Of a stretch of DNA of 64,000 nt, positions 1 to 64,000 are shown piece by piece. The stretch covers positions 24,562,462 to 24,626,461 of the forward strand of contig OZ020517.1 in the NCBI GenBank assembly GCA_963971425.1. Direction: 5' to 3'. The notes under the pieces were generated by a model that had not been told where the DNA came from, searched no databases, and saw nothing but the letters and a program-made list of their open reading frames with translations. This DNA is from Bryoerythrophyllum caledonicum (Eukaryota; Streptophyta; Bryopsida; Pottiales; Pottiaceae). Made by a program: the position numbers and the translations under genes. Position 1 is the stretch's first letter; the number at the start of each line of letters is the position of its first letter.

Positions 1-359
1 TCCCTTCCCAACAATTGGTTGACAATGACACAAATGAAATGACACATATTTCAACAAACCATTTAGGAAGCACACACACATGTATAAACTATTAAGCACT
101 ATAGTATGAACTATGAAGGTAAACTACACCTAAAAAGCAAAGAAAGTATTACTGTTTACTGTCAAAGAAAGCAAAGACTGTTTACTGAAGCACCCTGAGA
201 AAGCACACTGAGAAAGCAAAGACTGAGAAGCACACTGAGTGAAGCAAAGACTGTTTACTGAAGCAGTAAAGTAGAACTGAAGCAATGACGCATGCAAACA
301 CTAGTTCGACACAAGCAGACTGCAGTTCAATACAACTCAATCCACGTGTTGGGAAGGGA
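1..359. repeat. Non-coding start of window with a 12-bp inverted repeat pair
   Basis: Bases 1-12 (tcccttcccaac) are the exact reverse complement of bases 348-359. Between them lie several short direct repeats built on a motif like aagcaaagactgtttactgaag (about 121-290). This could be a small MITE-like element starting at the window edge, but the flanking target duplication cannot be checked because the left flank is missing. No coding region is visible. Confidence 0.3.
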
Positions 360-518
360 GGGGATTTGATTTCAAAGCCGTGAGGTTTGCAGCCGCTAAC
401 CCCACGGGCCTCATTTCATCATCGACGTAGTCCTGCACATTACAAGCACACTTACGTCAGAGTTAGTCTATTCCTTCCCTCCGTTTTGCTGCACAGTGCA
501 CACTGCACACACAATAAG

Positions 519-3500
519 TTAGTCCTCCTTACGAACGCTCTTCTTCCAGTTGTCATAGGCAGCATTGTAAGGGAAGTCCGTCACTGTGTAGAATTCTTGC
601 GCGTGCATAGCGACTGCCAAGGGTAAGTGCACATTCAAGCGATTCCTGAGCTTGTTCTTCATGAAGGACAATGTACTGAAGGTCCGTTCATCTTCGACGC
701 TCCCCAAGACTGCAACTACGGCAAGTTCGATGACCTTCAAGTATTCGGAGAGTTTATGTCGCAATAGGCCAGACGCTTCCAGACGACGCCAGAGACGAGT
801 CAAGGGGTTCAAGGGCAGATCTCCCGTCATGGCGCCTTCACAATTCGACTTCATGGTAATCTGAAACATCATCGCCTGCTCTTCTAGCTTTGCAGCACAT
901 AAGATAGGCTGAATTGTCTTAACGCCCTCAACCTCCTCTTCCGCTTGTACGTCCTCACCCGTCTTCAGCTTCCTCTTCTGAAACTCTTTTGGGTAACAGT
1001 CGTTGGAAATTTTGATCTGCCTCCGGTATCCTCCAGTATTGAGGGTACACAATTCCAAAAGCGTCCATGAGGCTTGATGAGGGAAATCGTGACATAAGCT
1101 GATTGATCAACCGCTCTGCTGCATCTGCCACAATAAAACGACACAGTTAGATCCACGGTGCAGGCAAATGACAAACTCACCCCTAAACCTAAACCCTGAA
1201 CACAAGTATGATGTTGGCCGTGAATACAAAGCTGAACATTAAGTACTTACCTTTACACGCTGCCTTAGTTTGCGTACAGATGCGTTCATGAACCTCCCGG
1301 TTGATTGGGGTTGAGTTGTCAGACCCCGGTTCTGAATACAAAGCTCGAATGTTCATGCCTCCTACAGTGAACACGAGGAATTCTTGGCCGTCTTCATTCA
1401 AATCGAAGGCACTAGGGACCCACGCCATGGGAATGCCGTCATGCCGCACTTGCAGCAGAGCCTTGAAGTCCCAGAATGCATCGTGAGTGAACGCAGAAGA
1501 TTCATGACAATAAAAGGCCTGGAGCTCCGAGATGCAAATTTGAATCGCTGAGACGTAGTCGCAGATGAAGACTTCCCTACTTTGGGCGAATTTGATCAAG
1601 CTGTGGACTGATCGAAGGAGAGGAAGGAGTGCCGACAATGTCAGAAGAATCTCGTAATCTTGCAAAAAAGATAGGTTGTGGCTGGCAAGCTTCATAAGAA
1701 TCTTGTCCTTCTTACCTGACTTACCGTTTGCGTCAGGAGCAGGGGGCACGGAGTCCACCGCCATCTTCACCAAAAGAACCCTGTACTCGTTCATCACCCT
1801 GACAGATGGTGATAACATGCTAATCCAACGGGTTTTAATATTTTTCAGAATCTTTAGTCCTTTTGAATGCATGACCTCCGCCAATTTTTGAAACTCCAAG
1901 TGTCGTTTCGGTGAGTGTGCAAAGAAAGCGTGTAGGGATTGCAGCATGCCCTCAATCCGTGACACTACAGGAAGAGCGCTCAACGATTCAACAGCAAGGT
2001 TTGTCCGATGGGCCTGCAAAACAACGATGTCACACCTCAACTGAACCTACTGAAAAATTTGGACAGAGGTTCACTGAGAGCAGTTGCTACGCCATAAACT
2101 CAACAGGTAGCACACAATTTGCAGACTCAACATGCACTCCAACTTGTACAGATGCAATGAACATGACTGAAATTCAAAGTTAAACATGTGGGATGAAGAC
2201 TTACCATGCAGTGTACGCCTATCACTCTAGGAGCCCAACGTGTTTTGAGTTGTTGCACGACTCCAGTTCTCTTTCCTTGGAATGTATTAATTCCATCTAT
2301 ACACACAAAAAACAACCACAGTTCAGAAACAGAGCAAACATGAACTAAAATCGACCCTTAATCCTACACAGCCTGAAGAGACTAACACCCTAAACACAAG
2401 ACTGCACAGCCCTTCCCGAAATACAAGACTGCACAGCCCTTCCCGAAACACAAGACTGAAAACATACAGACTACACAGCCCTTCCCAGAGAATGACGTCC
2501 TTACCGGCACCGAACGACACCAACCGTGTTCCGAGGTCTTCCGCCTTGATGCCACCGTAGTCCTTCACAACATTCACGATGACCTTCGTCATGCTGTCAG
2601 ACCCACCTCCGCTTACAACACGCTCCAGAGACAAGAGCATCGGCTTCCGTTGCCAATCTTGGCACACATACCCGTGTATGCTAATCCAACTTTGAGTGTC
2701 TAGGGTGGACACTTCGTCACAGGTAATGGAGAAAAATCTTGCTGACTTCATTGTTGCTTTAGTCTTAGCTTGCACCTGCTTGTACAAGCACTCAGCCAAT
2801 TCCCAACCAGCGCCATCCGACCAGTGTTTTTTGGGCAGTTTCGGTACTCCGAGAAAGCAGAAGAGTGGATGCAGGGCGGTGTACTCCAGCATGGGGCGAC
2901 CATTCTGAAGCAAGTGCAGTATTGTAGCAAACTGGATTTGCTTCCTCGCTCGTTCCCCCTTGAGCACGGTGACTTGTTCTAGCACTGTAGTTTGACTTCT
3001 AGCTGCGTAGATGCGCTCATTGCGTAAATGCTTGCAATTCTTTGCAATGAACCATTGGTCCTTCTTGATCCCGTTTGCCATATCACAGGTGGCCTTCCGC
3101 TTGCCTCCATGTTTCTTCAGCGTGTCCCACTTCGGACCAAGAATTTTGGGTCTGCCCTCCTCAGTCGAGCATATTATGCACTTCACGGATTCATAGAGTC
3201 CATCGCCTCCTCGATGCAATTCAGCCCAAGGGACCCTAGCTGCCCAAGTGTCCTGGAATTTTCGACTGGCCTCATACGATTTCTTCGCTTTCTTCTTCAC
3301 AGGCTCGCCATCAACGCAATCTTCATCGTCTTCGTCGTCAAAATCTTCGCACTCCACTAAGACCCCCTTCCCCTTGTCTGCCGTCGACGCATGAGGCGTC
3401 ACATTCTCTCCAGTTCCCGTGGATGCTCCTGATGATAAGGAGATCACTTCCACGACTTCATCGGAATTGAACTTCTTCGAGGGAACGACGCAGTCTCCAG

Positions 3501-3753
3501 GTTCCACCAGAACTACTGCGGGATTCGACCTCCTTCGCTTCTGCAGAGCATTGGTCTTCCGCTTGCGAGGCACATTGCACACGGAGTTTCCTCCACTTTG
3601 GGCACTCAACTGAACGCTACAAGGCACCATTGAATCCGATGTTGACGTCCCGGGATTTGAGCTGGAGCCATCTCCGAAGACTCCCGACGACGAAGACGAA
3701 CCTGTGTTCGGCAGCCTTGCAAAGAACCTGTGCAAGGACATACCAGGAAACAT
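519..3753 (-). pseudogene. hAT-superfamily transposase gene with BED-like zinc finger, frameshifted (hAT-1)
   Basis: A spliced transposase reads on the minus strand through exons at 3753-2505, 2296-2205, 2013-1251 and 1124-519. All junctions are GT-AG and the phases agree across the three introns. The N-terminal part is Ser-rich and acidic with a basic stretch. A CxxC...H finger (CIICSTEEGRPK) follows, then the hAT catalytic region (ITCDEVST, SFGADG across an intron, VHCMAHR, TRWIS), the FGIVYPQYW motif, and the C-terminal dimerisation block (VLGSVEDERTFSTLSF). The type resembles the vertebrate domesticated ZNF862-like hAT proteins. In the last exon the frame changes by one base at a four-A run (987-990 on plus) just after YPQYW, so the conserved N-terminal and C-terminal parts are out of frame. 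I could not find its terminal repeats. The start is the first ATG, with MSLHRFF a few codons later as an alternative. Confidence 0.85.
2394..2487. repeat. 27-bp tandem repeat inside the first intron of hAT-1
   Basis: About three units with the core acaagactgcacagccctt repeat at a 27-bp period starting at 2394, the third interrupted. They lie entirely in the intron between 2505 and 2296, so they do not affect the protein. Confidence 0.6.
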
Positions 3754-5033
3754 CTTCCCAAATACAAGCAACAACAATCGAGAATGCAGGCAATCTACAG
3801 TGAACGTGGAACTTGCAAAAAAATACAACCTGACCCTAAACCACAGACTGCAATTCCCCTAAATTTAGTTTCTAAAACAAGTGCAAGATACAACGACAGC
3901 AACCGAAACCCTAAGCGAGTAGGAAAAAAACACCAGCCGACCCCAATTGATGCACACGATACCTCACGAGCCACGATGCACACCGGCTGCAAATATGCAC
4001 AGGATACCTCGCAAGTGAACCTGATTGCCAAATGCAGAATTCTGAGCGATTCATACACGAAAGCAACAACGGACATTCACAGGACTTGCAGTGGAAACAA
4101 CAAATACGTTGGAAACTGGAATTGCAAGAACCAGCAAATGAAAACTAACCTGAAGATTGGACGCCAATTGTCCTTGCTGACCGAACTCTTCCAACCGCAA
4201 GCCTCCACCATCGCCCATGATTGTGTCCAACCGCAACGAAGTCATGATTTTCTGAAGCTGCAAGAATTAAAAACTTGTTTGCAAGAACGCTCCCACTCAA
4301 AAAACAAACTGGCGATCGCTGAAGTGCAGATCCGATGAAATCATGAAATGGTGGCGCCAACCTGCAGCGAACGAGGGAACTCCTGGTGCAAACAGGAGTC
4401 GACATGTGGCGCCACAATCCCAATCGAACGGCTACATGGAAGCCGCTCAGGCGATGACGACCCCGACGGTGCAGATTGGGCGCCGGCTGAGGAGGCGACA
4501 GGCCACCCCAATCAACGAAATGATGGCACCCACGTCAGGTGGAGGCCTGGAAGTTCTGGCCGTCTGCTGGACGCCACATTAGGGTTTTTCTGCCAGAAAC
4601 GGGTAGAGGGCAAAAAAATTTCGCCTTTTGGCATTATTTCGCCCCTTAAAAAAACACTGGTCGACAGGGAGAGGCACTCTGGACTGAGTGCTTCGGTCAC
4701 AACTGTATTGTGTGGGAGGGTCTTTGGTTCGTGTGGACACTGTTTTTCAAGCTGCTGTCTATATAGCGCATGCTGGCGGACGTCGTTGGTGACTGCCGAA
4801 TATGGCGGAACACACACAGGTGGCGTGACCGCCTGCTGACGAGGGCTGCAGTTTCTTAATTGGGTTTGGTGTCATGCTCGTGGTGTTGCATTCATGTTAT
4901 GCTTACATGAAAAGTTCTAACGTTTGCGTTTGGTTTTTGCGCTCAAATGTGTGACATCGATAACAAGATGGAGTTGGCTGAAGACACCTTGCATACGGAT
5001 CACAACTAACTTTGTGTTCGTTGTTTTCCATGG
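3754..5033. other. 5' flank of hAT-1, no gene recognised
   Basis: This stretch precedes the hAT-1 start codon and probably holds its promoter and one transposon end. The segment at 4612-4645 (…tttcgccttttggcattatttcgcccc…) has the same GGCGAAAT/GCCAAA style as the subterminal region of the second hAT element. No matching left terminus was found inside the window. Short open frames here show no family resemblance. Confidence 0.4.
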
Positions 5034-5496
5034 GTGCAGGTGAGGCCACTCCTTCACGTTTGGTGCAAACCACCGCAATTCGGCTTACTGCACACAGGGT
5101 GCAGAGTAACTAGTTGCCATGTTCAGTTTACAAGCAGGCTGCTTAGTATTATTTTCGGCTTTTCTTTGAATGAATTGTTTCACGTCAGTTGTGGTACAGT
5201 AGTAGGATTGTTGAAACCCTTCCTCGCTATTCCACCCACATATACAGTACACTCGTGCACTTGCATGGATAATCTGGTAGAACTAAGATCTTCCGCAAAA
5301 CATGAAAGCTTGCTATTGATGATAAGCGAGTTAGCTTGTTCCCACCCACCCACCCTGTTCTGGTCATGTACCGAACTGGTCTTTCCATTTCTGTCGAATA
5401 GTTCTATGATCTTTAGCGTTTTTGGTTCATATGCGTCTGATAATGTTATGTCCTTACAAGAACTTGATAGAAAGTGTTCTGAAATGATCTGTATGG

Positions 5497-6501
<1,005 letters not shown>

Positions 6502-8397
6502 TCATGATTCAAGTACCTGGAACCAGTCGTCCTTGACAGGCTCCTTCAGCACGCGGATGCGCTTCACGGCAGCGAGCGGCCCCAGCTCCTTGCCACACGT
6601 CTTCTGCCTCCGCAAGTAGTCTCTCAATACGTACACGCTCTCCAACACGTTGCCTCCAAGCTGCCGCTCCACTTTCTCTACAAAGAACAGAGAAGGTCGC
6701 ATGCACAGATCCTTGGGCGTCTGGCGCGTGTTGAACGGGAACTCCGCCGGCTCGCGCCTCCGGCGGAGCGTGTAGAACGTGCGCAGCGGCGTCTCGAGCT
6801 CGCGCGGGGTCAGGAAGCCCTTGTACACTTGCACAACGTAGCCCCAGGAGACGGAGATGGACCAGTTCGTGTTGCTCGGGTAGCAGAGCGACTGCTGCAG
6901 GAGGCTGGCGGGCTCCGGCTTCGCGGCGGCCAGCAGGTGGGAGACGGACCGGTGGCGTGTGAGCTTGGGGAAGAGCGGAGCGTACAGGTCCATGTGGTGC
7001 AGGCTCACCAGGGGCGTCTGCGGGTGCGCCGCGAGTAACCCGAGTGCGTCGCCTCGGATGTCCATCTGTGAATAAACAAATTCTCTTCAAACCAGAAATG
7101 ACAGCAATCTTCTGATCCTTTCGATGTTCCTCCACAACATGTTATTCTAGACTGCATCTTTGAAGATACAAACCAGAAAGGACGGCAACTTCATCCTTCC
7201 GTTTAGTTTCAGAACTCATGTATACTAGAAAACATACTAGATTTTAGACGGTTACATCGTAACATCTTCAAAATCAGACGGTTAACGACAGTCCTGATTG
7301 ATCTGTAATCAACATCAAAGCCAAGGACAAAAAACCTAAGAATTACCTGGTGAAATCCGGGCTCTTTCGTGAGAGTCACACCGAGCTCGCACATGCACGA
7401 GAATATGCGGTCATCGCTCCCAAACAAATGTGGGTATCTTTCCACAAACAACGAGCCCGGCATTCATTCCCAAAATCGCGTAAGAAAATAATCTGAACGC
7501 AAAGCTGTGAAACTCACGCTACAAGAAATCGATGGAGTTTTTCACTACAAGTCCTCTCTAAACATGAACGAGTAGTGTTGCTTTTTGAACCCAGTTTGAA
7601 ACATGGACATCGACTGATTTCCAGACCCGGAATCAACGATGATGTTTACCTCACAACTCCACCACTAATTTCTAGACCCGGAATCAGTGCAGTGGTGGAA
7701 TTTTTTACCTCGTAAGACAGGAGTCTTGCATTTGAGCGAGCTCCTTGGCCAAGGGAAAGCTGATAGCAAACCCGCCGCCACCGAACGCCATGCCATAGTT
7801 GAAAATGATGTTCTGCTTGTGCGACTCGGAGTTGCTGCCCACATAGTACATCTTCCGGGGATCATACTTGGCCAGCACCCTGGCAACATTCTCCGGAAAG
7901 AACACGGTGTCGTCGTCGCCCATGACAAACCAGTCCACGTCCGGCAACCCAAGCCTGAGGCTCTCCGACACGACCCTGGCGATGCGAATGGCCGACCGCT
8001 TCCCGCCTTTGAACGTGTAGTTGAACCCGGAAGTGTCACCAGAGACTCGAAACGGAGGGAGACCCTTCTCCCACGTCCCGTTCACCTCCCGGTCCAGCCA
8101 AACCACGGCTCTCACGCCTTTCACGGAGGTGTACCACTTCCGGATGTACCCCTTCCTGTTCGGCCAGTGCTGGGCCGCGGCTGCGATGGCGAACAGGATT
8201 CTCGACGGGCCCGGCCTTTTGGTGATGACGTCGAGGTTGGTTTGGGTCACCATGGAGAGCGAGGTCTCCACGGAGCTGATGCACTTGCGGTTCACCGCGA
8301 GCAGGTAGACGCATGAGAGCGCGCACGCGAGCGTCACGGTGAAGGTGAGCCAGGAAAAACCCGACTCGAACAAGGAGGCGAATTTCTTCTTCGCCAT
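6502..8397 (-). CDS. DUF604 / Fringe-related glycosyltransferase, type II membrane protein
   Basis: Three exons on the minus strand, 8397-7709, 7437-7347 and 7065-6502, join with GT-AG introns of 271 and 281 bp and consistent phases to give 447 residues. This fits the usual 450-530 for the plant DUF604 family (Fringe-like, GT31-type fold). The chosen ATG has a strong context (gccATGGcg) and is followed by a short basic stretch and one hydrophobic segment (about residues 14-32), typical of a Golgi signal anchor. Visible family hallmarks are the metal/nucleotide-sugar motif VMGDDDTVFFPENV, the glycine-rich FGGGGFAISFPLA, RYPHLFGSDDR at the exon 1-2 junction, KEPGFHQMDIRGD at the exon 2-3 junction, and VSLHHMDLYAPLFP. 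Substrate and acceptor are not predictable. The usual C-terminal RRxCCD segment is absent, so either the protein ends early or a small last exon was missed after the CAG|GT near the stop. Confidence 0.88.
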
Positions 8398-10118
8398 GGC
8401 GTCTGCAATCAGAAACCGGTCTGCCCACTTCGACAACGGTCGCCTAACCCTCTCAAACAGAAAGTTTGCGAGGAAACAACACAAATATATCCACTCCTTT
8501 GGACGTTATACGTGTTTAGAGAGACCTGAATCCTAAACTGCTCAAGGTTACCAAAAAGCAGAGTGCGCTACGTTCAATCACCGATCGCCCCCAAATGTCC
8601 TACTGTGTCAGACTACACCACTCTTGTCCTCTTGCACAAACTGTCAAATTCCAGAGCAAAGTTACACCTTGGGCTGCGGAAGACTACAACAACCGCGTGC
8701 AACATCTTCAAAGAAAAGCTTGTGAAAAACATCACAGAGAACTCCGATTGCGTGCTCACCAAACCAGCAGCTCACAACGTCAACGACCAAGAATTCTGTT
8801 CTTGCTCTCCCGAACCTGGAAAGAAGAAGACGAAACGATGATCCCAAAAGCTCATAGCCTTCAACTTCGTCTTCACAACCTGCTCATTCATCACCACCAA
8901 AAAACCCTGCTGAAAACCACAGCATGAACCAACTCCTCCTCACATGATTTCCACCAACAATGTGCACACTCAGCAGCTTCCAGCACAAGATGAGAGAGAC
9001 GTCATTCTCGTCGAAGAGATCATCGAAACAAGGTGTAACAGCTTGACGTTGTGAAGATCTGTATTGGATTATACACACATGATTGTGGGAATGAGAGCCT
9101 TCTCCAATGGTTGAATGGATATGTAAATTTATGAGTATTATAGTATGTGTTATGTGATATTCAAGTATGATGGGCCATTGTATGGGTCAAATGGGAGGGA
9201 GGATTGTGGAGTTGACGTTGAGGTTTTTTTCTTGCTAAAGAGTGGGTGGTGTCACTCTGCATGGGGCCCCCATTCGAGGGGATTAGAATTTTCCTGGAAA
9301 GAGGAAAGAGGAGAGAAAGGAGAGGATGAGATTTATATACGAGCATGAGAGATTTAGAGTTTTTTTTTGTTTTTTTGTATCCAGGTAGTACGGGCAATAA
9401 GTGGTATTGGGCCCTACCCACTGCAAGCGAAAGCTCCTCTATAGTACCTCAAGTTTAAGTTTCTCCCCCGTACTGTATATGTCCATGCGGAAGACTACAT
9501 CAGATTGGGTGCAACCTTAAAGAAGAGTACTTCCAAGTGATACAACCAAGGTGACCGTGAATCAGGCGTTTGTTGGGGATAGTGCAACTATTGTAATGGT
9601 TATGACCTTTTGACAGACTCACAGACGAAGAATGGCGAACAAAGTATTGATATTGAGAGCCAGTTAGGGACATGATAATCAAGTAGTACTTTGCCACACA
9701 ATTCAATCTGTGTTTAATTTCAACCAAACGTTCGTCATGTGGTCCATTATGTTCTGCTCTAATTGCTCTGCCAATTTGATTGCTCTGAATAGACGTCATT
9801 GTCATAGAAAGGCAGGGAACCTCCAAAAACGTGGCTTGACATTGTGTCTCAGCATGCTTTTCAACGAACATGAAACCAACCCCTGGGCCCTCATAACATA
9901 CAAGTTGTGGAGTTTCTAAAATATCGGGCCAGAGATCAGCACCGCGAAACACGTTTTCCTAAAAAAAATTAAGTAAACAATCACCTTGTGAAAGACTATT
10001 ATATTGCTGTAGTTAGGAATGTGACAACCTCAAAGAGAATATATGGCCTTTCGTGTGAAGGCCGAGAGGCAAAAGTCCAAAGGCTATCGCCCGCAATTAT
10101 GCCTACATGGCAGCACAT
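8398..10118. other. Intergenic region upstream of the glycosyltransferase gene
   Basis: This presumably contains the promoter of the minus-strand glycosyltransferase gene at its left end. Open frames up to 150 codons occur on both strands but show no domain, no codon signature and no conserved motif. No repeat structure is obvious apart from homopolymer T runs near 9360. Confidence 0.4.
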
Positions 10119-10170
10119 TTAGAGAGTTCTTACACCAAGCTAGGGTGTCCTTGGTGTAAGAACTCTCTAA
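10119..10170. repeat. Perfect 21-bp inverted repeat with 10-nt loop
   Basis: Bases 10119-10139 are exactly complementary to 10150-10170, with a 10-nt loop (ctagggtgtc). Either strand would fold into a perfect 21-bp stem. Candidates are a palindromic MITE remnant, a very short small-RNA hairpin, or a recombination by-product. Plant miRNA precursors are normally longer and imperfect, so a miRNA call is not supported. Confidence 0.75.
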
Positions 10171-12606
10171 CTCTCAAGAGCAAACTAGGGTCGTTGTTCT
10201 TAGCCAACCCAAACATATATTTTAATGTGATTTTTTAGCCCACAAGTTTTGTCTCTTGCCATTGTATGGACTGGAATTTTGACGGCCGGCCTCTCAACTT
10301 GGTCCTCGTGTGGACCAACCCTTAACCTCTAAAGGACCAGGTGTTTGTCCAAGGGACAATGTTTTTCACTTTGACTCCAATTATCTTTCAACCCATGTGA
10401 TTCAAATTCACCAAAAAAAATTCACATCTTCTCATATCAGTTTAGAAGAAGATTCTACAGTTACATTCTCAAAAATTTCATCTTGATTTTTTTTTAATCA
10501 ATGGAGTAGAGATTCCACTAAAATGCCTTGGTCCTATCCTAGGGGTTAATGCATGTCAAAGGAATGTCATTTGACATACAGAAGCCGCAGATTTAGTACA
10601 GAACTGGTAAATATCTTCACGTTTAAATTGACTTTTACATTGACACCTTTATGGCCATAACAAATCTATCAATTTCCATTGATGCAATTCCTTGTGACTC
10701 AAGCTTCTGATAGATCTGCATACCACCAACTCTATAAGCGCTGTGGGATTTAATCATTAAGTCCTGCCACTCAACTATTTCAATGTCTAAATGGATGACG
10801 AAAGGACAAAGTAATCACAATTCACGTTCGGCAATTATTCAAACCATGTTATGTCACATAACTAGCTCCAGAATTGACAGAGTTTTCGTAATCCACGTCC
10901 ATTTGAATATGCATCAAAATTGAAGGACAAAGAACATAAAATTTTATGTACAAGATGTGACAATTTCAAAACTATGAATCCAAGTCATAGCACCAAACTA
11001 TCAGCATGTGATGCAAGTATAGATTCTGAAAAAACTATGAAACAGTCACAGGTGTTCAAGGATTTTGTAACTTAACCATTACACTAGAACATGACGTGAA
11101 GCTTAAACTCTAAACCCTAAGCCCCACCAACACTCTTGATATTAACAAGTAAGAGATCTATAAGCACGTTAATGTTAGAAACAACAACAAAAAGAAGAAG
11201 CCTTTGAGAACTCATGGAGTGTTGGTGAGCTTTTTTATCACCAAGACTCCAATCTTTGCACGAACATTGTTCAACACGAAGATTTTCTTCCCCAAGACCT
11301 TGCTAATGGATATAGATTCTTTTGTTCAGGTCTTTCTCAACCAAGCTTGCTAATAGAGGATTCTGACACTCATATCATTTCTCCTATAAGAGATTCTTCC
11401 TTACAGCTTCAACTAGTATCCTTTGTTCTTTTTATACTTGACCAATTAGATTTTGAAGACCGTATTGGTGCTCCCAAATTTCATGCTAAGGAATCCTCGT
11501 TGCTACCATTCACACTTAGAATTTGAAATTGAATCGATCCCAAGGGGAAAGGACGTGCTACTTCCCAATTTCTTCCAAACTAATTATGATGTTTACAAGC
11601 AAACCAATTTTTGGGTTGATAATTCTCTAGGGTAAAGATCATTTTTGGCTGATTAGGACCATGGTCAAGCTCTGCTTAAACCGTCCTACTCCTTCCATGA
11701 CACTCTTCTCTCTTAAGATATTTATCATCTTCAACAAGCAAGTCGTCATGTTCCTATTGATATGGACAAGGTTTTTCCTCTCGTGCAACGTCCTTCTTCC
11801 AATCATTCGATTGAGGAGTTGTCTTTTACTCGTGAGCCTAATTGACGCTTCTTCTTTTTGCAGCTCTCTACATTCTCCCGTACAGTTTTTCTTGGAGTTT
11901 TCAGTTTTGCTTCTTTGTCCTTTGCTAGGTTGTTGTATTTTTCTTCCCCGGCTAGTTGTCATTGCTCTAACCTTAGCCTGTGGCTCTTGGTGTGTCTGAG
12001 CTCTTCGCTCGTGGTCTTTGGGCTTCTTTCTCTAGTTTCTTTTAATTCAAACCAAATTGGATCTTCTCAGCTCATCGATCTTAGAAAACTGCTATGCCAA
12101 TATGGTATACATCACATTGTTAAGTACTAGAAAACCTCCTCACACTTGTCGTGAACAAACACATCGTGCAAAGATAACATTGTGCCAATAGGTGAGAGCG
12201 CATAATTAGAGGCAAACTCGGAGCAATGGTGACTAAACTATCACCGTTACCTCCGTAAACAATGAAAATAATAGTTCACAAAGAAACTATTAAACACTCA
12301 ACAACCTAGGCTAGGAAAAAAGAAAGAAATACCCAGACCACAACATTTAGTAGTTTGTCTACAGGGACCCTTTTACTCGCCCCCTTCACCCGTGCTTAAG
12401 CCCCTTTCACACCGGCGAACCACACAATCAACGTAAACCAGAGGAACGACCGATCATGGAAACCTTTCAAGTCTAGAGAAATCAAGTCGACCTACCGAAA
12501 AGACACTAACATAAAGTATAGACAAAAGATAGGCCGGGTGCAATGAGCGCCCCATCGTTAATTGCCTCCAACACTTTGAATGGCTAGACCTTGTCTACAT
12601 AGACTC
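10171..12606. other. AT-rich intergenic region, no gene recognised
   Basis: No open frame here resembles a protein family. The right-hand part (about 12100-12606) lies just downstream of the end of the gypsy-type pol on the minus strand and probably contains its 3' untranslated region and possibly a decayed LTR. I found no matching copy on the other side of the element. Confidence 0.35.
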
Positions 12607-12932
12607 TCAATGTGCTAAACAATGTAGACACAACCATTGATACACTAGTACTCTTAGAAGGGCTGGGGTTAGACATTTTAGATGCCACCCCATAGAACAC
12701 AAGTCGTAAATGACCATTGTAGCTGCCTGTTTGGCACTACTACACAACCAACATCGCAATTCAGAAGAGATGTAAGAAAGACCAAGGGGTACCGTGCCAT
12801 CAATGTGTCGCAAATGGCAAGGCGCGCAATTGCGTGTGTAATCCTTCCATACCTTACCATCACAACTCTCCAACAGTAGCACTCATGAGTTCTTCACCTC
12901 ACGAACTCGTAAGATCACCCGTCTCGCCGTCA
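12607..12932 (-). pseudogene. Gypsy integrase C-terminus with PHD-like finger (3' part of split pol)
   Basis: The frame resumes at the LINE target duplication (…TARR) and continues into VILRVREV, LLLESCDGKVWKDY and RNCAPCHLRHIDG. It then enters a cysteine/histidine cluster: CWLC, DLC, GWHLKC, WLCLHC. Spacing fits a PHD finger, with one expected cysteine replaced (IYDLC). PHD or chromo-type modules at the integrase C-terminus can bind modified histones and guide integration. There is an in-frame TGA between KNS and VLLLE. The first half of this integrase lies 12.6 kb away at 25523-26350. Confidence 0.75.
12919..12932. repeat. Left target-site duplication of LINE copy 1 (14 bp)
   Basis: CCGTCTCGCCGTCA is repeated exactly at 25523-25536. 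The two copies flank LINE copy 1, and in both the sequence encodes the same integrase residues (VTARR) in the gypsy frame, which fixes the insertion site. Confidence 0.92.
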
Positions 12933-12980
12933 GAAGAAGAAGAAGAAGAAGAACGCCGGTTCCCGAGAGGGGATCGGCGT
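12933..12980 (-). repeat. 3' terminal hairpin and (TTC)7 tail of LINE copy 1
   Basis: On the element's sense strand a 12-bp stem (10 of 12 paired, ACGCCG…CGGCGT) with a 4-nt loop is followed directly by seven TTC units and then the target duplication. Copy 2 has an equivalent hairpin at 53562-53536 (11 of 12 paired). Stem position 10 changes from C-G to T-A between copies, a compensatory change. In L2/CR1-type LINEs a similar 3' stem-loop plus microsatellite tail is recognised by the reverse transcriptase; the same role is inferred here. Confidence 0.75.
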
Positions 12981-13231
12981 GAATAAAGTGTCTGTTCGTT
13001 CCACTACTAAGACCATGCTCACCGAACAAGGAATTAGCAAGTTGGAACTACTTCCCCCTTTCGAGGGTAGACACTATGTAACGGGTAGCCATAAACCTAC
13101 AAAACAAAGCACCCAGCTATCTAACCATCCAACTAATCAAGCAAGCAGCCAAAAAACCACAAACCAACCGAGCGAGCAGACAAGAACCACAGAGCCAACC
13201 AATCAAGAAAAATCAAAGCGAGGGGAGGAGA
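12981..13231 (-). other. 3' untranslated region of LINE copy 1
   Basis: The segment next to the hairpin (about 12979-13090) is well conserved with copy 2 at 53561-53670, including the blocks gtgaataaagtgtctgttcg and tcgagggtagacactatg. The part nearer the stop codon has drifted. The plus-strand open frames seen here in both copies are antisense products of this conserved untranslated region, not genes. Confidence 0.8.
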
Positions 13232-16200
13232 TTAAGGAGGGTCTTGTGTATCAGGGAGGGTTTGATTGTTTTCAATTTTGCGTTTATGCAGTAAAATGGA
13301 CATGGCATATTGGGTAGCGATGGTATTAATGTTTTTAAAGGTGGTTTTGATTGTTTCAATGGGTATTTTGAAAGTGTCTTCCAGAGTTTTCATAGATGGG
13401 ATAAAAGTGGTAGCGCGGGCGCCGGATGTGATTACAATAAGGGGGTCTACATTCCATCCGAGGGCAATGATGTCGTCAATAAGGGGTTGGTATTTATCTA
13501 TTTTATTTTGGATTGTTTCCGGGGAAAATCTATCATTGCAATATGTGAATTCAATGAATTGAATGGTGTAGTCTTGGTTGATGTTATTTGGTGATGGGTC
13601 ATTATATGGTAAACCTTTAACACAAAGGATGTCAGGTTTGAGCCTAGCGTTGCAGTGGCACCTTTGAGTCTGACATGAGCATGGGAGTAGCCAAGGAGGG
13701 ACTGTATTTTCTTGTGGATAGTTATTAAAAGTGCCGGCGTTCATTAGTATAAAACATCTCGATTTATTGTAGGAGGTGATTAGTTTTCGGACTTCCCATA
13801 CCGCTTTATTATGTCTTTTAACAATTAGAGAGTGTATGTGGTGGTTTTGGCATTTGAGTAGAACATGAAGCCATGTGTCGGGGTCCGTTGAGGGGCATAT
13901 GGGGCAGGTTATGGATGGGAATCTTTCTGTTCCAAAGAAGAGTTGTTTACGGGCATTTCCCATGTATTGACCGGTACGGAATTTGATAAGGCATGTGATT
14001 TGTGAGTCGGTGATGATGGAGTTTTTCCAAAAATTTGTAGAGAGTTCATTGTCAATGTCATTGTTGTTAGTCCACTTTTCTATGTTAGGGAAGTTGTCCG
14101 AGATTATATCAAGGTTGTTGTAGGAGTCTTGTTTTTTGAGATATTTGCCCAGAAATCTAATCGGGCCTTTGTCGGGGGTATCTTCTTTGGAAGGCCAATC
14201 TTCTTTTTGAAAGTAGTATGGGGTGGCATGGGCATGTTCGTGTGGGTCTTTAGCATTTTTGTGTGTTTTCTCTCGGCCTTCTTTTGCTAATTTGTCTGCT
14301 TGTTCGTTGCCATCGATGTTGGCATGGGCTCTCACTTTGTGGAGGGTTGTGATTTGTGTACGGTTTTGTATCATTTGGACCATTGACGTTAATATGATTT
14401 GGTCGGGGTGGCTATTGTGAAGAGTAGGGTGTGTTATTTGAGTGTTTAGTAGATAGAGTGCATTTATACAGTCAGTGAATATATGTGCGGGTTCATTGTT
14501 GTATTTTGTTGTGATGATTTGTAGTGTTTTGTGAATGGCCATGAGTTCTGCTCTAAGGATATTTTGTAGTCCATGGAGTCTTTTGGCTATTTTGATTTCT
14601 TTGGTAGAGTTATATATGCCATAGCCAGCTTTTTCTCTGCGCCAAGAGCCCGGGCTAATTTGTTCTGGTGGTTTAAAGGAGCCGTCAGTGTAATAACTGT
14701 GTGCGGGGTTAAATTTTGGTGTGGTATGAGTTGTGTAGTTTGGTAGAGGGGGAGGTGTGACGTAGTAGTTTAATGTGTTGTTGACGTAGCTTAGTTTTGA
14801 CCAGTTTTTACTTTTGTTTACGGGGGTTTGTATGGGTGTTGGTGGGGCCAGTATTGTGTATAGTGGGTGTATGTCTAGATTGTTTGTTATGGAGGTAAGT
14901 TCAGCAAGTTGTTCTAGGGAGCCAAGGGTTTGATTTTGATGATGGACGCATAGTATTTGTAATGTAGATGGCTCGATTCGGGGTTTTTTTAGCTCGGGTG
15001 GAATAGTAGGTTCTTCGTATGGTATTGTATCTGCCTCAAATACTGCAATGATATGTGAATCTGGAAATGGGTTCAAATGTTGATTGTTGTTTTGGTACCA
15101 ATTGTTGTTTGGTGTGATGATGATTGTATTTGTATTATTTGGATCGTGTTTTGCGGCAAGTCTAGCCCAGTGTATGGCTTGTTCCATGTCCTTCTCGTTG
15201 TGGGGGTGAGCTATACCATTACCGATCCATTTATAGTCAAAGGCCTTTCCTAGGGATCCGAATATTTTGTCTCTTTCATAAGGTGAGTAGAATTTGTTTA
15301 GTTTGGTAGAACATGTGACCGGGGAGGAAAAGTATGATTGTTCGATGTTGAAGGATGAGATTAGTGAGTCTAAGATTGGAGTGGGTATTGTGTATTGCGC
15401 ATTTTTTAGGGGGTCCGTTTTTGGTATTCGGTATTTGTATCTTTGGTATAACCATATTAGTTCGGTTTCAAAGGGTTGGGTCGGTGGTTCGATGTTTGTT
15501 GGGGTTTGTAATTTTGTATTGTATTGGTTCCATAACCATTGGAGTCGAGTGACGGGGATGGTGTGTAAATGTCGGCCATTTTCTTCATATAGATGTGCTT
15601 GGTTGTTATCCATTTGAATTGTGTTTGAGGATGTAAGAATATCATTTTCGGGGTTACATTCTGTTGTGTAGATGTTTAAGAGTGGGATAATTATGGGTGG
15701 TGTTACGGATCTTGAGTCTGAAATTTGTTCTTGGGGGTGGTGGGCTAGGATGATATCCGAGTATGTATTGTTTTGAATTTTTTGGTAGTATTGTTTTAAT
15801 TTTTCGGTATTATATTTGGAAGTATTAGTGTCGTGTCGTGGGAAAAGGTCTCTTTGGGGAAGCCATTTATTGTATGTATTATTATTGTGTTGCCATTGGC
15901 ATAGATATTTAGTGTAGGTATTTTGTATGTTATTTGTGTCTGTGTTTTGGATGTGTCTATGGCGTAAGATGTTATTAATGGGGTATGTGGTAGGATTTTT
16001 GGGGATGTATGTTGGGGGGCGGAGATGGTGTGTATGTGGAAGGTTAGGGGGATTGATTGGGGTGGGGGTATTTCTTGGGTATACATTATTGTGGAGGGTG
16101 ATGAATGTATCTTTGAGTATATGAGAGTATGGGTGTATGTAACAAGGAGTATTACATGTAGTGCGGCATGTTGGATGGCAAAATAGTTGTTTAGCAACAT

Positions 16201-19200
16201 TTAGGGCACTTTTTATGAGTTTGGTTGGGGTGAAGTGGAAGGTTTTGAAGTCCTCATTGTTCATGATGTGTGTGCCGTTGGGTAAAGTAATTTGGGTTAG
16301 TTCGAAAATATTTTTTGAGAGGAGTTTTTGTAGTAGCTTTTGGGAGAGTTGGGCATTGAGTGTGTTGTGGTTTAGTGTTTCTTGGCGCCATAGTATTTCT
16401 AGTGATGTAGGGTTGATGAGGAAGTTTGGGAGTGTACTTTTAAGGTGGACTTTAGCTATGTGTTTTAATAAGAAGAATGTTCGTGTGATTGGTGATCTTA
16501 TGCAGTCACTTTTTTTAATTCTGGGTATGTATTCGGCGCCACCGTGTTGGGCCAGGACATATTGAGTTAATCCATTATATATTTTTCCAAGTCTACCTTT
16601 ATCGTTTAGCGCATTTTGTAGTTGTTCGCCTATACATCGGAGATATGCGTTTTTGAGGGAGAAAGCTTCAAGGCCAAAAAGGTTATGTGGGAGTTGTGTT
16701 ATTGCGTTTGACATACATTTTGGTAATCCACATATGGTTTTTTGTATGGCGATTATTTTTTGATCAAGTTTTTTGATGGCTGGCATAGAGTATGGAACTC
16801 CGTAGAAACTGTATGCCACACCTGGGCGTAGTACGGTGTCAACCATTTTTATTTTTTGTTTCATGGTGGCTGGGCATGTTATTAGGTCTTTGCATTGTTT
16901 GATGAGTTTCGTGGTTGTAGTGTGAATTTGTATTTTCCATTTTAGTGAGGGGACAAGATTTGTACCTAGGTATATATAAGGTTCATTTTGGTGTAGTGTA
17001 GGGATTGGTTGGTTGCGGTAATTGATGTTGGAGGCTTGTATTAGGGCTTTGAAAGTGGTAGGGTTCAGTTTGGATTTGTTTGGGCATCCGGTAACAGCAC
17101 ATTTTGGGACACCTACGTCCATACCAGCCCATTTACAATATCTATCAATTTTATTGAGTTGTATTTGGATTGATTTGATTTTGTTAGTTTCTAGCCATCT
17201 GAGTAGTGGTTCTAAAAATATAATGAATAGATATGGACTAAGGGTGTCCCCTTGTATAGTTCCTCTTTGAATAGGTATAGGTTTTGTTTTTCCAAAGTAT
17301 TCACCAATGTAGTAAGTGGATGAGTGGGAGTAGATGTTTCCAACAAGTGTAGTTGCCTCTTTTGGGTAACCAAGGTCCATCATTATTGCTAGTAGTCGAG
17401 CATGATCTATTGAGCCAAAGGCATTTTTGAAGTCTATATATAATATGTATATATCTTGGTTAGTAAATTTTGCGTCTTCTAGTGCGGCTATTATAGTTTG
17501 AATTTGTCGAGCGGTACTTCTTTCGGCTCTAAATCCTTCTTGACTATCATGTAGGATTTTGAATTTTTCACCATATGAGGATAGTATAGAGGTGAATGTG
17601 CTGGTAAAGAGTTTATATATTGTGTTAGCTAGTGCGATCGGCCTATGGTTAGGTAGTATGGATGGGTCGCCTTTTTTGTATAGTAAGATTGTTGCACTTG
17701 ATTTCCATGAGTCCGGTATTTGTTTTTGTTTATAGCAATGGGAGAAGAATAGGAATAATAGTTTATGAAATCTTGGAGGCATGTTTTTGAGTATTGAGTT
17801 TGGTATGCGATCTGGACCTGGGGCTTTATTGCTACCAAGATTTTGAAGGCATGTATCATACGTGGCTCTGTTAAGGTATTTATGTAGTGGAATTTCAGAT
17901 TTGCCTCGTTTGTCAAGGGTATATCCATCCAGGTCATGCCATGGATATTGGCGTACTGCACATGTGCATTCGTTTGTATGTTGTGGTTGATAATTGCATG
18001 TTGGTACTGTTGGTCTGTTGGTTATTGTTTGTTGGTTTAATATTTCATTCGCAATGTCTTCGGGGCTGGTTAGAATATTATTATATTGATCTCTGATACA
18101 GTCCATAGGCGGGGATTCAAGGTTTTTAAAGACTTTTTTGTTAATTTTTTTGGGGCTGATTTCGTATAATTGTCTATATTTTGAGATGGCTTTTTTAATG
18201 TTATCTTTGGTGTATTTTGTGGTTATTTTCCTGGCTTGTATGTTGGCTTTCTTTGCAATTAGTGCGATATCTTTTATCCATGTATCATGGGGAAGGTCCG
18301 GAGGTGGCGGGGTGGGGATTTGGGTGTGTTGTAGAGTTAGTAGTTCAGTGCATATGGGGTGGTTACGCCATTGCGGGTTGTTGTTTACAATTCTAATGGT
18401 TTTTCGTAGAGCATGGTATGTGGTTAGGTGTTGTTTCCAAGTTTTAGAAAGTTTGCGGGGTAAGTACCCGCCTTGTTGAGAAGTCCTTTTTGTCATTTGA
18501 GGTATTGTATGTGCTCTACAAGTTTGTTCTAGTGTATCAGAGATTTTATTGATGAGTTTGTCTAGGGTGTGGCATGCTTCTTGCCATTGTACTTGTGATA
18601 GTTGACTGTTATTTTCAAGAGTGTTTATGAGGGAATCTATTTGTATGGAGTTTTCTTCAAAGAATTTTGTGTTGAATTTTTCTATATTATTTTTTGGGAT
18701 GGGGTTGAGTATGCGTATAGTGTCATTGTTTAGGATTATGGGAGTTCTATTAATTAATGTGTTATTTGGGATGTGCAATTGTATAGGTAAATGGTCCGAG
18801 TTGAGAATAACATCCTTGTTTGTTGTAGAGGTGTATTGTGTATTGTTATTTGTATTTATATAGAATCCATCTATTAGACTCCAATCATTGTAATTATATC
18901 CACCTTGTCTAGAGAATTGTGTGTCAGTATTGATGTAAGTGAAACTTAGGTGTTCTGTGAAGCGGCGCCACTGGTAATCTATGTTTTGAGGGGGGGTTTT
19001 ATGATTACCATTTTGGCGACCGATTAATGCTATGTCTCTGTTGAAGTCACCGCATAATAGGTATGTGTGATTGGGATTATTATTAATTTGGGATGTAATG
19101 GTGTTTTGTATGTCTATGATAAATCTAGTGTCTTCGGGATGAGATGGCATATACATGTGGAAGATTAACCACGGTTGTAGTGGGTGGTTAGTGATTTTGA

Positions 19201-20173
19201 TTATTTGAATGTAAGGTGATATGTGCATTGGGGTAGGAATTTTGTTGATGTTGCCTGGGAAGGCATATTTTTTGTGTATTAGTGTAAGGAGGCCACCGCG
19301 GCCCGGTGTGTATGGTCTCCGTTGTTGAATGCATCTTGTAAGTGTATGTGTATTATTAAAGATGAGTTTATAGTCTTGAAATATATTTTGTATGTATTTC
19401 GTAGATTTTGTGGCGGTTAATTTTGTTTCTTGTATAACTATGAGGGCCGGTGGTGTGTCTGTGTGTGTGGCCAATGTTTGTAGGCTAGGAAGGGCAGTGT
19501 TTAGAGAGGAGGCATTCCATGTGATTATGTGTGTATTTTCTTGATTTGATCTAATGTTCTGATTTTGTGGAGGGATGTAGGGAAGAGGTGGAGGTGGGTG
19601 GGTGTATTCTGGTATAGGGTCTAAACATTTTAGCGATTCATTGATGAGGTTGTTAGGGAGGTAAGGGAATTTTAGTTTTATTGTTTCCCTTGAGGGGGGT
19701 ATGGCTTGACTATGTAGGAAGTCATATAATTCCTTATGTATTGAGTTTTCATGGTTTATAATGTTTTGGTTATCTTCAAGAAATTTTATGTACGGATGTG
19801 GAGTGTGAATGTGTCGTTCTGGCGGGTTTTGTAAGTTTAGTAAAGTTTGTAGAAGTGTATTGGTCCATGTAATTGTGTTCAAATTTTGTGGATTTAGGAG
19901 ATGGTTACATTCATTTATGTGTGGATGGATAGTGACTACTAGGGCGTATAAAATGTGGGGTGGTGGATGTGTAGTTTTTCGTTGTATGTACTGGGCAATG
20001 TTTGAATGTGTACTGTTATGTGTGTGGTGTAATGTATGTGTGTTTTTTAAGAAAGGTGCGAAGGCTTTTGCAATGTGTCCATATTCCGGTTGTAATTTTA
20101 TGGTATTAGGTATGAAGTATATTTTGGCATTTTTCTTATGTAGCGTAGGGTGTCTTTTTAGTATATTAGACAT
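13232..20173 (-). pseudogene. LINE ORF2 enzymatic region: APE endonuclease, RT (YADD deleted), RNase H, CCHC, restriction-like endonuclease
   Basis: 2,313 codons are open from the Met just after the 2A peptide. Residues about 215-468 are an APE endonuclease with its key residues in place (WNASS N220, QETK E249, MYMPSH, GDFN D376/N378, LIDGFY D435, SDH D460/H461). RT motifs run from about 775 (APGPDRIP, KKGDPSILPNHRPIAL, QEGFRAERST, YIDFKNAFGSIDH, QGDTLSPYLF) to about 1200. After LLRWLE (995) 27 codons present in copy 2 are missing, including the catalytic YADD. RNase H spans about 1825-1960 (YYTDGS, RAELMAI, HIFTDC, GNEQADKLA). A CxxC-x9-H-x4-C finger lies near 2085. The C-terminal module has RLKPD (D2181), QFIEF (E2208) and KIDKY, matching the PD…D/E…K..KY pattern of R2-type endonucleases. 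Codon reading is otherwise intact. Confidence 0.9.
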
Positions 20174-20203
20174 GGGTCCCGGGTTGGTTTCTATGTCACC
20201 TCC
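20174..20203 (-). other. 2A-like ribosome-skipping peptide in LINE copy 1
   Basis: The sense strand encodes GGDIETNPGP followed by Met, preceded by a run of five leucines (HKLLLLLGGD). This fits the consensus D(V/I)ExNPG|P exactly. In known 2A peptides the ribosome releases the upstream chain at the G-P bond and continues. Here it would separate the linker protein from the enzymatic polyprotein. The motif is identical in copy 2 (60842-60871), although the copies have diverged elsewhere. Confidence 0.9.
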
Positions 20204-20286
20204 TAGAAGTAGTAGGAGTTTGTGATATGTATGTTTAGTGCTATATTTTAAAGTTTTTGTTTTATGTATAATTTTTTGAGGCTTTG

Positions 20287-21537
20287 TTATGTTATTAAAA
20301 TCTTGTTTGTTTGGAGGTAGGTGGGTGTTTTTATTTTGTATGTGGGTAGTGAGTTTTTTTTTTGTTCTTGTTTATAGTGGGTGTAATTGTAGTCCTCGTT
20401 GACTTTTTTTTGTGTCCATGCGTTTATGTGCGTAGTTGTTTTTGTTTTATTAATGGTGTATAGGTGTGTGTATGTTTGTTTGTGTATTTTTGTGGTTGTG
20501 TTTGGCCATGTGTGTATGTGATTTTTGTGTTTAAGAATTTTTTTATGTGGGTTAATAACGGTATTGAAGGAGGTATTGAGGACGTCTTTATATGTAGGTG
20601 TGTTAGTGTATATGTTGGGGTTTATATAAGTGTTTGTTTTGATGTTTGTGTTAGTATGTATGTTTTGGTTCAATGTTTTATGTGTATTTTTTGGGTGTTC
20701 TTTTGGTTTATTGTTTGTGGTTTTAGTATTTTTGTTGTGGTTAACGGGGGTGGGGTTTGGTTGTAGTTGTGTGTATAGATGGTATGGTGTGGTGGGGCGG
20801 TGTAGTATGTTTGTGGTATATGGTGTTTTGATTTTGGGGAGTATGTGTTTGTGAGAGTGTGTGAGTGGGAGAAGGTGTCTAGCTTTTTGGGTGATGAGTA
20901 TATGCGGTAGCGTATTTTGTGGTTGGTATTTGGCTTTGCGTGGTGTTTTGATGAGTGAATTAGTTATTAGTAGTGTTTTGCACTTTATTAGTACTGTGGT
21001 GTGAGGGTGTTTATATGTGTTGCTTGTGGTCAATTGCTTTTGTTGTTGGCAAAGTTGTGGTGGTATTTTATGGTTTTTGGCGTGTGGTATGTGTGTGGTA
21101 GTGGAAATTTTTGTAGTCTGCCAATGCCATTGGCAATGACAAGAAGTGTGTATATTATCGTGGTGGTATTGAACATATAACTTTGTCATATGAGTTAGAG
21201 GAGCCCACGGGAGAGGTTGTGGCCTTCTCATGGGTTTATACTCATACCAATGACATGTGTTTACAAAATACCTATTAGGAGCTAAAACAAGTTCTAGAGA
21301 GGTAGAAAGTATAGAGAGAATAGGGTGGGTAGTAGGTGTATAGAGAGACCAATAATAAGTAAATATACTGAGATATATCACTAACAATACTATTGGAAGG
21401 AGGGGGAAAAGGGGAGTGCTAAGGTAGATAGACGAGGTAATGGAGATAGATGCAGCTACCAATGGAGATGTAGCTAGGTATGTAGGAGTTTGGTGATCTC
21501 CATGTTGTTGAAGAGATCGTGGGCGGTCTTTGGTCAA
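20287..21537 (-). pseudogene. LINE copy 1 linker region upstream of the 2A peptide, frameshifted
   Basis: A 416-codon frame overlaps the ORF1 stop by one base shift and runs toward ORF2. Its first part has a hydrophobic stretch (about residues 28-70), then a Thr/Asn/Lys/His-rich low-complexity region that aligns with the N-terminal extension of copy 2 ORF2 (for example INPHKKILKHKNHIH against INPHTNSLKHNSYIC). The frame shifts at a run of ten A (T10 on plus, 20354-20363). Downstream of that run the other frame (HIQNKNTHLPPNK, NNITKP) continues through the 2A peptide. So it was probably the N-terminal part of ORF2, not a separate gene. No enzymatic domain is recognised. Confidence 0.65.
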
Positions 21538-23804
21538 TCCACGTTTGACGGGTCATCCAAGGAGGGGAGGGATGGCTTTTCACGATTGGACTTGATACCC
21601 TTCATCACAGACAGAGCGGCACTCATTAGTTTCTCAACATCATCAAGTTTCGAGTATACCTCGGCGTTGCGGGCGTCGGTGTATTCTCGAGTCTCTCGAA
21701 TGATATCCTTCTTGAGAGTGGATAACTCCAAGCGGAGTTTTTCGTGACCATCCGCCACAATAGCAGCCATCTCGTCACGTATGTTGGTGGTGGGAACGAT
21801 GGTGGGGTTGATGGCGGCAACCGTGTTCACCAAGGCGGTGTTTATGTCGTTGAATCCCCATTTCTCCACCAAAGTGGTGGAGGGGGGATCAATGCCATCA
21901 AGGCTACGGCGGTGGGGTCGAATCTCAACTTGGTGGCAACCAATGTTGAAGGTTTGGTGAAGGTATTGTCTATAGACAATAGGATTAGCGACTTGCACGT
22001 TGGCAGAGCCATTATGCTTGCCACTAATCTGCTTGTGGAACCAAATGTTCACAATGCTCTTGGCCTCCAAAGCTTTCGTGATGGCCTCCGTGGTTTCAAC
22101 CACGCTCAATAGGATTGGTAATTGAGATAGCGTGAGTGTGAGCGCATCCTTCTTGGCCCTATCAGTGGTTGTAAAGGTTCCAGAGTTGCTGGGCTTCGCG
22201 GGGATGATCTCATGGAAGGTCGTAATCTGGTGTATTGCTAGTTTCTTTGCTTGGGTAGGAGTGGGTGCTACAATCCATGCAAATGGCTCCTTCTCCTGTT
22301 TCTGGACATCAGTAATTTCAAATTCAAGGTTACGGGTAAAGCCATTCAGAACCACGTTGTAAAACAATGTATGCGCATGAATACCACATAGATTGTCACT
22401 CTTGATGTTGACAAATAAACCTTGTCGGGCCACTGCATGCCATGTTTTGCAAACTTTCCCCATGGTAGCCGATCCCATAGGGTCGAGTTGCAATATAAAG
22501 TATCTTGTTCCTTGAAGTAGGGAGATGGCATCAATTTCCGGGTAGAGCAAGTGTAGTTTGATCAACCCTGAGAAAACATGCTTTTGTCCTTCCTTCTTCA
22601 CTCCTTTGCAATGGATGGCAAGGGGATCCAAGAGGCTAGTACCAAGGGAGATATTCATTTTGGTAAGCCTATCTCTAGCAAGTCTTTTGACCTCATCGTG
22701 AAACAATGGGGTCTTAGGCAGTTCGAACAAGATGGCCACATGGAAATCGTATGATAGGCCAGTGTCAGGGTTCGTGGGGATATCGAATGGGAGTTGTGTG
22801 AGGTTGTAGTGTTGCCCTGGGACACCGTCCTCTCTCACCATGGGATATAACATTTGTGGGATTCGGGGGTAGGATATTATAGCATTAAGGGTCTCTTCCG
22901 CCTCTGCCTTGGGTACTCCTCTGGTCATCATATCCGCTACACATTCTCCACTAAATAGTGGCTCAAGGTTTGCATCCTTCGCAAGCTTTTCCATGTTGGG
23001 GAAGCCCAACCAGAAGCGGGGTGTGGGTTGGTCTAGGGTGCTACTGCTAGGCTTTGGGTCTTGGGTACTACCTCTTTGTTTCTTTGCAGGGTGTGGTGCT
23101 TCGAGAAGGTCAAAGGTGGCGGTTGTGTTGTTATGGATTACCTTGGAGGTGGATTCGCCGTTCTCTATGTCCATGGCTTCGGTGGTAATGCTAGGTTCTC
23201 TCTGGGATTGTTCCATAGTGTCCCTGGGGTCTATGGATGAGGTTTGTTTTTTGTGGTCAGGTGATGGGGGGAATGAGGTATTAGTCCTCCGCTTCTGGTT
23301 TGTTCTAAAGAATGTGAGAGGGGTGTCTTCTTGGTCGTCTGAGAGGTGTGTTGGAAATTCTAATTGTAGTTGTTGGGGTGGGGTAGAGTTTGCCTCCAAA
23401 GTTTTCTTCTTCCTACCTCGTGTTTTAGGAGTGGGGTCGTGCTTCGGGTTTGGGGTTGTTGATTTCCTCACAGTTGATGGTCTTGTCTTTGAGGGTGTGG
23501 CTTCAACTCTAGGGGTATTGGTAGACTTGGCTTGTCGTAGACGTGGGTTGTTTTTGGGGTTTTCTAATACCTCTTCACTATTGGTCCTCCGATGTACTTC
23601 TACTCCACTATTCTTCTTTTCTATGGTGTTGCGAGGAGTGGATTGGCACCGTTTTCCAGGACTCATGCAGTTTTGTCGGGCTCTACTAGTGGTGGATAGG
23701 TGGAGGGTTAAGTATATGGGAAGGGAGGTTGGAGAGAGGGTGGTGGGAGGTAGTGGGGGAAATATTAGAAGAGGGGGGAGGTCGAAAATGGGGGGGGAGG
23801 TCAC
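21534..23804 (-). CDS. LINE copy 1 ORF1, gag-like protein
   Basis: Up to 756 codons, or about 710 from the more convincing ATG at 23666 (MSPGKRC), since the extra N-terminus is Pro/Leu-rich sequence read from a C-rich leader. The first 200 residues are basic and disordered with an AT-hook-like TRGRKKK. The middle (about 270-640) is globular and of unknown family; one part (NIWFHKQISGKHNGS…) may be RRM-like. The last 100 residues form a likely coiled coil with charged heptads, then end KPSLPSLDDPSNVD. LINE ORF1 proteins bind element RNA and multimerise, which suits this layout. Copy 2 carries the same C-terminus at 63739-64000. The stop overlaps the next frame by one base shift. Confidence 0.75.
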   Translation of the reverse strand: MTSPPIFDLPPLLIFPPLPPTTLSPTSLPIYLTLHLSTTSRARQNCMSPGKRCQSTPRNTIEKKNSGVEVHRRTNSEEVLENPKNNPRLRQAKSTNTPRVEATPSKTRPSTVRKSTTPNPKHDPTPKTRGRKKKTLEANSTPPQQLQLEFPTHLSDDQEDTPLTFFRTNQKRRTNTSFPPSPDHKKQTSSIDPRDTMEQSQREPSITTEAMDIENGESTSKVIHNNTTATFDLLEAPHPAKKQRGSTQDPKPSSSTLDQPTPRFWLGFPNMEKLAKDANLEPLFSGECVADMMTRGVPKAEAEETLNAIISYPRIPQMLYPMVREDGVPGQHYNLTQLPFDIPTNPDTGLSYDFHVAILFELPKTPLFHDEVKRLARDRLTKMNISLGTSLLDPLAIHCKGVKKEGQKHVFSGLIKLHLLYPEIDAISLLQGTRYFILQLDPMGSATMGKVCKTWHAVARQGLFVNIKSDNLCGIHAHTLFYNVVLNGFTRNLEFEITDVQKQEKEPFAWIVAPTPTQAKKLAIHQITTFHEIIPAKPSNSGTFTTTDRAKKDALTLTLSQLPILLSVVETTEAITKALEAKSIVNIWFHKQISGKHNGSANVQVANPIVYRQYLHQTFNIGCHQVEIRPHRRSLDGIDPPSTTLVEKWGFNDINTALVNTVAAINPTIVPTTNIRDEMAAIVADGHEKLRLELSTLKKDIIRETREYTDARNAEVYSKLDDVEKLMSAALSVMKGIKSNREKPSLPSLDDPSNVD

Positions 23805-25522
23805 AACTTGGGAGGAAGGAGGTCGCAGGGGGAGATAAAAGAGTCTGTGGAAGGTCGTAGGGGGAGGAGGGGTCGTAGGGGGTTAGGAGAGAGGTCGCTA
23901 GGGGAGGGAGGTTGGAAAACAGGGGGGTCGCAGGCAAGTGGGGGTCGGTAGCGGGGGGGGGTTGCTGGGTTGAGGTACTGTCCCGGTCAGGGGGGAGGTC
24001 GGGGGCGTGGGGAGTTCCGTTGAGCCTCAGGGTTCGTGGGGGGGTCGGTAGGTAGTGAGGGGGTTGGTAGTTAGGGGGGGGTAGGTCGGGACCAGGGGGG
24101 AGGTTGGTGCAGGGAGTGTCGCAAGTCGTTCCGCGTCTGTGCACCTGCTGTGCGTGTCTATGTTTCTTCTGTGCGCGTCTGCTCTCCTTATGTGCCTGCT
24201 TGATCGTCTTCGTCTGAGTGGTTGAGCGTCTGTGTTTCTTCTGTGCGCGTCTGCTCTCCTTATGTGCCTGCTTGATCGTCTTCGTCTGAGTGGTTGAACG
24301 TCTACTTGGTCTTCCTGTTCGTGCTCTACTGTTGTATACCTTGTGCGCGCCTCTCCTTGTCTGTCCGTCTGATCTTGTTCGTGCTCTTCTGTTCTTCTTG
24401 TGTGTGCCTGTCTCGTTTCTTGCTCGTCCATGTTGTGTTTGTCTCTAGTCATGAATTGTTTCTTGCTCTTGGATCGTGCCTGTCTCGCTCTTCGTGCTTG
24501 TCTGCGGGTGCTGGGGTTTACAGGGAGTATAGGGAGCTGGGTGGGGTGTGGGGAGGGGGCACCTGTTGCGGGGGGGGAGAGGTTGCATAGAGGTTGCAGG
24601 AGTGTTGAGAGAAAGTATGACGGTTCTGTAAGAATACTTACCTGGTTGGTCCGTGATCTTGTTTGTTCGTGCTCTTGATGCGCTTGCTACTGTGTTGTTA
24701 ATATTTGACTGCTGGTCGCCTATCGCAGGTCGTCTCTAGGTCGATTGTTGCTGCTGTTGATGATCTGTGGGGTCTTGGCGGTGTTGCAGGTTGTTCTTGA
24801 GTGCGCGGGAAGTGATTTTGGGTTGATGTTGCGGGCTCCTCGTGCGCGTTGTGTGGATCTGTAGAAAATTTTCCAGCGCTGCCGCGTGCAACGTGTCGAT
24901 ATAAACGTCCTAATGTTGTGTCTAGAGATTCTAGGGTTAGTAGCAGGGTGATTGTGCTTAGTGCTGTGGTTAGTGTGCGTGAGAGCTATTGTGTTGTGAC
25001 TAGTGTATGTGGAGATCCAAAATGTGTAAAAGCAATGAGATGAGTAAGAAATAGCCTGGAATGGTGAGAGGTTGTTGCCGGATACTAGCGTCGTGTTGAT
25101 CTGGTGCTCAATCTTGCGTGTATGATGCGGTCGTGGATCAAGGAGGATCAAGGACTAAGTGGTGGGCGCAGATCTCGATCTAACTACACTCAATCTGAAC
25201 AGATCTAAGGTTGAGGAGGGTCATTGAGTTCAGATCTATGCACAACACTAGATTCCCACGCTTCAGATAAAACTTGCAACAATCTCCCTCAAAGACCTGA
25301 CCACAACCTCTCAAAAGTCCAGATCTAGTGTTTTGAGCGCTTCCAACAAAAGTGATTTGCCTCCCCAACCTCACCAACGTCTATCTCTCGAACAATGTGG
25401 GCTCTCAGTAAGGCCAGCAACCTCTTACTGCACATCCCTCGAGATTATAGACTAAGTCCTTGTGCCTCCCCTCACCACGAATTGCGGAGCTCACTCTCTA
25501 CACATTCTCGTCTAATTATGTT
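23805..25522 (-). promoter_or_regulatory. 5' untranslated region of LINE copy 1
   Basis: This 1.7-kb leader lies between the upstream target duplication and ORF1. Its ORF1-proximal part (about 23750-24110) is strongly C-rich on the sense strand, seen as many GGGGG runs with recurring ggtcg on plus. Two 72-bp tandem units follow at 24161-24304. The outer part has no recognised gene. LINE leaders carry internal promoters, so a promoter is inferred here, not seen. Confidence 0.55.
24161..24304. repeat. Two 72-bp tandem units in the LINE 5' region
   Basis: The unit beginning tgtttcttctgtgcgcgtct at 24161 is repeated at 24233 with only isolated differences. Tandem monomers in the 5' region recall those of several LINE families. 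Confidence 0.85.
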
Positions 25523-25536
25523 CCGTCTCGCCGTCA
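25523..25536. repeat. Right target-site duplication of LINE copy 1 (14 bp)
   Basis: Exact second copy of CCGTCTCGCCGTCA, within the gypsy integrase reading frame. The LINE 5' end begins at 25522 on the minus strand. Confidence 0.92.
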
Positions 25537-26350
25537 CATCTAAGGTGGTGGGCATTGCTTGCAGCAAATTTACATAGTCTCCGAGAGTAAAACGTTGCAC
25601 TTGCGGTCGGTAGCCTCCTCTCTGTATCGTAGCATAACGCAATGTATCCCGATGTTGAGCAATAGAGAGGTTCTCCAATGCCATAGGCATCGCCTTCTTG
25701 AACACCTCCGCACGTTGCTCACTCACTTGAGCCGACGTGTATGGATTGTCCATGTTAGCCAACACGATGTCAGCATCTACATGAATGGCCTTCGGTGAAA
25801 CCGAATGACTTCCAAACAACAAGAAGTAAGGAAAAAATGACGCCAAGGATGCTTGCTTACTAAACCGGTAGCCCGTGGCTATCCATGGTAACTGTAAGTT
25901 CCAATCTTGGTGATGTCCTCATTTAAAACTATACTTCCGAAGCTCTCTTTTGACAGTTTGCACCATGCGCTCCGCAATCCATCCGCTTCAGGGTGATCTC
26001 TTAAAGTAGTGCGGTGATCTATCATTGCTAGCTGACACAACATTTGAAATTCACCCAAGAACTCACATCTTTGGTTTGTGAGAACTTCTACTGGAGCTCC
26101 AAAGCGACTAAGAACACAATCAAGGAAAGAATAAGCGGCTCCATCACTGAACTTACCAGGCAAGGCTATTAACTCGATCCACTTTGAGAAGTCTTCAATC
26201 ATCATCAACACATATTTGTTGTGCCGAGATGTCAGTGGCTGTGGACCTGCAAAATCCAAGCTCCACATATATCTTAAGCCCATAATTACGTGTCCTTGAT
26301 ATGTTTTACTCTCTCCAATGGAGCCAACACACCTTCCGCGTGCCATCCAA
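25523..26350 (-). pseudogene. Gypsy integrase core and start of C-terminal domain (5' part of split integrase)
   Basis: The core shows WSLDFAGPQP (first catalytic Asp), KYVLMMIEDFSKWIEL, FGAPVEVLTNQRCEFLGEF (the usual second Asp appears as Asn in TNQ) and HPEADGL (a position near the catalytic Glu). The C-terminal part has RDTLRYATIQRGGYRPQVQRF and FTLGDYVNLLQ, ending at VTARR where LINE copy 1 is inserted. A frame change occurs between the core and C-terminal parts near 25850. This is the strand-transfer enzyme of the gypsy element, now broken. Confidence 0.85.
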
Positions 26351-26739
26351 CTACACTCTCAAAAGGTGAATCCTCTCCTACACATACCGTTTGACTTGTT
26401 GCAAGACCCGATCTCTCTCCTTAGCTGACCACAAGTGCACCACTTCTCGATTATTTGGAAACTGCTATACAATCGTGTCCTCATAAATATCCTTGGCGCT
26501 CCCAGATTCTTCACCGCCGTCCTCATCTATACGTATGGTCAACACACTTAGAAAGGGCGAACAATGTCAACCTGACAACGGATTGGCCTCATCCACCCCG
26601 TGCCACCTAGCGCCGGTAGCATCCGCTTGGTTTGGAATTGGATTGAGGCTTAGGCCGTCGGCATCCATATTCACCAATCCCGCTCTGTGCACCACCTTGA
26701 AGTTGTACTCCATCAACATCAAGGCCCACCGCGTTGGTT

Positions 26740-26990
26740 TTTTTTAGTTTGTCAAACTCCATCGATCACTTTAAAAGTTGATGATCTATAACCAACGTAA
26801 ATTCATTACCATAAAGGTAATACCGAAAATGAGGAATTGCCCATATCGCGGCCAAGCATTCCCCTTCATATGAGCTATACTGAGCCTCCGCATTGTTGTT
26901 GGACCGAGTGGCGTACAAGATCACAACTCTTTTTATTTGTCATTCATTTGTGTCAATATTGCGCTGATTCTCAACGCACTCCAGCCCGTA
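26740..26990 (-). pseudogene. Gypsy RNase H domain remnant
   Basis: The minus strand reads NAEAQYSSYEGECLAAIWAI, HFRYYLYGNEFTLVIDH and QLLKW in one frame. These are the Ty3-type RNase H landmarks (E of YEGE, D of the usual TDH, here IDH). It lies directly after the RT as expected for Ty3/gypsy, and stops on both sides break it. Confidence 0.75.
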
Positions 26991-27022
26991 TGTAGTTAGT
27001 TTGTCCTTCCTCCTTTCGGCCT

Positions 27023-28084
27023 TTAAAGTATAGGTGTCGATGCCAAGCGGTCTTTCAACTCTTGAAAGGCCGCCTCTTGCTCATCTCCCCAGATCCAAGG
27101 TTGATCATTCCTTGTCAACATAGTCAATGGCTTGGCAATAGCACTGCAAGTCTTTACAAAAATTTTATAGTAGTTACACAACCTCAACAATGCACGTAGC
27201 CTACTAACATCCCTTGATCTAGGAATAGACATCACTACTTCAATTTTTCTAGCTACCACACTCAATCCACTTAGGTATATCATGTGGCCTAAGTACTTGA
27301 TGCGATCAAAGTAGAATTTGCACATACCAAGGTGTAACTTGAAACCATGGAGCCTCAATCTAGCAAACACTTCCAACAAGTGTAGCCTATGTTGCCTTCG
27401 ATTCTTCCTAAAGACAACGATGTTGTCAATGTAGCATCTCACAAAATCCAAGCCCGAGAAGACTCGGTCCATAACCCTCTAAAATTTGGCAGACGCATCC
27501 TTCAATCCAAATGATAGGAACTTCCATTAGAACAACTGGTCCTTCCTATCTTTGTTACTGTCCCTAAACATGTTCTTCTCCTTGTCAACTTCTCTCAGTC
27601 CAATCTGGTGGTATTCAGAGTGCAAGTCGAACGTACTAAATACCTTGGGATGACGAATAGCTTCAAAGTTCTCCTTCGGCGTTGGCATGGCATAACGATC
27701 CGACTTGGTGAATTTATTAATCATTTTCTAGTCCCAACACATCCTCTTCTCAGTCCTATTACTGTAGATCTCTTTCTTGGATGGCATAACCGTCGCTGAT
27801 GCATACACACAATCCGGTGGAGCCAACTCCATTAGCTCTGTGGCCACCAACTCCTTCGCACAAGCGAATACCATCATCCGTTCAACATCGCGATACTTGT
27901 ACGGTTTCCAATATATTGGTATTTTGTCCGTCAAATCGATACATATTTCTTGCCCCTTCAACACTCCAAGATCTTCTAGACTAAAGGCAAAACAATCCAT
28001 CTCCTCCTTGAGGAACTCATGTTCCTCTGCCTCAGCTGCTCCATCCACCAGACCTACTATCGATTTCCAAGTATCCTTGGTCAC
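27023..28084 (-). pseudogene. Gypsy reverse transcriptase remnant
   Basis: Three adjoining frames carry the RT: CFAFSLEDLGVLKG…IDLTDKIPIYWKPYKY at the N-terminus, then FTKSDRYAMPTP and FSTFDLHSEYHQIGL, then FVRCYIDNIVVFRK with the active box YIDN in place of YxDD, and KYLGHMIYLSGLSV. The final part (KPLTMLTRNDQPWIWGDEQE) leads into RNase H. Stops at about 27725 and 27525 and the altered active box make it dead. Similarity is to bryophyte/charophyte-type gypsy pols as far as I can judge from memory. Confidence 0.85.
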
Positions 28085-29247
28085 CGCCTTCTTCAGTTCC
28101 TTTGGAGCAGGGTTCTACTTCCTTTGTTGTTATTGAATGCCGATTAAATGAAGCTATTCTTCCTCCTTCTTCACCATGCTTCCAAGTCCTTCTAATTGGT
28201 TTAGTCTGCCAATCTCCTCCATTTGGTGAGTTGTGTGTACTTCCATGAACATCTTCTCCACAGCTTCTTTCAAATCCCCCCTCTGGTGGGACAATCCTCT
28301 GCTTAGCTCATATCCTCTACTCCATGGTGAAATCCTCAACGTTGGGCGTCGCAAAAAGATTTCCGGTACCCCACTTATTCTATGGATGAGGTGCTAAGGC
28401 ACTTTCCCCTTGAACCACTTTGTCTGTCACCTTGACAGAGACAAATGGTTCTCCAACTGCCCGCAACTCATAAGACTCCATGTAATTAGTGAAGGTAGAA
28501 GCTAACCGCTTCTGTTTTGCCCCTAGTAACAAAAGGATCCAGGTCAAGCAATTCAAATCCATTTCTTGCTCAAGTAAAAATTGCCGATGTTGCTCCAAAA
28601 TCCCAGGAACATTACTAGTGCCCTTGGAAAATCCCATGGCTCCCTGCCGTTCATCCGCATTGGGCTCCATCATTTCTTGAGACAAAGAATTCTAAACAAG
28701 GCCAGGGCCGTTATCTTTAAAGGCATACAACCTAGCAAAACTAATTAACGTGGGCAATGCCCTATGTAGTTTTCCTTTGTAGTTAACCACCGCTAAGGGT
28801 GCTTGGTTGTCATGGTAAACACGCCGCAGTGCCCTGTAAGAATCCAAAATGTCACTCACACAAACATCCGGTCGTTTAATACGATCCGCGGCGGACTGTA
28901 GCAACTCTTGAGGTGCCAAATTTGTCCACAACAATCACGGGCAATGTGTTTGCGATCCCGCCGCAGCTCCATCTAGTAATACGGGCAAACCCAAAGTTTG
29001 GTGTATGCGGTGCATGCCCTCCAATGTCTTCGACCTCAAGCTACCCACCACCGACACATTCTCCACGTTGTAACCTTGTGGTCGCTTCTGCGAGGTCTGA
29101 AGCAAACGCAGTACGCGGACCATGTTGTGAAACCGCGAAGAAGGAGTATCTTTAAAGCCGTTCTGATGTCCAGCCATGGACATACCTTGACATGGCCGAC
29201 CTGCAATGACAAAGTCCACATGGCCAATTCGATGAATATCCTCTGCT

Positions 29248-29252
29248 GAAAG
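29248..29252. repeat. Left 5-bp target duplication of the insertion in the methyltransferase
   Basis: GAAAG here and at 33473-33477 flank the 4,220-bp insertion. Confidence 0.8.
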
Positions 29253-32200
29253 TGTCGTAGTCTAGTGGTTCATAATTCCCAAAATTAACCGAAATTAACC
29301 TTAAGTGAGCCCATATAATTAAATTGTTTCCAGGGATTTTTATCCTGTGTCAAACTTTCTAAATTTTAAAACAATATATACTCAATACCTTAGCACATCC
29401 GGCATGATGGCTTCATTGGTACCTTAGTGACTGATAACTAGTAACCACAAATGTTTAATTTAAACACTGTTGAGCGTTAGAGTAGTTTTCCGGTAAGTTT
29501 TTACAGTGCCTGAAAGTCACTATAGATTCCGTTCTTGCAATCTAGAGGCCACAATCTCCACAACCTTACTCTACACCATAAAAGAGTTAAAAGGTTGCAG
29601 CTAGTTCACCGGCCCTCACAGTTTATCGGAAAACAGTCCTAGAAACAACTTGGGAAACAGCCCCGGTAAACCAATCACGCAAAGCCGGATTTCAACTACA
29701 ACGAGACCTTATGAATCAAACAAGGAAGATCAAGAATCACAACAATCTAGTGGTAAATAATTCACACAAGCAAGACAACTTTCCACGGGGATCAAGGAAT
29801 CTCATCCACTATAAGGGTAGAAACCCTAGGAGTACTCTAGACTCAGGCTTAGCCGGGACCTCTCCCGGCGTACCAAGAGGGGGGATGTCACCCCTTCTCT
29901 CCACCAATCCAAACACTTTCCACTTAAGGGATGCTATCATAAATAGCAGTGGGCTTTCCGGATCCCATCCGCTAAGCAACTCTTCTCATTCCAACTGGTC
30001 TAGGATTTGGAATAGATCCCAGATCTAACTCCACCATTGAGCATAGATATCCTACTCCTTCCGGCAGCCTTAACTTACATTCAACCACATATCACTCAAT
30101 AAGCCACAACCTTGCACATCCTAGCATAGACCCACTACAAGGACTCAACTCCCTCCCTCTCTGCTCACACGAGCTCAACAATGACTCTAGACACAAACAA
30201 TGAAGGCAAGACACAAGCAAAACAACAAACAGAAGAAAACTTAAAACAAGAGCCCAACGCTCTTAAGTACACAAATGCCACTAACTACCCTCCAAAACTA
30301 GATCCCCAAAAGGTGGGAAACCGCATCCAGATTGTTGAATTGAGGGTTGCCTAGTCACCAGTGGATTGCCGGTTAGACCGGTAAACCGGAAGACTCCCGG
30401 TCTGAGAGCGATAAAATTTGGTAGCCGGAGAAATCACACAAGTGGTAGTGACCAGGTGCACAATGGGGCCCCATCGACATCACTACTCCCACCTAGCGTT
30501 AATCTACCATACCTAGCAACATCCTATCAACGGATAGGAATAATCCACAATAACATAAAACATAGGCTCATCCAAGGACCATAAGACTTATTCGAAGAGT
30601 GGACTTATCTTTTGGTAGATCCATGGGAAGATTGACTGGAAGATTGGGAGTATCGGTGGGTACATAGTCAAGAGAATCCATTGGAAGGTAAGAAGTCTTA
30701 ACCGGGAGGTCTACCGGTAAATTGGGAGTATCTACAGATATATTGGGAGTATTGATCAATACATGAGAACTCTCCACAGGATTAGTAAGCATAGCTATTG
30801 GTGATTCAACCAACAAATCCGTTCGTGAGAAGAAAATATCAACCGGTTCCTTTCCTGGAGGATTGACTAGGAGACCTCGTTGTCCTTTGTAGACTTTCAC
30901 ACCCCACTCCTTGGAAGATGGAAAATTTGGTGTATTCATTGGACATTGAGTGGTTGGATCATCATCTTCTTAAAAAAAAAAGGTATACGCAAACCTTCTC
31001 TTCTTCCGGGTTGGCTCCAATCTTGCATTGGTATTGTGGCCCTCGTTTGTCCAGCAAGCAGCTTGGTCAGTGCCACCATAGTCTCTTGTGCCTTGACCTT
31101 TGTATGAAGGTGTCCCTTGCCGGATGTCCAAAGATCCCTCATTACTTTAGTTAATTGTTCCCAGATCTCCTGAGCTGCAGCTAAAATGTCTCTAGTGTTT
31201 TCTACTCCAAACACCTTCCGGAGAGCCCTCTGAAGACTCTTTGCCTCCAGAAGCTCCATCTCCATCTGCTGGACATCTCGGGTCACATTTTGGGAGAACT
31301 TAGTTATATTATCCACCAGTGTGAGATTCTTGGATGGCCGGGGTAGTGGTGGTGGATTTTCCCGGTGAGACCAAGATGACCTATCATCGTTCTAGAGTGA
31401 CCAGGATGGTGATGCCTCCTGTTGGTTTGCCGGTAGCGTCAACCGTATTTCAGTATGTTGGGGAAAGGCCCTAGGAGAATGGTCTTGGGAAACCTCCCTT
31501 GCCTCCAAATCCTCTTTTCTTCTGGATCCAGATGTTTGTAATGCCAATATAAATGCATGAGGTATGTAATCAAGAAAGTCTTGGAACATCCACCTTATTG
31601 AATTGCCTGAAGTTGTGGTAGAATTGCTTCTTCCACCAAAAGCCCCTAGTCCGGAAGGAATTCTCGAAGAATGCCTGTATGTAGGTGGTGGCCAACCGCT
31701 CTGTGATTTTTTGACGTTGGTTGAGGTGGAAGATTGGGTTTAAAAACTCAACCATCCTCCTCAACCAGTTGTTCGTGGATTGATCACTACGATCTCACTC
31801 CGATACGTCGTAGGAATTCGATACGTGCTTATCCAACAACTCCCGGTTGACCTTGGGCGTCCATCCCTTCTCTTCCGCAAAAGAGTACACAATACGCCAT
31901 ATGACATTCGTCCATGTCAAGGGATTACCCAGTAGACTCCTCGAAGTGTCTTGGGAGGTAGCAACTCTACAGCTGCGTATCCCTTCTGGAAGACCCAAGG
32001 TTTCCCGTATAATCCCATGCAACCCATCCGGGTGAGGTCTTCCTCCAATTCTCCTCCTTGCTCCGTCCCCTCCCACTTGTTAGGATCAATCTTGGAAAGC
32101 TTCAATGTCCCCAGTTGAGTCATGTTGTCCGGAATGGACTAACTCCGGGATGTGCATGTACTTACACCAATCACCCTACCAACTTATCACAATTTCCGGT

Positions 32201-33472
32201 CCGGCCCGGAAAACACAAGTATACGAGGCAACCGGTGTACTTCTCTCTGGAACACTTTTCTAGATTAATGTGGATGTGGGCACTCAAAAGAAGACTTTCC
32301 ACAAGGTTGGGACAATGGAAAATAAATGATGGGACAAAGAGCAGACGCACGAGTAACAAGAATTCAAGATTCTAGGACTTACGAGGTCTAAGTAGAGTCT
32401 ATAGGGAGACTTTCCTCTAGACCGGAAAGGAGGCAACCGGAATTCGCCCCGGAAAAGAAAAATGAGAAGAGATTGTGCAAACGAGAAAGTTGTACAAACA
32501 TGAAAAACCCATCAATTGACAAGAATCACCTTGTTCACAATTCTAGCCACCTCTTGTTGGACCCGTAACCTTCTTGCAATCGTGATTTGATCTCTGAATC
32601 TTCTCGCCGCGGTTGTGAACCTCTTTGCACCGCCTCCACGCCTAGTAATCGCCACCTCGGTTGTGTCTAAAACCCCCTCCACCACAATCTTCTACAAATC
32701 CTAGATTCAAAAACTCAAACCCTAGGTGGCTGCAATTCTATTTCCCTTCCTCCACAAACCCTCCTCTTCATGATGGCCATCTTCGTCCACTTGATCCTTC
32801 CACTTCTTCTCCTCTTCTTCATTTCTTCTTTTTTTTCCTTCCCCGTGGCAATACCCCTCTCGCGCGATGTGCTCTCTCACCTGCTCGGGTATCCACTCTT
32901 CCTTGTGCGCTGGTGACCGACTCTTGTTGGTATCCGGCTTTCGCTGGTACCCAGTCGATACCAGGGTTTAGCCCGGATATCAGTCATTTTTCTATTTTTC
33001 TATTTTTTCTATTTTTGTTTCTTTCTTTCAATTTCTTCTTTTAATCTTTTTCTTTCATATAAAATTAAACTCCTATTCTTTGAATAAGAAATTAAGTCTC
33101 TAAGAAATACTAAAGTAACAAGAGGAAACCAAAACAATTAAACTAGAAGGAAAAACTATAATTAATCTATCTATCTAAGGAATAATTTGACTAGCTAATT
33201 TAACCCTAAATGGGTTTCGGATCCTTTTCCCGGAGATTCTTCCCGGGCACTCTCTTCAAGTCTTACCGGGCATAAAACTTGGTTGTTTAAGGCCCGATTT
33301 TATCACCACTATAACACTAATTAACTAGTTAAGCTTTCTCCTACTTTCACTAATTGCTATGCAATCTACTTCCATGCAATACTAACTACTTTGCCGGTTA
33401 TCTACACTAAAAAACACAATTTTAGCTATTTTTTTGATAGGGGTAATAAAGTAGGAGTTTTAGACTCCCACA
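29253..33472 (-). mobile_element. 4.2-kb insertion in the methyltransferase gene, class uncertain
   Basis: It is bounded by a 5-bp duplication, begins TG and ends CA on plus, and its ends match as inverted repeats at 10 of 12 positions (tgtcgtagtcta against the complement of tagactcccaca). TG…CA with a 5-bp duplication suggests an LTR-type element, but I found no long terminal repeats, so a non-autonomous LTR relative or a DNA transposon remain possible. Minus-strand coding fragments (about 32123-30570) read QLGTLKLSKIDPNKWEG, TNVIWRIVYSFAEEKGW, a coiled-coil stretch (NVTRDVQQMEMELLEAKSLQ) and repeats of NTPNLPV. They look like a degraded gag-like protein of unknown family, with frameshifts. 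The right part (32640-33472) is AT-rich without coding. Confidence 0.65.
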
Positions 33473-33477
33473 GAAAG
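33473..33477. repeat. Right 5-bp target duplication of the insertion in the methyltransferase
   Basis: Second GAAAG copy; coding of the methyltransferase resumes immediately to its right (minus strand, IALL). Confidence 0.8.
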
Positions 33478-33749
33478 CAAAGCAATATCACCAATCAGCG
33501 TGGAAATTGAAGTTTTGATCGCACTAGTGGCCAACAAGTCTAAGAATCGGTTTCTTAATCACCGTGAATGCAACTTAGCTACGTGGCTTGATTCCTCATC
33601 AACATCTACGTAGATGTAGCATTTGACCTTGATCTTTGCTTGCAGCATTGCCGCCAAGCCACATCCAATTCCGCCGAATTACTCCAACAACACAATACCA
33701 TCCTCTGGTGCCTTCCGGTCAATGGAGGAAGTATCTAGAGGTGGTCCTA

Positions 33750-34520
33750 ATTCTTAATCCCTTTTAGAATCATCTTCCACTTATAGGAGCATCGAATGCT
33801 GTCAAGCATCTTCGATGACTTGTTTAGCATTTTTCTGAAGCTGAGTCGTGGTCTTCCACGCTTCTTCAATGTCAGGTTGATACATCTTCGTGTCTCCACC
33901 ACTTGAGCCACCCACATGGCCACCACCTCATTAAGGATAAAAATAGGCGTAGAAAAATTATCAAAACCCTTATGAAACCATGGTAGTTTCACCTTCATAC
34001 CTCCTGAGAAGGCAAACACATCCGCAAAATTACCAATAAGAACTCGAACAAATCGAGCTGGTAGTTGGGCCTTCCGCCCATCTCCCGCTTGCCATCCTCG
34101 TCTATAACTTGTTGTTTCCTCCCAGAAATCCAAGGTGAATCCCATGGGATATAGTACTGCAGAGCCCACCAAGACATCATATGACTTGGCCTCCATGACA
34201 ATAGCTTTCACCTTCATGAAGCTCGCATCTTCGACATCATCTTCATTGAGTTGCAACATCAACTCCGATTTCGTGATGCCTGTAGCGTGCTCCGTACCCC
34301 AATAGACGTGCTAATTGTCCATGGACACTTCCTCAAAGTGTCCCCAGTCAAACTGAACTCCTCCATAGCAAATGCTTCCAACATCAACGATTAAGCTCCT
34401 AAATCCAAAAAGACTCGTCGAGGTACAAACATCCTCCCCTAAGGCCCAACAAGTTGGAAAATCCCCTGAAAGTTGTCAACCACCACCACACCAAGTGTAA
34501 TGGATGATCTTTCGATTGCG
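33750..34520 (-). pseudogene. Gypsy aspartic protease remnant
   Basis: The minus strand reads ERSSITLGVVVVDNFQGIF, LVGP and then RRVFLDLGA with the protease box DLGA (34405-34394) in place of D[TS]GA, followed by an in-frame TAA and SLMLEAFAMEEFSL. After a frameshift the conserved downstream part continues: SYDVLVGSAVLYPMGF, TLDFWEET and GWQAGDGRKAQLPARF. It lies directly before methyltransferase motif I, so protease and methyltransferase were probably neighbouring parts of one polyprotein. Confidence 0.7.
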
Positions 34521-36709
34521 GGTCTGGCAGCCATAGTCTTGACTCGCATGGCTACTCAAAGCAGCCTCTCCACGTCGTCCTTGTAACTCTCATCCGCCTC
34601 TTCCTCAATTAGTTCTGTCTTCAAAGAATTGACGCCTATGGAGTTATCCAAGTCATACATCGTGGCCGCCATCTTGAAGACTGCTGCCACACTAAAGCCT
34701 TTCTGTGATATTAGCTTCGTAGAAAATAGTGTAGCCTGACAAATCATGTTTTGCGGTTTCGATTACCACTGCATCCGTTGGATCTTCAACTCTAACCGTC
34801 TAAGGGCGTGTTGAAGACGCCCCCCCGCCGATTTAGAGGCATCATAGAAGATGTTGGCACCATCTCCTCCAACATGAAAGACTCTGGCAAGTGTCCTTCC
34901 CATGTTGAGGATCCAAAGTTGGGCTTGCTCCATATGGTGTCTCCTTGATCATTAGTGTTTGACTCCGTGTAAAGGCATTAGCCTCCCGTAGGCCATTCGT
35001 GGTAGCAAGTGTCGTGCCACTCAATATGTAATCATCAAACTTGCCATCATCGGGAATATACCCGCCCCCAACATGAAAACACGGTACTTTCATTGTCCTA
35101 ATCTTGATAGTTGATGTGGTACAATACTTGGATATCTAGGCATCGTCGACTAGAGATATCTAACTTTTTTTTACATTGGTATATAAGAATAGATACCCGT
35201 TGTCCTTGACGGAGCAATGGTAGTCCCAAAGACCTTACCTAAAATGTGAGACACATCTCACGGGCCAGGCAATTTCAAGGAAGAGGAGGGGGTTTAATTG
35301 AGAACTTAACATGAACTTCTTGAGAATGTAATTGTAAGATCTTCATCAAACTCATATAAGATGATGTGGTGAAACTTTTGTGAATTTTAACACTATTGTT
35401 TCAAAGATGATTGCGATCAAATTAAAAAAATTGTCCCTCAAACATACACTTGGTCCTCTAGGTTGGTTGCCCATGCTCCATAGGGACAACAAGGATCCAC
35501 TACTAGTGTATGAAAGAAAGTATGACATGTCCACCTATGAACATAGTCAACCATCCATCCATCCATCCATCCATTCACACATCAATACATCCATCCACCC
35601 TACCCATCCAAATATTCGTCCACCATCCGACATTCCGTTCATCCATCTATGTTTACCACCATCAATCCGGGAATCAATTTCTAAAAATTAGTATAAATGC
35701 TGCAACGTGCACTTCAAAGTAGATAAGCAAGCTATTCAAGCACATAGTGTGTGGAGACACCTAGGCCATATCCTACAATAACATGTGATACCCATGATAT
35801 ACCTATGTCATACCCACCCACAGATATCATCTCAAAAGGCGGCTATATACTTACTATGTTAATTAGCATTGCGGTTGAATTTCATTAATTTCTTTCAAAT
35901 TTTATCAGTGTATTGTTAGAAGCCCAAATTTTCTTGTAGCATCGCTGCTAAAATTAGCCAGTTTAGGACAAAGCCAATCAATCCTCCATTTTACTGCCAA
36001 GGATGCCGGCCCACGAACTAGGGTTCCACTTCTCCAGAAGGAATCCCACTGCACCTGATTCTTCAAAAGTGCAAGCACGCTCCAACCTCATCACTAACTT
36101 AGTAGCTAGGTAGGTATCACTAACTTAGTAGATAGGTAGGTGTCGCTAACTTAGCAGATAGGTAGGTATCACTAACTTAGTAGATGAGGTGAGGATCGTT
36201 TAGGTAGGGTCAGTTTCCGCTTGTCCATTTCGCCATTTTCTAGCTTAATTGGAGATGGGTCTCTGTCACTTTGGAAGAAATCTCGCTGAAGAAGAGTGCA
36301 GGGTTTTGTGACTCTCATAATTTTTTTTAGGGTTTCCATCGTTAGATTATGGAGGAAATGTGCGTAGAAAGAAGACTTCATTGCAAGGTTAGGTTTGAGG
36401 ATTTTGGGTTTCTTCTGGGTTTTGTCTTTGCCTGTTGCAGATTGTCGTTTGGTTTTATGACTGTGAAAACAGTTTAGGGTTTGCATGATAATAACAGGGA
36501 GCTGTAATGTGGTAGTTTTATTCATGGTTTTTTGTGTTTTTTCCTGTTGCAGGTGGAGGGACTAGGTTTGAGATGAGCTCAGTGTGGATGGTTTGATCAA
36601 GCAATGGGGTGATCAAAGCGGAGTATTGATCCTCACCTGATCATGTGACGAAGAGCTAGAGGGTGGTGTAGTGAAGGGAGGTGACAAGGCCACATCCAGG
36701 GATTTGAAG
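34521..36709. other. Region between gypsy remnant and E3 ligase gene
   Basis: The left part probably holds decayed gag sequence; a minus-strand frame at 34747-34556 is in the right place but unrecognised. A (CCAT)n tract lies at about 35551-35590. A 26-bp tandem repeat (core cactaacttagtag, about 3.7 copies) lies at 36092-36187. The last few hundred bases before 36710 probably include the E3 ligase promoter and leader. No further gene is seen. Confidence 0.45.
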
Positions 36710-39700
36710 ATGGCAGGCCACGAAGACGAGCTCTGTGCAGCGCTCACGAGGTTGGCATTCGCAGGAGATGGTCTGGTGATGGGACTTGGCATGACCGTGT
36801 TGGCCATTCGCACGTGGATCAAGTTCTGGTCGCACTCCAAGGCCCTCAAGGATGTCAAGGAGACTCAGGTCACACGGATTGCAGATTTACGGACTCTCGT
36901 GGAAGAAACCGATGCTGGACCTCGGGAGGAAATCAGAAAACCTGAGAAGGTACCGGAATCCATGTTGATGTGCTCATGATAGTCTATGTGCTTGTGATAG
37001 TCTATGACGCAATGAGGTCTAACATGCAGTTATTGGAGTTTTGGTGCAGGATACATTCTCTCAACATGCTTTAGAAGTCTTTGCAACGAAGAGTAAAGTG
37101 AAAATGCCCTCCAGACCTTGGATGGGAGAGAAGCCGGCCACACCAGCGCCTGAGACAAACTCACAGAAGCTGGTCATTGTGAGAGGTAGAGTGCAGACCA
37201 GAGCGTCGGTTGAATCTGAAGATAGCAAACGAGATGCAGAAGCGCTCGTTGCCCTCAATGTTGCAGAGAAAGCTGTTTTTATCGAAAGGACCCAGACGGT
37301 ACGTCTTGGCTCCAAACCTGCTCGCTCTTCTTCCTTGTAATGAAACATCTGGAGTCGTCTTTTATTCATTGCAAATGATGTGGTTGAATGCAAGAGCAGA
37401 CGTGGACGTTCATTCCCTTTGATGCAGTTTGAGTCTAGAGATGTGCGGTTTAGACAGGTTGTAATACAGGGTTGTCTTGCGTTGCCATGGCACAGTATGT
37501 GCACACTGAGATGAGCAACTTTTTGGGATGGATAACACAAAAAGACTTGGTCAAGTTTACTCATCAAATGGTACTTTCTCTCAACTCTTCCTCCTCCTCC
37601 TCCTCCTCCCTCTGGTCCTGATACAACTTTCTCGCATTGCTGCATTGCCTCCCAGTGTTTGTACAATAAATGGAGAGGCTTATTTAGGATGGGCTCTGAA
37701 ACGCGGGCCCTTTTGGGATTGGGTTCCCTTAAGGATCAAGTTTCGTTATCGAGGCGCAAGGTAACCCTGACTTTTTTGGCTTTGTTATAGTGTTCCATCT
37801 CTCACTGACCGCCGCATCTTTCGTCTCATAATTCTCTCACTAGTCTAAAAACTTGTGGACAAAACGAATCTTGTTCTTCTCTTCACCTGTCATTACTGAA
37901 CTTTTGGTTCTTGAGGAGATTTTGTTTGGAATTTGTCAGTAGTTCGGGGATACGATTCAGTTAGTCTTGTCTTCTTGCTGTGAGTGCGTTTAGATTACAG
38001 TTTTGACTTGCCTGGTGACCTCTATTCCATGAGAGTGCATTTCATGACATGTCCTGGGCTTGGTTTTCAGTTGTTCTTGTAGTGTTGTGCATCTGACAAG
38101 TTATGAATGTTTAGGAACAAGATTTTTTTTTCTATGTTGATTTGATCAATTTCGGAATGTGTAGGTGCCCTTTGTTTTGGCCGAGACGGAGGCGCAGTGG
38201 AATCTTCGACCTCGAGATGTTGCAATTTTTGTGCACATCGACTTGGACGAATCACATCACCCCATGCCACTTGTTACCGTGCATCACCAATTGCATCCAG
38301 TTCCAGCTTCGTCTTTCACGCTTTTCCAGGCCATGTTTGGGCGACGCTACCCGGTGAGTTGAATTGTTGACCATGATGATAAGGCCTTTTCATCAGTGAT
38401 GAGCAGACTATCAATATTTTACCATGTCATTGAGTCATTTGTAACGTGAGGCAAAGATACCCAGAGTTTTGACCTCTTTTCTCTCATTAAAAATAATCAA
38501 AATCAGCCCTAAATCAGCTCTGAATCAGGTCAAAGAGGAAAAAGGTGGCTAGGTTTTATGGTCCAACATGATCTCTCCCTCTTCATTCTCAAAGGCTGCT
38601 AAAACTACTTCTTACTTGAGTTTAGAGATCACCAAGCCCTTCCGTACTCTTCCATGTCTAATAGCTACCAAGAATGAGGAAAAGAGTAGTATTATAAATC
38701 AAAAGAAAGGGTAGCCTATTGATATTTTGGGTGACTTCGAAAAGAATTCAATCGTTTGTTTAATTTTTGTGGCATTCTTGTGTCTAGGTTGGACTCTTGG
38801 ATGAAGAGAAGATTCTGCCACTCGGTGCAGAAATCACAGCTGTTGGCATTTTGCAAACCGCTCCTGATGGAACTCCAGTTGTGACGCCTTCTAAGCGCTT
38901 ACCTATTTTCCTGTACGTTCTCATTTTCTTCGACAGCCATCGTCTCTTTTTTAATAGCTGTCGGCAGGTTTTTGTTGAAGTCTTTGACTATTGTCCTTCG
39001 ATTGGGCTCTATCTCCTTGTTTTAATTGCTACCGACACAACTCTGATGCAGGACGGAATTCACAAGAGAGCAGCTGCTTGTAGAGTTGGCCAACGGCACC
39101 AAAGTCTTGTTTTGGATGGGGCTCGCTGTCAGCACTGTTGCAGTCGGAGTCCTTGGATACTCAGTCGTGAAGTATGTAACTATCCTTGCTAACTCATTTC
39201 ATCACCCTTGGGTCTCTGGCACATAAAAAAGAATACGAGTTAAATTAGGAACTGTAGTCTTCTGGTGTGATGAGAGTTATGTTTGGTGATGTCTCTCAGT
39301 CTTAGTCTCTACCCTTGTAATTCGGCATTTACTGTCAAGAGCATATCCTTACCTGACGGTGTCACGTCCAGAAGAAGTTCTGGTCGTTTGACTTAGCTAG
39401 ATATACCTTTGTGTGCAGAAATTGGGCGAAATGGAAACAAAGACAACAGCTAAGGCGAAATCAGAACGATGAGACCAGGTACGTTCGGAATACGGTAGCT
39501 ACTGCCAAGTCAGATACATATCCTGTGTTTATCTGAAAGCTGACTTCACAAACTGAATATGCATAGGGGTTAGCGGATTCCAATAGTCATGTTTTTCTTA
39601 TCTCTATTAGCTGCTAAAACTCATTTGACAGAAGAGACCTGGAAGTGACTGAATATGCCAAGCCGCTGGCGGTTTTGACAGTTGTTTTGACATATGGTAG

Positions 39701-39926
39701 CAGGCAAGACAGGAGCATGGACGATGAGGTGGAGAACCTGGGAGACATTCCGGACGGCGAGCTGTGCGTGGTGTGCATGTTGCGGAGGAGGCGGGCGGCG
39801 TTCATCCACTGCGGCCACCGGGTGTGTTGCGTGGGGTGTGCGCAGCGAGTGGAGCATGGCGCCAACCCTCGGTGCCCAGTGTGCCGCCAGTCGGTCAGGG
39901 GCGTTGTCCGAGTCTACGACTCCTGA
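36710..39926 (+). CDS. SP1/MULAN-type RING E3 ubiquitin ligase (organelle outer membrane)
   Basis: Seven exons join with GT-AG introns and matching phases: 36710-36949, 37050-37298, 38165-38353, 38788-38912, 39052-39171, 39419-39478 and 39704-39926, giving 401 residues. Domain order is that of plant SP1/SPL and animal MULAN: an N-terminal membrane segment (about 12-35), a GIDE-type intermembrane region (through VPFVLAETEAQW and EITAVGILQ), a second membrane segment (about 285-306, VLFWMGLAVSTVAVGVLGY), a basic stretch, and a C-terminal C3HC4 RING (349-390: CVVC, CGHRVCCVGC, CPVC). Plant SP1 ubiquitinates chloroplast import machinery from the outer envelope; homologues act on chloroplasts or peroxisomes. 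Which applies here is unknown. An 866-bp gap between exons 2 and 3 might hide one small exon (the usual Trp-containing segment before VPFVL is not seen). The ATG was preferred over an upstream in-frame GTG. Confidence 0.88.
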
Positions 39927-40397
39927 TCACTTCCTACCTCGTCTCATCATCTGTACATTAGTGGATACGTGAAGTTGTCCATAATACTACTGGTGAGTTA
40001 CCGCTTGTCAGTCCCTCAACTCTTCAATCAAACCTCCCTTTTAACCCGGATATACATGTATCATTGCCCATGTCTGTACCATAATCCAGGAAGTTAGGTC
40101 TGCTCAGTTTGAGTCAAAACTAGTATAATTTCGTTATCTGATCGGACATTTATGCATTCAACATACAGTAGTTGGATAAACCTGGTCCTTTGTGATGGCG
40201 ACAAATCTAGGCCATAACTGAGTTATTTCAAAATTATTCAATTATTATTGTAGACCATTTTAACCCTGTAATGGTCGTTTGGGCACATTCAATTTGTATT
40301 GGGACTAGCGCCACCGAAATCGATGCAGGTGTCGGTGAACTACAATGATATCCTTGAAGTGGGGTTATAATGAAAGGTATCCGTTGTGTTGATGGTG
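39927..40397. other. 3' flank of E3 ligase gene up to hAT-2
   Basis: Likely 3' untranslated region and intergenic spacer; nothing else recognised. The last 25 bases (from 40380, tccgttgtgttgatggtg…) are the target region of hAT-2 and recur on its right side. Confidence 0.4.
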
Positions 40398-40405
40398 TTC
40401 TGCAT
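40398..40405. repeat. Left 8-bp target duplication of hAT-2
   Basis: TTCTGCAT, repeated exactly at 47229-47236. Confidence 0.9.
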
Positions 40406-41350
40406 TAGGCCTTTTGTTTTCGTTTAGACCTGATAGCCATAATGGCTGTAATAGGTTTAGGACTGTAGCAGTTTTGGCATCCACTGCTTTGATGAAGGAA
40501 AAAACATTTGGCCCTTAAAGGAAAAAAAAGAAGGCAAATTGGCCCCTTCTAAGAAAATGGGAATGAATATAATGGTGATTTTTTAGAAAATTAGAAATAT
40601 CCATTTGGCTATTCATAAATACAAGCATGGTGCAAATTGGCTCTTGCAACGACTTTGTGATCTGTGAAGAGGTGATTCAATTGGGAAAAAAAAGGCCAAG
40701 TGGCTACGAAGGAAAAAAAACATGAATAAATCAATTTGGCTTCAAAGTGGTGTATAGAAAGGCTTTTGAATCCTCCCAATATCATAATCATGCAACTGTA
40801 GTATTCATGCCAGACTAGCACCCCACCTCCATAGCCATTTCAAAGGTGGCCCAAATAAAAGAAAAAAAACACGTACATGTAATGAACTAAAACCTGATGC
40901 CCCTCCCAAGAGGCTACATCATACATAGATAAGTTTGTCCACCTCTATCAAATTACAGTGATGGAGAAATGAGGAAAAAAAACCATACTTGAAGTGAACT
41001 CAAACCCTTTACACCTCCCAAGCAATTGCAACATCCATACATTATCTTGTGCACAACCACAAAATACAACGAAGGAGAAATGAGAAGAAAAAAAAAGAAC
41101 AAAAACATGAAAGGCATATATGGAAGGCATCCAGCCACTCCACAACAGCTGCAAAGGCCTTCCATCAGTCATTGTCTATCATCAGCCATTCTCTGCAACA
41201 CAAGCAGAGAACAACAAAAATCAAGTAACAATTTCGAAACATAAAATTTCACATAATATGTATAAACCAATATCAATGTTCAATGCACATAGAGTGCATG
41301 ACATAAAACTGAAGGAAAAGAGTTTTGAACACAAACTCCACAATAAGGAC

Positions 41351-44300
41351 CTATATCTCACCGCCATAACGTCCGACGCCGTCCGGGCTATTGTACCAAT
41401 GATCATAAGCCTTTTTATACAAGAAAGTCTCTACATCAAACAACTTCTGGGAGTACATCCCAATGACAATGCCAAGGTTAGTATCTAGAGAACTTCGAAC
41501 TTTGAACTTAAAAAATGACAAGGAACTGAAGACACGCTCGTCTTCCACTGACCCCAACACCATCATAATCGCCACCTCAGCAAGTTTCATGTACATGGGA
41601 AATCGGCCCGCAAGAGGCCCATTAGATTGGGCAACCTGCCATATCTTCGTAAGTGGGTTCAAGTCAAATGAAGGCTCACATGCACGTCGAAAGTTACTTC
41701 GCATGAAGAGTTTGAATAGACTTTGCTCAGACTCAAGATCATACCCGTTTAGTAGTGCAGGCACTACAATTCTCGGAGCAGTTGCCCCATCACCTTTGAT
41801 TTCCTTGGTCTCGCAGAAAAAACGCTTCACAATCTGGAGATGTTGTGGAAATGTGTCCAAACAATCTCGCGCCGCCCAATACTATGGATACACTATGCCA
41901 AGGGCATTAAGCGTATCTACAGCCGTAGATGAATCAATGTATAGCTTGAACAACTGCAGCTCACATGTGCCAAGCGCAGCTACGAAGTCCTGTATGAACA
42001 CGTTCTGCTTATGGGCAAAGTTAATGAGACCATCAATGGTCTCCACCAACGGTATTAAGGCAATCATGCCCAAAAGGATACTAGGATCAACCATGTCATC
42101 GAAAAAAGCCTAAAAATACACATGGGAACACACAAAATTACTACAACTGACCTTGAATTTGAAATGCACTCAACCTCAATATTGCTAATACATAAAGAGA
42201 GAAAATGATGAGATAAACACCTGAGCAACTGCCTTTGAATCCTTCGATTGGTACATTTTGATTAAAATCAACCTATACGGTGAGACCAACCGCCGGAGAG
42301 GGTCTAGCAAACTAATCCACCTCGTGCATACATTGCGCAAGAGCTTCAAACCTCTACACTCCATTGTCTCCGCGAGTTCCTTGAAGTCTTGAACTCTCCT
42401 CGGGCTCTTGCTGAAGTACAAGTACGTGGATGCAAGGACTCTCTCAATGGCTTCCATCACCTTCAATTGGCTCAGGCTCTTGAAAGCCAAGTTACACCTG
42501 TGAGCAAAACAATGCACTGCTTGTGGAAAAGGCGCATGAGCTTCACGAAGTTGTGTAGAGACTCCAGTAACCTTCCCTTGTATCACCGCTGCTCCATCCA
42601 CTCCAAAACTAACCAACTTGCGCTAAATCTTTAAGGTGTTCAAGCCTCCAAACTCCTTAAGGATGCTAACAAGGACAACAAGAAGGTCATCTGCCCTCGT
42701 CCCATCCACAACGTTGTGGTCTTTCAACAACAAGGACAAACGTTGCTAATTATGCATCACATATGCATTAATTGACATCCATGAGGTGGTATCATTTGCA
42801 GTAACTTCATCGCAACTAAGGGCGACGAAGTTAGCAGCGCTAACCTTGTCTTTGATGTGTCCTTGGAGCTGCAAACACATTCACAACACATTAGAGAACA
42901 TGTAGAGCCTTTGTGTCTACAAAAGCAAACTATTGCAAATTACATTCATGGCAGCCCAACTCAAAGACCTAAGCTGAAAGACTTGCAAATTATTGCCATG
43001 AGCCCAACTAAAAGTCTTAAAGTCAAAGACAGAAGAAGCTATTTCTTCCAAAAAAATTCATTCATTGTTGATTGACAAAAGTTGACACCAATAAACATAC
43101 CACATGAAACATAGACGCTGCCATGTTCTAGCCCGAATAGTGGGTCCAATGCATCCGCGAGATTTCAGGGAACTCCAAGTAATTGAGTAAAGCCCCCATG
43201 TCTTGAAAGTCTTGCATGGGCCTCCCCTTCTGAAGAACTTGCAGGAGGGTTGCAAACTGAAGTTCAGCGTGAGACGATGAACCTTCTTTTTTGCAAGGAA
43301 GTTGTCTCCCTTCTTCAGCCCCTTGGCCAAATCATCTTTTTTAGCCTACACACAAACAACAAGCATATTAGAGTTGTTTTGCACGAATTATAGTGAAGTA
43401 TCCCATGGATATGTGAATGTACCTTGTGGTTACCCTCATGCTTGAAAAGTGTGTCAGTCTTCGCCGCCATCAACTTGGGCCGACCCTCAATTTGAGTGCA
43501 CATGATGCACTCCACAAAGTGGTAGCCATCTTGCATAACCCCTTCTGCCCATGGAAACCGCGTTGCCCACTCACAGTGGTAGCGACAATTTCTATTATAT
43601 TGTCGGGTCTTCCGCTTGGCTATTGGTGGAGTCTGATCAAAGTTGGAGTCTGACGACTTTTAAAGCTCATTGTCAGAGAGGCCCTGCAATCCAACAGAGA
43701 ATGAATCAGAATTGATATTTAGAACAAGTTCAAAATAGAAGTTCTCTTTTGCAAATGCAGGTCCAAATTGATAGTCTCTGATAAGGCTAATGTATGAGAA
43801 AGGGAAAAATAATGGAAAATTTATCTTTAATTTAAAATTAAAAAAACCAAAATTTAATTCGACTCCCACATATCACTGCACAATAAGCCTCCGACAGGGA
43901 TTGTAAGGACTTCTTTGGAAGACCACCCAATTCCTCCCTCCCAGTCTCGATTATTCCTTCACTCCTTTCATGCTTTTGGTAACAACATGAAGCCCCGATT
44001 TTATTGATCGTTGCTTTGGGTGCTGACCATTGTCATATGGACCCACTGTGCTCATCCACTGTAATCTAGGCCAACCCGAACAACACACCCGTCCGAGGAC
44101 TCATGTCTCACCACATGGTGCCCCCCATCATGTTCCCGCGACACTCAGCCGCCCCCACCTTTACCCCCCAAAAAAACATTCACTTTTCCGATCACGTGCT
44201 TCGATTCAGGGTACAAACCACTTTCAGGTGTGTGCAATGTGATACTACTCCGCTTGAGGCGCTTATTTATAAACCACTTTTAGGTGTGTGCAATGTGATA

Positions 44301-45668
44301 GTACTCTGCTGGAGGCTCTTCTTCATCAGATCAAGACCCACGGTGATTTATCTAGCACTTACACCAAAATCACAGGTTCGAACAAAGGTTAAATTTCGGG
44401 CTCCATTATCATCATTCATGATTGCACTGTCATCAGCTGCTTCGAGGAGGATATAAAGCACACTTTCGGGTGACTTGTATCTTCGACTACATCAACTTAA
44501 CCACACTTTCTTTCCCCGTCAGGTGCTTCGAGGAGGACATAAAGCACACTTTCAAGTGACTTTACCTGAAACAGAAACTAGACCTGAAACAGAAACTTGA
44601 CGTACAACAACTTTACCACAACTTAAACTCGACAGAAAGCTGCCAACTTAACGACAACTTAAACCCGACACAAGGCTGACCTAAACCCAACATAAGCTGC
44701 CAACTGACCTTCTTAAACCCGACACAATTTCATGGAATTGACAGGATAAAAACGACTCGCTGTAGGAACACGTCGGTGAGAACTCCAAGAAAACCAAAAC
44801 CACAGCTTCTCCCAACTGTGACCTCCACATTGTCTCTTCCAACTCCAGACAACTTAACCAACTTGTAGCTTGCAATAAGGGACCAACCGATCGATCACAT
44901 CATCAACACATTGACATGATACCAGTAACACCATGACCACTCTGAGGAAACCAAAAACAAAAATGGCACAACCTTAGGCACAACCTCAGGCTGATTCCAT
45001 GCATGGCCCGTATCTCTACACGAGATCGACACCAACTTCTCTTAGAAACGCTAAGTCGCCAACCATGTTCAAATGACAGGAGTTCAGATCATTGCATCGA
45101 CATTTTTTAAAAAAACCAAAATTCAATTCGACTCCCACTTCAAACAGTATTACCATCAATCTCAGACACAACTTCCACTCAACCCAACTCAAGCATGACT
45201 CCTAGCCGACATATACAACACTCCCACCCAACACATACAAGACTCCACTGCATACACATAGAAGACTCCAAGCAGGCAATGGAAAAAACATACCTAGAGG
45301 GGATGGGGCGCTGCAGACGTTGAGCCTTTTGAGTTCGGCGCGGCCTTCTTCATCTTCACTTCCGCATTCGCAGGCGCCGTGACTGCCGCCCGTTTTCCCT
45401 TGTCATGAGACATGAGTGCAAGCAGACAGACAACAGGATTGCTCCGGGGCGGGGTGAGAGAAAGAACGACTATGTCTTCGGCTGAAGCAGAGGTAGAGGC
45501 GTCTGCAGTGGGTGTCGATGTTGAGGCACTCCACGGAAGTAGACTATCACTGAATGTCTTTCTGGACGATTGGAAATACATGTTGAACGTCACGGCTGCC
45601 TTGGCTGTTGTCCTCGCACCTTGTTTGGGTTCCCGCAAAGTCCGTATCTTGTCCACGACCTCCTTCAA
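41351..45668 (-). pseudogene. hAT-2 transposase, related to hAT-1, with several stop codons
   Basis: The parts match hAT-1 in order. A Ser/Thr-rich N-terminal exon lies near 45668-45294, and the finger (VECIMCTQIEGRPK, FKHEGNHK) at 43536-43420. ELQFATLLQVLQKGRPM lies near 43270, the catalytic region with CDEVTAND near 42810, SFGVDGAAVIQGKVTGV, HCFAHRCNLAF and CTRWISLLD at 42616-42280, then GIVYP near 41890 and the dimerisation block MVLGSVEDERVFSSLSF at about 41560. In-frame stops include TAG at 41882-41884, where hAT-1 has Gln in YPQYW, and others in the catalytic region near 42745 and 42630 and in the segment near 43130. Exons upstream of 45668 (45684-46231) may belong to the same gene. It cannot make a functional transposase. 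Confidence 0.8.
44214..44560. repeat. Short imperfect tandem repeats inside hAT-2
   Basis: A unit with aggtgtgtgcaatgtgata occurs twice about 67 bp apart (44223 and 44290). A second unit with gcttcgaggaggayataaagcacactttc occurs near 44440 and 44527. They lie in non-coding parts of the element. Confidence 0.6.
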
Positions 45669-47228
45669 AGTCCTCCTCTGAATTCAACGATTCTCCCTAC
45701 GAAAAAGACGTTCAGCAACAGCAGTTGAAGGATCCAAACTGGCGCACATACCTCCACCATCATTGCTGAGCGTATGGGTGCCACTCAAATGTCCTCCTTC
45801 AAAAGCATCGCTCGTTAGTCCTGCACCAAAAAGAGATCGTCCCTCTTCCTTGCCGGCAGGGATTATAGCACCAACACCGGAGCCCAGATCTGCAAGCATA
45901 GAACGACAACAATGAGAATCAATACTGCAAATGAAAGCAATAGCATTTGAAATTTTAATGACCTACATCATCGTTTCGACTTACTGTTGCCACGGCTTAA
46001 TCGCTTGAAGCTCAAAGCCGCGCCTACAGTCCTTGCACCTCCACTGGGATGAGATCCGCGATGATCTGACAATGACCTGCCTGCAACACTAGCATCGCCG
46101 CCTGATTTCTCTGGATCGACAGAGGGGCCATTGGGAGTTTTCTCTTCACGACTATCTGTGGCACCTGAGGTCTCTAGCGTGTCGTGTCCGCGATCTGGAG
46201 CTTCAACATCAGAGCTTCGTCCGGCGCCCAACGTTGCTGTAGCATTTAGTAACTCCGGTGATGGACATCAACCCTCCGAAATGTGGTCTGATGCATCTGT
46301 GAGGGCGCCTACAGCCTCCACTGCAACCTTTGATGGTGAAGACGTCATGATGCGCCGAAAAAACACCCCGCGCCAGCATCGTACCAACACTAATTCCTCA
46401 CTAACAGCACCAGAGGATTTTCCACTACAACAAACAACTAGATCGACAATGTGCTTAGCAGTATCGTGAAGACAACATTATCATTCAAGTCCTCATCACA
46501 AAGGACTTTAAATCGGATCTATAGAGGGGAGTTTCAAAACTTAGGTACCTCATCAATAGCCACCACCGCCTCCCTAGAGCTCCATGCAACAACGTTGGCG
46601 GAATACAAAACATCAGGGGCATCATATTCAGATAACAAACCCTCACCCTCGGGATCCCCAGAAGTCACAAATGCAATTCAAGTTCTTGAGATGTTGAGAT
46701 CTGTTGAGTTTCCTAGGCCCATCAAGGTGGCGCAAAGTGCAACAAAGACACAGCCACAAAGAAGGAATTCTAGAAAAACCTAGGCAAAAGTTGTTTAACA
46801 AACCTCGCAGAGAAGAGACAGAGAGATCAGGCGAGAAGGTTGTTGGCGGGTAGTGCTCTCTGGCAAGAGTGCCAGGGCAACGGCAACAAGGGATGGCGAT
46901 GAATGCCATGATTTCTGCGCGTATGGTGGCGATTCTCCAAATGAAGAGAAATAATCCCGGGTGAGCACCAAGAAATTGCAAGCGTGCTTTGGCGTAGAAG
47001 GGAAAACAAGATGCAGAAATTGGCGCTCGAGGCGAGGGGTCCCACTTAACTTTAGTTCCCACTTGGCCCCACCGTCTCCCATACCTTCGCCATCAGGCTC
47101 CCATGTTGTTCAGTGAACAGACAGTTTGGCTTCATTTTTTAATTTCCTCAAATTTCTTCTGAAGACCAATTCGCCACGTAATATTTTATTTCGCTATTTG
47201 GCCTCAGGTCGCCAAAACAAAAGGCCTG

Positions 47229-47275
47229 TTCTGCATAATCCGTTGTGTAGATGGTGTTCTGCATAATCTATCATG
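47229..47275. repeat. Right 8-bp target duplication of hAT-2 in a local 28-bp tandem repeat
   Basis: TTCTGCAT at 47229-47236 is the duplication. The following bases repeat ttctgcataatc after 28 bp, and the left flank of the element (40380-40405) carries the same unit. hAT-2 therefore landed inside a pre-existing 28-bp tandem repeat. Confidence 0.75.
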
Positions 47276-49752
47276 CTTGAAATTCTCCCATCGTCCTAAA
47301 AGGGTTAGCATGGATGATTTGATGGAGTCGATAGTTCTTTGTTTTCTCCCATAACCCTTTTCTTTCTAGTTTGCTTCCCCACGTTGCGTTTTGGACGAGT
47401 AGATACAATTGATGTATCATTGCCCATGTGCATGCCCCTTCAGTGAGTGCAAGGTACGACATGGACCGGTAACAACTTAGTTTTGAAGGTATATCACAGT
47501 TTTGATGGTACTACTTCAAAGTTGGGTCTACATCCGTTACACACTCAGTCAGAGTCAAGACAGTAGCATATCATCACCTGATTCCAGTTCCTTCAATAAC
47601 GTGGCAGGATAATGTAGAGTACAACATCATATGATGTTATTGTGAATGGTATTTAGTATAAAATGGTCTACATTAGAACTGAAAATATAACTCAGTGAAT
47701 CCAGGAGATTCTCGCATTCAGGCTGGTACTATTCCCTATTCTGTCCTTAAGTGAATACTGTATCTACACATACAGTACTATGTTTGGAAGTTAGTGATGC
47801 AGGAAGGAGCAGAAATAGTAGGCCCCAAACCCACGCCACCGCCCCCTCCCGCGAACTGCCCGCCATTTTGTCACGTTTTTACCGGGGGGCTTACAATCAC
47901 GTGGTCTGCAGTAGTTGCGAGCCGGCAAACACCGTGCCATATGCCGTGTGCTGCCAAATCCCACTCCAACGAAAACTTTGAACGAAAACTCTAACGGAAA
48001 CTCACTAAACTGGGCACTGAAACTTTGAAAACCATTGTAGTGAGCCGGAGGACAGGTGACCGTTGCCCACCAACGCCCTCAAACACTCTACTCGTTCTGT
48101 GAGTCCCTTTAACCATAGAGGTGCACTTCATAGGGGGGCTTTTGTAGAGTGCCCTCGTTCTTGCCCTCATCGTCATTGTTCACTTGTTCTTGTCACTCAT
48201 TGGCCCAAAGAGAATTCGAGGGCAGAATTTCGAGGACTAGTGGGGCAAGCACCTGCAACTCCCTCATGTAGCCCAAAAATAGCCCCTCTAAAAGGCCTTC
48301 ACAGTGGCCTCAAATCCACATCAACAGATTCTAAATTAGCTGAAATTACTTAAAAAGCTACAAGTCGAACGGTGGTAGCTACTAGTACACTTTGAAAAAA
48401 TGAGGAAAATATTGGAGTTTAGCGAGAATGCTGACCAACATCATAAGTATTTAACCACCTTCAGAGATGATTTATCACGGATATTACAGGGTTTCATCTA
48501 GGTATCTCCCCATATTACATGCTAGAAGAGCTTACCTAACTCCTTCAAAGCGCAGGTTGTAGCATTCCTGCCAATTTCCAGAAATTGATTGTGATATTGC
48601 TGACACAACTGCTGGGCATGCTCAAACTCCCCGTGCCACAACTCGTCCCACTGCATGTTCAAACCGCCGAAAAGTACTGTACATCTCCACCGGGCCCGGC
48701 ATGCCCATGGACTCAGACTGTACACCAACGGTGGTGCCATCGGGGAACGAGAACGTCAGAACTGGAGACGAGAATGGACGAAGTAGGGACGACGACAGAC
48801 GAAAGCGAAGCGAGTGTGGACGATGGAGGGACGAAAGAGAAGCGAAGGTGGACGAAGGAGGGACGAAAGAGAAGCGAAGGTGGACGAAGGAGGGACGAAA
48901 GAGAAGCGAGGGTGGACGATGGAGGGACGAAGAGGCGGTGAGGAAGGAAAATGGGAGACGGAGGAGGGAAGCGGGGACGGACGATGAAGTTTGTTGGGCT
49001 AAAAAGGGTGGAGTTGTCGATGCAGCAGCCTGGGATTGCTACACTCGCGGAGAGCCCTGCATGTGAGCTCGGAGACGAACCAGGAGAGCATGGCAGAACC
49101 AGGTCCGGATCCACAAGCAATGCGGCGACTCTGCGAGAGCATTCATTCCAGAGACCTGGAGGTCAGAGGCCAGCCGTCAGGCAGAGTGTGAAGGTGCGAG
49201 TGAACAACAAGCCTGGCCTCCTCCGGCGCTGTCTCGGGCGGCGTGGAGAACTCCTCATTGCAAAAGGTAGCATTGTGTCTCGTAATGTGATTCGATTTAG
49301 CTCGAGAGCGGTGTGGTGTAGCATTGCTTGTTCTGAATGTGAGGTTGAATCATACTATGCTGGTATTGTTTGTGCATGTCAAGGCGCGAACTGGTGGCTG
49401 CTAGTCCTTGCATTTTGAGGTGTTGGCGATGCAGTAGGTTTCTGTGATCTTCTGTGCGCTGTGTTTGGATACTGGTTTTCGGATCACGTACTGGGTATTG
49501 TTTTGTGTACAGTGAGTGGTTTAGGAATGTGATGTTTCCGTTGGAGCGGTGTTTCCGTACACTGAACCGCGCATTGAGTGTTCTAGTTAGGGGGAGGTAT
49601 TGATGATACTAGGTTAAGCTGTAGCTTATTGTATTCGAAACCGATTGCTGTTGTGATGAAGGAATGCGCCACCAGGTTGAGGGGCTCCATCGAGAGGCTC
49701 TCCTGATCTGAATCGGATTTGGGCACCGCCGGCAGAGTCGAGTTGTGAAGGT
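47276..49752. other. Intergenic region with a 32-bp tandem repeat
   Basis: No protein family is recognised. At 48798-48930 a 32-bp unit (core gacgaaagagaagcga, then ggtggacgaaggagg) repeats at 48798, 48830, 48862, 48894 and partly 48926. Its period is not a multiple of three, so open frames across it are fortuitous. The region just before 49753 should hold the promoter of the proline-rich protein gene. Confidence 0.5.
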
Positions 49753-50631
49753 ATGGCGAGGTCTTCTTCTTCTTCACCGAGTATCATGGGTGCAGCTGTT
49801 TGCTTCGTCTTCGTCGTGCTGCTCGCGTCCTCTGTCGCCGTCTTCGCCACCGATGGGCCATGCTACGGCTCGCGACGGTGCCTCCTGCAACTCATCGCCC
49901 CAGCTCCAGCCCCCGTTTTGTTACCGCCGGCGGCCGCTCCTACCGTTCTTCCCCCACCAGTCGCCGCTCCAACGCTCTTAATCCCTCCAGTCGCCGCTCC
50001 TCCTGCCCTTCTCCCACCACTTGCTGCTCCTCCCGTTCTTCCCCCTCCAGTTGCTGCACCAGCTCCTGTCTTGCTCCCTCCAGTTGCTGCCCCTGTTCTG
50101 CTCCCACCTGCTCCGGCGTTGCTTCCACCTGCTCCGACGTTGCTTCCACCTGCTCCGGCTCTGCTTCCACCTGCTCCGGCTCTGCTTCCACCTGCTCCGG
50201 CTCTGCTTCCACCAGCACCGGCTTTGCTCCCCCCTGCTCCGGCTTTGCTTCCGCCTGCTCCTGCTCTTCTCCCCCCTGCTCTTCCGCCATCGCCGGTGCC
50301 TCCCGCGCCTGCTCCGGCTTCTGCATCTCCGACTCCTCCCCCTCCTTCTCCCCCTCCTTCATCTCCTCCCCCTCCTTCGTCCCCTCCTCCTCGACCACCG
50401 CCTTCTTCTTCCCCCCCTCCTCCTTCCCCTCCTCCTCCCGCAACAGCTGCGCCTGCCACAGGCTCTTCCGAGTCCTCCAACAAGCAGACCATCAGGGTTG
50501 TGGTCGGCACCGCCGTGGCCGCCGCCCTGGCGTTCCTCATCATCCTGCTCTTCATCGTGTGCTACAAGCCGCAATGGATCCCGTGCTTCCGGGACAACAG
50601 GCAACGCGATTCGCAGTACAGCCACTTCTAA
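49753..50631 (+). CDS. Proline-rich extensin-like single-pass membrane protein
   Basis: A single-exon 292-residue protein. Residues 1-33 form a signal peptide (hydrophobic AAVCFVFVVLLASSVAVFA), followed by a short Cys-containing segment. A Pro/Ala/Leu region contains about nine tandem LLPPAPA units (about 115-178). An S-P-P-P-rich extensin/pherophorin-like stretch (about 185-235) follows, then one membrane helix (about 247-270, ending FIVCY) and a short basic cytosolic tail ending YSHF. Ala-Pro and Ser-Pro motifs suggest hydroxyproline-linked arabinogalactan or extensin glycosylation at the cell wall side. No kinase domain follows, unlike PERK proteins. It may be a cell wall-plasma membrane linker; function is inferred from composition only. 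The overlapping long frames on both strands are shadows of its GC-rich repeats. Confidence 0.8.
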   Translation: MARSSSSSPSIMGAAVCFVFVVLLASSVAVFATDGPCYGSRRCLLQLIAPAPAPVLLPPAAAPTVLPPPVAAPTLLIPPVAAPPALLPPLAAPPVLPPPVAAPAPVLLPPVAAPVLLPPAPALLPPAPTLLPPAPALLPPAPALLPPAPALLPPAPALLPPAPALLPPAPALLPPALPPSPVPPAPAPASASPTPPPPSPPPSSPPPPSSPPPRPPPSSSPPPPSPPPPATAAPATGSSESSNKQTIRVVVGTAVAAALAFLIILLFIVCYKPQWIPCFRDNRQRDSQYSHF

Positions 50632-53530
50632 GCTTGAGAACAGTCAGCCTCAGTAGTATGAAACTCTCCAGCGTTTTTCTAGTGACAAAACTACGGTTTG
50701 AGATGGTACTATTGATAGTCTAGCTAGGAGATGTTCTTTCCACGGATTGAGACCTTTGATAGGAATTCGAGCGTTTTGTGACGCTGGGATTCTTTTGAGT
50801 TTGAGATAGCTAGCTGCCATGATATTCCTGGCGAACTTTTGAATGCAATAGTCTTGGATTTTGCCTTCTATTAGGTGCCTCAAATCCGTAACTCTTTGGA
50901 GCTTCTGTAGACCACTTATGTAGATGGATTCAGCACAGCGACGCTGCTGTCATTAGTGCCCCACTTCATTTGAAATAGACGATTTTCGAACCTCAATTAC
51001 ATCTATTTATCTACATTCTTGTTGCTTCTAATTATACTTTTTGGTTAGCATTATGGATTAATCACAAGTGGCTGTATGCTAGATTACCACTGCATCGAGG
51101 TAGCTCATTGCTTTGACAATTCCGGGTTAGTTGATGTTGCAGGTGACAGGTCCAGGAACCTCTTGTGCAAAGGCTAACGAAAGAATTTATGCTCTCCACT
51201 TGCATTAGTCGGTATCCGAATTTGTCACTTGTGTTGGTGTCGGTAATCGAAATTGTGGTGTTCATGTCGGTAATGTGAGTGTGCTTGTGCATTTTGAGAT
51301 TTGTGTAGACTGGTTGAGTGAATATCTTCAGCCATAGCTGGAAGGATATTATTGTTAAAATCATACTTCTTTATTGAATGGATAAATAGCTACTGTATAT
51401 TGAATGGATATATAATTCCATTTTGAAGGATTTTAAATTTTCACTAGGCATGTTTAGATCTAAGGTGTTGAATACAAACCTTGGCATGGTTTACGGCTTC
51501 CTGCATGTAGAGGGAAACTATTTCTCACTTCAATTAATTATTCGGCATGGAGGTGCCAAATTAGAGGTTCACCTACGGTACTTTATTTTTTCATGTTCCA
51601 CACTACCAAAGGTCTTAAATCAATCTTTGCAATGGTGTACATGATAGTTATGTGAAAATCCATCAAAATCTGTGATTTGTCTGGAGAAATGGTTTTATCT
51701 TTCGTACTCAGCCCCATTAGGGTGAGAAAAACTTCACTTTCTCTTGAAGTGAAATTTTTGCATCTTCAGATTTTATTTTATTTTTTGCATTCTCAAGGAT
51801 AATTATATCAGCCACTAAAGTGTATCCATTATTCAAAAAATCATCAAGATTTTCACCTTTTGAATTGGAGTTCATTAGAAACCAAGGTTATATTGTTCAA
51901 TGGTTAACCTTGGACCTCTTTCTATTACAAGATCCTTTTAGATAGAAACACCATGTTTCGTGAAAAGTGCACATACACACGTGCATTTTCTTTGGATCAA
52001 GAAATAATCTTAGGTAATTAATAAATATCTACATACATGTTATATGCAAGATTAGTGGATTTGGGCACGTTATATGTGCACAATTATACTTTTTAATATT
52101 TAAAGCCCATCTTTTGTTTTGATAATATATTATGATTTCTATAGTATTATTATATTATTTTTATGTATAGATGGTTTACGAGAAGCAATTAGTACAATCG
52201 CAAGCGCCTCGCTTTATCTAAGTTTGTAAAATCATTAACTATTCAGAAATGGAACATTTTTCTCATTTTGAAGCTGGCCAACAAATATCTTGATGGCCAA
52301 CCTTCCAAAAGACCTTCCATTAACTTTAAAAAGTTTAATTTTTCAAAGTCATCATCAACATTATTACTTGAAATACAAAATTTGTAGATTAGGGGATATA
52401 GCTTATTTTCAATTTAATCAATATCACTTAGGTCCTTCAATTCAATTCAATAATTTTGCAACAAATTTTATAATTCCATATTCAAAGTTTACAACTTAGG
52501 GGAATTAGACTTAAGCTCGACCCCCTCCCTCTCCTTGAAAATCCAACTCTCATACTCTACCACATTAAGGTTCAATGGTGTTGCACCAAAGTCCATTGCC
52601 CCAAGTTTAAAATTTACAAGCTGGGGGGGAAGGCTTAAGCCTGACCTCCCTTTCCTTTCTAAGAATCCAACTCTCCTATTCTACCACATCAAAATATAAT
52701 GGTTTTGCAACAAATTTTGTAGCTCCAAATTCAATGTTTTCAAATTGAGGAGGAGGAGAAGATAGGAATAAGCCTGACCTCCGCTTCTTGAAAATCCAAC
52801 TTTGGAGGAGAGCAAAGACATCTTTGCTAATTCTAAACATGCTTATATACATCCTAGTGGACTAGCTGCTCACAAATCATGTTTCTTCACTTCCTCAACA
52901 CAAGATTACTTATGAAAATATTGTGTATGATAATGAAAATGAGATGCAACTATGATAGATAGTTGCTCAAGTCATTTGTTACCTCATGAATAGAAGCAAG
53001 TAAAACACGCAATTAAGCAATTATGCAGTTGGCCATATAAAAGTGCACTTGGGTACAACGGCGGCCATTGCGAACAAAAGTGGCAAAATTGAAAAATATA
53101 TATATATATCAAAGGAAAAAAATGTTTTCCAAAGGAAAAAAAATTGAGCTTCTGCAACAATATTACGTACAATCATGGTTGTTCATATTGGAAGCGATTT
53201 TTTGGCATTTTCAACTAATTTGTGGTGGCCCCTCGTTAATACTAGATAAATATATATTTAATATAGTTTCACAATATTTCAAAGATAGATTTGAAAGATT
53301 GTAGTATATAAACAGGCGTAATTACAAAAAAAATACTATATGCAAGGGTTGGCAGTTGATTAAAAGATATTCTACGTAGTACATAATGCATACAATGGTG
53401 GAAACTAAATATATGTGCTTCAACAATTGGACTTAGCTCCAATAGTAAACACAGCTTCACTCTAAAGGATTAATGACATAACGTCTTACATCACCCTTAG
53501 AATATACTACTCTTACACATACAAAAAGAA
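50632..53530. other. AT-rich intergenic region with a diverged ~125-bp tandem repeat
   Basis: No gene is recognised. Between about 52455 and 52805 three diverged units of about 125 bp share the landmarks gcaacaaatttt, acttaagc.tgacc, and gaaaatccaactct (units begin near 52487, 52612 and 52735). The rest is AT-rich, with short A and TA runs near 53090. Confidence 0.5.
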
Positions 53531-53535
53531 GAATA

Positions 53536-53562
53536 ACGCCGGTCTCCGAAGGAGGCCGGCGT
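53536..53562 (-). repeat. 3' terminal hairpin of LINE copy 2
   Basis: The sense strand forms a 12-bp stem with one mismatch and a 3-nt loop (ACGCCGGCCTCC TTC GGAGACCGGCGT read as separate arms). It matches the position and outer pairs of the copy 1 hairpin. Confidence 0.75.
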
Positions 53563-53806
53563 GAATAAAGTGTCTGTTCGTTCCACTACTAAGACCATGC
53601 CCACTGGACAAGGAAATAGTAAGCTGGAACTACTTCCCTCTCTCGAGGGTAGACACTATGTAACAAGAAGCCAAGGAGCCACAAAACAATCAACCGACCA
53701 ACAAATCACAACCCAAGCGACTAGCCAACGAACCAACCATAAACCAAGCAAGTAGTCAAAAACCTCAAAACAAGCACGTCATGATAAATCAAGGTTGGGG
53801 AGGAAT
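53563..53806 (-). other. 3' untranslated region of LINE copy 2
   Basis: The first 110 bp next to the hairpin match copy 1; the remainder, adjoining the ORF2 stop, has diverged. Confidence 0.75.
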
Positions 53807-55801
53807 TTAAGGGGGGTCCCGTGTATCTGGGAGGACTTGATTGTTTTCGATTTTGCGTTTATGCAGGAGAATGGACATGGCATATTGAATAGCAATGGTG
53901 TTAATGTTTTTAAAGGAGGTTTTAATTGTTTCAATGGGTATCTTGAAGTTATCTTCTAGAGATTTCATAGATGGGGTAAAGGTGGTGGCACGAGCGCCGG
54001 AAGTGATTACAATAAGGGGGTCGACATTCCATCCGAGGGCGATGATGTCGTCAATAAGGGGTTGGTATTTATCTATTTTATTTTGGATTGTTTCCGGGGA
54101 AAATCTGTCATTGCAATATGTGAACTCAATGAATTGAATGGTGTATTCTTGGTTGATGTTATTGGGTGGTGGGTCATTATATGGTAAACCTTTAACGCAA
54201 AGGATGTCCGGTTTTAGCCGAGCGTTACACTGACATCTTTGGGTCATACATGAGCATGGGAGTAGCCAAGGGGGGACCGTATTTTCTTGTGGATTATTAT
54301 TAAAAGTGCCGGCGTTCATTAATATGAAACATCTCGATTTATTGTAGGATGTAATTAGTTTTCGGACTTCCCATACCGCTTTATTGTGTCTTTTAACAAT
54401 TAAAGAGTGAATGTGGTGGTTTTGGCATTTGAGTAGAACATGAAGCCATGTGTCGGGGTCCGTTGAGGGGCATATGGGACATGTTATGGATGGGAAACTC
54501 TCTGTTCCAAAGAAGAGTTGTTTGCGAGCGTTTCCCATATACTGGCCAGTACGGAATTTGATGAGGCATGTTATTTGTGAGTCTGAGATGATGGGGTTTT
54601 TCCAAAAGTTTGTAGAGAGTTCATTGTCTATGTCGTTATTGTTAGTCCATTTATCTATGTTAGGAATATTTTCTGAGATTGTGTCAAGGTTGTTGTAGAG
54701 GTCTTGTTTCTTGAGATATTTGCCCAAAAATCTAATTGGGCCTTTGTCGGGGGTATCTTCTTTGGAAGGCCAATCTTCTTTTTGAAAGTAGTATGGGGTG
54801 GCATGGGCGTGTTCGTGCGGGTCTTTGGCATTTTTGTGTGTTTTTTCTCGGCCTTCTTTTGCAAGTTTGTCTGCTTGTTCGTTGCCATCAATGTTGGCAT
54901 GGGCTTTGACTTTGTGAAGGGTTGTGATTTGTGTGCGGTTTTGTAACATTTGTACCATTGATGTTAGTATGGTTTGGTCGGGGTGACTGTTGTGAAGGGT
55001 AGGGTGTGTTATTTGAGTGTTCAGCAGGTAGAGTGCATTTATACAATCGGTGAATATATGTGCAGGTTCATTTTTGTATTTTGTTGTGATGATTTGTAGT
55101 GTTTTGTGAATGGCCATAAGTTCTGCTCTGAGGATATTTTGTAGTCCATGGAGTCTTTTGGCTAGTTTAATTTCTTTGGTAGAATTATATATGCCATATC
55201 CAGCTTTTTCTCTGCGCCAAGAGCCCGGGCTAATTTGTTCCGGTGGTTTAAAGGAGCCGTCGGTGTAATAACTGTGTGCGGGGTTAAATTTTGGTGTGGT
55301 ATGAGTTGGGTAGTCTGGGAGGGAGGGAGGTATGACGGAGTAGTTTAATGTGTTGTTGATATAGTTTAATTTTGACCAATTTTTGCTTTTGTTTACGGGG
55401 GTTTGTATGGGTGTTGGTTGGGCCGGTTTTGTGTATGGTCTTTGTATATCTAGATTGTCTGTTATGGAGGTAAGTTCCGCAAGTTGTTCTAGAGAGCCAA
55501 TGGTTTGATTTTGATGATGGACGCATAGTATTTGTAATGTAGATGGTTCAGTTCGGGGTTTTTTTAGCTCGGGTGGAATATTAGGTTCTATGTATGTTAT
55601 TGTGTCTGCTTCGAATACTGCGATGATGTGGGAATCTGGGAATGGATTTGAATGTTGGTTGTTGTTTTGGTACCAATTGTTGTTCGGTGTGACGATGATT
55701 GTTTTTGTGTTATTTGGATCGTGTTTGGCGGCAAGTCTAGCCCAATGTATGGCTTGTTCCATGTCTTTCTCGTTGTGGGGGTGAGCTATGCCATTTCCGA
55801 T
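53807..55801 (-). pseudogene. LINE copy 2 ORF2, 3' part: RNase H, CCHC finger, restriction-like endonuclease
   Basis: This frame is continuous with the upstream ORF2 except for one TGA at 55802-55804, where copy 1 has Trp (TGG). It carries RNase H (YYTDGS, RAELMAI, HIFTDC, GNEQADKLA), the CCHC finger (CPICPSTDPDTWLHVLLKC), and the C-terminal RLKPD…QFIEF…KIDKY module with the same spacing as copy 1. All key residues are kept, so the block decayed only through the stop upstream. If the first half is translated alone it would lack RNase H and the second endonuclease. Confidence 0.9.
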
Positions 55802-58800
55802 TCATTTGTGGTCAAAGGCCTTGCCTAGGGATCCAAATATTTTGTCTCTTTCGTAAGGTGAGTAGAATTTATTTAGTTTGGTAGGACATGTGATCGGGGA
55901 GGAAAAGTATGAGTGCTCGATGTTAAAGGATGAGAATAGTGAGTCTAAGATGGGGGTGGGTATTGTGTATTGTGCATTTTTGAGGGGGTCAGTTTTTGGT
56001 ATTCGATATTTATACCTTTGGTAAAGCCAGATTATTTCGGTTTCAAAAGGTTGGGTTGTTGGTTCAATGTTTGTAGGGGTTTGGAATTTTGTATGATATT
56101 GTTTCCATAACCATTGGAGCCTGGTAATGGGTATGGTGTGTAAATGTCGGCCGTTTTCTTCGTATAGATGTGCTTGATTGTTATCTATTTGAATTGTGTT
56201 TGAGGATGTAAGGATATCATTTTCGGGGTTGCATTCTGTTGTGTAGATGTTTAAGAGTGGAATAATTATGGGTGGTGTTACGGATCTTGAGTCTGGGAAT
56301 TGTTCTTGGGGGTGATGGGCTAGGATGATATCCGCGTATGTTTTGTTTTGAATTTTTTGGTAGTATTGTTTCAATTTTTCGGTGTTATGTGTGGAGGTAT
56401 TGGTATCGTGTCGTGGGAAAAGGTCTCTTTGGGGGAGCCATTTATTATATGTATTATCATTGTGTTGCCATTGGCATAGATATTTTGTGTAGGTATTTTG
56501 TATGTTGTTTGTGTCTGTGTGTTGGATATGTTTATGGTGTATGATGTTATTAATGGGATATGTGGTAGGGTTTTTGGGGATGTATGTTGGGGGGTGGGGG
56601 CGGGGGTGATATGTATGTGGGGGGTTAGCGGGATTGATTGGTGTGGGGATATTTTTTGGGTTGATGTTATTGTTGAGGGTGATGAATGAATCTTTAAGTA
56701 TATGAGAGTATAAATGTATGTTACAAGGAATACGACATATATTGGGGCATGTTTGGTGGAAAAATAGTTGTTTAGCAATATTTAAGGCACTTTTTAATAG
56801 TTTGGATGGGGTGAAGTGGTAGGTTTTGAAGTCCTCGTTGTTCATGATATGTGTGCCGTTGGGTAACGTAATTTGTGCTAATTCAAAAATATTTTTTGAG
56901 AGGAGTTTTTGTAGAAGCTTTGGGGAGAGTTGGGCATTGAGTGTGTTGTGGTTTAGTGTTTCTTGTCGCCATAGTGTTTCAAGTGTTGTAGGATTAATGA
57001 GGAAGTTTGGGAGTGTGCTTTTAAGGTGGACTTTGGCTATATGTTTTAATAAGAAGAATGTCCGTGTTATTGGTGATCTTATACAGTCGCTTTTTTTAAT
57101 TCTGGGTATGTTTTCGGCGCCCCCGTATTGGGCGAGGATGTATTGAGTTAATCCATTATAAATTTTTCCAAGTCTACCTTTATCGTTTAAGGCATTTTGT
57201 AGTTGTTCTCCTATACATCGGAGATATGCGTTTTTTAGGGAGAAAGCTTCAAGACCAAATAGGTTATGTGGTAGTTGTGTTATTACGTTTGACATACATT
57301 TTGGTAGTCCACATATGGTTTTTTGTATGGCGATTATTTTTTGATCAAGTTTTTTGATGGCTGGCATAGAGTATGGTACCCCATAAAAACTGTATGCCAC
57401 ACCTGGGCGTAGTACGGTATCAACCATTTTTATTTTTTGTTTCATGGTGGCCGGACATGTTGTTAGTTCTTTGCATTGTTTGATGAGCTTTGTGGTTGTA
57501 GTGTGGATTTGGATTTTCCATTTTAGTGAGGGAACAAGATTTGTGCCTAGGTATAAGTATGGTTCGTTTTGGTGTAGTATAGGGATTGGTTGGTTGCGGT
57601 AGTTGATGTTAGAGGTTTGCATTAGGGCTTTGAAAGTAGTAGGGTTAAATTTAGATTTGTTTGGGCATCCGGTAGCGGCACATTTTGGAACTCCCACATC
57701 CATGCTAGCCCATTTACAATATCTATCAATTTTATGGAGTTGTATTTGGATTGATTTGATTTTGTTAGTTATGGTGGCTAGGTCATCTGCGTATGCGGCG
57801 GAGTTTATTGTGACTTGTGATGTGCCGAAAGTATATCCATTATTGCCTCTTTCTAGCCATCTAAGTAGTGGTTCTAAAAATATAATAAATAGGTATGGGC
57901 TGAGGGTGTCCCCTTGTATAGTTCCTCTTTGGATGGGTATAGGTTTTGTTTTCCCAAAGTGTTGGCCGATATAGCAAGTAGATGATTGGGAATAGATGTT
58001 TCCAACAAGTGTAGTTGCCTCTTTTGGGTAGCCAAGGTCTGACATTATTGCTAGAAGTCTGGCATGATCAATTGAGCCAAAGGCATTTTTGAAGTCCACG
58101 TATAGTATGTATATATCTTGGTTAGTAAATTTTGCGTCTTCTAATGCGGCTATTATGGTTTGTATTTGCCGTGCGGTACTTCTCTCCGCTCTAAATCCTT
58201 CTTGACTATCATGTAGGATTTTGAATTTTTCGCCGTATGAGGATAGTATGTGGGTGAGTGTACTGGTAAAAAGCTTATATATTGTGTTAGCTAGTGCAAT
58301 TGGTCTATGATTGGGTAGCATGGATGGATCGCCTTTTTTGTATAGTAGAATTGTTGTACTTGTTTTCCATGTATTTGGTATTTGTTTTTGTTTATAGCAG
58401 TGAGAAAAGAATAGGAATAGTAGTTTATGAAATCTTGGAGGCATGTTTTTGAGTATTGAGTTTGGTATGCGGTCTGGGCCTGGGGCTTTATTATTTCCAA
58501 GATTTTGGAGGCATGTGTCGTATGTGGCTCTGTTGAGGTATTTATGTAGTGGAATTTCTGGTTCGCCCCGTTTGTCAAGGGTATATCCGTCCAGGTCGTG
58601 CCAAGGGTATTGGCGTATTGCACATGTGCATTCTATTGTATGTTGTGGCTGGTAATTACATGTTGGTACTGTTGGTCTATTGGTTTTTGTTTGTTGGTTG
58701 AATATTTCATTCGCAATGTCTTCGGGGTTAGTTAGAATATTATTATATTGATCTTTGATACAATCCATTGGTGGGGATTCAAGGTTTTTAAAGACTTTTT

Positions 58801-60841
58801 TGTTAATTTTTTTGGGGCTGATTTCGTATAGTTGTCTGTATTTTGAGATGGCTTTTTTAATGTTTTCTTTTGTGTATTTTGTGATTATTTTCCGGGCTTG
58901 TATGTTGGCATTTTTTGCAATTATCGCGATATCTTTTATCCATGTATCGTGGGGAAGGTCCGGAGGCGGCGGGGTAGGGATTTGGATGTGTTGTATAGTT
59001 AGTAGTTCGTTGTGTATGGGGTGGTTACGCCATTGAGGGTTGTTTTTTACAATTCTAATGGTTTTACGTACGGTATGGTATGTGGTTAAGTGTTGTTTCC
59101 AAGTTTTAGAAAGTTTGCGGGGTAGATACCCGCCTTGTTGAGAGGTTCTGTTTGTCATTTGGGGTATTGGGTGTGCTCTACAAGTTTGTTCTAGTGTATC
59201 AGAGATTTTATTGATGAGTTTGTCTAGAGAGTGGCATGCTTCTTGCCATTGTGCTTGTGTTAATTGACTATTGATTTCAAGAGTGTTTATGAGGGAGTCT
59301 ATTTGTACGGTGTTTTCTTCGAAGAATTTTGTGTTGAATTTTTCTATGTTGGTTTTTGGGATGGGGTTGAATATGCATATAGTGTCTTTGTTTGGGATTG
59401 TAGGAGTTCTACTAATTAGTGTGTTATTTGGGATGTGCAGTTGTACGGGTGAGTGGTCCAAATTGAGAATAATATCTTTGTTTGTTGTGGAGGTGTATTG
59501 TGTGTTGTTGTTTGAATTTATATAGAAACCATCTATTAGACTCCAATCACTATAATTGTAGCCACCTTGTCTAGAGAATTGTGTATCGGTATTGATGTAA
59601 GTGAAGTTTAAGTTTTCTGTGAAGCGGCGCCATTGATAATCAATGTTTTGAGGGGGGGTGTGATGGTTTCCATTTTGGCGGCCAATTAGCGCTATGTCTC
59701 TATTGAAGTCTCCACATAATAGGTATGTATGATTGGGATGATTATTAATATGGGTTGTAATAGTGTTTTGTATATCTAAGAGAAATCTAGTATCTTCGGG
59801 ATGGGATGGCATATACATGTGAAAGATTAACCACGATTGTAGTGGGTGATTAGTGATTTTAATTATTTGAATGTATGGTGATATGTGCATTGGCGTAGGG
59901 ATTTTGTTGATGTTGCCGGGGAATGTATATTTTTTGTGTATTAATGTAAAGAGGCCACCGCGGCCCGGTGTGTATGGTCTCCTTTGTTGCATGCATCTTG
60001 TAAGTGCATGTGTATTGTTAAAGATGAGTTTATAGTCTTGAAATATATTTTGTATATATTTTGTAGATTTTGTGGCGGTTAGTTTTGTTTCTTGTATAAC
60101 TATAAGAGCCGGTGGTGTGTCTGTGTTTGCGACTAGAGTTTGTAAGCTAGGAAGGGCAGTGTTTAGTGAGGAGGCATTCCATGTGATTATGTATGTATTT
60201 TCTTGGTTTGGTCTAATGTTTTGATTTTGGTTTTGAGGAAGGATGTAGGGAAGAGGTGGGGGTGGGTGGGTGTATTCTGGTATAGGGTCTAGACATTTTA
60301 GTGATTCACTTATGAGGTTGTTGGGGAGGTAAGGGAATTTTAGTTTTATTATATCATTTGAGGGTGGTATGTCTTGACTATGTAAGAAGTCGTATAGTCT
60401 TTTATGTATTGAGTTCTCATGGTTTATAATATTTTGGTTGTCTACTAGGAATTCAGTATAGGGGTGTGGAGTGTAAATGTGTCGTTCTGGTGGGTTTTGT
60501 AAGGTTAGTAAGGTTTGTAGGAGTGTATTAGTCCATGTAATTGTGTTCCGATTTTGTGGATTTAGAAGTTGGTTACATTCATCTATGTTTGGATGAGTAG
60601 TGATTATTAGTGCATATAAGATGTGGGGTGGTGGATGCGTATTTTTTTGTTGTATGTATAGGGCAATGTTTGGGTGGGAAGTGTTGTGTATGTGGTGTAA
60701 TGTGTGTGTGTTTTTTAGGAGTGGTGCGAAGGGTTTTGCAATGTGTTCATATTCTGGTTGGAGTTTTATGGTATTAGGTATAAAGTAGATTTTGGCATTT
60801 TTCTTATGTGATGTAGGATGTCTTTTTAGTATATTGGGCAT

Positions 60842-60871
60842 GGGTCCCGGGTTGGTTTCAATGTCTCCTCC
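60842..60871 (-). other. 2A-like ribosome-skipping peptide in LINE copy 2
   Basis: Encodes GGDIETNPGP then Met, preceded by HKLLLLL, identical to copy 1. The downstream protein would start with the Pro of the NPG|P junction and continue PMPNILKRHP. Confidence 0.9.
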
Positions 60872-61339
60872 TAGAAGTAGTAGAAGTTTGTGGTATATAT
60901 GTTTAGTGGTGTATTTTAAAGGCTTTGTTGTGTTATTAATGACTTGTTGGTTTGGGGGTAGGTGGATGTTTGTATTTTGTGTGTGAGTTGTGGGTTTATT
61001 TATTTTTATAATAGGTGTAGTTGTTTTCGTCTTTAGTTTATTTTTTGTCCATGTGTTTTTTGTGGTTGTTTTTGTTTTAGTAGTGTATGGATGTATGTAT
61101 GATTGGTTGTATTTTATCTTGGTTGTTTTTGTCCGTGTGCATATGTAACTATTATGTTTAAGACTATTTGTATGTGGGTTTATGTTGGTTTTTAAAGTGG
61201 CTTTTTCATATGCGGTGTTATTATATACTTTGTGGTTTGTACAATTGTTTGTTTTGGTGTTTGTATTAGTATTTGGTATGAAATATGTTTTGGCATTCTT
61301 TTTGTGCGAAACGGGGTGTCTTTTTAATTTGTTCGGCAT

Positions 61340-61369
61340 GGGTCTTGGGTTAGTCTCCATGTCTCCTCC
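61340..61369 (-). other. Degenerate second 2A-like motif upstream in LINE copy 2
   Basis: Encodes GGDMETNPRP then MPNKLKRHP. The flanking residues (KKLIYYKLLILI before; SHKKNAKTYFIPNT after) match those around the intact motif 166 codons downstream, so this is an in-frame duplication. Change of the essential Gly to Arg should abolish skipping. Confidence 0.8.
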
Positions 61370-61569
61370 AATTAATATTAGTAGTTTGTAGTAGATGAGT
61401 TTTTTGTTTTGTTTTAGAATTTTTTGTTTTTGAATGTGGCTTTGGTATTTGTGTTTTTTTGATTGTATGTGTTTGTCTTTGTATGTGTGTATGTATATGT
61501 ATGTGTTTCGTTGATGGTGCGTGGTTGTCTTTGTGTGTGTGTATGTAGTTTTATGTGGTATTATATTAG

Positions 61570-61875
61570 TATTCTTTTGTATGTTTGTATTAGTGTATGT
61601 CACGGTTTTTGTCTTGGTATTTGTATCAGTATCTTTGTTAGTATTTGTGTTAGTATTCGTATGAGTACACGTACCAATATTTGTATTGGTATTTGCATTT
61701 GTATAAGTATAAGTATTTGTATTTATATACATACCAGTAAATGTATCAGTATACGTACCAGTATTTGTATCAGTATATTTATAAGTATACTCATCGGTGT
61801 ATGTATCAGTATAAGTATCAGTATACGTATCAGTATACGTATCCGTAAACGTATCAGTATATGTATCCGTATATT
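61570..61875. repeat. Hexanucleotide-derived repeat tract in copy 2 linker
   Basis: On plus the tract is built from gtatca/gtatac/gtattt units; on the sense strand it encodes alternating Thr-Asp-Thr-Tyr and Thr-Asn. A second, similar tract lies at about 63195-63345. Both keep the ORF2 frame open because the unit is six bases. Confidence 0.8.
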
Positions 61876-62209
61876 GAAATAATGAGTTTTCTAAAAGATT
61901 TCTTTCTAAACATATTTTGTCTAAAACTATGATTTCTAAAAACAGATTGATATTTATTTCAATCAGATTCGTATGTATTCTTACTTTTATTAGAATTTCT
62001 ATTTTTAGTAAGTCTATTTTTGGCACCTCCGGCGCCACCCCGGCCAGCGAGACATTAATCAATCCTTCTTTTTTAATAATTCTACATACTCTCAACAAAT
62101 TTCTACTATTTAATCGCAAAGTCTCCTCATCTTTATATATAACAATTTTAATATTACTATTAACTCTTTTATTACTATCTTCTCTATTTATTTTTATTCT
62201 GAAATTTAT

Positions 62210-62950
62210 AACTCTCATTACAAGTTTGGTTAATTTTCCATCCGTTATTTTTGAATTTCTTCGGAAGCATAATCTATTTTTAGTACAACTGTTTATAGCT
62301 GTAGTCTTACTATTTGTATTCTTATTATATTTGATTCCCATTACTATTTTGGTGCATTCTCCATCCCTTCTTTTTGAATTTCTTAGGAAGCATATTCTAT
62401 TTTTAGTGTTGATGTTTATAGCTATGTTCTTCATATTTGTATTCTTATTATAAATAATTCCCATTACTAATTTGGTGATTTTTCCATCCCTTATTTCTAT
62501 ATTTCTTAATAAGTATATTCTATTTATAGTACTGTTGTTTATAGCTATATTCTTCCTATTTGTATTCTTATTACATTTGATTCCCATTACTATTTTAGTG
62601 CATTTTCCATCCCTTATTTTGGATTTTCTTAGGAAGCATATTCTATTTTTAGTACTGCAATATATAGCTATAGTCTTCATATTTGTATTCTTATTATATT
62701 TGATTCCCATTACTAATTCGGTTAATTTACAATCCCTTATTTTTGAATTCCTTAAGTAGTATATACTATTTTTAGTACTGTTGTTTATATCTATGTCCCT
62801 AATATTTGTAATCTTATGATAATTAATTCTCATTATTAATTTTGTTAATATTCCATTCCTTATTTTTGGTTTCCTTAGTAAGCCTATTCTATTTTTAGTT
62901 TTGTTGTTTGTTACTATGTTCTTATTATTTGTATTCTTATGATAATGGTT
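62210..62950 (-). repeat. Six 123-bp (41-residue) tandem repeats in copy 2 linker
   Basis: Units share TKNRICFLR.SKIRDGKCTK, IVMGIKYNKNTN and KNIAIN. The spacing is 123 bp, for example gaatttct at 62253 and gaatttct at 62376. The repeats are diverged but all remain in frame, giving a basic repeat domain of about 250 residues with no family match that I recognise. Copy 1 lacks it. Confidence 0.8.
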
Positions 62951-63738
62951 TTCAACCTTACCCTTTATTTTTCCCTTATATATCTTCTCCAATTTTATTC
63001 TTTTATTTTTAATATTACTTGCTCTATTTGAAACCTTTGCAATTTTATAAATATCTATCTTCTTTATTTTATTATATCTCTTTTTACTCTCCTTGATTTT
63101 CCTATTTTTTTTCATTTTAATATTCCTTGTTTTTTGATGATATGTAGTTATAAATGTGAGTGTAGTTGCTTCTATTTTAAAGTTTATACATATGATTATA
63201 TTAGTATATGTCCCGGTTTTAGTCTTAGTATTTGTAACAGTATTCGTATTAGTATTTTTTTCAGTATTCGTTTTAATGTTCGTATTGGTAGCAGTATAGG
63301 TATTCGTATTCGTATCCGTATCTGTATTTGTATGTATCCCAGTATGTGTACCAATTTTTTTAGTTTTTTCTTTGTAGTTTTTGGCAGGGTATTCATGTTT
63401 GTTAGTATACTGTATACTGTATGTCATATAGTATATTGTCGACTCAATCACTTTATATAAAATTTGGAGGATGTGTAAGGAATTTTTTTCTAATATGTGT
63501 ATGTTTTTTTGTATTTTAATGAGGGTTTTTTTGTAAAGTAGTATGTATTCTATTTTGGGTATTTCTGTGGGCGAAGTATTGTGTATGTTTGTATACCTTT
63601 GAAGACATAAATGTGTATGTTTGTATTTATACTTGCAAAGAATACAGTAGGTGTAAGTCATGTGTATAATGTAGTCTAATTTGTCGTCCTTATCACATAG
63701 TATGAGATAATTACTAGTTACCTTGTAGTCTTTGGACG

Positions 63739-64000
63739 CTACATGTTTGACGGGTTGCCCTCCAAGCTTGGCTTGCCAATTGAGTTTGTGATGGCTTGCA
63801 TTGTTGCATATGCGGCTCCCATGGACTCTTGGATACTTAGCATTTGGACCCTTAGTTCTTCATTCTTTGCATCCACATACTCCTTCACTTCCAATCTCAT
63901 CTTCTTGTTGCTTTCCTCCACAATTTCCACTATGTCCTCCTTTGTCAAAGAAGGAGGTGCTTCTTTCATCTTGTATGTTGCCACCGTGTTCACCATGGCG
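63739..64000 (-). CDS. LINE copy 2 ORF1, C-terminal part only (runs off window)
   Basis: The frame reads VNTVATYK, a coiled-coil-like charged stretch (EDIVEIVEESNKKMRLEVKE), and ends KPSLEGNPSNM. This aligns with the C-terminus of copy 1 ORF1 (VNTVAAIN… KPSLPSLDDPSNVD). The in-window Met at 63996 is internal, so the true start lies beyond the edge. As in copy 1, the downstream ORF2 frame is open across this stop and is shifted by -1. Confidence 0.85.
   Translation of the reverse strand, partial: AMVNTVATYKMKEAPPSLTKEDIVEIVEESNKKMRLEVKEYVDAKNEELRVQMLSIQESMGAAYATMQAITNSIGKPSLEGNPSNM

Follow-up and report, generated by a model that had tools for sequence, protein, structure and literature searches.

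A Dualen-like LINE family with two endonucleases and a PCIF1-like domain in an apparent land-plant genome

The window, the whole stretch of 64,000 nucleotides that was analysed, is best explained as carrying two defective copies of a two-ORF, dual-endonuclease LINE family of Dualen-like type, a reading which includes target-primed reverse transcription and a non-catalytic PCIF1-like module and to which a probability of roughly 80% is given. The modules of ORF2 follow one another along the sequence as [2A]-APE-RT-PCIF1-like-RNase H-CCHC-RLE, RLE being the restriction-like endonuclease. A Dualen-like, dual-endonuclease LINE had been proposed in the initial annotation, and the proposal is backed by the clade of the RT and by the R2-homologous C-terminus; the second copy, the PCIF1-like domain between RT and RNase H, the 2A motif ahead of ORF2 and the 3' hairpin of both copies had not been reported there.

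Two copies and their boundaries

The target-site duplications of copy A enclose 12,590 bp (Table 1), which agrees with the length of 12.6 kb first given for the element. The 14-bp sequence TGACGGCGAGACGG follows the (TTC)n tail immediately and is found once more at 25523-25536, and none of 20,000 random 14-mers of the window recurs in 22500-28000, draws from 12.9-28 kb being skipped yet counted among the 20,000. Across the empty (pre-insertion) site, no host reading frame was found that clearly continues. As evidence on the host, apparently a land plant, there is a single DUF604/Fringe-type gene fragment.

Table 1. Features of the two copies, in positions of the window
Feature	Position	Strand	Basis or remark
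Target-site duplication, 3' copy, copy A	12919..12932	minus	14-bp exact repeat TGACGGCGAGACGG
Copy A, complete non-LTR retrotransposon, 12,590 bp	12933..25522	minus	lies between target-site duplications
3' hairpin, copy A	12953..12980	minus	then (TTC)n tail to 12933
ORF2, 2313 aa	13232..20173	minus	single open reading frame
RLE core: K-P-D2181, E2208, K2224-x-x-K-Y	13235..13639	minus	profile and alignment
CCHC finger, CxxC-x9-H-x4-C, residues 2090-2108	13850..13906	minus	
RNase H, residues 1823-1978	14240..14707	minus	Pfam match 1826-1967, E=5e-12
PCIF1-like domain, residues 1494-1770, between RT and RNase H	14864..15694	minus	AHPH at residues 1655-1658
Chromodomain-like module, weak, residues 1394-1467	15773..15994	minus	Pfam Chromo E=0.003, below cut-off
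Reverse transcriptase, residues 765-1158	16700..17881	minus	YADD missing, junction 17188/17189
APE endonuclease, residues 186-506	18656..19618	minus	Pfam Exo_endo_phos below cut-off; family profile; catalytic residues
2A-like motif DIETNPGP, copy A, immediately ahead of ORF2 Met	20174..20197	minus	motif match
Thr/Asn-rich low-complexity open frame, between ORF1 and 2A motif	20287..21537	minus	
ORF1, 756 aa	21534..23804 (frame open 21537-23882)	minus	open reading frame
Target-site duplication, 5' copy, copy A	25523..25536	minus	14-bp exact repeat TGACGGCGAGACGG
Copy B, leaves window	53523..64000	minus	87-90% identical to copy A
3' hairpin, copy B	53536..53562	minus	z=-4.19, 0/200 shuffles equally stable
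2A-like motif DIETNPGP, copy B	60842..60865	minus	motif match
Degenerate second 2A-like motif DMETNPRP, copy B	61340-61363	minus	

Both copies are defective. Relative to copy B, whose RT retains YADD, copy A has lost 81 nt (27 codons) in frame, YADD included, while the ORF2 frame of copy B (63859-53807) runs for 3350 codons before its end and is open except for a single TGA at 55802-55804. The Thr/Asn-rich leader of copy A lies in a different frame from ORF2, which is open from 20371, unlike the matching leader of copy B, which shares the frame of ORF2. No Pfam family matches ORF1 at E≤1. By eye, its C-terminus in copy A resembles what copy B encodes in an open frame at 63742-63999.

The 3' hairpin of copy A (z=-3.74) was equalled in stability by none of 200 shuffles, and its inner stem differs between the copies in two base pairs with both sides changed (CUCC/GGAG in copy B, UCCC/GGGA in copy A). 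R2-type clades are mostly target-specific (PMC4640811), whereas the 3' junctions of copies A and B have no target in common, as judged by eye. Among viral contigs and genome contigs, 2 and 21 stretches, respectively, fit a search pattern for related loci, and tblastn returned no relatives among them.

The reverse transcriptase and the two endonucleases

The earlier description of one frame with an APE and its catalytic residues, an RT and an RNase H is borne out in that all of these occur in the 2313-aa ORF, and falls short in that the RT is incomplete, YADD being deleted. The APE domain, N-terminal to the RT, reaches E=9e-5 and 22.7 bits in Pfam, slightly below the curated cut-off of 24.5, and was also delimited by a family profile seeded with copy A itself; copy A has N220, E249, Y341, D376, N378, D435 and S459-D460-H461. 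The RT matches Pfam RVT_1 at residues 836-998 (E=6e-20), and an RNase H domain follows.

In the RT tree, the element falls into a 41-row clade (support 99/96) that also holds RTs attributed to Gonium pectorale and Parachlorella kessleri, clade-mates which carry no Dualen label in a tree built without reference Dualen RTs. The same grouping is recovered in a 55-row tree (99/98), in which the branch separating the L1 and APE rows is supported by 86/48 only. The element is thus placed outside L1, represented by a single row, and outside R2, together with green-algal RTs; the nearest neighbouring group consists of R2 and RLE-only rows. The element belongs to neither clade: an APE accompanies an RT lying outside R2, and an RLE accompanies an RT lying outside the one L1 row. 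Among relatives in public data, RT identity reaches 91%.

The finger, KPD with D2181, E2208 and KxxKY were all found where the initial annotation had placed them, and the R2-type module which it had read from them matches the R2 endonuclease region well above chance. A nine-row C-terminal profile (the 13-row alignment minus P0004, whose sequence breaks off, P0008, P0011 and P0012) aligns with R2 9nl2 over positions 20-268 of 277 (E=2.9e-9), with E2208 and K2224 on the R2 D and K; against R2Bm (8gh6), the same profile aligns at positions 8-101 only. A seven-row profile, drawn from the element's own family only, scores 37.9 bits against the R2 9nl2 piece, the best of 500 shuffles reaching 2.5; this alignment covers the finger (13.3 bits) and the sequence from K onward (22.3 bits), with the part from PD to E falling outside it. 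Among relatives reaching the RLE, with the rows of this window included in the counts, PD is kept in 21/21 rows, E2208 in 20/20, and K2224, K2227 and Y2228 in 19/19 each. The long spacing from D to E that had been remarked on turns out to be a variable loop: it measures 13 positions in R2 9nl2, P0013 and P0014, 27 in copies A and B and P0001, and 17, 30, 34 and 37 in P0005, P0006, P0003 and P0002, a range of 17-37 within the family. The C-terminus is, as judged from its sequence, homologous to the R2 endonuclease region and of the PD-(D/E)xK type, and with the CCHC finger it lies C-terminal to the RT, as in the definition of Dualen/RandI (PMC3636483).

If this were a plant LINE of the usual APE type (L1 or RTE) whose Cys-rich C-terminus merely resembles an R2 endonuclease, it would agree with a 2022 review (PMC9033089), in the available text of which L1 and RTE are the only LINEs named for land plants. 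The L1 RT is also recognisably related, scoring 4e-20 with the RT of copy B, above R2Bm (1e-15), but the two other R2 types of the three outscore it (3e-30 and 1e-25). L1 and one fungal row lie outside the clade with support of 100/99, shuffled sequences score far below the R2 match of the C-terminal profile, and every row long enough to include PD, E and K has them unchanged. Contradicted as it already is by the RT tree and by the match of the profile to R2, this explanation is highly improbable.

APE and RLE are both under purifying selection between copies A and B: a simple Nei-Gojobori estimate from this one pair of copies gives dN/dS values of 0.099 for APE, 0.070 for RT, 0.121 for the PCIF1-like domain, 0.054 for RNase H and 0.055 for CCHC-RLE, with 0.193 and 0.197 for two linkers. 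These values, together with the invariant catalytic positions of the RLE and the conservation of those of the APE in every aligned relative except P0002, speak against the idea that only one endonuclease still cuts, the other being a DNA-binding or structural remnant. Two endonucleases do seem redundant on paper, P0002 has Asp in place of the APE Glu (its other catalytic positions are kept), P0008 is without the finger His, and the loop from D to E has lengths between 17 and 37 positions in the family; on balance, a single active endonuclease is considered unlikely, and the reading with two endonucleases is retained.

The PCIF1-like domain and the 2A motif

Homology to PCIF1/CAPAM, the cap m6Am methyltransferase, extends across the methyltransferase region, with 42.2 bits for Pfam PCIF1_WW (cut-off 31.1, E=8e-11) and profile matches to the PDB entries 6irv (E=1.3e-6) and 6irx (E=1.7e-6). 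The catalytic NPPF of PCIF1 is, however, absent, and in this element's clade it is replaced by AHPH, mostly followed by N or T, with H1656 in 32/33 rows and H1658 in 29/33. At the same position, other relatives have SPPF (P0081), NPPP (P0003) or NPEY (P0002, P0004 and P0008), and P0005 and P0006 have neither. The domain has probably become, as its lost catalytic Asn suggests, a non-catalytic RNA-/cap-binding or tethering module.

That it is still a methyltransferase with an altered motif, marking the RNA or cDNA of the element, would be in keeping with the homology, with SPPF and NPPP in P0081 and P0003, and with the purifying selection on the domain. It is nonetheless quite unlikely, given AHPH in the element's own clade and NPEY, or neither motif, in the other relatives, and given that changes of N553 and F556 in NPPF, whose role is described in PMC10544176, inactivate PCIF1. 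Capture of the stretch by these copies only, or a join in a gene model or the assembly, is barely credible: P0011 and P0012 have no PCIF1-like match, but both copies carry the domain, 27/46 hits bear a precomputed PF12237 label, and of 184 sequences, the 7 with a full set of five modules place it between RT and RNase H, six of these 7 having seeded the PCIF1 profile, with P0006 as the exception.

A chromodomain between the RT and the PCIF1-like domain is possible: 2/10 rows match in a scan in which unrelated families reach 0.0056 and 0.0084, and a PDB search of the same region gave no chromodomain.

Directly N-terminal to the catalytic protein and in frame with it, the element has a motif of the 2A form D(V/I)ExNPGP (PMC4981915; PMC12846837), like the 2A-bearing L1Tc of trypanosomes and LINEs of sea urchin, and P0006 has DVEPNPGP. 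Such non-LTR elements have been recorded from trypanosomes, sea urchin and "a range of other species".

Relation to known LINEs and proposed mechanism

As in Dualen/RandI, a single protein unites an APE, a PD-(D/E)xK-type endonuclease, an RT and an RNase H. The RT of the element groups with those attributed to Gonium pectorale and Parachlorella kessleri. Unlike in the green-algal elements, the host is apparently a land plant. Dualen reportedly possesses a cysteine protease, whereas none was found in ORF1, the leader or ORF2 (Pfam, E≤1); among the relatives, P0002 has an OTU match below the cut-off, P0011 a Peptidase_C48 match, P0012 one slightly below the cut-off, and P0015 a precomputed C48 label. 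R2, which shares the homologous CCHC and RLE C-terminus with the other RLE-only elements and forms with them the next group in the RT tree, is not known to have an APE or an RNase H, and no RLE is known from plant L1 and RTE LINEs. A protease is no part of the Dualen/RandI definition as worded in the accessible text of PMC3636483, and RNase H is reported for these elements (PMC4640811); the PCIF1-like domain and the 2A motif set the present element apart, the former going unmentioned in the literature consulted. Plant L1 and RTE elements have APE, RT and often RNase H, with two ORFs in L1 (PMC9033089), and the L1 RT falls outside the element's clade in a tree with no RTE row. The (TTC)n tail of copy A differs from the (A)n or (GTT)n of plant L1/RTE (PMC9033089), and its 3' repeat is, as in 8/8 algal RandI families (PMC3747384, Table 3), not poly(A), although RandI has (ATT)n or (CTATTT)n.

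At the 2A motif, ribosome skipping would separate the catalytic protein from its low-complexity leader, and the ORF2 protein would recognise its own RNA through the 3' hairpin. One endonuclease, most likely the APE, would make the nick from which target-primed reverse transcription starts, RNase H would then strip the RNA, and the CCHC-guided RLE would cut the second strand, leaving a short target-site duplication, with the PCIF1-derived domain probably serving as the non-catalytic binding or tethering module. Which cut comes first, and what the PCIF1-like domain does in this family, are points that we infer. It is conceivable, though we would sooner bet against it, that a captured PCIF1 domain is a module common to the Dualen-like elements of green plants, and that in this clade it became a fixed AHPH pseudo-enzyme which, beside a possible chromodomain, ties the complex to capped element RNA or to chromatin; that it began as an active-type enzyme would follow from the SPPF or NPPP motifs persisting in some relatives.

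Among the matches listed in a title- and abstract-level literature search, there was neither a Dualen element in land plants nor a PCIF1 domain in a LINE, so the earlier suggestion of a possibly undescribed lineage holds within the searched literature and is limited to it. In the table of a 2013 review (PMC3747384), RandI appears in green algae only, and the table is silent on ferns and mosses since it covers flowering plants and green algae. Dual-endonuclease LINEs, which the literature consulted places in green algae, have been argued to link the RLE and APE lineages (PMC4640811). With purifying selection on both endonucleases and with relatives whose RTs are up to 91% identical, the roles of the two enzymes become testable in one protein, and the mix of domains in copy A may help to show how such elements evolved. 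It is unexpected for a retrotransposon to contain a relative of an RNA-cap enzyme, here the PCIF1-derived domain, which is conserved yet has lost the catalytic Asn. If this domain is indeed a captured module of the group, these elements would, with the 2A leader as well, rank with the most elaborately constructed LINEs and represent a living intermediate between the RLE and APE lineages.

Architecture and limits of the two copies

A single reading frame with APE, RT and RNase H domains, as proposed by the initial annotation, is borne out by the 2313-residue ORF2 and its Pfam matches, that of the APE domain being slightly below the cut-off. The motifs claimed for ORF2 lie at the residues named, and the domain list is correct for its named entries but missed a PCIF1-like domain. 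ORF1 matches no Pfam family at E<=1.

Features of the retrotransposon copy on the minus strand (copy A)
Feature	Position	Strand	Evidence or placement
ORF2, 2313 aa	20173 to 13232	minus	open reading frame
ORF1	21534-23804		upstream of ORF2
APE-type domain	ORF2 residues 217-388		Pfam E=9e-5, slightly below curated cut-off
RT	ORF2 residues 836-998		Pfam E=6e-20
PCIF1_WW	ORF2 residues 1557-1694		Pfam 42.2 bits (cut-off 31.1), E=8e-11
RNase H	ORF2 residues 1826-1967		Pfam E=5e-12

The target-site duplication, TGACGGCGAGACGG, directly adjoins copy A's (TTC)n tail and recurs exactly at 25523-25536, so that the element measures 12,590 bp (12933-25522), in agreement with the 12.6 kb claimed earlier; of 20,000 14-mers drawn at random from the window, not one recurred in the 5.5-kb stretch concerned, draws from 12.9-28 kb being skipped yet still counted. 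Remains of an LTR-type pol lie directly upstream (25472-27472, minus strand; integrase core E=9e-8, RT end E=6e-7), and their frame has no clear continuation beyond copy A. The window also holds a DUF604/Fringe-type gene fragment, on which, together with the view of the initial annotation, a land-plant host is considered likely. At 5454-5921 lies an extended simple repeat with open frames in both directions, which encodes Ser-Leu repeats on one strand and Glu-Arg repeats on the other.

Copy B begins at 53523, continues past the window end, and aligns with copy A over 7.7 kb in two blocks of 89.8% and 86.9% identity; at the window edge (63742-63999), a frame ends like ORF1 when compared by eye. 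In the RT of copy A, 27 codons are absent, YADD among them, so that this RT should be dead, and the frame of copy A is broken between ORF2 and its leader, the open low-complexity frame upstream of the ORF2 Met. Copy B retains YADD, has no such break, and its ORF2 frame runs for 3350 codons up to the final stop with one TGA inside (55802-55804); its leader carries tandem repeats spaced 123 nt (62090-63004, minus strand). Both copies carry a stable hairpin near the 3' end (z=-3.7 and -4.2), followed by the (TTC)n tail in copy A and only a short T/C-rich run in copy B. Two pairs of the inner stem differ between the copies, each changed on both sides, but two sequences make a small sample.

The 2A motif DIETNPGP immediately precedes the ORF2 Met in both copies, and copy B has a degenerate second one farther upstream; a looser pattern, scanned in six frames, finds three sites in the window, all those of the two copies. 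Among related proteins, P0006 carries DVEPNPGP ahead of its APE domain, P0008 has NPGP only, and P0017 and P0019, outside the clade described below, also have 2A-like motifs. Such sequences are known in trypanosome and other non-LTR elements (PMC4981915), and a 2026 survey found no natural 2A use by plant viruses (PMC12846837).

The second endonuclease and the relatives

The C-terminal alignment of 13 rows was reduced to nine by dropping P0004 (a prematurely ending protein), P0008 (diverged, without the finger His), P0011 and P0012; the RLE scores of the first two are weak (46 and 49 bits). None of the nine rows departs from C-C-H-C, R-H, P-D, E, Y and K. Their profile matches the R2 structure 9nl2 over positions 20-268 of 277 (E=2.9e-9), pairing E2208 and K2224 with an Asp and a Lys of R2, and matches R2Bm (8gh6) at positions 8-101 only. 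Because two of the nine rows resemble RLE-only elements, the profile was rebuilt from seven own-family rows; it scores 37.9 bits against the R2 piece, with 2.5 bits for the best of 500 shuffles, but its aligned segments are the finger and the stretch that begins at the Lys, the PD-to-E part being outside the alignment. By sequence, the R2-type C-terminus named earlier is upheld. Among rows of the 46-match search, window rows included, PD is kept in 21/21, E2208 in 20/20 and K2224 in 19/19 of those reaching there, and the CCHC positions in 23 or 24 of 25. The D-to-E distance is indeed longer than the classical one, as had been remarked (27 positions versus 13 in 9nl2 and two RLE-only rows), and since it varies from 17 to 37 within the family, it is a matter of loop length and no objection.

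Three protein searches gave 19, 1010 and 46 matches (120 of the 1010 being listed), and Gonium pectorale and Parachlorella kessleri are among the close RTs in the matches listed. The RT tree, rooted at midpoints only, holds 55 of the 142 rows with an RT match (a representative of each group under 70% identity and some further rows added by choice) and leaves out copy A because of its deletion; a 51-row version omits the long-branched P0015, P0017, P0018 and P0019. In the latter, the RT of copy B falls outside L1, which stands apart with one fungal row (P0016) at 100/99, and inside a 41-row clade (99/96) with both green-algal RTs and all six five-module relatives, a placement in keeping with the initial annotation; most other rows of the clade are fragments where the second endonuclease cannot be seen. 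R2 and the RLE-only rows group at 99/93. The 55-row tree recovers the identical clade at 99/98, but the branch that puts L1 with the APE rows apart from the others reaches only 86/48.

The complete set of five modules, arranged as APE, RT, PCIF1-like, RNase H, RLE, occurs in 7 of the 184 sequences examined, six of which seeded the PCIF1 profile (P0006 did not). A 53% identical relative, P0153, is filed under a Candidatus Nitrosocosmicus (archaeon) MAG and is perhaps mis-binned eukaryote DNA. The sister lineage of P0011 and P0012, attached to the clade at 99/94, has a Ulp1-type protease, RT and RNase H and no PCIF1-like match; neither endonuclease family profile scored there, and the motifs GDFN and RPDG...LEYSR...KIDKYS suggest that it may have both endonucleases too.

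A PCIF1-like domain

The PCIF1-like profile matches the PCIF1 structures 6irv and 6irx (E about 1e-6); Pfam PCIF1_WW was not reached at E<=1 in P0003, P0005 and P0006. The NPPF position reads SPPF in P0081, NPPP in P0003 and NPEY in P0002, P0004 and P0008, and neither P0005 nor P0006 shows a form that can be recognised. In the element's own clade it is AHPH, then mostly N or T, with H1656 conserved in 32/33 rows and H1658 in 29/33. Changes at N553 and F556 inactivate PCIF1, and a Drosophila Pcif1 that is catalytically dead is reported to have a function (PMC10544176); given AHPH in place of NPPF, the domain is read as a non-catalytic binding module.

Just before it and after the RT, ORF2 residues 1394-1467 are at most suggestive of a chromodomain (YLCQW...YNKW; 15773-15994, minus strand). 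In the relative P0081, Pfam Chromo matches below its threshold (E=3e-4), and a PDB search gave the stretch no support.

Classification, working model and selection

Dualen elements are reported to have a cysteine protease, whereas Pfam at E<=1 finds none in ORF1, leader or ORF2 of copy A. The Dualen or RandI group is characterised by APE together with an endonuclease similar to PD-(D/E)xK nucleases (PMC3636483) and also by RNase H (PMC4640811), and by sequence all three are present here. We call the family Dualen-like, as first proposed, and a new variant, Dualen being compared by group description rather than reference sequences and none of the algal RTs in the clade being labelled Dualen.

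The sequence itself shows the parts, their order, the selection on them, the target-site duplication and the hairpin. In the most likely working model, 2A would separate the leader from the enzyme, the 3' hairpin would recruit the RNA, APE would nick the DNA for priming and RLE would cut second, or the two would swap roles (the sequence cannot tell), RNase H would clear the RNA, and the PCIF1-like domain may bind RNA or cap.

Between copies A and B, a single pair compared by the Nei-Gojobori method, dN/dS is 0.118 overall, 0.099 in APE, 0.070 in RT, 0.121 in the PCIF1-like domain, 0.054 in RNase H, 0.055 in CCHC-RLE, and 0.193 and 0.197 in two linkers. Selection therefore acted on the two endonucleases, and on the PCIF1-like domain as well, as the lineage transposed.
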